Positions 1-64,000 of a stretch of DNA of 64,000 nt are shown one piece after another. Every line of letters begins with the position of its first letter. The first letter of the stretch is position 1. The position numbers and the translations under genes are program-made. Origin of the DNA: Mesostigma viride (lineage: Eukaryota; Streptophyta; Mesostigmatophyceae; Mesostigmatales; Mesostigmataceae); assembly GCA_009746045.1 (NCBI GenBank), contig RPFO01000389.1:2067638-2131637 (forward strand). The letters are read 5' to 3'. A model generated the notes under the pieces. That model saw only the letters and a program-made list of their open reading frames with translations. It did no database searches and was not told the origin of the DNA.

Positions 1-545
1 ATCATAATTTGCATTGCCAGAATGGGTATTGAGTGCAAAACATGTGTATTCAATTTGGGGGGGGGCAGGTCCGTCCGGACCCCTTAAATCAGATGACACT
101 TGAGGAAGGTGAGAATTACCCATAACAGGTCTAAGCACTTCATTCATTAACATTTGAAAAGAGGCAGGAGAGTTACAGAGTCCCATAGCCGCTACTCTAA
201 ACTGGTAATGACCAAAAGGGGTAGCAAAGGCGGTTTTATGGCAATCCTCAGGCGCTATACGCAGCTGCCAAAAACCGTCCGCACAATCCAGTACCGTGAA
301 ACAGGTGGAACCTTTAACCTTATTAAATATATCATCAATACGAGGTAGAGGGTATTTAGACTTCACAGTAATATCATTTAACTTCCTATAATCAGTAACT
401 AGGCGAAACTTGCCATTTGGCCTAGGAACTAATAGGACACCAGCTGAGTAGGGGGAGTTACTAGGCTCTATCAATCCTGCTTCTAATAGTGACACTAAAA
501 TCTGTTTTAGTTCCTTTAATTCGGTAGGGACCATTCTATACATCG
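1..545 (-). pseudogene. Reverse transcriptase N-terminal half, gypsy 1
   Basis: Translating the minus strand from about 545 gives an open frame to the window edge with classic Ty3/gypsy RT blocks: YRMVPTELKELKQ, NSPYSAGVLLVPR, KFRLVTDYRKLND, SKYPLPRIDD, the motif A block VLDCADGFWQL (catalytic Asp present), KTAFATPFGHYQF and NSPASFQMLMNE. The catalytic YxDD block would lie beyond position 1. A one-base frameshift near 540-560 separates this frame from the upstream piece at 536-736. There is no start codon because this is an internal part of a polyprotein. Confidence 0.9.
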
Positions 546-736
546 GAGAGTGCGTACACTAGAGGAACTGCACCGTCCTTGATAACTACACGGTGTAAAA
601 CAGAACGAGGAGGAGGATAAGAAGGAGTCTTTTCTTCAAAAACTTTTGAGGAATCTATCACAGCCATGTATCTTACTATTTCATTTTCAGTAAATCCCAC
701 TCCTATTGTATCCACTGTGTTTACATCTATATCCAC
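536..736 (-). pseudogene. Pol linker just upstream of RT, gypsy 1
   Basis: A 66-residue open stretch in the spacer between protease and RT of the same pol. It contains an SYPPPRSVLHRVVIKDGAVP segment, the usual approach to the RT YRM block. It ends in a frameshift against RT. Upstream it is cut by the palindromic insertion at 765-1646; the coding sense resumes at 1647 on the far side of that insertion. Confidence 0.6.
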
Positions 737-764
737 ACTATTATTAGGGATAGGTATCTCCTGT

Positions 765-970
765 AGTTACGTTAAATAGTGTCGGAACCTTTTGCCGCCT
801 GAGGCAAATCGGTCCGTAACACTATTTTGCCCGGAATAACCACTTCCGAGCACCCAAGTTAATTCGGCCGAATTAACTTGGGTGCTCGGAAGTGGTTATT
901 CCGGGCAAAATAGTGTTACGGACCGATTTGCCTCAGGCGGCAAAAGGTTCCGACACTATTTAACGTAACT
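765..970. repeat. Palindrome P1 (206 bp, 103-bp arms, no loop)
   Basis: The two arms are exact reverse complements about the centre between 867 and 868, within AATTCGGCCGAATT. Such a perfect palindrome can extrude as a cruciform. Confidence 0.95.
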
Positions 971-1102
971 AAAACCTGGCCTCGTGGAGGGGGGACGAAG
1001 AGCCCGAGACATCCGCCTAGGCCGCTGAGCACGCACCACTAAATGCGCCGGAGCTGCCTCAGTGAGCATTCGAACCCCTGACCTCCAAGGTGCACAGGTT
1101 TT
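971..1102 (-). repeat. 132-bp spacer S, SINE-like with Pol III B-box
   Basis: Read on the minus strand this contains a T-arm-like segment with a near-consensus B box (GGGTTCGAATGC here, GGTTCGAATCC in the inverted partner at 1309-1440), followed by a GC-rich tail. No convincing A box is seen, so this looks like the 3' half of a tRNA-derived sequence rather than a tRNA gene. Confidence 0.6.
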
Positions 1103-1308
1103 AGTTACGTTAAATAGTGTCGGAACCTTTTGCCGCCTGAGGCAAATCGGGCCGGAACACTATTTTGCCCGGAATAACCACTTCCGAGCACCCAAGTTAA
1201 TTCGGCCGAATTAACTTGGGTGCTCGGAAGTGGTTATTCCGGGCAAAATAGTGTTACGGACCGATTTGCCTCAGGCGGCAAAAGGTTCCGACACTATTTA
1301 ACGTAACT
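1103..1308. repeat. Palindrome P2 (206 bp, chimeric arms)
   Basis: Same 206-bp palindrome, centred between 1205 and 1206. The left arm carries the variant CGGGCCGGAACAC and the right arm the complement of CGGTCCGTAACAC, so the two arms come from two subfamilies. P1 has the second variant in both arms; the copy at 29096-29301 has the first in both arms. Confidence 0.9.
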
Positions 1309-1440
1309 AAAACCTGTGCACCTTGGAGGTCAGGGGTTCGAATCCTCACTGAGGCAGCTCCGGCGCATTTAGTGGTGCGTGCTCAGCGGCCTAGGCGGAT
1401 GTCTCGGGCTCTTCGTCCCCCCTCCACGAGGCCAGGTTTT
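1309..1440 (+). repeat. 132-bp spacer S', SINE-like with Pol III B-box
   Basis: Inverted partner of 971-1102. It carries AGGGGTTCGAATCCTC, a tRNA T-arm-like segment that includes the B-box consensus. It is flanked on both sides by AAAACCTG-type sequence next to the palindromes. Confidence 0.6.
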
Positions 1441-1646
1441 AGTTACGTTAAATAGTGTCGGAACCTTTTGTCGCCTGAGGCAAATCGGTCCGTAACACTA
1501 TTTTGCCCGGAATAACCACTTCCGAGCACCCAAGTTAATTCGGCCGAATTAACTTGGGTGCTCGGAAGTGGTTATTCCGGGCAAAATAGTGTTACGGACC
1601 GATTTGCCTCAGGCGGCAAAAGGTTCCGACACTATTTAACGTAACT
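1441..1646. repeat. Palindrome P3 (206 bp)
   Basis: Third palindrome, centred between 1543 and 1544. There is a single arm mismatch (TTTTGTCGCC against GGCGGCAAAA). Confidence 0.92.
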
Positions 1647-1801
1647 CCTGTACTTCTAACTGAAGGAACATACATAATAGGTATCCATATTCCTTTAGTT
1701 CAGATCGCAATTCATCATTGGACATTAATACTTCAGGTATAGGTCTTACAGGAGGATCAACAGGTGTAGGAGGAGTAATGTCTACTAACTAAGGATAAAT
1801 T

Positions 1802-2650
1802 TTATAATCTATAATGACGTTCCGGTACCCAGTAAGAGCTATCTGGAAACCAAATGACCATGGTATCATAATTAATAGTAATCTTATTATCCTGGTGCCA
1901 ATCTAATCCTAGTAATACATCAGCTGTAGTGATAGGGCCTATAGTGGCCGTCAGGTTGACAGTACGTCCTTGTATGACCATGGGAAGGGACACCGTACCC
2001 GGGGAATGACTGGTGCGACCGTCAGCATAATGAACAGTGACAGTTTTGGTGTGAGGGATAGGGACTAGTCCTAAACGCCTAACTAGGGCCTCGCTCACAA
2101 AGGAGCTAGCCGCACCGCTATCCACTAACACAGAGACGTTTAAAAGTTCATCAGCATGCAAGAAGGGGTCTACAACAGTATGGGGAACGGTTAAGCCACC
2201 ATTCAAAAACATAAGAGGACGGACACGTAGTGGTAGGGATGATTCAGCTCCTACAGAGGTTATAAAAACAGGCAGGCAAAAATTATTATCTGGGGTACTA
2301 TCTAAGGACCTGTCCAGGTTACCCCCGGCTGACAGGCAAATATCTAATTCTTCTACATAGGAGTTCTCCTCCTCAGGGGTAAGGCTAATATTATTAATAC
2401 GGGAACGGGTAGGAAGAGAAGGAGTGGTGAAGAAATCTGCTACTCGTAATAGATGCTGACGCACATGCTTGAGGGGTAGATCAGTAAAACGGTAGGCATA
2501 GAACTGGCGCTTTACTTCACGTAATAAGGGTCTACTGAGGCCTTGTAGGAAGCGAGCACGTACTTCTGCGCCCGACAAATCCCTAATTCGTACCATCTGT
2601 GCATCAAATTCTTTCATATACTCCTTAAACGATTTAGTACCCTGCTGCAA
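1802..2650 (-). pseudogene. Gag C-terminus and aspartic protease, gypsy 1
   Basis: A 282-residue frame. The first part (FKEYMKEFDAQMVRIRD, ARFLQGLSRPLLREV) is gag capsid-like. The second part is a retropepsin with catalytic VLVDSGAASSFVS near residue 175 and the downstream flap and strand blocks TVHYADGRTS and DVLLGLDWHQ. There is no ATG where the frame opens; the region is continuous with the gag ORF at 2662-3708 apart from one missing or extra base near 2655. The frame ends with a stop at 1802, before the pol linker. Confidence 0.8.
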
Positions 2651-2661
2651 GGTACCAAAGG

Positions 2662-3708
2662 CTATAATCTATCCTGCCAATCTGCATCAGGAGGGACTAA
2701 ATGGTTCTCTAAACGCTTAAACAATGCTGCTACTGAGTTAGGGTAGGCATGAGAGGCCAAAGACTCACACTGGATGAGGTTAGCAAGCTCAGGAGTAATA
2801 CAGGTAGTAAGATAATGAGGGACTAGTACAGCATCAGAGAGACGCCATCTATTATGATTTTGCCACGACTCTGTATTCTGGGTAAGCAACATAATAAAAG
2901 TGAAAAACTGTTGAGGGGTAGACTTAACATCCAACTTGGGTAGGTTAGCAAAGAGGGGAAGAGCAGGGGGCTTAGGGGGATTAGAAGGGTCAGATTTACC
3001 CATAGGGCCACTGTCTTCCACTGCTACATACGAGGGATAGAAAGAAGGAAGAGGAAAGGTTTTGGATAGGGGTCTGGAGGGGGCCACCGTTTCAGGATGG
3101 TGCCCATAGGAGAAGGGAACAGTATATTGCTCACGAAGGGAGGAGTAGGCGAAATGATCATAGTTTCTGTCATCTAGGGGCATGGTGCTGAAATCACTAT
3201 TAACTTCTAAATCAGCCACACGGGTAGGGACCTGGGCAGCCTCGTAGGCCGTATCAGGGTAGGACCAAGAAGCAGGGGGATAAAAGGGAACTGCACTAGG
3301 GCGCCCCGAAGGGCCGACAGGGGCAGGGGTACGACCCGTGTTAAAAGCAGGGATGGAAGGCACAGGGTGGGGAGGAGGTCTAGAAGCATTGTCAGGGAGT
3401 GAGGACCTAATTGAAGGTTGAGCCAAGGTTGCAGGAGGGGCAGGGTCCTGGTTCATAGCAAAAGAGGGTTCATCACTAAATCTGACACGTTGTTCAAAGG
3501 TAGGTGGGGTAATTGAGGGGCGACGGCGACCAGCAGCAACAGGAGAAGGAGGTGAGGTACGCAGATTACCTTGAGGAGTGAGATGGTGCACCGTTTCCAA
3601 GGAGTCCCGTCGGTTACCACGAGTATTGTTATTGTTATTAGTAGTATTATTATTAGTAGTAGTAGTATTGGTAGGTATAGGCGACATATCTCCACCCACT
3701 GGATCCAT
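2662..3708 (-). CDS. Gag N-terminal ORF, gypsy 1
   Basis: A 348-residue ORF beginning MDPVGGDMSPIP. It has an Asn/Thr-rich tract (about residues 14-30), a long Pro/Ser-rich disordered region, and a more ordered C-terminal part (PKLDVKSTPQQFFTFIM, LTTCITPELANLIQ) that resembles the start of a gypsy capsid domain. It ends at a TAG created by a frameshift; the capsid continues in another frame at 2650. No CCHC zinc knuckle is visible in this element. Confidence 0.7.
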   Translation of the reverse strand: MDPVGGDMSPIPTNTTTTNNNTTNNNNNTRGNRRDSLETVHHLTPQGNLRTSPPSPVAAGRRRPSITPPTFEQRVRFSDEPSFAMNQDPAPPATLAQPSIRSSLPDNASRPPPHPVPSIPAFNTGRTPAPVGPSGRPSAVPFYPPASWSYPDTAYEAAQVPTRVADLEVNSDFSTMPLDDRNYDHFAYSSLREQYTVPFSYGHHPETVAPSRPLSKTFPLPSFYPSYVAVEDSGPMGKSDPSNPPKPPALPLFANLPKLDVKSTPQQFFTFIMLLTQNTESWQNHNRWRLSDAVLVPHYLTTCITPELANLIQCESLASHAYPNSVAALFKRLENHLVPPDADWQDRL

Positions 3709-3835
3709 CTTTAATTAAGTAAAGGAAAGAAAACAACAAACGTTGCCTTAAGAAAGGAATAGGAATCTGAATTGAAGCAATAAAGGAAAAAGGAAAAACC
3801 TTGAATGTCGTTGTTAAGCAAAGAAACAATTAAAA

Positions 3836-4228
3836 TCAATCCTTTTTAACCACAGTAATGGATAGGGAACCAAACTCTAAGGTGAGAGGAGTATCTGAGG
3901 TAGATGAGGATGCAGCCCGTTTAGGGGGAGAAGAGGGAGGAGTAGCAAAAACTAGAGCTTCTACAGGAGGACGACCATGAGGATTAGACCGTACATGTAG
4001 GCCTAAATCTGATTCACTATGGTCTATAAGGAATTGCTGAGCTTCCTCGAAGGTAACAAATTTCTTATACCTAACTACGTTATATGTACGGTTTTGCACT
4101 ATCTTCCTAGCATCTGACCAAGAAAGGAAAATGGCTGACCATTGAGGGGTAATAACTACGTAATATTTGGCTAAGCTATTGTCACTGGACGAATGGGAAG
4201 GAGCAGTAAAAACACGACGCTGGCTCAT
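3836..4228 (-). CDS. Small ORF with RNase H1 N-terminal / viroplasmin-like hybrid-binding domain
   Basis: A 130-residue ORF with ATG at 4228, lying between the 5' leader and gag of gypsy 1. Residues about 21-70 match the fold signature of the RNase H1 N-terminal RNA:DNA hybrid-binding domain (Pfam Cauli_VI, first described in caulimovirus protein VI). Visible blocks are KYYVVITP, an AIFLSWSDARKIVQN helix, and YKKFVTFEEAQQFL. The C-terminal 50 residues are Pro/Ser-rich. In RNase H1 this domain binds RNA:DNA hybrids. A role in protecting or tethering the reverse-transcription intermediate is inference. The frame is intact although neighbouring frames are broken. Confidence 0.75.
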   Translation of the reverse strand: MSQRRVFTAPSHSSSDNSLAKYYVVITPQWSAIFLSWSDARKIVQNRTYNVVRYKKFVTFEEAQQFLIDHSESDLGLHVRSNPHGRPPVEALVFATPPSSPPKRAASSSTSDTPLTLEFGSLSITVVKKD

Positions 4229-4526
4229 GGTAACGCACCTGGTGGGTCTTGGGACGTCACGCTAGAAGAAGGCGTAGGCGACTTATCTGGGCGATCTGGA
4301 GCATCGAAAGCAGCATGAGGCGGAATAGTCCAGCGCTCGTCCTAAAATCAGCGACCGAATAGTCCAGCGCTCGTCCTAAAAGCAGAGACCCGTATCTCTG
4401 CGGGTGCGGCCGTCTAATAAAACAGCAGCACGAAGGAAAAAGGTGTAGTCTACGACGACGCTACTCGTCTCACTGTTGCCGAACCAAACAATTATCCTCT
4501 ATCTACGACAGGAAGAGAATTATCCT
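4219..4526. repeat. 308-bp direct repeat, left copy
   Basis: Matches 6463-6770 with about one mismatch (offset 2244). The two copies bracket the short+long element at 4529-6462. The repeat includes the start of the hybrid-binding ORF and an internal 34-bp tandem duplication (AATAGTCCAGCGCTCGTCCT twice, about 4323-4390). Confidence 0.9.
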
Positions 4527-4528
4527 TT

Positions 4529-6462
4529 ATGACACTTGAGCTCCCAAGAAAACCAGCATTTGATTGAAAACAATGAGTAGAGCCCCTGCCAAAGGCAGGT
4601 TTAAGTAGTCATCTCGTCTCCCTCGCATGCAGGAGCAAGAGCCCCCCAAGGGTGGGATGGGTGGGAAGAAACAATTACGGGTCACAACCCGCCGACCATG
4701 CTTATCAAGCCTACCGTCAAAATGGAAAACGGCAAAACCAGAAATATCCTAACGCTGACAATTTAATAATTCAGCCAGCCAGCTCATCTGTCACACGTCT
4801 GAGCTGTCAGGCCATGTGTACTCTTCGAATGCAACCCTGAACACACTACCCAACCAAGCAGCACACCAATCCATTGGTGAGTGCTGGTTACATCAGATTT
4901 TATTACAGCTTTTTGACGCAACTTCCGTCAGCATTCAACACATGGCCGGCCGTTCAAACAAACGGCGCCTGACTTACAAAAGGCAAAGCTAGTTGCCAGT
5001 AGGATTCCCCGGTAAACAACAAGCCGTCCCCATTCGTCTAACAAGCCTTTCTGCATGTACAGCCACAAGGTTGTGGCGGCCCTTTCTTTCCCGCATGCTG
5101 TTTAATAAACTATTTTCAGAGAAATCCGATTATGACACTTGAGCTCCCAAGAAAACCAGCATTTGATTGAAAACAATGAGTAGAGCCCCTGCCAAAGGCA
5201 GGTTTAAGTAGTCATCTCGTCTCCCTCGCATGCAGGAGCAAGAGCCCCCCGATCCACCCCAGTCCCTGGCGCCATTACCCTCCTCCCCCGCACTGTCGCC
5301 GCTCAGGAAACAAAACTTGATAGGATCACTGTTGCCCCGATAACAGTGAACAAATAAAAGGAGAAGACCCCCCCCCCTCTTCCGAGCAGCCTCGAGGGTA
5401 GCCGCTTCCATAAAAGACCACAAAGTGGGGCGTGTCGCAACATCTCCTTCATGGCGACTCAGCCCGCACAAGGCTATAATAACCCCCTAAGGGGCCCGAC
5501 AATAAAAGGTTAGCGAATCCGCGGAGCCGCCTCAGCAAAATATTATTCCGGATAAAAACCCAGAAAATTCGCATTCCGACGCCACCAGGGTTTGAACCGC
5601 TACCTGCCGGGTGCTGAGCAGGGAGAGACGACAAGGCCAGACACTGCCACTGTCAGCCGAGACGCCTTTCCGATACTCGGTTCCTTTTGTGGGAATTTTG
5701 CAAATATATTTTCTTCCGGAACGCAAGAAATTAGCTGGCCGCGCGTCACCCTTATATCCCTCGCTGGCCCATAACAAAAAAGGGCCGCGCACCAAGCCGA
5801 AGGCAGCGCCATGCAGCGCCCTAGGCGGTGGGCCGCTGACTGACTACCAGCGCAGTCTCATGGAATCCAAATTAATCTATTGACCTTCGCACAGTTTCCG
5901 CATCAGCTGCGGACTTCTTAGTCGACATGATTGGCTCCGCTGCTGGAATTACCAGCAGCCGGGGCGGGGCGCCCAGCCCACTTTCTATGACCACCGAGAC
6001 GCTGCCCAGCAAGGTGCCAACCAGAACCACTTGGCACATTGGTAACGCGAAATTTCCGTTCCGTTCAAACCGCCCCTACCTGCCGTGAAGTCGCAAAGCC
6101 CGCGACTTCATAGCAGGCAAGGACGGGGTCTTTGCCTAATTTTCTTTAGCCCCGCCGCCATAGCAGCGAGGCCGCGCATACTGCTTCAGTGAGCACATTC
6201 AAAGAAACAATTACGGGTCACAACCCGCCGACCATGCTTATCAAGCCTACCGTCAAAATGGAAAACGGCAAAACCAGAAATATCCTAACGCTGACAATTT
6301 AATAATTCAGCCAGCCAGCTCATCTGTCACACGTCTGAGCTGTCAGGCCATGTGTACTCTTCGAATGCAACCCTGAACACACTACCCAACCAAGCAGCAC
6401 ACCAATCCATTGGTGAGTGCTGGTTACATCAGATTTTATTACAGCTTTTTGACGCAACTTCC
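4529..6462 (+). mobile_element. Short+long repeat element, family 1 (3'-truncated)
   Basis: Two tandem units. The short unit 4529-5131 is segment A (ATGACACTTGAGCTCCCAAG start), then a G4 motif, then segment B, ending TTCAGAGAAATCCGATT. The long unit 5132-6462 repeats A, inserts about 0.95 kb of segment C (starting near 5251), then repeats B as far as GCAACTTCCG, where it is cut off at the second 308-bp repeat. No long ORF with recognisable homology is present. A and B are near-identical between units. The same architecture recurs in families 2, 3 and 4. Confidence 0.8.
4650..4665 (+). other. G-quadruplex motif at A/B junction, family 1 short unit
   Basis: GGGTGGGATGGGTGGG, four G-triplets with loops of 1-2 bases. 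Present in the short unit only; in the long unit this point is occupied by segment C. Confidence 0.75.
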
Positions 6463-6770
6463 GCTGGCTCATGGTAACGCACCTGGTGGGTCTTGGGACG
6501 TCACGCTAGAAGAAGGCGTAGGCGACTTATCTGGGCGATCTGGAGCATCGAAAGCAGCATGAGGCGGAATAGTCCAGCGCTCGTCCTAAAATCAGCGACC
6601 GAATAGTCCAGCGCTCGTCCTAAAAGCAGAGACCCGTATCTCTGCGGGTGCGGCCGTCTAATAAAACAGCAGCACGAAGGAAAAAGGTGTAGTCTACGAC
6701 GACGCTACTCGTCTCACTGTTGCCGAACCAAACAATTATCCTCTATCTACGACAGGGAGAGAATTATCCT
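6463..6770. repeat. 308-bp direct repeat, right copy
   Basis: Second copy of 4219-4526. It starts abruptly in the 3'-truncated family 1 element and continues into the remainder of the gypsy 1 leader, including two adjacent copies of ATCCTCTATCTACGACAGGG (about 6739-6785). Confidence 0.9.
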
Positions 6771-6891
6771 CTATCTACGACAGGGAGAAAACTTGCGCAG
6801 GAAAACAAAGCGAAGGAGCTATCTATGAAAGGGTTTATCCGCTACGAGCAGGTCTAGCATCTAGGCAGATCGTGTCCCGAACCGGGCAGCA

Positions 6892-7194
6892 CTACTCCCC
6901 CAGCTTGACGGCGACCCGCCCATTACCTGTCAAGAAAGTGTCGTCTTCGTATCCCTGGACGCGGAAGGGTTCTTGCAAAGGCGTATGTGACAAAGGACCG
7001 TCGTCTCGTTCTCTACCTACGAAAGTTCCTCCGGAACCATTGTTACGTCCTAAACTTCTACCTCCACCTCTACCTCTACTGGGCCTGATACTACCTAAAT
7101 TGGTCAGGCCTCCTCTACTCAAACCCCTAGCGAAAGACGAACGAGACGGAGCTGATCTCAATGCATTCACGTATGTGTTGCAATAATACGCCAT
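6892..7194 (-). CDS. Gly/Arg-rich ORF in gypsy 1 leader, unknown function
   Basis: A 100-residue frame with an RG-rich centre (SRGRGGGRSLGRNNGSGG), resembling RGG-type RNA-binding regions. It lies just downstream of the candidate LTR/PBS and upstream of the hybrid-binding ORF, in the same orientation. No recognised fold. It may be a leader protein or chance; codon evidence is weak. Confidence 0.35.
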   Translation of the reverse strand: MAYYCNTYVNALRSAPSRSSFARGLSRGGLTNLGSIRPSRGRGGGRSLGRNNGSGGTFVGRERDDGPLSHTPLQEPFRVQGYEDDTFLTGNGRVAVKLGE

Positions 7195-7255
7195 ACAACC
7201 ATTTACCCGAACCCGTTTATTCCAGGAATAGAGGAAGGAAACACACTACACTGCC

Positions 7256-7606
7256 ATGACCCAAGCCTATATGTGTTAATTCATTTAACACACGCCGAGT
7301 GACCACACGAGGGGTGGAACGTGCATAAATGGTCACAAACGGTCCAAAATGCTCGGGCCGACCTGGCCCTCGCATACAGATAGACAGGCAGATGCACAGG
7401 TGCACGCTGGTCCACTACATTCTACCAAAGGATAAGGACCACTAATAAAGTACGCGGCGCGGCGCCCCAAAAGCACCCACTGTACCACAGTACTGTTACG
7501 AGGACAATAGTGTCCCAGTTGGAACTACACGTAAATCTAGGAACAACCGAGGCAAAGGACCTAATTTACGTCCGTAACTACAACGAATTGTTACGCGACG
7601 TAACAG
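7256..7606 (-). repeat. Candidate 5' LTR of gypsy 1
   Basis: On the minus strand this segment starts TGTTACGTCGCGTAACA and ends GGGTCA, followed directly by TGGCAGTGTAG, which could serve as a primer-binding site. The partner LTR is off the window, so the boundaries are inferred only from the TG...CA ends and the adjacent TGG. Confidence 0.4.
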
Positions 7607-8181
7607 TGCGCTAGAGAAGCGAATCATGACAAAGAAGAAAGAGCCCCCGATTCCCCTGGGCTACAAATTCAAAGACCATTTCTCACGAGGCGGTGGCATT
7701 TTAACCTTGGCCGGCAGTGCAAGCGGTCGGCGGGCTTTGGTGGGCACGGTCGTTACAGACCAGGCGCAGGCAGGCATCGAGTTAGAAGGGGACGACACTG
7801 ATACGAGGAATGTGGATGAGGGTGCCGTATAGAGGAGGGCGATGCAGGTGGCTCAGCGCACGCACAGCCTGAAATCCATGGTGGGGTGGTCCCACGCGGA
7901 ATGGGGTCATTTTTCGCGCATTTTGCAAGAAAAAAACGCTAGTTTCAATCGTCCGATCGCGTTTTTTTGCGCGAATTTGGCGTCCAATCGCGTATTTTCG
8001 AGCTAATTTGGTGTCATAAATTTAATGCTTAATTCATGTCAATTTGAGCGTACATTCCACATCGAGAGGCTTGAAAGTTAGTAATTCATGTAAATTTTAC
8101 GTGGAGAGACTCGACATCATCCTAACCTTTGTAGACCATAGGACGAGCATTGCCAGCGCATGTCCAAGTGCTAACTTTCCC
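7607..8181. other. Intergenic stretch, nothing clearly recognised
   Basis: Between gypsy 1 and the nine-exon gene. A plus-strand frame at 7626-7832 (68 residues) has no recognisable domain. 7945-8015 is AT-rich with two imperfect copies of a CAATCG...TTTGG(C/T)GTC unit. 8000-8181 probably includes the 3' UTR of the minus-strand gene. Confidence 0.4.
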
Positions 8182-8781
8182 TCAAGCTTTCGAGGGCCTC
8201 TTCCGTAATTTCGCTTCCGCGATCTGCTGTTCCGTTTTCGAGTTCCTCCTCTTCTTATCGATCTCCTTTGCAGGCGCCCAGACTTCCACATCCTTCCAGC
8301 TCTTGCCATCCGTCAGCTTTACCACCTTCATCGCGTAGTCCAGCGGCATCCACCACAACTTGTTCTTCAACTTCCCTCCCTTCTCCCCCTCAGCGAAAAA
8401 CTTAAATGCGACGTCCCTCCACTTGGTGCCGTATCTGGCAGACACCTGCCCATAAAGCATGACGTCTTCTAGCTTGGCATACATTGGCGTAGCCGTATCC
8501 TTGTTCCCTGCTTGCATAATGGCTGAAGTCCACCCATCACACCAAAAGGCCTCTGGTGCTCCGAACCCCATTTCCCCGTCCATAAGTCTCATTTCCAACG
8601 TGGGCTTGTCATCATCCTCATCGCCCGCCTGACTGTCTTCCGCCCCCTTAGGCTCCTCCCGTCCGGAAGTGTCAGCATGTACAGCCGCTGGTCCGAAGCC
8701 CACCGCCACATTAGCCAAGCGAAGTAACTGCTCCACATCCTCATTACCTGCGAGCAAACCGATCATGCCATCAACGCATGA
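8182..8781 (-). CDS. Exon 9 (last): C-terminal domain, unknown
   Basis: Acceptor TTTTAG at 8782-8787. The frame is open to the stop at 8182 without breaks. It has a helical start (MIGLLAGNEDVEQLLRLANV), an acidic linker, a Trp-rich core (FWCDGWTSAIMQAGNKD, YGTKWRDVAFKFFAEGEKGG, LWWMPLDYAMKVV) and a basic tail (KKRRNSKTEQQIAEAKLRKR) that looks like a nuclear localisation signal. No known family recognised. Confidence 0.55.
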   Translation of the reverse strand, partial: SCVDGMIGLLAGNEDVEQLLRLANVAVGFGPAAVHADTSGREEPKGAEDSQAGDEDDDKPTLEMRLMDGEMGFGAPEAFWCDGWTSAIMQAGNKDTATPMYAKLEDVMLYGQVSARYGTKWRDVAFKFFAEGEKGGKLKNKLWWMPLDYAMKVVKLTDGKSWKDVEVWAPAKEIDKKRRNSKTEQQIAEAKLRKRPSKA

Positions 8782-8842
8782 CTAAAATCGAGTTAGTAGA
8801 AATCGGACTGCCAACCGTAAAAAATCAAAACACTCTACATAC

Positions 8843-11345
8843 CAGAATTCACTCGCAGATTTTTTCTTACCCTTTTTGGCCTTTTCCTTCGACCTCTGCT
8901 CGCAGGTAGACCCCGTCTGGGGGTGGGGGGCAGGCGCCGGGGCGGGTTTGGCGGGCTCGGCAACCTTGGCAGTCTTCGCGGTCTTGGGTAACTTCTTGGA
9001 AGCAACGCGCTCCTTTCCCCCGTCCTCCTCCTCTCCGCCGCCATCCTCCTCCTCCTTCTCCTCCTCATCGTCCGAATCTGAAAGCACAACTGCTTTTCGA
9101 CGCCGTTTCTGAGGCAGGGCAGGCTTGGGAGGCTTCCCCCCTTGGCCGATTTCTTGGAAGCAACGTGCTCCGCAGCCTTCCCACCCTTGGCGGATTTCTT
9201 GGTAGCAACGTGCTGCTCCTCCTCCTCCTCCTCCTCCCCCTCCTCCTCCTCCTCCTCCTCCTCCTCTCTCCTCCTCAGCATCGTCGTCCGAATCAGCCAC
9301 TGCCACAACTGGCTTACGAAGCTGCTTCTTCGGTACCTGAGAAATGGCCAGAGTCGGCGGGGGAACCCGAAGCTGCTTCTTCGGTACCTGAGAACTGGGC
9401 AGAGGCGCCGGGGTGGGCAGAGTCGGCGGGGGAACCCGAAGCTGCTTCTTCGGAACCTGAAAAACGGGCTGACGCGGCAGGCTTGGAAGGCCCACCTCCA
9501 TCATCCTCAACAAGTGACACGACTGCCCGTCGAGTCACTTGAGAAGCGGGCTTCTTCGCCGCAGGCGGATCCGAATCACCTTCAGGCCCCGTCATCTGTT
9601 CGGCCTGCTGCGTTCTGACCTCGACGGGGGTCTCTCCGCGGTTAGACCCTCCTGCCGGACCTCCATCCCCTCCATCCCCTCCCTCCAACAACTGTTGGTC
9701 ATCCCTCTCCACCACGGCGGACGAATCCCCCAGCTTCGTGGGAAGCTTTTCGCTTCTTCGCCCTTCCGAGCCTAGGCCCCCCATCACCTTCCCCCTGTTC
9801 AAGCCGCTCCCACAATTCACTCCCTTTCCCGATCCTTTCCACTATCTCTTGAAACCCCTTAATCTCCGCTCGGTACCAAACACGATCACCATCGGTTCGA
9901 ACCTGGAGAAAAACTCGTGGGCGCAAGCCTTCAGCACATGATCGTACATCCCGCCCGGTTGGGGAATGTCCGAAGCTGTCGGGCAAGGACCGAACGCCCA
10001 CCACCCTCTCTGAAAGTTACTCCACTTATCACCCCAAATGTTCGCCAAGTTCAGCAGGCTCAGGCACGGAAGGGACCTGCCCAAGGGAAAGGGGGGGCTG
10101 AAGCTGAGGCAACCTCGCCTGCCACCTGCTTGACGAGCGACTTGTCATCATCATCACCGTCTAGTTCCTGACAGCAAAACCAGACCCGGCGACGGCCCCA
10201 GTCCACACTCTGCCACTCATACACACGTCCCACTCCTCCTCCTCCTTCTCCTCCTCCTTCTTCTCCTCCGTCTCCTTCCCCTTCCCCTTCCCCTTCCCCT
10301 TCTCCAGCCCCTTCACCGGCCCCTTCATCGCCGCCTCCTTCACCCCCCTTCGAGTAATCCAACTTTTGGAGCGTACTTCCTGAACGCTTCCGGAGCCAAA
10401 AGTGCCAAACCCACCGTCTTGTCCTCGCTCTCTTTTAGCAGAATCTCCTGAAAGTCGATCTTGCCACTACTGAGATCCTTTCTCGGAATCCTCAGATGTG
10501 CGGCGTGTTTTTTGGCTTTAAGAAGGTAGGCGATGTTCCTCGTTATGATGACGGCCACATCCCAAAATTCCCGGTATCTGGCCACAATCTCCTTCCTGCC
10601 GACCGGCCGAGCGAGAGGATGGAGATTGAAGACGAGTTCGAAAATATGAGACGCCACAAACTCCTTGCCCTTTGCGTCCTTGCATTGCGCTTCCAGCGTC
10701 ACATCCTCCTTGAATCTGGCGCAAATGGTCAGCCGCAGGCACTCCAGCACATCCTTGGCGAACTCCACCAACTTGGTGAGCTTTTCCGGTCCAACCTGGC
10801 AGCTCATGATGCAATCGATCACGGCGTCCATCATAGGAAGGCTGGCCAAGTTCCTGAAAGGTCCAAGAGACCTTCTGGCCTTTCTTCTCCCCCTCTGCAT
10901 TCGCGAATTTGCACCTTTGCATCATCACCTCCTCAGGCGCGGGTTTCGTTGAGGCAGGATCATCAGTCTGCTCCTGTGTCAGACGGAGAAACGTGTTGGC
11001 CAGCGTGCGACTGTAAGCGGAATGCACTGAAGCAATGCTGTGGGCCGGCTTTTTCTTTCCTTCTGCTTCCTCCTCGTGTACATCCACCGCTGCCGGCTCC
11101 ACATTCCCTTCCCTTCCCCCCGCTTGCCGCATAGCCGGGAGGATGTACGTGAGCAGATTGGTATAGTGGCCATCCGCAATATAGTGGCCCTTCCCACGCG
11201 TGACTTTGCCGTATAGATATAGCTTGTTGTAGTTCCACACGTCAAGCAACGCCTGGCCCAGCGTACGATCCGCCACGGCTAAGTCCTCCGAATTCGCCCC
11301 CTTGGCGATGTCGAACAGCTTCTCCAGCTTGCCGGTCAGCACCGC
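8843..11345 (-). pseudogene. Exon 8 of the nine-exon gene
   Basis: Acceptor CGCAG at 11346. Begins AVLTGKLEKLFDIAKGANS. Continues after a frame change near 10850 as PMMDAVIDCIMSCQVGPEKL and REFWDVAVIITRNIAYLLK; then a Gly/Glu repeat tract (about 10330-10210), WQSVDWGRRRVWFCCQELDG, and WWAFGPCPTASDIPQPGG followed by FEPMVIVFGTE. The 3' part (9500-8850) is acidic/Lys low complexity with tandem GTEEAASGSPADS-type repeats. Several frame breaks. Donor CTG|GTATGT at 8843. Confidence 0.5.
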
Positions 11346-11397
11346 CTGCGACATCAATTAACATCGAGCGAGCAACGACAAAACTCAGTCATAAAAG

Positions 11398-11590
11398 GCG
11401 AGGGGTATAGCTGCGGATAGACCCTAACAAAATTCGAAAAAGAAACGGCCGACAATACGCAACGAAAATTCCAACAAAAAAAAGGAGAGGGTCTAGCTGC
11501 AGCGAGACCCTCGCAAAAAACTTGAAGCGCACACAAAAAACAACCACGAAAATTCCGAGGGTCTACCCGCAGCTAGACCCTGCCAAAATA
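11398..11590. repeat. Three PstI-palindrome repeats in intron 7
   Basis: Three copies of the dispersed palindrome (core GGTCT-NNCNGCAGNNAGACC) at about 11398, 11489 and 11559, spaced 70-90 bp, inside the intron between exons 7 and 8. Single degenerate copies occur in other introns near 12908, 13972 and 15330. Confidence 0.8.
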
Positions 11591-11600
11591 GATAGCTTAC

Positions 11601-12763
11601 ATCTTCTTTTGCCTTAGGTAGATTTCGCAGCTCACTCCACGACGGGAGCAGGTCGCCACCCTTGAGAAGAATGACGTTCGTACCCATGTAACCACCACGG
11701 AATTTCCGCAACAGGTCCTGGAATGCGTGCTCCGCCTCCTTAGGAGTCTTTGCGAAATTGGACTCCGCCCCACCCTCGCACATCATTGCCCGAACCTCTC
11801 CCCACCCGCCATCCGGCCCCCTGAGAAACGACTTTAACCCCTTAAAGTAGTGGTTCCCATCCACCACCGCGTACCGGAGAACCAGATACGGTACCGGTAC
11901 CCGTTCCTCAAAAAATTTCGGATCGTAGGACTTCATCGCAGTATTGCACAGCAGGTTGAAAACATTCCGACTGCCCTGATGTCCTGAGGCAAAACTGCTT
12001 CCACCTCGTCCACCTGGCGTAGGTACGCCACTCAAGTCCTCTCGCGAGGAAAGAGGTGGTGGACTCCGTGTTAAGCCACACGTCGACTTCAGTATCCGAA
12101 AGGGGCCGGAAGTACCTGGACCCCACATCCTCCGCGTCAATCTTGGCGCCGTGGTGAATCTTCAGCCACTTGACGAAATCCGGCATGCACAAGATTTGCT
12201 TGTCGAACAGGTCAGGTTGAGATTCGGCAAGCGCCTGGAAAGGGAACTGCCAGACCGGGACAACAACCTTGAAGTGCAAGCGTTGTCCCGCGCATTGAGG
12301 AGAATGCGGCCGTTCTCCTTAATGGTTTCAAGGTTTAAACGCCGCTGCCTCAAAGCCTCTGGCAAAATAAGCGCGTTGACCGTCTGGATCCGCATACTGA
12401 AACATCCGGTCTGCTTAAAATCGGCCGGCCGAATCCAACGCGTTTCCCTGAGAGATTGGCCTTCCGGATGTTCTGGTCCCTGACCTCCTTGTTCGAGTCG
12501 ACCTTTTTCGAAGGCTTCCAGCTTTCAATGATAGGGTCGGTGTCCGGGTTCCCACTGCTCGTGAGCACCCCCTCCTTAAAAAGCTTGTTGAGTGACCGGA
12601 GCAGCTCAAGAAAGGGGGAGAACTCGGGCCAGTTTGGCAGGTCATCGACGTCCGCCATCCGCCTACTCGAGCAGTACTTGAGCATATCCTTCACCAGCGC
12701 GAACACGGCGTCATGACCAGGTAACTTCTTCTCCACCGTGGCGTCTTCGTCCCCCCCGTCATC
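11601..12763 (-). pseudogene. Exon 7 of the nine-exon gene
   Basis: Acceptor TTCAG at 12764. Encodes KKLPGHDAVFALVKDMLKYC, WPEFSPFLELLRSLNKLF, then after frame changes near 12420 and 12290 FQALAESQPDLFDKQILCM, and after another near 12020 VPYLVLRYAVVDGNHYF and FRGGYMGTNVILLKGGDLL. Donor GAT|GTAAGC at 11601. Unrecognised domain; three or so frame breaks. Confidence 0.5.
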
Positions 12764-12950
12764 CTGAAGTAAAAAATCGAAAAGGACCGCAGGATTTGCT
12801 CAAGTCAGTAATTTAGGCCGACCACGACATCCTGTTCAGGGACGAACAAAGTTCTGTTGGAATAATACCTTACTGACACTAAACACCAAGTCCCGCAGCC
12901 AGTCAGCGTCTACCCGCAGCGAGAGGTCTAAATTTTCACAACAATCGTAC

Positions 12951-14102
12951 CTGTCCAGTTTTCTGCTGCTTCTTGGCCTCCTTAGCCTTCTCCTTCTCCG
13001 CCTTCTTCGCCTCCTTCTCCGCCCTTCGCCTCCGCGTTCTTCTTACTGTTGGCCTTTGCCACCGCATTCAGCGCCCTTTTTCCCTCAGCGGCCCGACGAC
13101 GAAAATCACTTCATGAATTTCTCGATCTTGTCAACCTTTGCCTCTGAGTACTCCTTAGGCTGCCACTTGAAATTCTTGGTGGCTTTCGACTTCACCAGAT
13201 TTACAAATTCATATGCCAATTCACTTTAAAGGTGGCACCCAACACCTCCGTATCGAAATCGGCATCGACTTCCGCCTCAAGTCGTGTCAGGTACTTGCGA
13301 AACTCGGCCCCCTCAGGTCCCTCCGAATTGACGCCTTCGGGCGGAGACTTTAGCATGATCAGGCCAACCGCGATAATTTGATCGTTCGCAATCTTCTTGC
13401 GGGAATCCAGCTTTTCCCTTTCATGCTCAGTCAATTCGGGCTTCGCCGCCTTCCCCCCCGCAGTACCCCCAGCGACGCCCCCCCCCTGCATGAAAAAAAA
13501 AATACAACAAGAAGGGACTTGACCTCAGTTCGATTGTTGCACCATCGTCTCTCTGCGGAGATAACCCTCAGCACGAAAAAAATCACCCGAACTCGCGGCG
13601 GATGAACGTACCTGCGCAGCCACTTCTCCCTCAGCGTCTCCCCCATCCTCATCTCCTCCAGCGTTTTCTTCCTCTCCGCCAGCGCCTGCTGAGGCCAAAC
13701 CCCCCACCTGTCAACACCGAATACGACAGCTCATTGGAAATCAAAATTAGTCGACATTTGTATATTTCGCATAATGCGCTCACTAAAACTTCATGCGAAA
13801 TGCAGACATCCGGATATCGTTCAATGCTTACCATTTCCATCTATTGGCGATTTCCGGCCAAAAACCAGCACTGTCAACAGCCATCGCCGCAGCCGCCCCC
13901 TGAAAAAAGACAACAGATTTGTGGGGGGCACCGTTGAAATTAGCCGTAGATGTCAGTCTCAATAAAAGGGTGAGGGTCTACCTGCAGCTAGACCCCATGT
14001 AAGATGCTCGTGGAAACTCGACGGACAAGCACCCACCTTATCAACCAAGTCTGACAAATTCGTTACATCCTCCGATACGAGGTCCCCTGGCATGGAGCCC
14101 CC
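12951..14102 (-). pseudogene. Exons 3-6 of the nine-exon gene
   Basis: Exon 3 (14102-14037) encodes GSMPGDLVSEDVTNLSDLVD and has donor AAG|GTGGGT. Exon 4 (13899-13832) encodes AAMAVDSAGFWPEIANRW. Exon 5 (13707-13612) encodes a Gly/Glu/Asp-rich stretch. Exon 6 (13485-12951) encodes PELTEHEREKLDSRKKIAND, EFRKYLTRLEAEVDADFD and then KSKATKNFKWQPKEYSEAK, but needs frame changes near 13205, 13110 and 13020 to stay open before a Lys-rich tail and donor CAG|GTACGA. Confidence 0.5.
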
Positions 14103-14209
14103 CTGCATGATATGACAGGACAAACCATGAAGGTGGGTCAGCATATAGAGCCCTATTCAGGGAATGGAAACAAAACAAATCGATAAACGATATCGGCAAG
14201 TTAACGTAC

Positions 14210-15253
14210 CGAAACCGTGAACTTCCACCTCCTCAGAATCTTCCCCAAAGGCCATATCGGCACAACATGGGCTCTCTCCTTTTCCAGATGCCGCCTCAAT
14301 TCCGCCTCGAAGAACAACTCGAGGGACTGCCAATGGCCTGCCGCCTCTAAATCAGACCACTCCGTGTCTAACTTCTTTCGGATACTCTTAGACAATCAAC
14401 CAACGAGATTTGATCCAACCATTCCTGGACGATTTCCCGGTGGCTTATATGTCTGAATAACATGGAAGTCGGCACGGTGCCGGAAACTTTGGATCACCTG
14501 TCCAGCCCAATCCAAAAAGAAAGCGACCGCTTCCCGCGAAAGGCTGGCGTCCGGGCTGACAAGAAAGTCGGTCCGCCACTTAACAAAAGATTGCAGTAAG
14601 TGGTCTCTTGTCATGTCCAAATGCGCGATCACTTCATTTGCGCGCTCCTCCAATCCTGCTGTGGAATTCATTCTTCCCGGCACAATTACGATAAAGTCAC
14701 TGTTGGACATCTCAACAAATCCTTTCCTGACAGTATCAAACACTTCATCTTCCGACAGTGGAGCCCTCGAATCCGCTTTCATATCTCCTGTCATGAGTTT
14801 AAAGAGCTGATGCAACGCAGTAAGTCTCAAGGTTTCCACATAGGCAAGCTCTGAAAACGAAACGCCCGTGCAGTCCTCGAACTTTTCAACCTCATCAAAG
14901 AGCGTCGACCATATTAAAGCACGACGAGGATATAAATGTCCGGCATCCTCCTTCAGATTAAGGATGCGGCACGAGTGCGCGATCTTCAAAACCGCATAAA
15001 CGTCGTCACCAACGACTCTCTTCCCATGAATGGCTCGCTGTGTGGCTTCGAACAAAGCAAGATGGCCCAGTCGGTCGTTCTTCCAATTTATGTGTGCCGA
15101 CTCCGGACGGTCCACCACGACGACACCGGACTTCTCTGCAAACGCTATCTCGGCCGAAAGAAAGCGGATCAAGCCCTTTTCGACTTTACCGCCCGCCCCA
15201 GCCTCAGACTCAGCCTGAGCCAGGTACTGTTTCAGAATGGCCACCGTGTCGGG
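14210..15253 (-). pseudogene. Exon 2: helical domain of unknown function
   Basis: Acceptor CTGCAG at 15254-15259. Encodes PDTVAILKQYLAQ and a largely helical ~340-residue region (LIRFLSAEIAFAEKSG, WSTLFDEVEKFEDCTG, DHLLQSFVKWRTDFLVS). An in-frame TGA at 14396-14398 precedes LSKSIRKKLDTEWSDLE in the same frame. Donor TTTCG|GTACGT at 14210. No family recognised. Confidence 0.6.
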
Positions 15254-15450
15254 CTGCAGACAACAAGAGTAAAAAAAAGGCCACACATCGTCGTCGTCGT
15301 CATCAACAAACTTAACTCCTAGGTCAACGTCTCTCCGCAGCTAGATACCCTTACGATCAATGTGTGACATAAAATCCCACCCTTTCTACGATACACACAC
15401 GCCGTTCAAAAGCCATCTGAAAAATGTACGTCTCACATCAATAAACATAC

Positions 15451-16755
15451 CTGATAATCGACTGAACATCCTTCGGGAGCCCACCCCTTCTTCACGTTCT
15501 CGTCCTTCTCCCCCTCAACCGCCTTCGCAGCCTCCACCTCCTTCTTCCTCGCAGCCTCCTCCTCCATCTTCCTCGCGGCCTCGTCCGCCTTCATCCTCTC
15601 CTGTCGCATCAGAATTGAAACAGCAGCCTCCTCCGCAAGAATTTCCTTCGCTGCCGCCTCCGTCTTCTTCTTCGCCTCCTCCTTCTGCTTTGCCACCAGG
15701 ATCCTGTGCTCCCTCTCCTGGGCAGCCTTACGCTCCTTGTACTCCCTCTCCTCCTCCTCCCTCTCCGCCTTCTCCAGCCTCTCCTTCTCCTACCTCTCCA
15801 CCCTCTCCCTCTCCGCCTTCTCGATGGCCTCCCTCTCCGCCTTCTCCTTCTCCTTGTCCTTCTTGTCGAGAGCCGCGTAGTCGTCAGAAAATCTTGCGGC
15901 CTTTGCTAACAATTCGGACAACAGCTCCCGACGCGACTCCCGAACCGGCGAGTCCGGGTCTTCAGGCCTCTTGTTAATCTTATCGCGCTCGTCCTCCTCA
16001 AGAGCCAGATTGATAGACTTCCTCAGGTCCCTGAGCATTTTGGTGTGGTCGTCTTCATCTACCCACTCGGGCGCAGGCTTACGGTTCGAACTGGAATGCT
16101 TGGGGGACGGCGAGCGGGACGCAGAAGCGGGGGACTTGGGTGGCGGCGAGCGGGACTTGGGGGAAGGAGAGCGGGACGGCGAGCGGGACGCAGGAGCGGG
16201 GGTCTTGGTTGACGGCGAGGGGGACTTGCGAGAAGGAGAGCGGGACGCGGTAGCGGGGGGCATTTTGGGCGGAGAAGGGGACTTGCGGGACGGCGAGCGG
16301 GACGCAGTTGCGGGGGTCTTGGTTGACGGCGAGGGGGACTTGCGAGAAGGAGAGCGGGACGCGGTAGCGGGGGGAACTTTTGGCGGAGAGGGGGACTTGC
16401 GGGACGGCGAGCGGGACGCAGTTGCGGGGGACTTGGGGGACTTGCGGGATGGCGAGCGGGACGCAGTAGCTACGGACTTGGGGGGCGGCGATGGAGACTT
16501 ACGGGGCGGAGAGCGGGACGGAGCGCGAGACGCAGCAGCGAGGGAGTTGGGGGGTAAAATTCTGTCCAACTCGCTGGGGGGCAAGGGGGACTTGGAGGGC
16601 AAGGGGGACTCGGGGGGGGGGGACCTCGCCAGAGCATTTACGGGACCGACCGGCAACGGAGGAAACTCCGTTGCCGTTCGGTCCGGCGAGGTGTTCGACG
16701 TCATCTTGGGTGAAACGGGAGTGGCCTTGACAGAATCGGAATAGGAGGACGACAT
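15451..16755 (-). pseudogene. Exon 1: SR-like repeats and charged coiled coil
   Basis: Starts ATG at 16755, immediately after a CTGCAG acceptor-like site. About ten copies of an ASRSPSRKSPSP-type unit (residues ~75-220) form an SR/SP-rich tract like those of splicing or nuclear scaffold proteins. Then come WVDEDDHTKMLRDLRKS and a Lys/Glu/Arg-rich coiled coil. An in-frame TAG at 15790-15792 interrupts the coiled coil, but coding sense continues in the same frame to a CAG|GTATGT donor at 15451. The opposite-strand frame is a shadow of the repeats. Confidence 0.6.
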
Positions 16756-16800
16756 CTGCAGAACAATATTCAAAAAAAGCAAGTTTCACAAATGTCATTC

Positions 16801-18796
16801 ATACACCCGTTTGCTCACCATAGTCACCAGCATCTTTGTTAAAACAATAAGTAGATGCATACAGACAGGTAGCGGTTACAGAACCGCTATTAAGAACTCC
16901 TTAGGCATGGCTCGCGATTACCCGCGCAGACCAGGCCACCAAAGAGGGTGGGTGGGTGGGACAAGAAAAAAGACCACAACAATGTCACTACGCCGCCAAA
17001 GTAGTCAAACTGCCCTAGCACGGGGCTGACATCAGCAACCGAGCTTAACTTAACACGCCAACCTGAGAATGTAGCGACACCTACCGTACCACAAAAACAA
17101 CAACCAATCAAATACCCTTTCCGAAAGGTTCTAATTATCATTCAACAAACCGGTTCAACAAACCCGGCCCTGTCAAACTTTAAGCATAAGATTGTTTCGA
17201 GATTGTAGCACAATAGGGCCACTGCCCCTACTAACAATTCCAGGTCGCCAGCCATTAGCCAAATCCGGTTACATCTGCCAAACCCGCCCGGTTCAGCCGA
17301 CCATCCAGGCGGCTCCCGTGAGCGGCCTTATTCCCCGCCTCACTTCGAGAAACTCTTTTCAAAGAAATCCGATTCATACACCCGTTTGCTCACCATAGTC
17401 ACCAGCATCTTTGTTAAAACAATAAGTAGATGCATACAGACAGGTAGCGGTTACAGAACCGCTATTAAGAACTCCTTAGGCATGGCTCGCGATTACCCAA
17501 CCTCCCCTTCCTGGCCCTCCGGTCCGCTAAAGAAGCACCATTTCCTTTCCCGTCAAAAGCTGTCCTGTCGCGATGGGCGCTCTCCGTTGCCAGAAAACAG
17601 ATTTAATTCCCAGCGACTGTGAATGCACAAAAATTCATGCACTGTCAATCGACACAGCTCGCATTTTTGACCCCACTCGGGGGCCCCCGCTGACCTCGTT
17701 GCCGACCTCTTCTCTGGTCCGCTAAGGGGTGCTGTCGCGGAACACAAAGTCAAAGCAAAAGCTGCTGACTGGCGCCGCTGATTCCAGCCGACGCCCAGTT
17801 TACAACTTTTTTGAAGAGCAACCAACCTAGTGCCGAGCACATAAACACTCCTTCCGTACAAAAAAGTGGAAATACCACTGATTACGAAATCAAGTTGGCT
17901 TTCAGCCCTTGCCTCCTGCGCCGAGGCTCCGTGTCCCACAACGGTGACTTAAATTTTTTACCCCCCCGAGCCGCGGCGGCCCTCAAGCCAAGCCCAACCC
18001 GGAATGCAAGCATTTCCAGGTACGAGACAACTCAAAGGCAGGCCAGCCTGCCGACAGCCCAACCCGAGGCGCAAGCATCCCCAGGTACGGAACCATCAAG
18101 CAAGCTAGCCCTTGCCCAACCCGGCCAGCTGGCCGTTTCTTTCAAACAAACCAGCCATTAAATAATGCATCAGCCCCCGCTTCGCATTTAAACCCCGATC
18201 ACCCGGACATTAATTCCGGGCCAGTGGCAGCCATGAATCCCAACCGCCTTAAGCAGCCAGGGATCATGGATGCCGGAAATTTGGTTAACAAATTTTAGCC
18301 CCGCACCCATGCTGAGCGCAAGGCTGGTGAGGCACTTCTTGTACCGCCATAGCCTCAGCCGTCGGCGCTCAGCCAACGTTTACAAGAAAAAAGACCACAA
18401 CAATGTCACTACGCCGCCAAAGTAGTCAAACTGCCCTAGCACGGGGCTGACATCAGCAACCGAGCTTAACTTAACACGCCAACCTGAGAATGTAGCGACA
18501 CCTACCGTACCACAAAAACAACAACCAATCAAATACCCTTTCCGAAAGGTTCTAATTATCATTCAACAAACCGGTTCAACAAACCCGGCCCTGTCAAACT
18601 TTAAGCATAAGATTGTTTCGAGATTGTAGCACAATAGGGCCACTGCCCCTACTAACAATTCCAGGTCGCCAGCCATTAGCCAAATCCGGTTACATCTGCC
18701 AAACCCGCCCGGTTCAGCCGACCATCCAGGCGGCTCCCGTGAGCGGCCTTATTCCCCGCCTCACTTCGAGAAACTCTTTTCAAAGAAATCCGATTC
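16801..18796 (+). mobile_element. Short+long repeat element, family 2, copy 1
   Basis: Short unit 16801-17375 (starts ATACACCCGTTTGCTCACC, ends TCAAAGAAATCCGATTC), then long unit 17376-18796 with the same ends and an internal segment C of about 0.85 kb starting AACCTCCCCTTCCTGGCCC. Segment A has a perfect AGCGGTT/AACCGCT hairpin. The element may be flanked by ATTC. It sits just upstream of the nine-exon gene. No coding capacity recognised. The C region contains a direct GGTACG-type duplication near 18020-18090. Confidence 0.85.
16946..16960 (+). other. G-quadruplex motif, family 2 short unit
   Basis: GGGTGGGTGGGTGGG, a canonical very stable G4 with single-T loops, at the A/B junction of the short unit. 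Also at 23113-23127 (C-rich strand up, inverted copy) and 23611-23625. Confidence 0.9.
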
Positions 18797-19084
18797 AGAA
18801 TCTGAATTGCCGGCAGAAAAACGATGGGGAGGGGTCTCGCTGCAGCTAGACCCTTTCGTGGATTCTTAAAGGGACATTTACTTTAATGCAAAAAAAAGGG
18901 ATGGTGAAGGTGCTAGTCGTGCAACATCACCCCCATCACGAAAACATAAAAAGTATACATTTCTTTGCGTCTCGCTGCAGCGAGACCCTCACGTCAAAAC
19001 AAAAACAGATCATTTCTAGGGTGAGCGAAGAAAGCAACCTCCCATCATGCAACCATAAAAAGTATACATTCATGCAACCATAAA
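18797..19084 (+). repeat. 108-bp palindrome-bearing tandem repeat, left remnant
   Basis: Two diverged units, each starting with the palindrome GGTCTCGCTGCAGNNAGACC (about 18817 and 18968), then CGTCAAAACAAAAACA and AGGGTGAGCGAAGAAAG. The array continues at 20935, after the family 3 insertion. Confidence 0.75.
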
Positions 19085-20934
19085 AAGTACGTTGCCCTAG
19101 AGGCAACCAAGACAAGGGTGGGTGGGTGGGGAGCAAAGAAAGAGGCCGACAAAACCAGCCAGAGCGGCTTTTAGTCGCAAAACCTCCCTTATCCCTAGCT
19201 AACTGACGTCATTAAACCCTTATGTTTAGTGGATGCTAGTAAGACGCTAACCGTACAGACCGGGGGTAGAATATCCCGAATCTGCACGGCTAGTATTAAA
19301 TAATGCGTAGGTTGTTCTTTTCAGGGGCACTGCACCTCACGCCCCGTTCCGCCCGGGTATAATCAACCCAAGCGCGGAACGCACATTTTATTTAATTCAT
19401 TTTTCAACCATGCACTATATTGCATCTACTAATCACAAAAGCTCTAGCCAAACAGCTACGAGTAAACACTGCGACCTATAAGCCGCTCATCCAGCGGCCT
19501 CTTGTTCCCGCATTCACGTATAGAAGAAACTCCGTTCAAAGAACCCCGATTCATGTCCCACGTAGCTCCCACAAAAACCAGCATCTTCATTAAAACAATA
19601 AGTGGAAGCATACATGTGACACTAATTGACATGCCCGGAGGCACGCCGTTCAAGGCCCTTCATGAAGTACGTTGCCCAATCACCCCCGCCCTGGCTTTCC
19701 CTTGAAGCCGCACTCCACCTTGCTCGTTGTCACAAGTGACCGCCCTGCCGCAAAACGGGAGCCCCCCCACATCGGGAGGCGTGTGCCCGGCGGCTGTGGA
19801 TGCATGGCCAGGCCCAAAAAGGCCCAGCGCATTTGCACTGCGATTGCGCACGGCCAGCCTATCATGACCCCTCTCGGGGCCCCGAGTCGGTACCGCTATG
19901 GCCGTCTCCCCATAGACCCGGGGTGCTTCGAGAAAAGACGTGGACCTAGCCCAGGCCCCGCCAGCCCGGATGCCCGAGGCCACAGCCCCAGGCACCTGGC
20001 TGAACGAGAGTCCGTTCAGCCAAGACCGCATTCCCCCCCGAGGTTTCTATGCGTGGGGAAAAAATTTCTAGCTTAGACGCTTTTCCCATCGCCGTCCCCA
20101 GCCCCAACCACCCCCCCTCGGCGGAAGGCAATTGCAAAGTTTGCTGGCCAGCAGCAATTTCCGAAGAAAAAGCCGCAGGCCGCGGACCGAGACACGGGTC
20201 GCCAGTGCCAGCCATCCGGCTCCAACCCGGGGTGCAAGCATCCCCAGGTACGGAGCACCAGCTCGCGCACTGGGCCGACCAAGCGACAGTTGAGCACCTG
20301 TCACGGCATCCGGCCCACCAAAGACCCCAAGCTGGGGAAAAGGTGCGGACCGGAGGTAATCTTTTTCTTTTCTTTTAGTTAACCGGGCGAGGAACTACGC
20401 CTGGCCGGTTAACAACTGGAAGTCTCACCACTGGCCAAGTGGCCAGTGCAACCAGTGCTTTTGGGATTTTGCTCCGCAGCACCCATAGCTGCGGCTGCCG
20501 CCGCAACGACAACGAGCAAAGAAAGAGGCCGACAAAACCAGCCAGAGCGGCTTTTAGTCGCAAAACCTCCCTTATCCCTAGCTAACTGACGTCATTAAAC
20601 CCTTATGTTTAGTGGATGCTAGTAAGACGCTAACCGTACAGACCGGGGGTAGAATATCCCGAATCTGCACGGCTAGTATTAAATAATGCGTAGGTTGTTC
20701 TTTTCAGGGGCACTGCACCTCACGCCCCGTTCCGCCCGGGTATAATCAACCCAAGCGCGGAACGCACATTTTATTTAATTCATTTTTCAACCATGCACTA
20801 TATTGCATCTACTAATCACAAAAGCTCTAGCCAAACAGCTACGAGTAAACACTGCGACCTATAAGCCGCTCATCCAGCGGCCTCTTGTTCCCGCATTCAC
20901 GTATAGAAGAAACTCCGTTCAAAGAACCCCGATT
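19085..20934 (+). mobile_element. Short+long repeat element, family 3, copy 1 (5'-truncated)
   Basis: The short unit lacks its start (19085-19551) and the long unit is complete (19552-20934). Long-unit start: ATGTCCCACGTAGCTCCCAC. End of both: TTCAAAGAACCCCGATT. Segment A contains ACCAGCATCTTCATTAAAAC, clearly related to family 1 and 2 starts. The G4 motif GGGTGGGTGGGTGGGG lies at about 19116-19131 in the short unit. It is inserted into the 108-bp tandem repeat. Segment C (about 19680-20510) has several short frames, none recognised. Confidence 0.8.
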
Positions 20935-21278
20935 CCTTGGGGTCTCGCTGCAGCGAGACCCTTACGTCAAACAAAAACAAATCATTTTTAGGGTGAGCGA
21001 AGAAAGCCCCCTCCCATCTTGCAAACATTAAAAGTCGACATTCGTAGGGGTCTCGCTGCAGCGAGACCCTAACGTCGATACAAAAACAAATCATTTTAAG
21101 GGTGAGAAAAGAAAGACCCCCCCCATCATGAAAACATGAAAAATTGACATTCCTTGGGGTCTCGCTGCAGCGAGACCCTTACGTCAATACAAAAACAAAA
21201 TTCCGAGGGTCTACCCGCAGCGAGACCCTTACGTCCATGCGTGAATTCTATCACAACAATGAAGAACAGTGCACAACA
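20935..21278 (+). repeat. 108-bp tandem repeat, right part (about 3 units)
   Basis: The palindrome GGTCTCGCTGCAGCGAGACC recurs at about 20941, 21049 and 21158 (period 108-109 bp), with a shorter variant (GGGTCTACCCGCAGCGAGACC-like) at 21207. Between palindromes: TTACGTCAA, CAAAAACAAATCATTTT, AGGGTGAGNGAAGAAAG. Confidence 0.9.
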
Positions 21279-23272
21279 ATCGGATTTCTTTGAAAAGAGT
21301 TTCTCGAAGTGAGGCGGGGAATAAGGCCGCTCACGGGAGCCGCCTGGATGGTCGGCTGAACCGGGCGGGTTTGGCAGATGTAACCGGATTTGGCTAATGG
21401 CTGGCGACCTGGAATTGTTAGTAGGGGCAGTGGCCCTATTGTGCTACAATCTCGAAACAATCTTATGCTTAAAATTTGACAGGGCCGGGTTTGTTGAACC
21501 GGTTTGTTGAATGATAATTAGAACCTTTCGGAAAGGGTATTTGATTGGTTGTTGTTTTTGTGGTACGGTAGGTGTCGCTACATTCTCAGGTTGGCGTGTT
21601 AAGTTAAGCTCGGTTGCTGATGTCAGCCCCGTGCTAGGGCAGTTTGACTACTTTGGCGGCGTAGTGACATTGTTGTGGTCTTTTTTCTTGTAAACGTTGG
21701 CTGAGCGCCGACGGCTGAGGCTATGGCGGTACAAGAAGTGCCTCACCAGCCTTGCGCTCAGCATGGGTGCGGGGCTAAAATTTGTTAACCAAATTTCCGG
21801 CATCCGTGATCCCTGGCTGCTTAAGGCGGTTGGGATTCATGGCTGCCACTGGCCCGGAATTAATGTCCGGGTGATCGGGGTTTAAATGCGAAGCGGGGGC
21901 TGATGCATTATTTAATGGCTGGTTTGTTTGAAAGAAACGGCCAGCTGGCCGGGTTGGGCAAGGGCTAGCTTGCTTGATGGTTCCCTACCTGGGGATGCTT
22001 GCGCCTCGGGTTGGGCTGTCGGCAGGCTGGCCTGCCTTTGAGTTGTCTCGTACCTGGAAATGCTTGCATTCCGGGTTGGGCTTGGCTTGAGGGCCGCCGC
22101 GGCTCGGGGGGGTAAAAAATTTAAGTCACCGTTGTGGGACACGGAGCCTCGGCGCAGGAGGCAAGGGCTGAAAACCAACTTGATTTCGTAATCAGTGGTA
22201 TTTCCACTTTTTTGTACGGAAGGAGTGTTTATGTGCTCGGCACTAGGTTGGTTGCTCTTCAAAAAAGTTGTAAACTGGGCGTCGGCTGGAATCAGCGGCG
22301 CCAGTCAGCAGCTTTTGTTTTGACTTTGTGTTCCGCGACAGCACCCCTTAGCGGACCAGAGAAGAGGTCGGCAACGAGGTCAGCGGGGGCCCCCGAGTGG
22401 GGTCAAAAATGCGAGCTGTGTCGATCGACAGTGCATGAATTTTTGTGCATTCACAGTCGCTGGGAATTAAATCTGTTTTCTGGCAACGGAGAGCGCCCAT
22501 CGCGACAGGACAGCTTTTGACGGGAAAGGAAATGGTGCTTCTTTAGCGGACCGGAGGGCCAGGAAGGGGAGGTTGGGTAATCGCGAGCCATGCCTAAGGA
22601 GTTCTTAATAGCGGTTCTGTAACCGCTACCTGTCTGTATGCATCTACTTATTGTTTTAACAAAGATGCTGGTGACTATGGTGAGCAAACGGGTGTATGAA
22701 TCGGATTTCTTTGAAAAGAGTTTCTCGAAGTGAGGCGGGGAATAAGGCCGCTCACGGGAGCCGCCTGGATGGTCGGCTGAACCGGGCGGGTTTGGCAGAT
22801 GTAACCGGATTTGGCTAATGGCTGGCGACCTGGAATTGTTAGTAGGGGCAGTGGCCCTATTGTGCTACAATCTCGAAACAATCTTATGCTTAAAATTTGA
22901 CAGGGCCGGGTTTGTTGAACCGGTTTGTTGAATGATAATTAGAACCTTTCGGAAAGGGTATTTGATTGGTTGTTGTTTTTGTGGTACGGTAGGTGTCGCT
23001 ACATTCTCAGGTTGGCGTGTTAAGTTAAGCTCGGTTGCTGATGTCAGCCCCGTGCTAGGGCAGTTTGACTACTTTGGCGGCGTAGTGACATTGTTGTGGT
23101 CTTTTTTCTTGTCCCACCCACCCACCCTCTTTGGTGGCCTGGTCTGCGCGGGTAATCGCGAGCCATGCCTAAGGAGTTCTTAATAGCGGTTCTGTAACCG
23201 CTACCTGTCTGTATGCATCTACTTATTGTTTTAACAAAGATGCTGGTGACTATGGTGAGCAAACGGGTGTAT
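21279..23272 (-). mobile_element. Short+long repeat element, family 2, copy 2 (inverted)
   Basis: Reverse-complement copy: long unit 21279-22697, short unit 22698-23272. Near-identical to 16801-18796 and 23466-25460, differing by scattered substitutions (for example AAAATTTGAC against AAACTTTAAG context). It forms the left arm of the 4.2-kb inverted repeat. Confidence 0.88.
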
Positions 23273-23465
23273 GAAAACGTTATTCATGCCAGCACCCCCC
23301 CACATTCAATTATTCATGCCATCACCCCCCCACATTTACTTATTCATGCCAGCACCCCCCCACATTGATTTCTTCATGCCAGCACCCCCCCACATGCATT
23401 TATACGTAGCAGCACCCCCCCACATTTATTTATTCATGCCAGCACCCCCCCACATTTAATTATTC
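23273..23465 (+). repeat. 30-bp minisatellite, loop segment
   Basis: Six units of CATGCCAGCA, a run of seven C, then ACATTTATTTATT-type sequence, with one TACGTAGCAGCA variant. Same repeat as at 25461-26815 and beyond. Confidence 0.95.
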
Positions 23466-25460
23466 ATACACCCGTTTGCTCACCATAGTCACCAGCATCT
23501 TTGTTAAAACAATAAGTAGATGCATACAGACAGGTAGCGGTTACAGAACCGCTATTAAGAACTCCTTAGGCATGGCTCGCGATTACCCGCGCAGACCAGG
23601 CCACCAAAGAGGGTGGGTGGGTGGGACAAGAAAAAAGACCACAACAATGTCACTACGCCGCCAAAGTAGTCAAACTGCCCTAGCACGGGGCTGACATCAG
23701 CAACCGAGCTTAACTTAACACGCCAACCTGAGAATGTAGCGACACCTACCGTACCACAAAAACAACAACCAATCAAATACCCTTTCCGAAAGGTTCTAAT
23801 TATCATTCAACAAACCGGTTCAACAAACCCGGCCCTGTCAAACTTTAAGCATAAGATTGTTTCGAGATTGTAGCACAATAGGGCCACTGCCCCTACTAAC
23901 AATTCCAGGTCGCCAGCCATTAGCCAAATCCGGTTACATCTGCCAAACCCGCCCGGTTCAGCCGACCATCCAGGCGGCTCCCGTGAGCGGCCTTATTCCC
24001 CGCCTCACTTCGAGAAACTCTTTTCAAAGAAATCCGATTCATACACCCGTTTGCTCACCATAGTCACCAGCATCTTTGTTAAAACAATAAGTAGATGCAT
24101 ACAGACAGGTAGCGGTTACAGAACCGCTATTAAGAACTCCTTAGGCATGGCTCGCGATTACCCAACCTCCCCTTCCTGGCCCTCCGGTCCGCTAAAGAAG
24201 CACCATTTCCTTTCCCGTCAAAAGCTGTCCTGTCGCGATGGGCGCTCTCCGTTGCCAGAAAACAGATTTAATTCCCAGCGACTGTGAATGCACAAAAACT
24301 CATGCACTGTCGATCGACACAGCTCGCATTTTTGACCCCACTCGGGGCCCCCGCTGACCTCGTTGCCGACCTCTTCTCTGGTCCGCTAAGGGGTGCTGTC
24401 GCGGAACACAAAGTCAAAGCAAAAGCTGCTGACTGGCACCGCTGATTCCAGCCGACGCCCAGTTTACAACTTTTTTGAAGAGCAACCAACCTAGTGCCGA
24501 GCACATAAACACTCCTTCCGTACAAAAAAGTGGAAATACCACTGAATACGAAATCAAGTTGGTTTTCAGCCCTTGCCTCCTGCGCCGAGGCTCCGTGTCC
24601 CACAACGGTGACTTAAATTTTTTACCCCCCCGAGCCGCGGCGGCCCTCAAGCCAAGCCCAACCCGGAATGCAAGCATTTCCAGGTACGAGACAACTCAAA
24701 GGCAGGCCAGCCTGCCGACAGCCCAACCCGAGGCGCAAGCATCCCCAGGTACGGAACCATCAAGCAAGCTAGCCCTTGCCCAACCCGGCCAGCTGGCCGT
24801 TTCTTTCAAACAAACCAGCCATTAAATAATGCATCAGCCCCCGCTTCGCATTTAAACCCCGATCACCCGGACATTAATTCCGGGCCAGTGGCAGCCATGA
24901 ATCCCAACCGCCTTAAGCAGCCAGGGATCATGGATGCCGGAAATTTGGTTAACAAATTTTAGCCCCGCACCCATGCTGAGCGCAAGGCTGGTGAGGCACT
25001 TCTTGTACCGCCATAGCCTCAGCCGTCGGCGCTCAGCCAACGTTTGCAAGAAAAAAGACCACAACAATGTCACTACGCCGCCAAAGTAGTCAAACTGCCC
25101 TAGCACGGGGCTGACATCAGCAACCGAGCTTAACTTAACACGCCAACCTGAGAATGTAGCGACACCTACCGTACCACAAAAACAACAACCAATCAAATAC
25201 CCTTTCCGAAAGGTTCTAATTATCATTCAACAAACCGGTTCAACAAACCCGGCCCTGTCAAACTTTAAGCATAAGATTGTTTCGAGATTGTAGCACAATA
25301 GGGCCACTGCCCCTACTAACAATTCCAGGTCGCCAGCCATTAGCCAAATCCGGTTACATCTGCCAAACCCGCCCGGTTCAGCCGACCATCCAGGCGGCTC
25401 CCGTGAGCGGCCTTATTCCCCGCCTCACTTCGAGAAACTCTTTTCAAAGAAATCCGATTC
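23466..25460 (+). mobile_element. Short+long repeat element, family 2, copy 3
   Basis: Short unit 23466-24040, long unit 24041-25460. Minisatellite lies on both sides: the left flank ends ...AATTATTC and the right flank begins ATTC-ATGCCAGCAA, consistent with a 4-bp ATTC duplication at insertion. Right arm of the inverted repeat. Confidence 0.88.
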
Positions 25461-26815
25461 ATGCCAGCAACCCCCCCACATTTAATTATTCATGCCATCA
25501 CCCCCCCACATTTATTTATTCATGACAGCAGCCCCCCACATTTATTTATTCATGCCAGCACCCCCCCACATTTATTTATTCATGCCAGCACCCCCCAACA
25601 TTTATTTATACGTAGCAGCACCCCCCACATTTAATAATTCATGCCATCACCCCCCCACATTTATTTATTCATGCCAGCAACGCCCCACATGCATTTATAC
25701 GTAGCAGCACCCCCCCACATTTAATTATTCATGCCAGCAGCCCCCCACATTCATTTATTCATGCCAGCAACCCCCCACATGCATTTATACGTAGCAGCAC
25801 CCCCCCACATTTATTTATTCATGCCATCACCCCCCCACATTTATATATTCATGCCAGCAACCCCCCACATTTAACTATTCATGCCAGCAACCCCCCACAT
25901 TTAAGTATTCATGACAGCACCCCCCCACATTTATTTATTCATGCCAGCACCCCCCCACATTTAATTATTCATGCCAGCAGCCCCCAACATTTATTTATAA
26001 GTAGCAGCACCCCCCACATTTAATTATTCATGCCAGCACGCCCCCACATTAAATTATTCATGCCATCACCCCCCCACATTTAATTATTCATGCCATCACC
26101 CCCACACATTTATTTATTCATGCCAGCAACCCCCCACATTTATTTATTCATGCCAGCAACCCCCCACATGCATTTATACGTAGCAGCACCCCCCCGCATT
26201 CATTTATTCATGCCATCACCCCCCCACATTTATTTATTCATGCCAGCACCCCCCCACATTTATTTATTCATGCCAGCAACCCCCACATGCATTTATACGT
26301 AGCAGCACCCCCACACATTTATTTATACGTAGCATCATCCCCCCACATTAATATGTATTCATGCCAGCAACGCCCCACATGCATTTATACGTAGCAGCAC
26401 CCCCCCACCTTTATATATTCATGACAGCACCCCCCCACATTTATTTATTCATGCCAGCAACCCCCCACATGCATTTATACGTAGCAGCACCCCCCCACAT
26501 TTATTTATTCATGCCATCACCCCCCCACATTTTTTTATTCATGCTAGCAACCCCCCACATGCATTTATACGTAGCAGCATCCCCCCACATGTATTTATAC
26601 GTAGCATCACCCCCCCACATTTAATTATTCATGCCAGCAACGCCCCACATGCATTTATACGTAGCAGCACCCCCCCACATTTAATTATTCATGACAGCAG
26701 CCCCCCACATTTATTTATTCATGCCATCACCCCCCCACATGCATTTATACGTAGCAGCATCCCCCCACATTTAATTATTCATACCATCACCCCCCCACAT
26801 TTTTTTATTCATGCC
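25461..26815 (+). repeat. 30-bp minisatellite array segment 2
   Basis: About 45 units. Two unit types alternate irregularly: TTCATGCCAGCA... and TACGTAGCAGCA..., each followed by a 5-8 base C run and ACAT. Homopolymer length varies between units. Long frames encoding PPHIYLFMPAT-type peptides are a by-product of the 30-bp period. Confidence 0.97.
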
Positions 26816-27988
26816 TGTCACGGACGCGAGCTATGTCATCCGGGCGCCCACTATGCACAATACCGGTGACGTGCGCAAGGAATTTGTTTTCTGCGCATTT
26901 TTGACAAAGGCTAGTGACCGGGGGGGGGACACTAGCACTTGCAGCATAAGAGCGGACGAAAGTGCACGTGCGCGCGCGCCGGGCCACTGAGGCACGGCTG
27001 GGCGCGCAGCACTGACGTACTTGAGCGGACGGCAGCACAAGTGCGCAGCGTCGAGAGGATCATACGCGAGTTATAGTGGACAGCTGGAGCTGGAGCTGGA
27101 GCTGGAGCTGGAGCTGGACTGCCGGACTTCAACAGCGCCGAGGCTATTGACAGGCCAGGTGTCTTTGTGGTGTAGAATAGCGGGTCAACGTTATGAGGAC
27201 TGGACAGAAAATGGAAAAGGACAATTTGCGGTGCGGAGCCAGATCGCTGGAATGAATGCGAAATCGCTGGCAGCCCTACAAAGGGATTTCTTCTAGAAAG
27301 GAAAGATTAGAAGCAATGTTTGCTGGGCCACTCACACGCAAGGTGTGAGCGTGCAGATTGTTTGAAGGATATTATGCTTCGACCTTGGTGGTCGTGACTC
27401 AATGCCGGACATTCCCAGGGACAGAAATGCCGGAGCCTCTAGGAGATGAGATCGGCAACAGGGTAGCAATTTAGATTTGTCGGGATGCCTTCCTGTTTTT
27501 GTTGGCATGTGTGGTAGTAAGCCAGGACGGCAACTGGAATGCGGTTTCTGTTTGCATGGTTCAGGCAGCAAGATAGTTTTGGCATTCCTGGCTGGACTGA
27601 CAAGTGTGGCGTGTGTCATGCGTGTGGCATGACGAATGGTTTGGTTCATAGTCGAAGAGGACTCTCACGTAGCGTGTAGTCTCTTCGAGTCTCTCGTTAG
27701 TGGCCTTCGTGTTTCTCCCTTTCCTTGGGAGCAAGGCCGGTAGCATGTCATGGAGCGCTGCCTAACTGCGGGCTCGTGAGCATGGAGTGCATCGATATTG
27801 AGACTATCAACGTGTTGTAATTGTATTAACTTTCTCAATAAATTCCGCATGTGCGGCTTCATCATCAGACTGTGCAAAGTGTGTGTTGTGAAAACATTGT
27901 TCTATAGCAGGGGAGGCAAAAGCATTAAGGTGGTCATCAGGCACGAGGGACAGTTCCTTGTCCTCGGCTGAGAACCCTCCTTTCGTTA
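26816..27988 (+). repeat. 5' LTR core, gypsy 2
   Basis: Starts TGTCACGGACGCGAGC and matches 34913-36084 almost throughout. It contains a (CTGGAG)n hexamer tract near 27085-27115, one unit shorter than in the other LTR, and a polyadenylation signal AATAAA at 27837-27842. The LTR may extend to about 28214, where CCATCGGTCA precedes TGGTGCATGCC; the right copy is cut before this point, so the end cannot be confirmed. Confidence 0.85.
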
Positions 27989-28216
27989 CTCGAAGAGACT
28001 ACCCGGTAGTCTGCTTCCTTCTGTTCGAAGCCAAGACGTTGGCTTTAGTGTTTATCAACCATCAGCAGTACAGGGAACGGCCTGGCTGACAGTGTGTAAA
28101 GGAAGTGTCTTGAGACAGATTTTAAGAAAATAGAACTAGCCAGAATTTGCTGGCTCTTGTCTTTTTCTGGCAGGCTAACCTAGGCTTGTTGGTTCTTGTT
28201 TTGCCCATCGGTCAGC
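27989..28216 (+). repeat. Probable 3' part of the 5' LTR, gypsy 2
   Basis: Follows the LTR core without break and lacks a partner at the right end. It ends CCATCGGTCA-GC just before a TGG that could begin the primer-binding site. No coding signal. Confidence 0.45.
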
Positions 28217-28234
28217 TGGTGCATGCCACTGACG
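28217..28234 (+). promoter_or_regulatory. Candidate primer-binding site, gypsy 2
   Basis: TGGTGCATGCCACTGACG begins with TGG, the complement of a tRNA CCA end, two bases after a CA terminus. The priming tRNA is not identified. Confidence 0.4.
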
Positions 28235-28252
28235 CGAGCGCAGACTCGAGCC

Positions 28253-28561
28253 ATGGCGGATGCAAATAGAGCAGATGCCGACACGTCCGCTCCGGGGTCG
28301 AATGGCGGGATTCCTCCCGCCGTACCCGCAGTGGGTGAGAGTCGCGACCAAGAAGCGCCCCTGAGTATGGTGGCGCTGTTCGCGCAGATGCAAGCGCAGA
28401 TGCAGCAACAGTCGCAACAGTTGCAGCAGCAACTGGCGCTGCAGATGCGGGAAGTGACCGACAGATTGGTGGCCGTAGAGGGTCGTCATCTGCAGTCCAC
28501 ACCATGGGACGGGCTGTCAGAAGTTTTACCGTTTTGTGCCACAGGCTCGCATTTTTATTAG
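28253..28561 (+). pseudogene. Gag N-terminus, gypsy 2 (truncated)
   Basis: ATG at 28253 (MADANRADADTSAPGSNGG), just after the PBS candidate. A Gln-rich helix (FAQMQAQMQQQSQQLQQQL) and MREVTDRLVAVEGRH resemble the coiled-coil start of algal gypsy gag proteins. The frame ends after STPWDGLSEV, where unrelated sequence begins. Capsid and any zinc knuckle are missing. Confidence 0.6.
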
Positions 28562-28948
28562 TGCAGGCTTGGGCCACTTGCTCGTGTTTGTATTATCGTT
28601 TATTCTGCCGTCGGGACATTGACGGAATTATTACGTAGGATATGCCGTGATTTACCTTGCCGGCACAATTCTGTGTGAGCTACGTCAGTGCCTTGCTTTA
28701 TTTTCAGTGTCGAATTTCAGATTTTCAGTGTCGAATCTCAGTACGGAAGATACTGTGGACTTTTGTACCGTCCGTAGGTCTTACCATATATTCTGAGTTG
28801 TCTGGTATGACGCGCCGCATGGACTTTGGCAATTTTTGCCAGACGGACCAGTTGTGGCGCCGCGTCACTTCCCTGGTGACAGATGTAGACGAAAATAAGT
28901 TGAGCCTGCGCCGACCTTAGAGAAAGAAACCTAATATAAGTGGTACAG
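28515..28948. other. Foreign 0.43-kb segment replacing gag, unknown
   Basis: AT-richer than the flanking retroelement coding sequence, no recognisable protein or RNA. It contains a short tandem duplication (TTTTCAGTGTCGAAT twice, about 28700-28740). It is bounded on the right by the half palindromic composite. The origin of this filler is unclear. Confidence 0.4.
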
Positions 28949-29301
28949 TATTTAACGTAACTAAAACCTGTTGCACCTTGGAGGTCAGGGGTTCGAATCC
29001 TTACTGAGGCAGCTCCGGCGCATTTAGTGGTGCGTGCTCAGCGGCCTAGGCGGATGTCTCGGGCTCTTCGTCCCCCCTCCACGAGGCCAGGTTTTAGTTA
29101 CGTTAAATAGTGCCGGAACCTTTTGCCGCCTGAGGCAAATCGGGCCGGAACACTATTTTGCCCGGAATAACCACTTCCGAGCACCCAAGTTAATTCGGCC
29201 GAATTAACTTGGGTGCTCGGAAGTGGTTATTCCGGGCAAAATAGTGTTCCGGCCCGATTTGCCTCAGGCGGCAAAAGGTTCCGGCACTATTTAACGTAAC
29301 T
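28949..29301. mobile_element. Half palindromic composite: partial P, spacer S', full palindrome
   Basis: The last 14 bp of a palindrome arm (TATTTAACGTAACT), then the 132-bp B-box spacer (28963-29095, CAGGGGTTCGAATCCTTA), then a perfect 206-bp palindrome (29096-29301, centre between 29198 and 29199). Related to the right half of 765-1646. Both palindrome arms carry the CGGGCCGGAACAC subfamily variant. Confidence 0.88.
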
Positions 29302-30110
29302 CAGCGGGCGTGCGTAGTGCCTAGGGCACCCACTGTCACCTCATATCCGGATGGTGAGCCAGCAATGGCGTTTCAGGCGCAGGGGCACGGGGAGCCCCTG
29401 AGCAACGTGGTCTACAGTACTGACCATGAATTGGTCGTGAAACTGGACAGCGGGGCCCAGCCACTCGTCATCAGTGCTCGGCTGGCCCAGTTGCTCAACC
29501 TAACCAGGGAGAATGGCGGGCTGCGGGACAGTCATGTGTCCGTGGCGGGCTGGCAGGGCCCTGCCGCTAAACCCTTTGCCATGACTGCGGTCCAGGTAAT
29601 GGTCATCCTCAACCCGCTCAGGCCATCCGACATGGCCTGCATCCCTGTGAATGCCCTTGTGACCGAGCAGTCATCGTATGACGTGCTGGTCGGCATGGAG
29701 GTCATGTTTCCCATGCGGCTCGAGGTACGCATGTGGGAAGGCCGCGCGGTGTACATCGTTGACAGAGACGGTGACGCCATGCGCCAAGCAAGCATCCCGG
29801 TGAGCTGCTACAGCTCGGACACTGGGGCAGTGCGTGTCTCGACGGTCAACCGGGTCGAGGCTGGCTCGCACGACGCGGTGGTGGAGGTACGGATGGGGGA
29901 GGTCACGGCAGCTGGGGGGGCTGTGCGTGATAAGCATCGGCCGTGCATCCCAACAGCGCTGGTGGGACGGGCCTCATTGCAGAGCACGTGGGCGGCGCGA
30001 CAGCAGCCGCAAGCGCGGCAGGCCCTTTTGCGTCAGCACGTCACCAACGCGGTGCGGCAGCAACAACTCTCTCATCTCCCGCGGCAATCGCAGTCCCAAG
30101 TGGCTGTCGC
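29302..30110 (+). CDS. Aspartic protease domain of pol, gypsy 2
   Basis: Open from just after the palindrome. Retropepsin features: VVKLDSGAQPLVISARLAQL (catalytic DSG), the VSVAGWQGPA turn, and YDVLVGMEVMFPM as the second hydrophobic-GXE block. The frame runs on to a stop at 30183, but the methyltransferase lies in another frame, so a frame change falls somewhere in the Ala/Gln-rich linker 29930-30110. Confidence 0.8.
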
Positions 30111-30164
30111 GACAACGAAGGTAACTTCTGTGCCGATGTTGTGGCAGAGTCGCGGGTCTTGTCC

Positions 30165-31110
30165 GAAGGGGTTGTATTGCTAGAATTGTTTGCTGGGATG
30201 GGAGGGGGGCTGGCTGGCTTTCTCGCTGCAGGCGGTACGTGCCACACGTTGATCGCCGTAGAGCCGTCTCCTACCGCTCGGGCAGTGTATAGGCATCACT
30301 GTGCCCAGCTGTCTGCCCTGTATCCATCTCAGTTTCCTCCGTCTGCGTGGACAGATCCGTTTGGGGAGTGCCCTCAGGATATCCGTGCCATTGGGGAGGT
30401 TCATGTGCGAGGCCTTTTGAGGCGGCACAAGAGGATAGACCTCGTCCTCGCGGGCTGGGAATGTCAAGGGTTGAGTCAGGCCGGCGTAGGACGCGGGCTT
30501 GCGGATCCTAGGAGCGGGTTGTTTTGGGATCTGCTTCGAGTCGTTGGACTCTTGCAGCAGCTGCAGGACCAGCCACTAGCGTATCTTTTTGAGAACGTGG
30601 TGGCCGACGACAGCCCTCACGAGGTAGTGAGGAAGGACTGGGCCCAGATCGTGGACATCTTAGGGGCCCAGTCACGTGCGACAATGCAGGATTGGGCGGG
30701 CTCACCCACAGGTACCGCGCATTCTGGACCAACCTTGCACTCACCACCACCATCCAGGCAGTGGTAGATGCGATCACACGACAGCACGACGGCATGCCCG
30801 CGGAGGTGGCGCTGCCACCACATTTGGTCACGCAGCGTGTAGATGTCGCCGATCGGCACCCTTACGCACCCGTCAATCACGTAGGTAAGCCTATGTGCGC
30901 TCTTCCCACCTTGGTTAGTTACCAGGGGTCATCGGCCTACAGGGACCGGGGCAAGGGTTTGGTATGGGACACCGGTACGGGTTTGTTGGTGCAGCCGCCC
31001 GCTGAGTTTCGGGAGGTGAGCATGGGGTTCCATGTGGGGGCGTCCGCCGCTGAGGGGGTTTTAGAGGCCACTAGGTGGTCTCTCGTTGGGCAAGCCATGT
31101 CAGCCTTCCA
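30165..31110 (+). pseudogene. C5-cytosine DNA methyltransferase domain inside pol
   Basis: C5-MTase motifs appear in order: motif I LLELFAGMGGGLAGF (about 30177), motif IV GWECQGLSQAG with the catalytic Cys codon at 30462-30464, GRGLADPRSGLFWDLLRVV, motif VI FENVV at 30588-30602, motif VIII HRYRAFWTN (about 30705), motif IX-like LPTLVSYQGSSAYRD, REVSMGFHVG, and the motif X-like WSLVGQAMSAF ending near 31110. The order is I to X without permutation. The usual PCQ is ECQ. A one-base frameshift in GGGGCCC (30662-30668) separates motifs I-VI from VIII-X. Role: transfer of methyl from SAM to cytosine C5, possibly on the element's own cDNA or integration site (inference). It is embedded between protease and RT as in charophyte DNMT retroelements. 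Confidence 0.85.
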
Positions 31111-31600
31111 GGTTGGGTATGTTCTGCGGGCCGCAATGCAAGTGCGCCAGGGTGGGGGAGATATCCCCACACCGCCACCGCCTGTCAGTGCCCACGCGGC
31201 TGGTGTCCGGCCAACAGCGTCCGGCGGCACTGGGTCGCCATGGAGATCGCGGCTGCTTCAACTATGGAGCGTTATCCTCATGACGTCCTTGTTGTCCAGC
31301 ACGGTGTTCGCTGGAGCGCCCACCCTGCAGCAATCGGTCGGTCGCGCAGTCCGTGCCATTCAGCAGGTGAGCGTCACACCCGGTGTAGCCGCATTTTCCC
31401 TTTTCCACGATGCCGCTGTCCGGGGGCCTTGTCTCGACAGTAGGAGTGCCGCAGTCGCAGATCCTGCTGCCTCTCACATATGGGCCATAGGTGAGCACCT
31501 CACCGCCACGCAACGCAAGGCTATGGAGCACTGGTTGCATTCTGCACGCTCAGTTTCGCTTTCAGCAGTGAAGAACTAGGGTGCTACAACGGGGGCTGCA
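31111..31600 (+). pseudogene. Linker between methyltransferase and RT
   Basis: Pro-rich then a hydrophobic stretch (LLQLWSVILMTSLLSSTVF), then LTATQRKAMEHWLHSAR and, after a frame change near 31550, FAFSSEELGCYNGGCMG, the usual approach to a gypsy RT. The hydrophobic run is too poorly supported to call a membrane segment. Confidence 0.5.
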
Positions 31601-33477
31601 TGGGGGTCCCACTAGATACGGATCAGCCCTTATTCAGGCGGCAGCATAGGCTGAGCTTGGCTGAGCTGGAATTCGTAGATGCTAACTGTCGAGAGCTAGA
31701 GGCAGCTGGGATCATCCGCGCTTCATCCTCCAGTTATGCAGCTGCCACGGTGGTCGCACCCAAGAAGGATACCATCACAGGCGAGTGGACAGGTATGCGC
31801 ATGGCCACTGACCTGCGTCAGCTGAACGCGCACACTCCTGTTGATAGGTACCCCATGCCTCGGGTCGATGATGTTTTGGATAAAATATCTCCCCAGGTCA
31901 AGTATGTGTCGTCGCTAGATTTGCGTAGCGGCTTCCATCAGATCAAGGTCGTAGAGGCAGATCAGCGCAAGCTGGCCTTTTGGGGTGGGACCCGTCTGTA
32001 CGAGTGGGTTCGCATGCCATTCGGACATCGCAACGCTAGTGCGGTGTTCCAACGTGCCATGGACCAGGTGCTGGCAGGGTTGCCATTTGCAGCCTGCTAC
32101 ATAGACGATGTCATTGTCTTTAGCGAGACATTTGACCAGCACTTAGCTCACCTCGATCAGGTTCGGATCGCCCTAGATAAGGCCAACCTGCGGCTGCACC
32201 CTGAAAAGTGCAAGTTCGCCCAACAGACCATAGGGTTTCTTGGCCATCAGATTGTACCAGGTGGCCGGACCCCTGAGGCAGCCAAAGTGGAAGCCATCAG
32301 CAACGCCGCAGTGCCCATCGACATCTCGGGGGTGCGCGCGTATCTCGGGCTAGCTGGCTATTATCGAGGATATATTCAGAATTTCAGCACCAAAGTCAAA
32401 CCCCTGACTGAGTTGTTGAAGAAGGGCAATGTCTGGGCGTGGGGTCCGGCTCAGCAGCGAGCCATCGATACCATCAAACAGGAACTGACTGCCGCTCCTA
32501 TCCTACGCGCCCCCGACTATGCTCTGCCCTTCATTCTTTACACCGATTGGTCCAAGGTAGGCCTAGGGGCTGTGCTAGCACAAAAGGACGATGCGGGGCG
32601 CGAGCATGTTATCGCGTACGCTAGTCGGAGTAACAACTCTGCCGAGAGTCGGTACTCTTCCTACGAGGGGGAAGCGTTAGCCGTTGTGTGGGCCATCAAG
32701 CACTTCAGGCCATATCTCTTTGGGCGGGTGTTCACACTTGTCACTGATCACCAGCCCTTATTGTGGTTGATGACCAGCGACAAACTCACGGGTAAGCTGG
32801 CCCGGTGGGCAATGATCATTCAGGAGTACCACCTGACAATCGTCCATCGGCCAGGTGTGGATCACTCCAACGCGGACGTCCTGTCCAGGTATGCTCTACC
32901 AACCACTGTTGACAACACTGGTGCGCGGGCCCTAGGGGCCGAGAGCTCGCCTGGGTCTGTGGTTTTTGTTAATGCTGCAGGCTTCGCTGACGCCGACGCC
33001 GAGGCAGACTGGCGCGCAGTCGAGTATACAGTCGCAGACTTTGCGGCAAGCTGCAATGCAGTTCACCCTTCTCCCTTCACCCCTGCCGCTGGCCTCCTCG
33101 CGTTGGAGGAAGGTAATTCTCCGTCCTTTGACATTGACAATACCTTGGCACGATACCTAGCACTCCAGGTGGTGTTGGTTGGCCATCTCACAGTGGAATG
33201 CAACATGGGTGATGTGTGGCTCGATGGGCGTGTGTTGGAGCAGGTCCAAGGGATAGCTCTCACCCCAACCCCTGTTGATTGGTCCTCAGCCCAGCGTGAC
33301 GCTGAGTTGAATAGGGTGCAACATAGGGCGGTCACCTACTCGTGGGATGCCGGGGTCCTCCACAAAATGATCGGCAAGCGCAAAGTGGTGGTGCCGCCGC
33401 CTCACAAGCGGGTCGCCATCGTCCAGCAAGCCATGAGCGGTATGGCCACCTGGGTGGTAACCGCACTTTGGCGCTAG
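31600..33477 (+). CDS. Reverse transcriptase and RNase H, gypsy 2
   Basis: A 625-residue open frame. RT blocks: VVAPKKDTITGEWTGMRMAT, RYPMPRVDDVLDKI, SSLDLRSGFHQI (motif A Asp), FWGGTRLYEWVRMPFGHRNA, catalytic YIDD at 32098-32109, FLGHQIVPGG. RNase H follows: FILYTDWSKVGLGAVLAQKD, YEGEALAVVWAIKHFRPYLF, VTDHQPLLWLM, HSNADVLSRY. All catalytic acidic residues (RT D, DD; RNase H D, E, D) are visible. The frame then enters the integrase approach (VLHKMIGKRKVVVPPPHKR) and ends in a frameshift at 33440-33477. Confidence 0.93.
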   Translation: MGVPLDTDQPLFRRQHRLSLAELEFVDANCRELEAAGIIRASSSSYAAATVVAPKKDTITGEWTGMRMATDLRQLNAHTPVDRYPMPRVDDVLDKISPQVKYVSSLDLRSGFHQIKVVEADQRKLAFWGGTRLYEWVRMPFGHRNASAVFQRAMDQVLAGLPFAACYIDDVIVFSETFDQHLAHLDQVRIALDKANLRLHPEKCKFAQQTIGFLGHQIVPGGRTPEAAKVEAISNAAVPIDISGVRAYLGLAGYYRGYIQNFSTKVKPLTELLKKGNVWAWGPAQQRAIDTIKQELTAAPILRAPDYALPFILYTDWSKVGLGAVLAQKDDAGREHVIAYASRSNNSAESRYSSYEGEALAVVWAIKHFRPYLFGRVFTLVTDHQPLLWLMTSDKLTGKLARWAMIIQEYHLTIVHRPGVDHSNADVLSRYALPTTVDNTGARALGAESSPGSVVFVNAAGFADADAEADWRAVEYTVADFAASCNAVHPSPFTPAAGLLALEEGNSPSFDIDNTLARYLALQVVLVGHLTVECNMGDVWLDGRVLEQVQGIALTPTPVDWSSAQRDAELNRVQHRAVTYSWDAGVLHKMIGKRKVVVPPPHKRVAIVQQAMSGMATWVVTALWR

Positions 33478-34450
33478 TGCGCGCCTCTTATTGGTGGAAC
33501 GGCATGCGTGCCACAGTCGCGCAGGTCGTCGCTAGCTGCGCGCAGTGTGCCCGGGTGAAGGCCCGGTTCAATGTGGACCACGATGCGAAAGAATTGATGA
33601 GCCTACCCATCAGAGGGCTCTTCTACCGCTGGCACGTAGACCTGTGTGGGCCCTTTGATGAAAGTGCAGATGGCCACAAGTATGTCATGGTGTGTGTCGA
33701 AAGTTTTAGCAAGTGGGTCGAGCTCATCCCCATTGCTGACAAGCAGGCCGCCACCACCGCCAAGCACTTCGCCGACATCATCGCCAGGTTTGGCGCCCCC
33801 GCGGAGGTGGTCACCGACCAGGGCGGGGAGTTTCGTGGGGAATTTCAGGAATTGTTGGATGCATGTCTCATTGATCACCGTCGCACTTCTCGGAGCATCC
33901 TCAGGCCAATGGTTTGGCTGAGAGATTGGTGCAGACTGTCAAGCAGGCTTTGCGCAAGTGGAGCCTGCAGTCAGCATCATTCACTATGTGGGATCGTGAA
34001 CTGGCGTGGATAGCCATGGGTTACCGAATGTCACCCCAGGAGTCGCTCGCCTGTTTCTCCCCGTATTTCCTGTTGTTTGGGCGCGCACCCTTGCTCCCCA
34101 CGGAGGCGCAGAGTGCACACCCCACCCCTATGGCGTTTGACAACGCCAGTCAGTTTCTGGCTGAGGTGACCGCACGGGCGGCTACTTTCCGCAAGGTTAT
34201 GCCCATCGCCATGAACAACTTGTTCATCGCCCAGCACCGAGATACCCTGCGCTACGCTCAGCGCCGGGGGGGCGCTTACATGGCCCGTCAGCTGCATTTT
34301 CGTCCGGGGCAGTTCGTCTTTCTCCGCACGCAGCTGACCGACACTCTTGACGTGACTGCGGGGCCGACCATCTTGCGGATCGTCGCCATCAAGCCATCTG
34401 GGGTCGCCATTTGGAGGGCGTCGACGGCAGTCGCACCACCGATAACGTAA
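33440..34450 (+). pseudogene. Integrase, gypsy 2 (frameshifted)
   Basis: An HHCC zinc domain (GHLGGNRTLALVRASYWWNG...CAQCARVK) and a core with all three catalytic acids: HVDLCGPFDES (D at 33638), VVTDQGGEFRG (D at 33815) and, after a one-base frameshift near 33890, SEHPQANGLAERLVQTV (E at 33920). The C-terminal part has SPYFLLFGRAPLLP and FRPGQFVFLRTQL, a GPY/F-like domain. A further frame change near 34430 leads into the PHD region. It catalyses cDNA strand transfer, giving 5-bp target duplications. Confidence 0.88.
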
Positions 34451-34743
34451 GCAACCTCAGTCCGTGTTCGTTGCCCAACTTATTGCCTGACCTCGCCCCG
34501 CACACGGCCAGGCGGGTCAAGGACGCACAGTGTCAGGTTTGCCATCGCGTAGACCAGGGGGATACCATGTTGCTGTGTGATCACTGTAATTGTGGGTGGC
34601 ACATGCACTGCTTGCAGCCAGCGCTCACCACCGTGCCAGCGGGCCAGTGGTTTTGCCCAGTTTGTGTCGCTGCCCGTTTCGCAACCAGTAGCGTCACCAT
34701 TTCCTTAGCTGCTGTGGTGTTGGCACGGTCGCTGGCCATGTGA
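34420..34743 (+). CDS. PHD finger at the C-terminus of pol
   Basis: C4HC3 zinc finger at 34531-34664: CQVC, then MLLCDHC, GWHMHC, and FCPVC. The conserved Trp lies two residues before the first HC pair and there is an acidic GDTMLLCD stretch. Spacing fits a canonical PHD finger, a histone H3 tail reader in most characterised cases. It lies directly after the integrase GPY/F-like region, where chromoviruses carry a chromodomain, and so may steer integration to a chromatin state (inference). The modification read cannot be told from sequence. The frame ends with a stop at 34741-34743. Confidence 0.85.
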   Translation, partial: VDGSRTTDNVSNLSPCSLPNLLPDLAPHTARRVKDAQCQVCHRVDQGDTMLLCDHCNCGWHMHCLQPALTTVPAGQWFCPVCVAARFATSSVTISLAAVVLARSLAM

Positions 34744-34756
34744 GGAGCCATGAGAG

Positions 34757-34771
34757 CCAGCGAGGGGGGAA
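34757..34771 (+). promoter_or_regulatory. Polypurine tract candidate, gypsy 2
   Basis: AGCGAGGGGGGAATC lies 142 bp upstream of the recognised LTR core. If this is the true PPT, the LTR starts near 34775 (TGGGACAGG) and 34772-34911 is its first part. That would also explain why a copy of this segment follows the right LTR. Confidence 0.45.
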
Positions 34772-34912
34772 TCATGGGACAGGTCCTCGCCCACCCCACC
34801 GGGCATGCAGTTAAGGCAGGCACGTCAGCTCAGCTCATTTGGGTTTTACCAAAGCTGAGCATGGCCAGCCGCCATGGTGGCGCCGGAGATTGTGGTACGC
34901 AGACGCGACAGC

Positions 34913-36084
34913 TGTCACGGACGCGAGCTATGTCATCCGGGCGCCCACTATGCACAAGACCGGTGACGTGCGCAAGGAATTTGTTTTCTGCGCATTTTCG
35001 ACAAAGGCTAGTGACCGGGGGGGGACACTAGCACTTGCAGCATAAGAGCGGACGAAAGTGCACGTGCGCGCGCGCCGGGCCAGGCACGGCTGGGCGCGCA
35101 GCACTGACGTACTTGAGCGGACGGCAGCACAAGTGCGCAGCGTCGAGAGGATCATACGCGAGTTAGTGGACAGCTGGAGCTGGAGCTGGAGCTGGAGCTG
35201 GAGCTGGAGCTGGACTGCTGGACTTCAACAGCGCCGAGGCTATTGACAGGCCAGGTGTCTTTGTGGTGTAGAATAGCGGGTCAACGTTATGAGGACTGGA
35301 CAGAAAATGGAAAAGGACAATTTGCGGTGCGGAGCCAGATCGCTGGAATGAATGCGAAATCGCTGGCAGCCCTACAAAGGGATTTCTTCTAGAAAGGAAA
35401 GATTAGAAGCAATGTTTGCTGGGCCACTCACACGCAAGGTGTGAGCGTGCAGATTGTTTGAAGGATATTATGCTTCGACCTTGGTGGTCGTGACTAAATG
35501 CCGGACATTCCCAGGGACAGAAATGCCGGAGCCTCTAGGAGATGAGATCGGCAACAGGGTAGCAATTTAGATTTGTCGGGATGCCTTCCTGTTTTTGTTG
35601 GCATGTGTGGTAGTAAGCCAGGACGGCAACTGGAATGCGGTTTCTGTTTGCATGGTTCAGGCAGCAAGATAGTTTTGGCATTCCTGGCTGGACTGACAAG
35701 TGTGGCGTGTGTCATGCGTGTGGCATGACGAATGGTTTGGTTCATAGTCGAAGAGGACTCTCACGTAGCGTGTAGTCTCTTCGAGTCTCTCGTTAGTGGC
35801 CTTCGTGTTTCTCCCTTTCCTTGGGAGCAAGGCCGGTAGCATGTCATGGAGCGCTGCCTAACTGCGGGCTCGTGAGCATGGAGTGCATCGATATTGAGAC
35901 TATCAACGTGTTGTAATTGTATTAACTTTCTCAATAAATTCCGCATGTGCGGCTTCATCATCAGACTGTGCAAAGTGTGTGTTGTGAAAACATTGTTCTA
36001 TAGCAGGGGAGGCAAAAGCATTAAGGTGGTCATCAGGCACGAGGGACAGTTCCTTGTCCTCGGCTGAGAACCCTCCTTTCGTTA
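34913..36084 (+). repeat. 3' LTR core, gypsy 2
   Basis: Starts TGTCACGGACGCGAGC; matches 26816-27988 with few differences (one extra CTGGAG unit, a 4-base gap at GGCCAGGCACGG). It ends abruptly at TTTCGTTA and lacks the ~226-bp tail seen after the left copy. Confidence 0.88.
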
Positions 36085-36223
36085 ATCATGGGACAGGTCC
36101 TCGCCCACCCCACCGGGCATGCAGTTAAGGCAGGCACGTCAGCTCAGCTCATTTGGGTTTTACCAAAGCTGAGCATGGCCAGCCGCCATGGTAGCGCCGG
36201 AGATTGTGGTACGCAGACGCGAC
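36085..36223 (+). repeat. Extra copy of pre-LTR segment after the 3' LTR
   Basis: ATCATGGGACAGGTCCTCGC to ...ACGCAGACGCGAC duplicates 34772-34910 with one change (GGTAGCGCC against GGTGGCGCC). The duplicate is followed directly by minisatellite beginning ATGCC. Confidence 0.9.
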
Positions 36224-37170
36224 ATGCCAGCAACCCCCCACATTCATTTATTCATGCCAGCAACCCCCCACATCCATGTATACGTAGCAGCACCCCCCGG
36301 CATTCATTTATTCATGCCAGCACGCCCCCACATTTAATTATTCATGACAGCACCCCCCCACATTTATTTATTCATGCCAGCAACCCCCCACATGTATTGA
36401 TACGTAGCAGCACCCCCCCACATGTATTTATACGTAGCATCACCCCCCCACATTTATTTATTCATGCCAGCAACGCCCAACATGCATTTATACGTAGCAG
36501 CACCCCCCCACATTTAATTATTCATGACAGCACCCCCCCACATTTATTTATTCATGCCAGCAACCCCCCACATGTATTGATATGTAGCAGCACCCCCCCA
36601 CATTTATTTATTCATGCCAGCAACGCCCCACATTTATTTATTCATGCCAGCAACCCCCCACATTTATTTATTCATGCCAGCAACCCCCACATTTAATTAT
36701 TCATGACAGCACCCCCCACATTCATTTATTCATGCCAGCAACCCCCAACATTTAATTATTCATGCCAGCACGCCCCCACATTTATTTATTCATGCCAGCA
36801 CCCCCCCACATGCATTTATTCATGCCAGCAACCCCCCACATGCATTTATACGTAGCAGCACCCCCCCACATTTATTTATTCATGCCATCACCCCCCACAT
36901 TTATTTATTCATGCCAGCAACCCCCCCACATTTAATTATTCATGCCAGCAACCCCCCACATTTAATTATTCATGACAGCACCCCCCACATTTATTTATTC
37001 ATGCCAGCACCCCCCCACATTTATTTATTCATGCCAGCAACCCCCCACATTTATTTATACGTAGCAGCACCCCCCACATTTAATAATTCATGCCATCACC
37101 CCCCCACATTAAATTATTCATGCCATCACCCCCCCACATTAAATTATTCATGCCATCACCCCCCCACCCC
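36224..37170 (+). repeat. 30-bp minisatellite array segment 3
   Basis: About 31 units of the same repeat. It ends with three TAAATTATTCATGCCATCA-type units (from 37081) that also occur in the higher-order repeat at 40643, 42317 and 53392. Confidence 0.97.
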
Positions 37171-39092
37171 AAAACAATAAGTGGAAGCATACATGTGACA
37201 CTAATTGACATGCCCGGAGGCACGCCGTTCAAGGCCCTTCATGAAGTACGTTGCCCTAGAGGCAACCAAGACAAGGGTGGGTGGGTGGAGAGCAAAGAAA
37301 GAGGCCGACAAAACCAGCCAGAGCGGCTTTTAGTCGCAAAACCTCCCTTATCCCTAGCTAACTGACGTCATTAAACCCTTATGTTTAGTGGATGCTAGTA
37401 AGACGCTAACCGTACAGACCGGGGGTAGAATATCCCGAATCTGCACGGCTAGTATTAAACAATGCGTAGGTTGTTCATTTCAGGGGCACTGCACCTCACG
37501 CCCCGTTCCGCCCGGGTATAATCAACCCAAGCGCGGAACGCACATTTTATTTAATTCATTTTTCAACCATGCACTATATTGCATCTACTAATCACAAAAG
37601 CTCTAGCCAAACAGCTACGAGTAAACACTGCGACCTATAAGCCGCTCATCCAGCGGCCTCTTGTTCCCGCATTCACGTATAGAAGAAACTCCGTTCAAAG
37701 AACCCCGATTCATGTCCCACGTAGCTCCCACAAAAACCAGCATCTTCATTAAAACAATAAGTGGAAGCATACATGTGACACTAATTGACATGCCCGGAGG
37801 CACGCCGTTCAAGGCCCTTCATGAAGTACGTTGCCCAATCACCCCCGCCCTGGCTTTCCCTTGAAGCCGCACTCCACCTTGCTTGTTGTCACAAGTGACC
37901 GCCCTGCCGCAAAACGGGAGCCCCCCCACATCGGGAGGCGTGTGCCCGGCGGCTGTGGATGCATGGCCAGGCCCAAAAAGGCCCAGCGCATTTGCACTGC
38001 GATTGCGCACGGCCAGCCTATCATGACCCCTCTCGGGGCCCCGAGTCGGTACCGCTATGGCCGTCTCCCCATAGACCCGGGGTGCTTCGAGAAAAAACGT
38101 GGACCTAGCCCAGGCCCCGCCAGCCCGGATGCCCGAGGCCACAGCCCCAGGCACCTGGCTGAACGAGAGTCCGTTCAGCCAAGACCGCATTCCCCCCGAG
38201 GTTTCTATGCGTGGGGAAAAAATTTCTAGCTTAGACGCTTTTCCCATCGCCGTCCCCAGCCCCAACCACCCCCCCTCGGCGGAAGGCAATTGCAAAGTTT
38301 GCTGGCCAGCAGCAATTTCCGAAGAAAAAGCCGCAGGCCGCGGACCGAGACACGGGTCGCCAGTGCCAGCCATCCGGCTCCAACCCGGGGTGCAAGCATC
38401 CCCAGGTACGGAGCACCAGCTCGCGCACTGGGCCGACCAAGCGACAGTTGAGCACCTGTCACGGCATCCGGCCCACCAAAGACCCCAAGCTGGGGAAAAG
38501 GTGCGGACCGGAGGTAATCTTTTTCTTTTCTTTTAGTTAACCGGGCGAGGAACTACGCCTGGCCGGTTAACAACTGGAAGTCTCACCACTGGCCAAGTGG
38601 CCAGTGCAACCAGTGCTTTTGGGATTTTGCTCCGCAGCACCCATAGCTGCGGCTGCCGCCGCAACGACAAAGAGCAAAGAAAGAGGCCGACAAAACCAGC
38701 CAGAGCGGCTTTTAGTCGCAAAACCTCCCTTATCCCTAGCTAACTGACGTCATTAAACCCTTATGTTTAGTGGATGCTAGTAAGACGCTAACCGTACAGA
38801 CCGGGGGTAGAATATCCCGAATCTGCACGGCTAGTATTAAACAATGCGTAGGTTGTTCATTTCAGGGGCACTGCACCTCACGCCCCGTTCCGCCCGGGTA
38901 TAATCAACCCAAGCGCGGAACGCACATTTTATTTAATTCATTTTTCAACCATGCACTATATTGCATCTACTAATCACAAAAGCTCTAGCCAAACAGCTAC
39001 GAGTAAACACTGCGACCTATAAGCCGCTCATCCAGCGGCCTCTTGTTCCCGCATTCACGTATAGAAGAAACTCCGTTCAAAGAACCCCGATT
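37171..39092 (+). mobile_element. Short+long repeat element, family 3, copy 2
   Basis: Short unit 37171-37710 (start missing; begins AAAACAATAAGTGGAAGC) and complete long unit 37711-39092. Nearly identical to 19085-20934. The G4 motif at 37275 reads GGGTGGGTGGGTGGA, losing the last G triplet. It is inserted in the minisatellite and resumes as ...CCCCG-ATTATTCATGCC. Confidence 0.85.
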
Positions 39093-42000
39093 ATTCATGC
39101 CAGCAACCCCCCACATGCATTTATACGTAGCAGCACCCCCCCACATTTATTTATTCATGACAGCACCCCCCCACATTTATTTATTCATGCCAGCAACCCC
39201 CCACATGCATTTATACGTAGGAGCACCCCCCCACATTTAATTATTCATGCCATCACCCCCCCACATTTATTTATTCATGCCAGCAACCCCCACATTTATT
39301 TTTTCATGCCAGCAACCCCCCACATGCATGTATACGTAGCAGCACCCCCCCACATTCATTTATTCATGCCAGCACGCCCCCACATGTAATTATTCATGCC
39401 AGCAACCCCCCACATTTATTTATTCATGCCAGCAACCCCCCACATGTATTGATACGTAGCATCAACCCCCCACATGTATTTATACGTAGCATCACCCCCC
39501 ACATTTATTTATTCATGCCAGCAACGCCCCACATGCATTTATACGTAGCAGCACCCCCCCACATTTATTTATTCATGCCAGCACCCCCCAACATTTATTT
39601 ATTCATGCCAGCAACCCCCCACATGCATTTATACGTAGCAGCACCCCCCCACATTTATTTATTCATGCCAGCAACGCCCCACATTTATTTATTCATGCCA
39701 GCAACCCCCCACATGCATTTATACGTAGCAGCATCCCCCCACATTCATTTATTCATGCCATCACCCCCCACATTTATTTATTCATGCCAGCAACCCCCCA
39801 CATTCATTTATTCATGCCAGCAACCCCCCTGATGCATGTATACGTAGCAGCACCCCCCGCATTCATTTATTCATGCCAGCAACCCCCCACATTTATTTAT
39901 TCATGACAGCACCCCCCCACATTTATTTATTCATGCCAGCAACCCCCCACATGTATTGATACGTAGCAGCACCCCCCCACATGTATTGATACGTAGCATC
40001 ACCCCCCACATTTATTTATTCATGCCAGCAACGCCCAACATGCATTTATACGTAGCAGCACCCCCCCACATTTAATTATTCATGACAGCACCCCCCACAT
40101 TTATTTATTCATGCCAGCAACCCCCCACATGTATTGATATGTAGCATCACCCCCCCACATTTATTTATTCATGCCATCACCCCCCCACATTCATTTATTC
40201 ATGCCAGCAACCCCCCCACATTTATTTATTCATGCCAGCAACCCCCCACATTTAATTATTCATGACAGCAACGCCCCACATTCATTTATTCATGCCAGCA
40301 ACCCCCAACATTTAATTATTCATGCCAGCACGCCCCCACATTTATTTATTCATGCCAGCACCCCCCACATGCATTTATTCATGCCAGCAACCCCCCACAT
40401 GCATTTATACGTAGCAGCACCCCCCCACATTTATTTATTCATGCCATCACCCCCCCACATTTATTTATTCATGCCAGCAACCCCCCCACATTTAATTATT
40501 CATGCCAGCAACCCCCCACATTTAATTATTCATGACAGCACCCCCCCACATTTATTTATTCATGCCAGCACCCCCCCCACATTTATTTATTCATGCCAGC
40601 AACCCCCCACATTTATTTATACGTAGCAGCACCCCCCACATTTAATAATTCATGCCATCACCCCCCACATTAAATTATTCATGCCATCACCCCCCCCACA
40701 TTAAATTATTCATGCCATCACCCCCCACATTCATTTATTATTCATGCCAGCAACCCCCCACATGCATTTATACGTAGCAGCACCCCCCCACATTTATTTA
40801 TTCATGACAGCACCCCCCCACATTTATTTATTCATGCCAGCAACCCCCCACATGCATTTATACGTAGGAGCACCCCCCCACATTTAATTATTCATGCCAT
40901 CACCCCCCCACATTCATTTATTCATGCCAGCAACCCCCCACATTTATTTTTTCATGCCAGCAACCCCCACATGCATGTATACGTAGCAGCACCCCCCCAC
41001 ATTCATTTATTCATGCCAGCACGCCCCCACATGTAATTATTCATGCCAGCAACCCCCCACATTTAATTATTCATGACAGCACCCCCCCACATTTATTTAT
41101 TCATGCCAGCAACCCCCCACATGTATTGATACGTAGCATCAACCCCCCACATGTATTTATACGTAGCATCACCCCCCCACATTTATTTATTCATGCCAGC
41201 AACGCCCCACATGCATTTATACGTAGCAGCACCCCCCCACATTTTTTTATTCATGCCAGCACCCCCCAACATTTATTTATTCATGCCAGCAACCCCCCAC
41301 ATGCATTTATACGTAGCAGCACCCCCCCACATTTATTTATTCATGCCAGCAACGCCCCACATTTATTTATTCATGCCAGCAACCCCCCACATGCATTTAT
41401 ACGTAGCAGCATCCCCCCACATTCATTTATTCATGCCATCACCCCCCACATTTATTTATTCATGCCAGCAACCCCCCACATTCATTTATTCATGCCAGCA
41501 ACCCCCCTCATGCATGTATACGTAGCAGCACCCCCCCGCATTCATTTATTCATGCCAGCAACCCCCCACATTTATTTATTCATGACAGCACCCCCCCACA
41601 TTTATTTATTCATGCCAGCAACCCCCCACATGTATTGATACGTAGCAGCACCCCCCCACATGTATTGATACGTAGCATCACCCCCACATTTATTTATTCA
41701 TGCCAGCAACGCCCAACATGCATTTATACGTAGCAGCACCCCCCCACATTTAATTATTCATGACAGCACCCCCCCACATTTATTTATTCATGCCAGCAAC
41801 CCCCACATGTATTGATATGTAGCATCACCCCCCACATTTATTTATTCATGCCATCACCCCCCGCATTCATTTATTCATGCCAGCAACCCCCCACATTTAT
41901 TTTTTCATGCCAGCAACCCCCCACATTTAATTATTCATGACAGCACCCCCCCACATTCATTTATTCATGCCAGCAACCCCCAACATTTAATTATTCATGC

Positions 42001-43688
42001 CAGCAACCCCCCACATTTAATTATTCATGCCAGCACCCCCCCACATGCATTTATTCATGCCAGCAACCCCCCACATGCATTTATACGTAGCAGCACCCCC
42101 CACATTTATTTATTCATGCCATCACCCCCCCACATTTATTTATTCATGCCATCACCCCCCCACATTTAATTATTCATGCCAGCAACCCCCCACATTTAAT
42201 TATTCATGACAGCACCCCCCCACATTTATTTATTCATGCCAGCACCCCCCCCACATTTATTTATTCATGCCAGCAACCCCCCACATTTATTTATACGTAG
42301 CAGCACCCCCCACATTTAATAATTCATGCCATCACCCCCCCACATTAAATTATTCATGCCATCACCCCCCCCACATTAAATTATTCATGCCATCACCCCC
42401 CCACATTCATTTATTCATGCCAGCAACCCCCCACATGCATTTATACGTAGCAGCACCCCCCCACATTTATTTATTCATGACAGCACCCCCCCACATTTAT
42501 TTATTCATGCCAGCAACCCCCCACATGCATTTATACGTAGGAGCACCCCCCCACATTTAATTATTCATGCCATCACCCCCCCACATTCATTTATTCATGC
42601 CAGCAACCCCCCACATTTATTTTTTCATGCCAGCAACCCCCCACATGCATGTATACGTAGCAGCACCCCCCCACATTCATTTATTCATGCCAGCACGCCC
42701 CCACATGTAATTATTCATGCCAGCAACCCCCCACATTTATTTATTCATGCCAGCAACCCCCCACATGTATTGATACGTAGCATCAACCCCCCACATGTAT
42801 TTATACGTAGCATCACCCCCCACATTCATTTATTCATGCCAGCAACGCCCCACATGCATTTATACGTAGCAGCACCCCCCCACATTTATTTATTCATGCC
42901 AGCACCCCCCAACATTTATTTATTCATGCCAGCAACCCCCCACATGCATTTATACGTAGCAGCACCCCCCCACATTTATTTATTCATGCCAGCAACGCCC
43001 CACATTTATTTATTCATGCCAGCAACCCCCCACATGCATTTATACGTAGCAGCATCCCCCCACATTCATTTATTCATGCCATTACCCCCCCACATTTATT
43101 TATTCATGCCAGCAACCCCCCACATTCATTTATTCATGCCAGCAACCCCCTCATGCATGTATACGTAGCAGCACCCCCCCGCATTCATTTATTCATGCCA
43201 GCACGCCCCCACATTTAATTATTCATGACAGCACCCCCCCACATTTATTTATTCATGCCAGCAACCCCCCACATGTATTGATACGTAGCAGCACCCCCCC
43301 ACATGTATTTATACGTAGCATCACCCCCCACATTTATTTATTCATGCCAGCAACGCCCAACATGCATTTATACGTAGCAGCACCCCCCACATTTAATTAT
43401 TCATGACAGCACCCCCCCACATTTATTTATTCATGCCAGCAACCCCCCACATGTATTGATATGTAGCATCACCCCCCCACATTTATTTATTCATGCCAGC
43501 AATGCCCCACATTCATTTATTCATGCCAGCAACCCCCCCACATTTATTTATTCATGCCAGCAACCCCCCACATTTAATTATTCATGACAGCACCCCCCCA
43601 CATTCATTTATTCATGCCAGCAACCCCCAACATTTAATTATTCATGCCAGCACGCCCCCACATTTATTTATTCATGCCAGCACCCCCC
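39093..43688 (+). repeat. 30-bp minisatellite with ~1.65-kb higher-order repeat
   Basis: About 153 units. Marker variants recur at a fixed distance: TACGTAGGAGCAC at 39214, 40861 and 42534 (1647, 1673 bp); TAATAATTCATGCC at 40643 and 42317 (1674 bp). About 55 units make one higher-order repeat. C-run lengths differ between otherwise identical units. Confidence 0.93.
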
Positions 43689-44392
43689 TGTAACGACTAA
43701 AAAATGTTGTGTTTGCAACAGCCTCAGTATCAACATTAGCGTGAAAAGATCTTTATACCTGGGTTGGAGTCGCGACAGATAACTTCACGTCCAGAGAAGC
43801 AATGAAGATGGATCTTCAACAGTTAAGGGAATGAGTCCCCACCCTTGTTAGACACAACAGACAAGTTATATCCAAGTCGACTATCTGTTGAAGTTATAGT
43901 TGACTTTTGGCAAGGGTTGTTTGATTGATGAAACAAGGAAACCCTTGAATTACACCATAGCTTTAGCTCTCACGTACGCACACATGCACGGCCGCCCAAA
44001 ACAGGATAAAAGTCATCGTGCACGCAGCATCCATCCAACCCTAACCCGGAAGGACCAATCAAAAGTGAGGATCACTCAAGATAAGATCTTAACCTCCGAA
44101 TCCTCCACACAACACAAAGCCAGCACATACGAAATCTCAATGACCTGGAACCAAATCCACCAGGTACAACGGTACTGCAGAGAATCTATGACTGACTAAA
44201 CAACACCATGCAAAGTACCCTACGTGGATCAGGCCACGACCAATGAGGGTAGAACAATAGATTCGACAGATCTCAGCAGGCCCAATATCTATCAGACGTC
44301 GAAGCCTCCTAACTTCTCAAATAATTGTCCTAAAGAACTCATAATAAGATTCAACAGTAGGAAAACTTTGGATGTAACATTTGGTTGTTACA
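43689..44392 (-). repeat. 3' LTR of the chromovirus
   Basis: 704 bp; on the minus strand starts TGTAACAACC and ends GTCGTTACA. Matches 52407-53108 except for a few bases (one extra A in AAAAAATG, one in CCCAAAACAGG). Confidence 0.95.
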
Positions 44393-44404
44393 TATCTCCC
44401 CCTC
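44393..44404 (-). promoter_or_regulatory. Polypurine tract of the chromovirus
   Basis: Minus strand GAGGGGGAGATA directly abuts the TGTAAC start of the 3' LTR, as expected for the plus-strand primer site. Confidence 0.85.
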
Positions 44405-44699
44405 AAGACAGGAACTCCCAGTTCCTAGAAGCCAAGAAGAATAAAACAACAACCTCCACAAAACAACACAACAATAAACAGGAAGTCCACCACCTCTTGG
44501 GACAAGCAAGTGGGTTTTTACATCCCCAAAGGGCCTCCTATCTCAGTATCATCTGATCATGTCAACCCTGAATAAGACAAATTCACCCACAGATGAAATG
44601 TCATCAAGTGACTAACACACAGGCAACCATGCCTGGATAATACAACTGCAAAGCTACCATGAACTCAGAACTGTCATTGCTGGAAATCTGGACTGGACA
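44405..44699. other. Chromovirus 3' untranslated region
   Basis: Between ORF3 and the polypurine tract. A-rich on the plus strand; no coding signal seen. Confidence 0.6.
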
Positions 44700-46031
44700 T
44701 CAGAACTGGTCGCCTCCATTCTGGATCCCCACCTCACTCCACAGCCCATCTCCAACCATCCTGGAACCCTTCACAGAGTGAACCAATCCCCCTTCTTCAT
44801 ATCCTTCCCCTCGTTCCAAACACTGGGAAATGCTCCACCATGGACACCAGATCTGGCCAGTTCCTGCTGACCTGAATATCCAAGCAGGTCTCAGCAGCCT
44901 TGCCCAACTCAGCTGAAAACCTACTGCACTGGGCAGGGTAGGACAGAGTGACCACAGCCTGTCGGAGGGGATCGAAGACCCAGCCACTGGCAGTCTTATG
45001 GCGACATAGCCAGCTGCTATAGGCCCACCACAGCTGTAGAAAGGCCTTGATAGGCCCCCACCTGGCGCCCAAGATGGGTACCAGCACCCTCAAAGGTGTG
45101 AGCCTGGCCCTCAGCTCGTTAGGGAACTTTGGTAACTGCAGCCCCACAAAGACTGTGCTGTCCTTTGTGGAAAACAAGACATCACAGAGCAGTTGGACGA
45201 CGGAGTAAGGTCAAACTCTCCCTGCTTGACAGCCTGCTCAAGTAGCTCAGTGTAGGTCTGGGAATATCCAACTGGCTTGAGCCCTGCAAAGGCGAGTCTC
45301 AGGTCACTGGGCAGAGCCTCCATCAAGTCCTGGCCCTCCACCGGCCTCATGTCAAACGAAGGCCACGGGTACACTGCAAAGACGGTGTGCATAATGTAAG
45401 CCACCATAGGTGACCCAATCTCACAGAGACTGGGGGGCAGACAGTCAAGGGCCAACTCTACCATACCCTCAGGTACTAGTTCACCCTCCTCCACCACTGT
45501 CTGATCCAATGCCTGCATGGCTGTGTACAAGGATTTACACCACTCGCACTGTCCAGGAGCACAATTACGGTGGTCCAAGAACTGCTCCACCTGTTTTGTT
45601 GGGACAGCTGACCTGGGCAAGTGTACCACCACCTTAGGGGGTGGAGGAGCCTCCGTAGGAGAGGGGACTGAGACCACCGGGGTGGGGATAGCCTCCTGAG
45701 CTACTGGAGCCTCAGAAACTGCAGGCACAGCAGAACCCACAGTTGGAATGTGCCCAGCCCTCAAGTGTTCTGCCATCTGAGTAACCAGACCCTCCACATT
45801 AATCAACCTGGTTATCAAGGCCCCGTGACGCTGCTCGTGCCGTTGCTGATCATGTACCATACGCTGGAACAGATTGAGAAAATGGGCTTCCACAAACCCA
45901 GCGTCTTCCTGGATCGAAGGGCCCGTGGCTCTGGGGCCAGCGTAGTCGTGCTGAAAGACATACGTAGCCCTCACGTCCTCTTGGGTTCGTGCAGGTGGCC
46001 TGGGTGTCCCCTCAGGATGGGAGTCGGCCAT
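44700..46031 (-). pseudogene. ORF3 downstream of pol in the chromovirus, unknown function
   Basis: Starts ATG 46031 (MADSHPEGTPRPPARTQED), about 50 bp after the pol stop. Visible parts: a helical/coiled-coil stretch (FLNLFQRMVHDQQRHEQRH, LITRLINVEGLVTQM), a Pro-rich linker, CAPGQCEWCKSLYTAMQALD with a C-x5-C-x2-C cluster, a hydrophobic ordered region (GSPMVAYIMHTVFAVYPWP), and after a frame change near 45180 LQLPKFPNELRARLTPLRVL and FLQLWWAYSSWLCRHKTAS. A second frame change near 44820 precedes the end. It sits in the env position but shows no signal peptide or membrane anchor. I do not recognise the family. Confidence 0.6.
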
Positions 46032-46079
46032 GGCTGGCAACCACAGACACAAAACACCAAAAAGAGGTGTTAGCAGTGC

Positions 46080-46580
46080 TCACTGGGAGCTATGAAGGGG
46101 AGCACACCGCTCAGAGCCCATGACATACCACTCAGGCAAGGTGATACCATGACGCTGACAATACTCTAGTACAGCAGAGTGACTGTTGGTGAGATCAGAC
46201 AACCACAGCCACGTAGCAGTCACCTCTAGCTCTCCCTTCCAGTGTACCTTAAACTGCAACTGTTTGGTACGACCTTTCCCCTTCACCCTGTGAGCCAACA
46301 ACCGCTCCACTTCATAGATCTTCTCCCCCTCAGAATCCAATTCATAAGGCAAAGGGGCAGACAATCTGCCTGGTAAGGTGTTGCGCCTGTACAGCTTCAG
46401 CTGGGCTAGGTGAAAAATATTATTCCTGAGCTTCCAGTGAGAAGGCACTTGGACCTGGACCACTGTACCATAGTGGAAGGTTGCCAACACTGGGTAAGGA
46501 CCCAACCAGAGTGGTTGCAGTTTCCTGCATTGCTCCTTCTCAGGCAGCACTCTGTTGGCTTCCAACACACCAAGTCCCCA
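46080..46580 (-). pseudogene. Integrase C-terminus and chromodomain, chromovirus
   Basis: Contains the GPY/F block (PLWLGPYPVLATFHYG) followed by IFHLAQLKLYRRN and a chromodomain: YEVERLLAHRVKGKGRTKQL, FKVHWKGELEVTATW, LSDLTNSHSAVLEYCQRHG. Aromatic cage candidates Tyr, Trp and Trp are present. Chromodomains of chromoviruses bind methylated histone H3 and guide integration. The frame is shifted from the upstream integrase part near 46580. Confidence 0.85.
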
Positions 46581-47154
46581 GGAGCTACAAAGGAATGACT
46601 GGCCACCGTTTGCTGCCAGGCGTTAGTCAGGTACTTGTCCTGTGTCCTCAACAGCTGGGTAGCCACAATGCTGTGAGCCTCCTGGAAGGAAGCCAACAAC
46701 TGCTGGACTGAACCAAGACGTCGCTGGAAAGGGCCTTCAGCGTCTCTGTCAGGCAGTTCCAAGTCGAATGGTGTCAAGGGACACTGGCCATTGCAGATCA
46801 CGAAGGGGGACATCTGGTGAGGAGCCAGAGGAGAGTTGTTGATTGCGAACTCTATGAAAGGTAGCTTCTTGTCCCAGTCCTTGTTGTCGTGGTACAATAG
46901 TGCTTTTGACACTCCCTGACAATTCTGTTCATCCTCTCCACCGCCCCAGTACTGGCACACCTGTATGCCACACCGAATGCCAGCTTAGTGTCTAGGATGT
47001 CAAAGAATGACTTCCAAAACCCTGACAGCCAAAGGGGGTCCTGATCAGTGATGATCACTCTAGGCATGCCGTGCAGACGGTAGATCTCCTTCATAAACAA
47101 ATCCACACACTGTGCAGCGGTGAGATGAGTATTGCAAGGAATCAGATGGCACAT
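46406..47154 (-). pseudogene. Integrase core, chromovirus (frameshifted)
   Basis: After the pol frame breaks at 47142, the core continues: MCHLIPCNTHLTAAQCVDLF, MPRVIITDQDPLW (second catalytic Asp), GVAYRCASTGAVERMNRIV (catalytic Glu). After a further frame change near 46930 it gives LPFIEFAINNSPLAPHQMSP. The first Asp (VTMDFICGLP) lies in the main pol frame. Two frameshifts in 250 codons. Confidence 0.85.
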
Positions 47155-50100
47155 CCTGGAAGCCTGTCCATGACCACAAGGATCCTGTCATTGCCACCAT
47201 CTGACATGGGAAGACCACAGATAAAATCCATAGTCACACTGATCCAAGGGCGCAGGGGAATGGGCATAGCCATGGGAAAGATGGGCGTGGCTTGGTTCCT
47301 GACCTTATTTCTCTGGCAGGAGTCACAAGAATCCACATAGGCCTTAACATCCTGATAAAGGCCAGGCCACCAAAACCTCTGCTGCACCTCATGAAGTAGC
47401 TTAGCATAACCAGGATGACACGCAGTCACATCGTCATGGAAACAATGTAACACTGTGGGAATGGCCATCTCAGGCACATACACTTTTCTAGTCACCGTGT
47501 GCTCTGCATCATGAGTGTGAACATACAGAACGCCCTCCCAGTATTCTACAGGTCTATTGCCAAAGTTGCCCCTCTGGATAGCTGCAGTAGCCATGTCCTC
47601 CGTCTTGGTGAAGGCCTTGATGACGTCCAGCAGGGAAATATTTAAAGGATTAGGCAACACCAGGTCCTTGTCAGGTCCCAGGGGCTGCATCTGCATCTCC
47701 TCTTCCTGCCCAGGGCTAGCCACCAACTGCTTGGATGAGACAGTAGTAGCTATAGGCCCTTTTGACCTTGCCATCACCTGAGAGGCCAACACCTTGGACC
47801 GGCCTACCAACACAGGGTCCATGACCCACTTCCTGGGCCTACCTCTGCTGCGCCTAGCAGGGCCTCCCTCACCTGGCTGCACTGTGGGAGTGGGCACCAC
47901 ACCTTCAGGACTTCTCCTAAGACTGTCAGACAGTGACTGGACACCCTCCTGGACGCCTGTCAACTCTGGGACAGAGCCCTGGTCGATGAGCATCACGGGA
48001 CCACCGTTATTCCCTACAGGTGGTGTCAACAGTTGAGAAACCTTCTGGTTGTTGGCCTGAGCTCTAGTCAAGGCTCCACACTCTACCACAGAAATCAGGG
48101 CAGCACAGATGTCCAAGTCCTCATGAAAACTTCCCATCAAATCCCTCCTCCTGGACAGGGCGTCAGGCACCACATTCTGCGTACCAGGAATGTACCTCAC
48201 AGAGAAAGGTCCAAACCCCCCCAGGAACTCCATCCATCCAGCCATCCTCTTACTCATCCGGGTCTGTTCCAACACATGTACCAAGGGCCTGTGGTCAGTC
48301 ATCAGGGTAATAGACTCGTTGCCCTGCCCATCCTTGGCGCTGCTGGCCACAGAAAACTGGCCCCCTTCAGTAGGTGTTCCCACTTGTGACAGGCCACCAC
48401 CAATCCCACAGCTCTGCTCATGAACAGGGTAGTTACGTTCTGCAGACGTCATACTCCTGGACATGTATTCCACTGGTTGAGGGCCCTTACCATGATCTTG
48501 CATTAGTACTGCACCAATAGCACCCTGTGAGGCATCAGACCTAACCTGGTATGGCAAGTCTGGGTTGGGGCCCACCAACAAGGGAGCAGTGGTAAGCTTC
48601 TGCTTCAACACATCAAAAGCTTGCTGGCATGCTGCAGTCCACTCAAAGGGAACATCCTTCTTGAGCAGGGCTAACAGGGGACCAGAGATGGCCGCCATGT
48701 CAGGGATGAACCGTCGGTACCAGCCCACCAGGCCCAGAAAGGATCTGACATCCTGAGCTGACTTCAACACAGGCCACTCCAAAACAGCAGAGACCTTGCT
48801 GGCCTCAGGAGTCATACCTGCAGCGCTCAGCTGGTAGCCCAGAAACTTCACCTCTTGGCCCCACTCCACCTTGGACCTCTTCACCGACAGATGATACTGA
48901 TGGATCACCTTAAGGACCTCCTCCACGTTCTCCAGGTGCTCCCTGAAGGTACGAGAGTGTACCAGAATGTCGTCCAGGTAGACGACCACACAAGTCCTGA
49001 AGACCACCCTGGTAGTGTCACACAAGTGGGCAATGTCCTTGAACCTGGGGTTGCGAAGGTCAGGTGAGATCTGGGGCAGGGCATTTCCAGTCAGGTGGCC
49101 AAAGATGGCATTGACAAACATCTGCATAGTGGCAGGACTGTTAGAGGCACCCATGGGCATTACTGTCCACTGGAACTGTCCCCATGGGGTAGAAAAGGCC
49201 GTCTTGGGGATGTCCTCAGTAGCCACCCTGATCTGCCAGAAAGCATGCCTGAGGTCAAACTTGGTAAAGAAGGCAGCTCCTGCAGTCCTCTCCAGCAACT
49301 CATCAATTCTGGGCAGAGGGTACCTGGACTTGACAGTCACCTTGTTCAGTCCCCTCAGGTCAATGCACAACCTCCACCCCCCATCATGCTTGGGTACAAG
49401 CAAACACCCAGAACTGAAAGGACTGTTAGCTGGGAGGATCAGACCAGCCTCCAACAGGCCAATAAGTATGGTCTTCAGCTCTGCCATCTCTGCAGGGCCC
49501 ATCCTGTACATAGGCACAAAAGGAGGACGAGCACCCTCTACCAACTTGATGACATGTGTGATGGGTCCCTCAGGAGGATACTGGGGCATCTTGTCCTCAA
49601 AGATGGCTCCATACCTGTCCAACAAGGCATCATGCTGCTGTTGTTGCTCAGTGGTGACAGTAGAACTGACAGCATTGACAGAATGACCACTAGCAGACTC
49701 AGGTTCATTAGGCACCAAATGCAGGAAAAAGATGTGTTCCACTGGATAGGTGGCCAAATAAGACAGAGTATGCTTGGCAGACCACACATGCTTCAGTAGG
49801 GCAGCCCGTTTCTCCTCCAAAGTCGGCTCTTGATCCACCCCTTTCGCACCTGCTTCCCCTCCCTTGCCATCATTGACAGCTGTCTGTGTGGAACAGCACT
49901 CAGTGGCTGTTCTTCTCCCCCCTGGCAACACACAGGTAGCATCCCACACTGTCCCATCCTTGAACTGGACCACCCTGTCAGGCCAAGAAATAGCAGGATT
50001 GGTGTCAGACAACCATGGGATCCCCAAAATCACATCTGCTGCCGTGAGGGGAATGACATCTGCTGTCACTTCCAAAGTCTGGGATGAACAAACTTGGAAG

Positions 50101-50411
50101 ATGAGCTGCACATAGCCAGGTGAGCAGCTTCTCCTGCCATCAGAATACTGCACCATGACAGGTGTGGGGTGGGCCAACACAGGCAACTTCAACTCCTGCA
50201 CCAAGGATGCAGCAATATAATTACTGCCAGCACCAGAATCAATCATAAACAAGCAAGCTGGCTGAGCCAAGGGGACTGGCACGTTGAGGAGCCTAGCCTG
50301 AAACTTGAGTAAGTGACCTGGTACAGGAGGACCCACAGGGACAGCAGGGTCAGAAGCACCCACAGTGTTCACTGGCCTAACGTCAACAGCAGGCAGGTCA
50401 GACCTGGCCAT
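47142..50411 (-). CDS. Pol: protease, RT, RNase H, integrase zinc domain (chromovirus)
   Basis: A 1,089-residue frame. Protease FMIDSGAGSNYIAASLVQ (about residue 55) with DVILGIPWL; RT with FDLRHAFWQIRVA, FQWTVMPMGASNSPATMQMF, catalytic VVYLDDILVHSR, FLGYQLSAAGMTP; RNase H with QVRSDASQGAIGAVLMQD and LMTDHRPLVHVLEQ; a ~250-residue linker with an AT-hook; and the integrase H2C2 zinc domain (HCFHDDVTACHPGYAKL...CDSCQRNK) and first catalytic Asp. The frame starts ATG 50411, overlapping the gag end by 14 bases, so expression needs a frameshift or reinitiation. An RT loop GNALPQISPDLRNPRFKD precedes YLDD, as in gypsy 1. Confidence 0.93.
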   Translation of the reverse strand: MARSDLPAVDVRPVNTVGASDPAVPVGPPVPGHLLKFQARLLNVPVPLAQPACLFMIDSGAGSNYIAASLVQELKLPVLAHPTPVMVQYSDGRRSCSPGYVQLIFQVCSSQTLEVTADVIPLTAADVILGIPWLSDTNPAISWPDRVVQFKDGTVWDATCVLPGGRRTATECCSTQTAVNDGKGGEAGAKGVDQEPTLEEKRAALLKHVWSAKHTLSYLATYPVEHIFFLHLVPNEPESASGHSVNAVSSTVTTEQQQQHDALLDRYGAIFEDKMPQYPPEGPITHVIKLVEGARPPFVPMYRMGPAEMAELKTILIGLLEAGLILPANSPFSSGCLLVPKHDGGWRLCIDLRGLNKVTVKSRYPLPRIDELLERTAGAAFFTKFDLRHAFWQIRVATEDIPKTAFSTPWGQFQWTVMPMGASNSPATMQMFVNAIFGHLTGNALPQISPDLRNPRFKDIAHLCDTTRVVFRTCVVVYLDDILVHSRTFREHLENVEEVLKVIHQYHLSVKRSKVEWGQEVKFLGYQLSAAGMTPEASKVSAVLEWPVLKSAQDVRSFLGLVGWYRRFIPDMAAISGPLLALLKKDVPFEWTAACQQAFDVLKQKLTTAPLLVGPNPDLPYQVRSDASQGAIGAVLMQDHGKGPQPVEYMSRSMTSAERNYPVHEQSCGIGGGLSQVGTPTEGGQFSVASSAKDGQGNESITLMTDHRPLVHVLEQTRMSKRMAGWMEFLGGFGPFSVRYIPGTQNVVPDALSRRRDLMGSFHEDLDICAALISVVECGALTRAQANNQKVSQLLTPPVGNNGGPVMLIDQGSVPELTGVQEGVQSLSDSLRRSPEGVVPTPTVQPGEGGPARRSRGRPRKWVMDPVLVGRSKVLASQVMARSKGPIATTVSSKQLVASPGQEEEMQMQPLGPDKDLVLPNPLNISLLDVIKAFTKTEDMATAAIQRGNFGNRPVEYWEGVLYVHTHDAEHTVTRKVYVPEMAIPTVLHCFHDDVTACHPGYAKLLHEVQQRFWWPGLYQDVKAYVDSCDSCQRNKVRNQATPIFPMAMPIPLRPWISVTMDFICGLPMSDGGNDRILVVMDRLPGCAI
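47826..47865 (-). other. AT-hook motif in the pol linker of the chromovirus
   Basis: ARRSRGRPRKWV has the GRP core flanked by Arg/Lys, the AT-hook signature that binds the minor groove of AT-rich DNA. It lies between RNase H and the integrase zinc domain. Confidence 0.65.
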
Positions 50412-52187
50412 GACAGAAGGATGACCTGGGGACCCAACTAGTTTTTTGACTCAGGTGGGTCTGGGAGTGCTCCACTGCCCGATGGTGGAAGCTGCTCAGG
50501 TGGTGCTGGAGGCTCATCCTCGTCCCCCCATCCTCCTCATCTGCCAGCAGCTGCATGAGAGCGTTCACCATCCTACGCTTATCCTGTCTGCTGAAGGGCC
50601 GAGCGCGGGACTGGAACCTCCCAGAGGGCTGGAAGTTGGGCTGGAACCCTGGCTGCATCCGGTGATCGCCAGCAGGAACGCCAGGAGGAAGGTTGGGTGG
50701 CCTGGGAGATGGCAGGGCGCCAAAAGGTCCTCTCGTGGCAGGGGGAAACTGGTCCCGTCTAGGGCAGTCCCGTGCAAAGTGACCTGGCTGGTTGCAGATA
50801 AAACAGTTACCCTGGGTGGGATCCAAGGCATTGAGCTCCCCCAGGAGGTCATCCAGCTGGTTCAGGGACTTCTTGATGGGTGGCACTGGCGTGGCCACAG
50901 GCTCCCACTTGACAGAAAAAGCAGGCACACGACAAAGGGTGAGCACATAAGACAACACCTTGTCCCATTGCCAGTCCACGTAGTCGAACTGGGAGAAGTG
51001 CTTGTCCACATCCAGTCGCACGTGTGGAGCCATGCCATGCAGTAGTCTGTGAAGCGCCTCTGCGTCAGAGCATTGGGGAATCTTGGCTCTAAGGTTGGTG
51101 AATTGCTCCACGAACTGTGGCAGCGTCAAACCAGCCTGCGTACAGTTAGCCAGTGCGTCCCGATCCATGCGAAGCTGATCCTGGGGTAACAGAAACCGGC
51201 GAAAGCCCAATAGGAGAGAGGGGAGGTCGGTACACGCACGTCCAGCCACAGAACGCAAAAACTCATCAAAACGGTCGCTGGCACTGTCGCTCATCCGCTG
51301 CCTAACCATTCTCTTCTGGATGTCCATCGTGAGACGTTCCTCTGCCTTGGGCCCGTAGTTGGCGAAGTGGATAGCGAAGACATCCTGAAACTTGGTGGAG
51401 AAATGGTCGAAGCTGCGATGGGTAAGGTTGGTCAGCGATAGCTTGTCTACCGACTCCACCTTGGGAAAAGGAACAGTACGAGGATACAAAGACGTGAGCT
51501 CCATCACTGGGGCGTGTGGTGCATTCTGACTCTCCGGCAATGTCGCAGCCACCGAGAGCCGTGGAGGCTCATGCCCCTGTGCATCTGTCCCTTCATCAAC
51601 AAAAGGAGCGTCAACCGCATATACCCTTCGTATACCCAGTGTTGGAGACGGTTGATCCACGAAAACAGACTCTCCATCGCCCGCCTGCCCTTGCGACTCA
51701 AGTTGCTGCACACGCGCAATAGTCCTACCCACACTCTTCTCCAGCGCTTCCGCCACACTTCTAGCTCTCGCAGCTTCCTCACGTTCATGTTGTAATCGAA
51801 TTTTCTCCGCTGTCAGCTCGTCAGCCGCTAGCCGAGTGCCGTCTCGCCCCGGCACCGTGTTGTAGCCAAAACGAATAGCCGAACCGTATTCGGGTGCTGG
51901 CGAACGCGTGTCCCCACGTTGGAGAACCGTGGTCCACCTCTACCAATGCCACGCAGGGAGGGCTCGCCTGGTTGCACACCGAGGGGCAAGATGGAGAACT
52001 TTGGGCCGACCGACAGCGAATATCTGCGGGAAGCAGACATTAAGGTGGTATCTCCAAATAGTTGACGTCTGGGAGTAGATGATGAAACCCTTTCATCACC
52101 GGTCGTCCGTTGAGCTGCTAAAGATGTGGTTGCATCTTCAACTCTCTTACTTGATAACGGTGGTTGTGTCTCCGGGTTACTCATCAC
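50398..52187 (-). pseudogene. Gag of the chromovirus (frameshift near 51850)
   Basis: N-terminal part 52187-51850 (MSNPETQPPLSSKRVEDA), disordered and Ser/Arg-rich. After one frame change it continues as a 485-residue frame ending 50398: coiled coil (AADELTAEKIRLQHEREEAA), capsid (SFDHFSTKFQDVFAIHFANY, RMDRDALANCTQAGLTLPQF), then a CCHC knuckle CFICNQPGHFARDC (C-x2-C-x4-H-x4-C, about 50812-50771) and an Arg/Gly/Pro tail. Capsid assembly and RNA packaging role by family. Confidence 0.88.
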
Positions 52188-52393
52188 TCCATGGGTCGCG
52201 CATGCCGGACTGGGGAACGTTAGAGACTTATGGGCTCAAGGCAGTTCTCAGAGCAAGACTGTCACATAAGGATGAGTCACACTCTTAAGAACTGTCCGAA
52301 TACACAGCATAACGTACCCTCTCTGGGTCTGGCAAGAATTCCATTGTTAATCGTGAACTAATACTGTCAAGACAACCAACACCTAGGTAGAAA

Positions 52394-52405
52394 CCTCCGA
52401 TACCA
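52394..52405 (-). promoter_or_regulatory. Primer-binding site of the chromovirus
   Basis: Minus strand TGGTATCGGAGG starts one base after the LTR end. It differs at one or two positions from the plant initiator-Met PBS TGGTATCAGAGC, so an initiator-Met tRNA primer is likely. Confidence 0.75.
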
Positions 52406-52406
52406 A

Positions 52407-53108
52407 TGTAACGACTAAAAATGTTGTGTTTGCAACAGCCTCAGTATCAACATTAGCGTGAAAAGATCTTTATACCTGGGTTGGAGTCGCGACAGATAAC
52501 TTCACGTCCAGAGAAGCAATGAAGATGGATCTTCAACAGTTAAGGGAATGAGTCCCCACCCTTGTTAGACACAACAGACAAGTTATATCCAAGTCGACTA
52601 TCTGTTGAAGTTATAGTTGACTTTTGGCAAGGGTTGTTTGATTGATGAAACAAGGAAACCCTTGAATTACACCATAGCTTTAGCTCTCACGTACGCACAC
52701 ATGCACGGCCGCCCAAACAGGATAAAAGTCATCGTGCACGCAGCATCCATCCAACCCTAACCCGGAAGGACCAATCAAAAGTGAGGATCACTCAAGATAA
52801 GATCTTAACCTCCGAATCCTCCACACAACACAAAGCCAGCACATACGAAATCTCAATGACCTGGAACCAAATCCACCAGGTACAACGGTACTGCAGAGAA
52901 TCTATGACTGACTAAACAACACCATGCAAAGTACCCTACGTGGATCAGGCCACGACCACTGAGGGTAGAACAATAGATTCGACAGATCTCAGCAGGCCCA
53001 ATATCTATCAGACGTCGAAGCCTCCTAACTTCTCAAATAATTGTCCTAAAGAACTCATAATAAGATTCAACAGTAGGAAAACTTTGGATGTAACATTTGG
53101 TTGTTACA
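52407..53108 (-). repeat. 5' LTR of the chromovirus
   Basis: 702 bp, pair of 43689-44392. TGTAAC...GTTACA inverted ends. Confidence 0.95.
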
Positions 53109-54398
53109 TCCCCCCACATGCATTTATTCATGCCAGCAACCCCCCACATGCATTTATACGTAGCAGCACCCCCCCACATTTATTTAAACATGCCATCACC
53201 CCCCCACATTTATTTATTCATGCCAGCAACCCCCCCACATTTAATTATTCATGCCAGCAACCCCCCACATTTAATTATTCATGACAGCACCCCCCCACAT
53301 TTATTTATTCATGCCAGCACCCCCCCCACATTTATTTATTCATGCCAGCAACCCCCCACATTTATTTATACGTAGCAGCACCCCCCACATTTAATAATTC
53401 ATGCCATCACCCCCCACATTAAATTATTCATGCCATCACCCCCCCACATTAAATTATTCATGCCATCACCCCCCCACATTCATTTATTCATGCCAGCAAC
53501 CCCCCACATGCATTTATACGTAGCAGCACCCCCCCACATTTATTTATTCATGACAGCACCCCCCCACATTTATTTATTCATGCCAGCAACCCCCCACATG
53601 CATTTATACGTAGGAGCACCCCCCCACATTTAATTATTCATGCCATCACCCCCCACATTCATTTATTCATGCCAGCAACCCCCACATTTATTTTTTCATG
53701 CCAGCAACCCCCCACATGCATGTATACGTAGCAGCACCCCCCACATTCATTTATTCATGCCAGCACGCCCCCACATGTAATTATTCATGCCAGCAACCCC
53801 CCACATTTATTTATTCATGCCAGCAACCCCCCACATGTATTGATACGTAGCATCAACCCCCCACATGTATTTATACGTAGCATCACCCCCCCACATTTAT
53901 TTATTCATGCCAGCAACGCCCCACATGCATTTATACGTAGCAGCACCCCCCACATTTAATTATTCATGCCAGCACCCCCCAACATTTATTTATTCATGCC
54001 AGCAACCCCCCACATGCATTTATACGTAGCAGCACCCCCCACATTTATTTATTCATGCCAGCAACGCCCCACATTTATTTATTCATGCCAGCAAACCCCC
54101 ACATGCATTTATACGTAGCAGCATCCCCCCACATTTAATTATTCATGCCATCACCCCCCCACATTTATTTATTCATGCCAGCAACCCCCCACATTCATTT
54201 ATTCATGCCAGCAACCCCCCTCATGCATGTATACGTAGCAGCACCCCCCCGCATTCATTTATTCATGCCAGCACGCCCCCACATTTAATTATTCATGACA
54301 GCACCCCCCCACATTTATTTATTCATGCCAGCAACCCCCCACATGTATTGATACGTAGCAGCACCCCCCCACATGTATTTATACGTAGCATCACCCCG
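53109..54398 (+). repeat. 30-bp minisatellite array segment 5
   Basis: About 43 units. Marker TACGTAGGAGCAC at 53607 and TAATAATTCATGCC at 53392 keep the higher-order phase once the chromovirus length is subtracted. The array ends at CATCACCCCGCTCGACGG. Confidence 0.97.
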
Positions 54399-54500
54399 CT
54401 CGACGGAATGTGTGCCGACATCAGGATGAGCAAGGAGCTCGACAAGTGGCTTACTACGCTGGTGATCAAGGATGAAGCCCCGGAGGGGCCGGCACCGACT
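54399..54500 (+). pseudogene. Coding-like fragment at the minisatellite edge
   Basis: The plus-strand frame LDGMCADIRMSKELDKWL...APEGPAPT ends in TAA at about 54500. Codon choice looks coding-like, like the 3' end of a terminal exon cut off by the array. No family recognised. A degenerate PstI palindrome (GGGGTCTCGCTGCGGGTAGAC) follows at 54513. Confidence 0.35.
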
Positions 54501-54688
54501 TAAACTAGAAATTGGGGTCTCGCTGCGGGTAGACGACGCCCTAGTTTCGGCTCGTATTATATCTATAGAGTGGGGCTTCAGTAGGGTGTAAAAAGGTGCC
54601 CGCATATATTGTTTATATTTTTCGAGATCTTTCTGTGGTCAAGTTTAAGGATAGTTGATAAGTTTTTGCGGCCTTCAATTAACAGTTA
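54501..54688. other. Short unique stretch
   Basis: A degenerate copy of the dispersed palindrome, then AT-rich sequence up to the TTAA of the piggyBac-like element. Nothing else seen. Confidence 0.4.
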
Positions 54689-54692
54689 TTAA

Positions 54693-56022
54693 CCCTTAGT
54701 CGGGAAACCACCCGACCTGTCGGGTGGTTTGACAAACGGTCGAATTTCGCGCCGCGCCACTTGTGACGGAGGACAGTTGTCCGGTGGGTCCGGGGACACT
54801 TAGGGACGAGGGTGATGCATAGGTTTGGGGGTAATATTCGCCATAGCCTGGTAATTACAACGTGCATTGAGCAGGTATCACGTGACTTTGGCGGGAAATT
54901 TTCACTCGCGCGCGCGCGTAACTAGATATGGCTGCCAGCATGCCGTTCTCACGGAAATTTCGCGTGTCGAGGCTAGAAACGGTTCAGAATTTTGCTCAGA
55001 ATGACTATGCGTGATTTTCGTAGGTCAGGCATGGCCAAACTTGTAGGATTGGGAAAATTCAGGTAGGAAAATACTGCCTTCTGGGTCGTCAGTGCCAGAT
55101 GAGTAATCGCTTATCATATTTCCATTTTATCCTCATGGCCGGGCAGTCTGCGCCAGCCCAAGCATCCAGATTTGGTACCGGATGTCCGCTGATGCGTTTG
55201 CTGGGAATGCGGACGCGTTTACAGGTAATATTTGAACGGAGCATCAACCTTGTAATAATAAAGGATGCATGCATGATGCGGCTATGGCGACCTATGCCTG
55301 TAAAGCAATGGTATGTGTGAGATATGAGGGTCCCGGCCAGTGAAATCCGGGCAGGACGTGAACGAGCCAGGTACGGCAACGTGTTTGCGTGTCCTTTGCA
55401 GCGGAATACGTATCCCATGCATTATATTTGACGAGATTTTTAGTGCACCTTTCAGCAAGCCTCCATGCCTGCTGTAAAGGGGGGTATTAGCCCTGAAAGT
55501 GACCAGTTTATGGCATTTCTTTGGAGCATATCATTTCGTTAATGCAGGTAGGCAGCATGTTTGTATTCCAGCACCTTTGGCAATCTTTTATAGCTTGTTA
55601 TAATGCATTCTTGTATTGCATGTCATAGATGGCTGTTTACGCGCGCGTAACCCACACACAAGTACGAGCACCTTATATAGGTCTAATGGGTTATCCGGGT
55701 GGTCTGACCCAAGGAAAGCACCATTGGACTATCCAACTAAGTTGTCCAATGTTGTTGTTGAGGTTCCATACCCTCCCTGGGAAGTTAGGTGGGGGTTCAC
55801 TTTTCCTTGGGGAAAAAAGATCGTCTTTTGGCCAAGTTTGACTGGAGCTATCATCCAAATGCTTCGATAAACCCGTGGTATTATTGCATATTCTGAAAGC
55901 CCTTGAAGTGTAGATACTCCTAGCATCTTGGTTGGGGGCATTTGGAGTTGTGGCCTGTGAGTTATGATTTTTCTCATTTTCAGGGGTCTGAAAGTGCCAA
56001 AAATGGTCCTCCCGACTAAGGG
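54693..56022. mobile_element. piggyBac-like non-autonomous element (TTAA-flanked)
   Basis: 13-bp perfect terminal inverted repeats CCCTTAGTCGGGA (54693-54705) and TCCCGACTAAGGG (56010-56022), each flanked by TTAA (54689-54692 and 56023-56026). TTAA targets and CCC/GGG ends are the hallmark of the piggyBac superfamily. Length 1,330 bp. No transposase frame is present; short frames inside are not recognisable. A subterminal hairpin lies at 54705-54730. Confidence 0.82.
54705..54730. other. Subterminal hairpin of the piggyBac-like element
   Basis: AAACCACCCGAC, two bases, then GTCGGGTGGTTT: a 12-bp perfect inverted repeat abutting the left terminal repeat. Confidence 0.9.
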
Positions 56023-56026
56023 TTAA

Positions 56027-58365
56027 GATCACTGAGCTCCCAAGAAGACCAGCATTTGATTGAATACAATAAGTGGAGCCCTGCCACAAATGCAGCAGTT
56101 AACAGTGGCCTTAAGGTTTCTCAATCCGCACGCGGAAGCAAGAAGCCTCCAGGGTGGGAGGGAGGGGAAAGAAACAATTGCGGATAATTGCCTGCCTAGC
56201 TTGCTTAAGGCATGGCCCGCCGACACACAAGCTGACATCATCCTAAATTAAGTAACACCAGCATGCGTCACACGCCGGCCTGAACAGTGTTGAAAACGCC
56301 ACTACAAACAACGTGGCCACGCACCCCCAGGCTAGTGCGTTAACCGTACAGGTAGTTGTACAAGGTTCCCAAGTTTGGCAAACAATAAACTCGCCCATCG
56401 ACCCCTTGGGCCGGTCCGAATCCACTATACAATAATTAATCACGACTCACTAAAGAAAACAAATCAGCCAAAGATTCGTTACGCAGCCAGCCGACCCTAC
56501 AGGTCCCCACCTAACCTCAGCTGGTGCAACCAAACACGAATCTTTGCAAGCAAGTCGTATAACACCTGCAATTAGTTTTCTCGGACCACTAATTAATAGC
56601 CACCGACCCTTATAAACAACCGGGTCATCCAAGGAGAATTCGGGCGAACAGGAAACCCTTTGTACAGATCGAATCAGTCAGCCCATGTCGCAGACAGCCT
56701 TCCACATCCAGGCCAAGGCATGCATAGCGGCCCTATCTTTCCCGCATGCGTTAATTAAACTATATTCAGAGAAAACCGATTAAGATCACTGAGCTCCCAA
56801 GAAGACCAGCATTTGATTGAATACAATAAGTGGAGCCCTGCCACAAATGCAGCAGTTAACAGTGGCCTTAAGGTTTCTCAATCCGCACGCGGAAGCAAGA
56901 AGCCTCCACCCAATTACCCCCCCCTGGCGCCAACCCCATTGCGCCGATTAAACTCATGACCACCGTGCGCGAAAGAGCGTGTCGCAACATCTTAAATGGC
57001 GACTCAGCCCGCGCTAGGCTATATTAACCCCCGCAGGGGCCCGCTGGTTCAATGCGACACAAGCCGGTGACCACCCCAAAAGCAAGCCCCAAAAAAGAGC
57101 CAGCATTTCGCAATTCCGGAACCGTCCAAAAAGGAAAGAGGTTTTACGACACCATAATAGACTGAGCCGCGCAGCAGGTGCTGAGACGAAAAGGAACGAC
57201 AAAGGTCTGGCGTAGCCTCGCCTCCCTAAGACGCCCTCCCCAACTCGAGTCTCGCAATAGGGAAATTTCTAGCTTCGGAGCGCAACTCTCGCGCGGCTCC
57301 TATTGTCCCCAACTACCCCTCCTCGGCAGGGGCAGCTGGACAACTGACCTGCCGCCACAAAAAATAATTTATGAAAAAAACAGGTGGTTGCTGACAGGAA
57401 CCTGGTTCAGGACCTTTTGAGTCCAGGTCACTTCCCACGCACCATCGCAAGGTGGCAAGCCTGCGATGTGACACTAGAGCTGTTTTAGTAACTTATGAAC
57501 AGCTCCGCCGAAGCTGGTCAAACCGCCGAAGTAGCGCCCCATCCAAGTCGCCCACGTCAAAAAGACCCGCAGCCGGGGAAAAACGACATGGGGGTAAATT
57601 TAAATTTTCTTTCCGTTGCACGACCAATTATACTATGCTTGGTCGGACAACTTAGCGGTTGTGCCACCATCTGCCTCGGCTACAAGACAGATGCAACCCG
57701 CGCTAGAATGTGCAATTTTGCACAGGCGGCCATTGCCGCCATTGTGAAAGAAACAATTGCGGATAATTGCCTGCCTAGCTTGCTTAAGGCATGCCCCGCC
57801 GACACACAAGCTGACATCATCCTAAATACCAGCATGCAGTAACACCAGCATGCGTCACACGCCGGCCTGAACAGTGTTGAAAACGCCACTACAAACAACG
57901 TGGCCACGCACCCCCAGGCTAGTGCGTTAACCGTACAGGTAGTTGTACAAGGTTCCCAAGTTTGGCAAACAATAAACTCGCCCATCGACCCCCTTGGGCC
58001 GGTCCGAATCCACTATACAATAATTAATCACGACTCACTAAAGAAAACAAATCAGCCAAAGATTCGTTACGCAGCCAGCCGACCCTACAGGTCCCCACCT
58101 AACCTCAGCTGGTGCAACCAAACACGAATCTTTGCAAGCAAGTCGTATAACACCTACAATTAGTTTTCTCGGACCACTAATTAATAGCCACCGACCCTTA
58201 TAAACAACCGGGTCATCCAAGGAGAATTCGGGCGAACAGGAAACCCTTTGTACAGATCGAATCAGTCAGCCCATGTCGCAGACAGCCTTCCACATCCAGG
58301 CCAAGGCATAGCGGCCCTATCTTTCCCGCATGCGTTAATTCAACTATATTCAGAGAAAACCGATT
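56027..58365 (+). mobile_element. Short+long repeat element, family 4
   Basis: Short unit 56027-56783 (starts GATCACTGAGCTCCCAAGAA, ends CAGAGAAAACCGATTAA) and long unit 56784-58365 with segment C from about 56908 to 57745. A and B are near-identical between units apart from a 9-bp ACCAGCATG duplication near 57828. Segment C is homologous to family 1 C (GTGTCGCAACATC, ATGGCGACTCAGCCCGC). The left end abuts the TTAA of the piggyBac-like element. Confidence 0.85.
56152..56165 (+). other. G-quadruplex motif, family 4 short unit
   Basis: GGGTGGGAGGGAGGGG, four G-runs with single-base loops, at the A/B junction of the short unit. Confidence 0.85.
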
Positions 58366-58470
58366 TCTTACTGCAACATAATTTTATGGTGTATATTTAA
58401 ATAATGATAAGGATTTCGATATTTTTTTGCACAATCTATTCGACAGTTGTTTCTGCAAGTGTCGAGAATT
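58366..58470. other. AT-rich gap
   Basis: AT-rich sequence between the family 4 element and the SINE-like pair. No feature seen. Confidence 0.4.
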
Positions 58471-58550
58471 TGTTGCTCAACCCCCACAAAAAAATCGTTC
58501 CGGAACTGTTCGAAGAGAATAGCAATGACAGGATTCGAACCCGGGTCCAC
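58471..58550 (-). repeat. tRNA-derived SINE-like sequence, left copy
   Basis: On the minus strand: CCCGGGTTCGAATCCTGTCA (exact B box), then TTCCGGAACGATTTTTTTGT and GGGGTTGAGCAACA. Paired with 58601-58680 at about 75% identity. No A box convincingly placed. Confidence 0.6.
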
Positions 58551-58600
58551 ATTGATGTTCGGAGTGAGGTAGGCCAGCCATCATGTTCCGCACTCAAATC

Positions 58601-58680
58601 TGGCTCGGGTCCGATCCCTGGCAGTGCTCTTCGCTTCGAGCAGCTCCGGAACAAGTTTTTTGTAGGGTTGGAGCAATAAA
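58601..58680 (+). repeat. tRNA-derived SINE-like sequence, right copy
   Basis: GGCTCGGGTCCGATCCCTGG (degenerate B box), then CTCCGGAACAAGTTTTTTGT and GGTTGGAGCAATAAA. Opposite orientation to the left copy; the two B boxes face each other across about 50 bp. Confidence 0.6.
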
Positions 58681-58833
58681 TACTCATTTGCCGGGCACAG
58701 GCGTCATTCCGCCTAGTACAATTGCGTCACTGACATTTTTGTCTGGGTACGGTACGAACCAATAACGCAATTTTTAGTATCTAATCGCCGCTGCTCTTGC
58801 TCAATTTTAACCGGAAGCTGAAAAAGGTGTCCG

Positions 58834-59437
58834 GTGAAGCGAATAGTAGTGACTGGTGGTCGTGCCCTTCCATTACTCCTTATCGACAAATTTTGGGTTC
58901 TACCTGCAGTGATAACCCTTGCGCGTCTGGCTGTCGGGGTCACTAATTTCCTGTCGATTGCAAGCAGCCAAGCTTGCCAAAATTTAACACTGTCACAAAT
59001 GGAGCAGAGCGATATTTTCGGTTCTCGGCATACCTATGTGATGGTCGACAAAAATGAGCACGCTGCAAACATCAGAATTGATGTAGAGTTGCTCGGACCT
59101 TCTGCACAGTGGGGTGCAGGTGTCATTGCGTTCGGCAATGGCAGGATCGATCTGGTGCCACCCGATTCAGATTTGAACCCTGCTTACCAATGCGTGCCTG
59201 ACAATCAGGCGAGAGTGGTGGTGGAGAGCACGGAAATTCCGGGCTCTCCCAATGTATGAATGATGCGCCTGAGGGCTGAGGCCCAGCAGGAGTTCCTGGC
59301 TGCTGCGGAGAACGGCGGGGCCAAGTGGAACACCAAAATGTATACAGGCGAGCCTCCCAACTACAGGGGAGACCTGTATCAGGGAGTGTACTCCTTCGGC
59401 GATTTCGACATCGACGGGTGGGGCACCTTTTTCTAGG
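58834..59437 (+). pseudogene. Small secretory/unknown protein frame with in-frame stop
   Basis: A 141-residue frame (58834-59259) with a hydrophobic start (LPAVITLARLAVGVTNFL), then CQNLTLSQMEQSDIFGSRHT, IDVELLGPSAQWGAGVIAFG. It is closed by TGA at 59257-59259. The same frame continues at once with MMRLRAEAQQEFLAAAENGG, YTGEPPNYRGDLYQGVYSF and ends WGTFF-stop at about 59437. Either a single interrupted gene or two pieces. A CTGCAG acceptor-like site at 58905-58910 suggests the true exon may begin near 58911. No family recognised. Confidence 0.4.
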
Positions 59438-59497
59438 CGCAATGCCTAAGTTGTCAAATACTCGACAATGTCGAGTTTGTGTGCACATATATATTCA

Positions 59498-59548
59498 TTG
59501 AGAATGATAAAATTACGGACATGTGCACATATATATTATCATTCTCAA
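59498..59548. other. Inverted repeat at the satellite boundary
   Basis: TTGAGAATGATAA (59498-59510) and TTATCATTCTCAA (59536-59548), 13 bp each, with direct GTGCACATATATATT repeats around them. It lies two bases before the first satellite monomer. Confidence 0.85.
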
Positions 59549-59550
59549 AC

Positions 59551-62500
59551 ATGCGTGGACGATAGAAATTATAGCACCGGCGGGCTTCAAAGTGCCGGAC
59601 GGCAGGCGGTACCACCATTCCGTGGCAGCTTGGCCCAGTTTGCTACCGGCTGGCACACGTTTTCAGTGAATTTTGGGCTCCAGATTTAAATGCAACGTGC
59701 GGTTTGAGGCAGGGGAAAACATGCGTGGACGATAGGAATTATAGCACCGGCGGGCTTCAAAGTGCCGGACGGCAGGCGGTACCACCATTCCGTGGCAGCT
59801 TGGCCCAGTTTGCTACCGGCTGGCACACGTTTTCAGTGAATTTTGGGCTCCAGATTTAAATGCAACGTGCGGTTTGAGGCAGGGGAAAACATGCGTGGAC
59901 GATAGGAATTATAGCACCGGCGGGCTTCAAAGTGCCGGACGGCAGGCGGTACCACCATTCCGTGGCAGCTTGGCCCAGTTTGCTACCGGCTGGCACACGT
60001 TTTCAGTGAATTTTGGGCTCCAGATTTAAATGCAACGTGCGGTTTGAGGCAGGGGAAAACATGCGTGGACGATAGGAATTATAGCACCGGCGGGCTTCAA
60101 AGTGCCGGACGGCAGGCGGTACCACCATTCCGTGGCAGCTTGGCCCAGTTTGCTACCGGCTGGCACACGTTTTCAGTGAATTTTGGGCTCCAGATTTAAA
60201 TGCAACGTGCGGTTTGAGGCAGGGGAAAACATGCGTGGACGATAGGAATTATAGCACCGGCGGGCTTCAAAGTGCCGGACGGCAGGCGGTACCACCATTC
60301 CGTGGCAGCTTGGCCCAGTTTGCTACCGGCTGGCACACGTTTTCAGTGAATTTTGGGCTCCAGATTTAAATGCAACGTGCGGTTTGAGGCAGGGGAAAAC
60401 ATGCGTGGACGATAGGAATTATAGCACCGGCGGGCTTCAAAGTGCCGGACGGCAGGCGGTACCACCATTCCGTGGCAGCTTGGCCCAGTTTGCTACCGGC
60501 TGGCACACGTTTTCAGTGAATTTTGGGCTCCAGATTTAAATGCAACGTGCGGTTTGAGGCAGGGGAAAACATGCGTGGACGATAGGAATTATAGCACCGG
60601 CGGGCTTCAAAGTGCCGGACGGCAGGCGGTACCACCATTCCGTGGCAGCTTGGCCCAGTTTGCTACCGGCTGGCACACGTTTTCAGTGAATTTTGGGCTC
60701 CAGATTTAAATGCAACGTGCGGTTTGAGGCAGGGGAAAACATGCGTGGACGATAGGAATTATAGCACCGGCGGGCTTCAAAGTGCCGGACGGCAGGCGGT
60801 ACCACCATTCCGTGGCAGCTTGGCCCAGTTTGCTACCGGCTGGCACACGTTTTCAGTGAATTTTGGGCTCCAGATTTAAATGCAACGTGCGGTTTGAGGC
60901 AGGGGAAAACATGCGTGGACGATAGGAATTATAGCACCGGCGGGCTTCAAAGTGCCGGACGGCAGGCGGTACCACCATTCCGTGGCAGCTTGGCCCAGTT
61001 TGCTACCGGCTGGCACACGTTTTCAGTGAATTTTGGGCTCCAGATTTAAATGCAACGTGCGGTTTGAGGCAGGGGAAAACATGCGTGGACGATAGGAATT
61101 ATAGCACCGGCGGGCTTCAAAGTGCCGGACGGCAGGCGGTACCACCATTCCGTGGCAGCTTGGCCCAGTTTGCTACCGGCTGGCACACGTTTTCAGTGAA
61201 TTTTGGGCTCCAGATTTAAATGCAACGTGCGGTTTGAGGCAGGGGAAAACATGCGTGGACGATAGGAATTATAGCACCGGCGGGCTTCAAAGTGCCGGAC
61301 GGCAGGCGGTACCACCATTCCGTGGCAGCTTGGCCCAGTTTGCTACCGGCTGGCACACGTTTTCAGTGAATTTTGGGCTCCAGATTTAAATGCAACGTGC
61401 GGTTTGAGGCAGGGGAAAACATGCGTGGACGATAGGAATTATAGCACCGGCGGGCTTCAAAGTGCCGGACGGCAGGCGGTACCACCATTCCGTGGCAGCT
61501 TGGCCCAGTTTGCTACCGGCTGGCACACGTTTTCAGTGAATTTTGGGCTCCAGATTTAAATGCAACGTGCGGTTTGAGGCAGGGGAAAACATGCGTGGAC
61601 GATAGGAATTATAGCACCGGCGGGCTTCAAAGTGCCGGACGGCAGGCGGTACCACCATTCCGTGGCAGCTTGGCCCAGTTTGCTACCGGCTGGCACACGT
61701 TTTCAGTGAATTTTGGGCTCCAGATTTAAATGCAACGTGCGGTTTGAGGCAGGGGAAAACATGCGTGGACGATAGGAATTATAGCACCGGCGGGCTTCAA
61801 AGTGCCGGACGGCAGGCGGTACCACCATTCCGTGGCAGCTTGGCCCAGTTTGCTACCGGCTGGCACACGTTTTCAGTGAATTTTGGGCTCCAGATTTAAA
61901 TGCAACGTGCGGTTTGAGGCAGGGGAAAACATGCGTGGACGATAGGAATTATAGCACCGGCGGGCTTCAAAGTGCCGGACGGCAGGCGGTACCACCATTC
62001 CGTGGCAGCTTGGCCCAGTTTGCTACCGGCTGGCACACGTTTTCAGTGAATTTTGGGCTCCAGATTTAAATGCAACGTGCGGTTTGAGGCAGGGGAAAAC
62101 ATGCGTGGACGATAGGAATTATAGCACCGGCGGGCTTCAAAGTGCCGGACGGCAGGCGGTACCACCATTCCGTGGCAGCTTGGCCCAGTTTGCTACCGGC
62201 TGGCACACGTTTTCAGTGAATTTTGGGCTCCAGATTTAAATGCAACGTGCGGTTTGAGGCAGGGGAAAACATGCGTGGACGATAGGAATTATAGCACCGG
62301 CGGGCTTCAAAGTGCCGGACGGCAGGCGGTACCACCATTCCGTGGCAGCTTGGCCCAGTTTGCTACCGGCTGGCACACGTTTTCAGTGAATTTTGGGCTC
62401 CAGATTTAAATGCAACGTGCGGTTTGAGGCAGGGGAAAACATGCGTGGACGATAGGAATTATAGCACCGGCGGGCTTCAAAGTGCCGGACGGCAGGCGGT

Positions 62501-64000
62501 ACCACCATTCCGTGGCAGCTTGGCCCAGTTTGCTACCGGCTGGCACACGTTTTCAGTGAATTTTGGGCTCCAGATTTAAATGCAACGTGCGGTTTGAGGC
62601 AGGGGAAAACATGCGTGGACGATAGGAATTATAGCACCGGCGGGCTTCAAAGTGCCGGACGGCAGGCGGTACCACCATTCCGTGGCAGCTTGGCCCAGTT
62701 TGCTACCGGCTGGCACACGTTTTCAGTGAATTTTGGGCTCCAGATTTAAATGCAACGTGCGGTTTGAGGCAGGGGAAAACATGCGTGGACGATAGGAATT
62801 ATAGCACCGGCGGGCTTCAAAGTGCCGGACGGCAGGCGGTACCACCATTCCGTGGCAGCTTGGCCCAGTTTGCTACCGGCTGGCACACGTTTTCAGTGAA
62901 TTTTGGGCTCCAGATTTAAATGCAACGTGCGGTTTGAGGCAGGGGAAAACATGCGTGGACGATAGGAATTATAGCACCGGCGGGCTTCAAAGTGCCGGAC
63001 GGCAGGCGGTACCACCATTCCGTGGCAGCTTGGCCCAGTTTGCTACCGGCTGGCACACGTTTTCAGTGAATTTTGGGCTCCAGATTTAAATGCAACGTGC
63101 GGTTTGAGGCAGGGGAAAACATGCGTGGACGATAGGAATTATAGCACCGGCGGGCTTCAAAGTGCCGGACGGCAGGCGGTACCACCATTCCGTGGCAGCT
63201 TGGCCCAGTTTGCTACCGGCTGGCACACGTTTTCAGTGAATTTTGGGCTCCAGATTTAAATGCAACGTGCGGTTTGAGGCAGGGGAAAACATGCGTGGAC
63301 GATAGGAATTATAGCACCGGCGGGCTTCAAAGTGCCGGACGGCAGGCGGTACCACCATTCCGTGGCAGCTTGGCCCAGTTTGCTACCGGCTGGCACACGT
63401 TTTCAGTGAATTTTGGGCTCCAGATTTAAATGCAACGTGCGGTTTGAGGCAGGGGAAAACATGCGTGGACGATAGGAATTATAGCACCGGCGGGCTTCAA
63501 AGTGCCGGACGGCAGGCGGTACCACCATTCCGTGGCAGCTTGGCCCAGTTTGCTACCGGCTGGCACACGTTTTCAGTGAATTTTGGGCTCCAGATTTAAA
63601 TGCAACGTGCGGTTTGAGGCAGGGGAAAACATGCGTGGACGATAGGAATTATAGCACCGGCGGGCTTCAAAGTGCCGGACGGCAGGCGGTACCACCATTC
63701 CGTGGCAGCTTGGCCCAGTTTGCTACCGGCTGGCACACGTTTTCAGTGAATTTTGGGCTCCAGATTTAAATGCAACGTGCGGTTTGAGGCAGGGGAAAAC
63801 ATGCGTGGACGATAGGAATTATAGCACCGGCGGGCTTCAAAGTGCCGGACGGCAGGCGGTACCACCATTCCGTGGCAGCTTGGCCCAGTTTGCTACCGGC
63901 TGGCACACGTTTTCAGTGAATTTTGGGCTCCAGATTTAAATGCAACGTGCGGTTTGAGGCAGGGGAAAACATGCGTGGACGATAGGAATTATAGCACCGG
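59551..64000 (+). repeat. 170-bp satellite array, about 26 copies, continues past the window
   Basis: Monomer starts ATGCGTGGACGATAGGAATT and ends GGCAGGGGAAAAC. Period is exactly 170 bp (59551, 59721, 59891, 60061 and so on). Copies are identical as far as I can read, except the first (GATAGAAATT). A partial CCGGC/GCCGG hairpin lies near the monomer start. No open frame runs through it, since 170 is not a multiple of 3 and stops occur. Confidence 0.98.

What the first reader, a model, noticed from the sequence alone, without database searches (positions are those of the whole stretch)
26816..36223. Retrotransposon carrying both a DNA-methylation writer and a chromatin reader (C5 methyltransferase + PHD finger)
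Seen: one plus-strand pol with protease, then C5-MTase motifs I, IV, VI, VIII, IX and X in order, then RT/RNase H, integrase, and a C4HC3 PHD finger after the integrase. Known: DNMT capture by retrotransposons is reported for charophytes and dinoflagellates; PHD fingers usually read the histone H3 tail. Inference: the element could place itself in a chosen chromatin state through the PHD finger and methylate its own DNA, either hiding from or working with host silencing. Methyltransferase plus PHD in one pol is the strongest candidate system in the window.
Basis: partly seen in the sequence, partly recalled or inferred. Interest (0 to 1): 0.92.

Follow-up and report, generated by a model that had tools for sequence, protein, structure and literature searches.

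The report
Retrotransposon with methyltransferase and PHD finger
An LTR retrotransposon, probably in a green alga, really does carry both a DNA-methylating enzyme and a histone-reading finger, and scars in its many copies suggest that it inserts itself from a closed DNA circle instead of the usual linear DNA.

Summary
Confirmed and extended. The window holds a Ty3/Gypsy-type element (26816-36224, 4-bp target duplication): protease, C5-methyltransferase, RT/RNase H, integrase, PHD finger. This copy is damaged (six frame changes, insertion in gag). Elsewhere in the 439.9-Mb host genome six copies of a sister family carry the same order as one 1642-aa frame ending in the PHD (3 differences in 4926 sites). 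Methyltransferase and PHD are conserved between families while synonymous sites are near saturation.

In the sister family A|B has 9 forms in 26 places, some with PBS or PPT remnants; B-GC-A keeps its GC in 20 of 21. One locus holds a [B-GC-A]-pol-[B-GC-A] molecule joined between another element's A and B, with one outer 4-bp duplication. Best reading: integration from an end-joined circle cut at an internal palindrome. Closest known: KnitGypsy-Dnmt3 of Klebsormidium (same repeat layout; no PHD mentioned in its main text). Roles of methyltransferase and PHD remain inference.

The parts
26812..26815 (.). left copy of the target-site duplication TGCC
26816..27987 (+). repeat A1, starts TGTCACGG; 98.6% identical to A2
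27988..28001 (+). primer-binding place (inferred): first letters after A1; pieces of it stand at A|B junctions of other copies
28223..28507 (+). N-terminal remnant of gag (right border approximate)
   Evidence: 99.7% match in C1107
28945..29304 (.). MITE-like palindromic insertion in the gag region (also at 764-1647)
29422..29703 (+). aspartic protease
   Evidence: Pfam PF13650
30180..30599 (+). C5-methyltransferase, N-terminal half (motifs I, IV with ECQ, VI with ENV; motif numbers recalled)
   Evidence: Pfam PF00145 6.1e-12
30668..31126 (+). C5-methyltransferase, C-terminal half (motifs VIII to X; numbers recalled), in another frame
   Evidence: (67% aa identity to the intact C133 copy)
31759..32253 (+). 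reverse transcriptase
   Evidence: Pfam PF00078
32515..32829 (+). RNase H
   Evidence: Pfam PF17917
33432..33887 (+). integrase: H2C2 zinc finger and rve core
   Evidence: Pfam PF17921, PF00665
33888..34447 (+). integrase C-terminal part, other frame
   Evidence: 88% aa identity to the C133 copy
34531..34665 (+). PHD finger
   Evidence: Pfam PF00628 4.8e-10; PDB BAZ2B PHD 7.9e-15
34757..34769 (+). polypurine tract directly before B1
   Evidence: same place in family 2
34770..34910 (+). repeat B1 (ends GCGACA)
34911..34912 (+). GC spacer; GACA-GC-TGTC is a palindrome, the proposed integrase site
34913..36083 (+). repeat A2
36084..36224 (+). repeat B2; A2|B2 is the proposed end-joined junction
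   Evidence: this place is in the list
36225..36228 (.). right copy of the target-site duplication TGCC

Best explanation
A damaged member of an otherwise young group of Ty3/Gypsy-type retrotransposons that carry a Dnmt3-like methyltransferase between protease and reverse transcriptase and a PHD finger behind the integrase. Proposed cycle: RNA runs from A1 to A2; ordinary reverse transcription (PBS behind A, PPT before B) gives linear cDNA with LTR = [B-GC-A]; host end joining closes it into a circle with an A|B scar; the integrase cuts the circle at one internal palindrome GACA-GC-TGTC, where left and right element ends abut over 2 bp, and inserts it with a 4-bp duplication, giving A-I-B-GC-A-B (or A-I-B from a one-LTR circle). 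Shown by sequence: anatomy, junction variation, templated GC junction, duplications, the trapped linear form, conservation of methyltransferase and PHD. Inferred: RNA ends, circle, integrase cut. Inferred more weakly: the PHD, of the type lacking the tryptophan of H3K4me3 readers, tethers the integrase to chromatin with unmethylated H3K4, as the chromodomain does in chromoviruses; the methyltransferase methylates CG in the element's own DNA.
For: Architecture in line in six copies and in C133. Split repeats in window and family 2. A prediction noted, when four junctions in two forms had been seen, then tested on more: A|B in 9 forms among 26 family-2 places (those four included), with read-on into the PBS (ATC, ATCC, ATCCA) and one PPT remnant; 16 of 100 listed (109 found) family-1/3 junctions not modal, with PBS read-on of 8, 13 and 14 nt. 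Templated junction: GC in 19 of 20, and with free letters on both sides, so that losses would show, in 20 of 21; families 1/3 GC in 99 of 100 listed (238 found; anchors without free letters). Five variant junctions read in context: three in full forms, two in solo A-B with duplications GTGT and AGCT. C133: [B-GC-A]-pol-[B-GC-A], repeats 100% identical, between A' and B' of a small element, outer duplication GGGG. A 4-bp duplication in all 13 insertions whose two ends could be read. Truncated copies end in B (C224, C1813). Codon comparison: PHD pN 0.16, pS 0.78; methyltransferase 0.22, 0.73. Precedent: HIV-1 and foamy-virus integrases cut the palindromic LTR-LTR junction (abstracts).
Against: No circle, transcript or protein was observed. 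In families 1/3, 84 of 100 listed A|B junctions share one form, and so do all five further ones read, so joining is often precise or many copies share one junction by descent. B-GC-A matches outnumber A|B matches there (238 to 109); in contigs C1-C1469, 64 of 99 listed B-GC-A have no pattern A|B behind them; the five of these 64 that I read are split forms whose A end differs from my pattern, the other 59 were not read. A-I-B copies could come from B1 x B2 recombination and solo A-B from A1 x A2 recombination. One templated junction in each group (C800, C623) reads TGCAGC. The PBS does not look like a tRNA 3' end (no TGG), so the primer is unknown. Motif IV has ECQ instead of PCQ; activity untested. 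The Dnmt3 assignment rests on weak profile hits (4e-6), not a tree. Window and C133 repeats are 94-95% identical while synonymous sites of their coding parts are near saturation: families have exchanged parts, which the model does not need or explain.
Confidence: 0.75

Rival explanations
1. DIRS/PAT-like replication: the internal B-A junction acts as a bridge that restores the outer ends on a circular cDNA, and an integrase has replaced the tyrosine recombinase.
For: The A-I-B-A-B layout is that of DIRS-type elements, as the KnitGypsy paper says for its own element.
Against: PPT and PBS positions fit ordinary LTR priming; A|B junctions carry PBS and PPT remnants as an end-joined circle should; C133 shows the ordinary linear form; 4-bp duplications.
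Confidence: 0.12
2. Ordinary LTR elements whose split repeats come from recombination or rearrangement after insertion.
For: A-I-B and solo A-B forms would arise that way.
Against: The same split form with intact 4-bp duplications recurs at six independent places, with repeats up to 100% identical, and the outer ends are A-left and B-right in all 13 readable insertions (in C133 those of the outer element). Among 99 B-GC-A matches in contigs C1-C1469 only two pairs lie at the distance of plain LTRs: C133, inside a composite, and C111, whose 5' one follows the pol end and PPT of another unit.
Confidence: 0.03
3. The methyltransferase serves against the host: it methylates or binds nucleic acid to mask cDNA or to perturb host silencing, and the PHD is only a protein-protein arm.
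For: Copies are very young and CpG is little depleted in the element (o/e 0.78-0.81) compared with the chromovirus in the window (0.34), so there is no clear scar of heavy self-methylation.
Against: Age and sequence differ between the elements compared (one each), so CpG ratios decide nothing; retrotransposon DNMTs are reported to methylate CG de novo (PMC5890265, abstract) and CHH/CHG methylation is reported on KnitGypsy-Dnmt3 copies (section 9).
Confidence: 0.3
4. The window copy alone: a chance pile-up of unrelated genes.
For: The window copy is broken into frames.
Against: Same order in intact frames of two other families.
Confidence: 0.005

Closest known systems
KnitGypsy-Dnmt3 of Klebsormidium nitens (de Mendoza 2018, PMC5890265; abstract, section 9, part 1 of 3 of section 5 and search passages read)
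   Same: Gypsy-type pol with a Dnmt3-related methyltransferase in the Pol frame; figure legend says the repeats are laid out as in DIRS elements; alga; enzyme under purifying selection
   Different: No PHD is mentioned (0 occurrences in the main text; figures and supplements not seen); no explanation of the repeat layout in the parts read; sequence relation to ours not tested
Chromoviruses (Ty3/Gypsy with chromodomain)
   Same: A histone-reader domain directly behind the integrase
   Different: Here a PHD, no chromodomain hit; a Gypsy with a chromodomain lies in the same window at 45-52 kb
DIRS/PAT/Ngaro elements and SymbioDIRS-Dnmt3
   Same: Split direct repeats A-coding-B-A-B; SymbioDIRS also carries Dnmt3
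   Different: DDE integrase, 4-bp duplications, ordinary PPT/PBS positions; no tyrosine recombinase hit
Ginger1-9_HM DNA transposon (PMC2836005, passages read)
   Same: Gypsy-type integrase domain with Ulp1 and PHD at the C-terminus
   Different: A DNA transposon; no reverse transcriptase or methyltransferase (recalled for the group)
Retroviral 2-LTR circles cut by integrase (HIV-1 PMC1905944, foamy virus PMC1180852; abstracts read)
   Same: Integrase cutting of a palindromic joined-end junction
   Different: There the junction is the joined LTR ends; here the palindrome is inside the LTR and inherited

Membership tests
Ty3/Gypsy LTR retrotransposon | pol order RT-RNase H-integrase with aspartic protease upstream | tested here: met
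   RT-RH-IN
Ty3/Gypsy LTR retrotransposon | TG...CA ends and 4-6 bp duplication | tested here: met
   13 insertions with both ends readable, all 4 bp
Ty3/Gypsy LTR retrotransposon | two plain LTRs in the integrated form | tested here: not met
   split repeats; a plain [B-GC-A] pair only inside a composite (C133) and a tandem (C111)
Ty3/Gypsy LTR retrotransposon | RT falls in the Gypsy clade of a tree | not tested
   no reference set at hand
KnitGypsy-Dnmt3 type | Dnmt inside a Gypsy pol | tested here: met
KnitGypsy-Dnmt3 type | DIRS-like repeat layout | tested here: met
   against the legend text
KnitGypsy-Dnmt3 type | common descent with the Klebsormidium element | not tested
   its sequence was not at hand
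Chromovirus | chromodomain behind integrase | tested here: not met
   PHD instead
DIRS-type element | tyrosine recombinase | tested here: not met
   rve integrase; no recombinase among the Pfam hits
Dnmt3 | motif order I to X not permuted | tested here: met
   unlike the DRM arrangement; motif numbers recalled
Dnmt3 | PC motif IV with catalytic Cys | tested here: inconclusive
   Cys kept, Pro replaced by Glu (ECQ) in the three families read
Dnmt3 | closest to Dnmt3 in a tree | not tested
   only profile hits: DNMT3A 4e-6, 4onj (plant DRM, name recalled; listed as 'DNA methyltransferase') 1.9e-5, HhaI 3.4e-5

The most novel reading that the evidence does not exclude
A lineage of LTR retrotransposons whose normal route of integration is from end-joined DNA circles, opened by a DDE integrase at a heritable palindrome inside the LTR, so that every integrated copy is a rotated form of its own cDNA; combined in one pol with a DNA-methylation writer and a histone reader that replaces the chromodomain. 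The DIRS-like layout of KnitGypsy-Dnmt3 would then have the same cause, and the circle route would be an old trait of a group of algal Gypsy elements.
Probability: 0.6. Interest if true: 0.92.

Novelty: new variant of a known kind. Interest (0 to 1): 0.82.

Why it matters
It puts writing and reading of epigenetic marks into one mobile polyprotein, conserved between two families and present in copies so young that six pol genes differ at 3 of 4926 sites. And it offers natural, countable evidence on an old question: whether a retroviral-type integrase can use joined-end circles as its true substrate. Retroviral integrases cut such junctions (abstracts of PMC1905944, PMC1180852), but the linear form is held to be the precursor (recalled). 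Here 135 A|B junctions (26 + 109) stand in one genome, at least 28 of the 126 listed with altered joins, and can be read by anyone.

Tried and rejected
Assembly artefact for the palindrome at 29096-29301: rejected, it is part of a repeat also found at 764-1647. Structure of the methyltransferase: AlphaFold2 with two sequences gave mean pLDDT 46.6, not used; no fold search was made. Relatives in viral contigs: none for the RT piece or the N-terminal methyltransferase piece (close relatives only). Gathering-threshold Rfam scan and bacterial-code tRNA scan of the window: nothing. CpG depletion as a sign of self-methylation: inconclusive. Phylogeny of the methyltransferase against host enzymes: not made, no eukaryote references at hand. 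Genome-wide count of the PHD (asked), a host marker gene PF00016 and three other searches (asked once): not completed. Host identity: only inferred; size and piece number of G000 (439.9 Mb, 2243) lie near the published Mesostigma viride assembly (441.8 Mb, 2363 scaffolds; PMC6947507, passages), in which 5mC was found (section 14; section 8 also read).

Claims that something is not in print rest on the listings of the ten paper searches and the papers named; no title or abstract start shown told of a Gypsy with both methyltransferase and PHD, or of an LTR element integrating from circles at an internal site. Panganiban and Temin's circle model for retroviruses is recalled, not looked up.


Full report
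WHAT IS THERE. The element runs from 26816 (TGTCACGG) to 36224 (GCGACA), one base further than given, and is flanked by TGCC on both sides inside a 30-bp tandem repeat; with one TGCC taken away the repeat unit reads whole. Pfam finds, in order on the plus strand, an aspartic protease, the first half of a C5-methyltransferase, reverse transcriptase, RNase H, integrase zinc finger and core, and a PHD finger. The second half of the methyltransferase is seen by alignment to an intact relative. This copy is damaged: from protease to PHD the pieces change frame six times, each time in the same direction, and only the start of gag is left before a stretch that holds a MITE-like palindrome also present at 764-1647.

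OTHER COPIES. A whole-genome search with the methyltransferase family gave 127 matches, a lower bound, including other methyltransferases. I read 21 places at length, and later five variant junctions, five A ends and the ends of C111. Of the 21, nineteen belong to a sister family ('family 2', about 71-75% DNA identity to the window over most shared parts), one (C1107) is a partial copy of the window's own family at 98-100% identity, and one (C133) is 'family 3'. Six family-2 copies (C2100, C1613, C777, C1579, C1690a, C1837) have pol as one open frame of 1642 aa, methyltransferase first and PHD last, directly before the stop. They differ at 3 of 4926 sites. Of the 19 family-2 places, the 11 with the whole integrase query stretch (in C113 interrupted by an insertion) all have the PHD; the other 8 break off or are deleted before it. 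C133 has protease to PHD in one frame. C1107 has the methyltransferase motifs and the start of RT in one 763-aa open frame. So the pairing is a trait of the group. The repeats of window and C133 are 94-95% identical, yet synonymous sites of their coding pieces are saturated in four of seven and high in the rest: the families have exchanged repeats or coding parts.

SELECTION. Comparing codons of family 2 and family 3: PHD 75% aa identity, pS 0.78, pN 0.16; methyltransferase 67%, pS 0.73, pN 0.22; integrase pN 0.18; RT-RNase H pN 0.11; the two linkers pN 0.38-0.39; the tail behind the PHD pN 0.56. Synonymous change is near saturation, so ratios are rough, but PHD and methyltransferase are held as the known enzymes are, and unlike the linkers.

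Motif order is unpermuted. The best solved relatives by profile are DNMT3A (4e-6), a plant DRM (4onj, 1.9e-5; name recalled) and HhaI (3.4e-5): Dnmt3-like, but weakly, and no tree was made. Motif IV is ECQ instead of PCQ with the cysteine kept. Among the PHD's best solved relatives are BAZ2B, CHD4, PHF12, WSTF, KDM5-type proteins and ATXR5; at the place of the tryptophan of H3K4me3 readers (recalled) it has glycine, as BAZ2B has (alignment). That BAZ2B, KDM5 PHD1 and ATXR5 read unmethylated H3K4 is recalled. The PHD stands where chromoviruses have a chromodomain; a chromodomain Gypsy lies in the same window.

THE SPLIT REPEATS. In the window and in family 2 the order is A1-internal-B1-GC-A2-B2. 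A purine tract lies directly before B1, and A1 is followed by a fixed stretch in the place of a primer-binding site. By ordinary reverse transcription the LTR would therefore be [B-GC-A]. The B-GC-A junction is a palindrome with the core GACAGCTGTC (arm 5 in three cases, 8 in family 2), and the outer ends of the integrated element are its two halves. From this I wrote down a prediction (four junctions in two forms had been seen by then): A|B is a join made anew in each cycle and should vary, B-GC-A is copied and should not. In family 2, 26 A|B junctions (0 in the reversed-pattern control; those four included) show 14 without extra letters, A in 4, ATCC in 2, and one each of ATCCA, ATC, AA, G, AAG and a run of T with a PPT remnant; the internal region begins ATCCACACAG, so ATC, ATCC and ATCCA are read-on into the PBS. 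One more, with A cut short by 138 letters, lies outside the pattern (C1690c). B-GC-A is exactly GC in 19 of 20 (modal share against 14 of 26, Fisher p 0.0026, not corrected for shared descent). Since that pattern would miss losses, I repeated it with free letters on both sides: 21 places, the spacer GC with no letter lost in 20, TGCAGC in one (C800). In families 1/3, 109 A|B junctions were found and 100 listed: 84 modal, 16 other in 11 forms, among them 8, 13 and 14 nt of the PBS and single G as from the PPT; B-GC-A was found 238 times, 100 listed, 99 GC and one TGCAGC (C623; anchors without free letters). Five variant A|B places were read: C998, C1468 and C1413 lie in full forms with B1-GC-A2 upstream; C2045 and C1857 are solo A-B with duplications GTGT and AGCT.

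A CHECK AGAINST THE MODEL. B-GC-A outnumbers A|B in families 1/3, which plain LTR copies would explain. In contigs C1-C1469, where both lists are complete, 35 of 99 B-GC-A are followed by a pattern A|B at the expected distance and 64 are not. Of the 64 I read five; all five are A2|B2 of the split form, with the modal join, in a subfamily whose A end my pattern did not fit. The other 59 were not read. Only two pairs of B-GC-A lie 8-13 kb apart on one strand: C133 (below) and C111, where the 5' one follows the PHD end and PPT of a further unit and the 3' one is followed by A|B, so that C111 is a tandem.

A TRAPPED INTERMEDIATE. At C133 a family-3 element with 1282-bp, 100% identical repeats of the form [B-GC-A] stands between the A' end and the B' start of a small element (A'1 12190-13231, B'1 13539-13628, A'2 13631-14672, B'2 25402-25491; two letters at the left border are shared), and the whole is flanked by GGGG. 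The simplest reading is that two cDNAs were joined end to end into one circle, which was then inserted through the A'/B' palindrome. It shows the linear form that the model requires.

FORMS AND DUPLICATIONS. All 13 insertions with both ends readable have 4-bp duplications: full form in the window (TGCC), C2100 (CTTG), C1613 (GGCC), C2156 (AACG, internally deleted), C2200 (AGTT), C446 (GCAA, with a further insertion inside B2); A-I-B in C1579 (TACT), C1835 (CGGA), and, internally deleted, C224 (ACTC) and C1813 (TACA); solo A-B in C2045 and C1857; the C133 composite. At the other places read at length one or both ends were missing or truncated; the places and C111 were not checked for duplications. 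In C224 and C1813 the internal part breaks off and is joined to B lacking its first 5 and 6 letters, as expected if truncated cDNA was circularised; recombination between B1 and B2 could make A-I-B, but would need a separate deletion for these two.

MECHANISM. Cutting a circle at GACA-GC-TGTC on both strands behind CA gives at once two processed ends with 2-nt overhangs; a 2-bp spacer suits a single cut of a circle, whereas joined linear ends with 2 nt each would give 4 (inference). HIV-1 and foamy-virus integrases cut their palindromic LTR-LTR junctions (abstracts of PMC1905944 and PMC1180852). KnitGypsy-Dnmt3 has, by its figure legend, the same repeat layout (PMC5890265 section 9), so the route may be shared; not tested.

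WHAT IS NOT SHOWN. No transcript, protein, methylation, circle or host identity was observed. The role of PHD and methyltransferase is inferred from family knowledge. The host is probably a green alga; the assembly size suggests Mesostigma viride, unproven.

Noticed in passing
45111-51939 (-): A Gypsy element with a chromodomain behind the integrase and no methyltransferase hit in the pieces scanned; CpG observed/expected 0.34 against about 0.8 in the methyltransferase elements.
   Followed up: partly
G000 contigs C35, C47, C64, C79, C340, C389, C815 (L002-L008) and C1517, C1809, C1935: A C5-methyltransferase in a 364-aa frame at identical score in ten places; six of the seven contigs whose length was shown are 22-44 kb long. 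Perhaps part of a DNA virus, integrated or free.
   Followed up: no
G000:C133:12190-14672 and 25402-25491 (L053, L052, L050, L049): A small element (A' about 1.04 kb, internal part about 0.3 kb, B' about 0.09 kb) with the same GACA-GC-TGTC ends and little room for coding: likely non-autonomous and moved by the coding elements.
   Followed up: partly
window repeats and L049-L051: Repeats 94-95% identical between window and C133, while synonymous sites of their coding parts are near saturation: repeats or coding parts have been exchanged between families.
   Followed up: no
G000:C111, about 10770-21740 and beyond (L064, L065): Two or more units in tandem sharing one [B-GC-A] between them.
   Followed up: partly
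G000:C800:10548-10587 and G000:C623:136802-136831: In two different families the one exception to the GC spacer is the same: TGCAGC between B and A.
   Followed up: no
22386-24352 and around: Perfectly complementary inverted arms of 890 nt with 187 nt between them, and further nested arms.
   Followed up: no
59547-64000: A 170-bp satellite, 26 copies at 99% matches; long arrays of a 30-bp repeat elsewhere in the window.
   Followed up: no
27988-28001: The primer-binding place does not begin with TGG as for a tRNA 3' end; 13-14 nt of it are retained at some A|B junctions. The primer is unknown.
   Followed up: no
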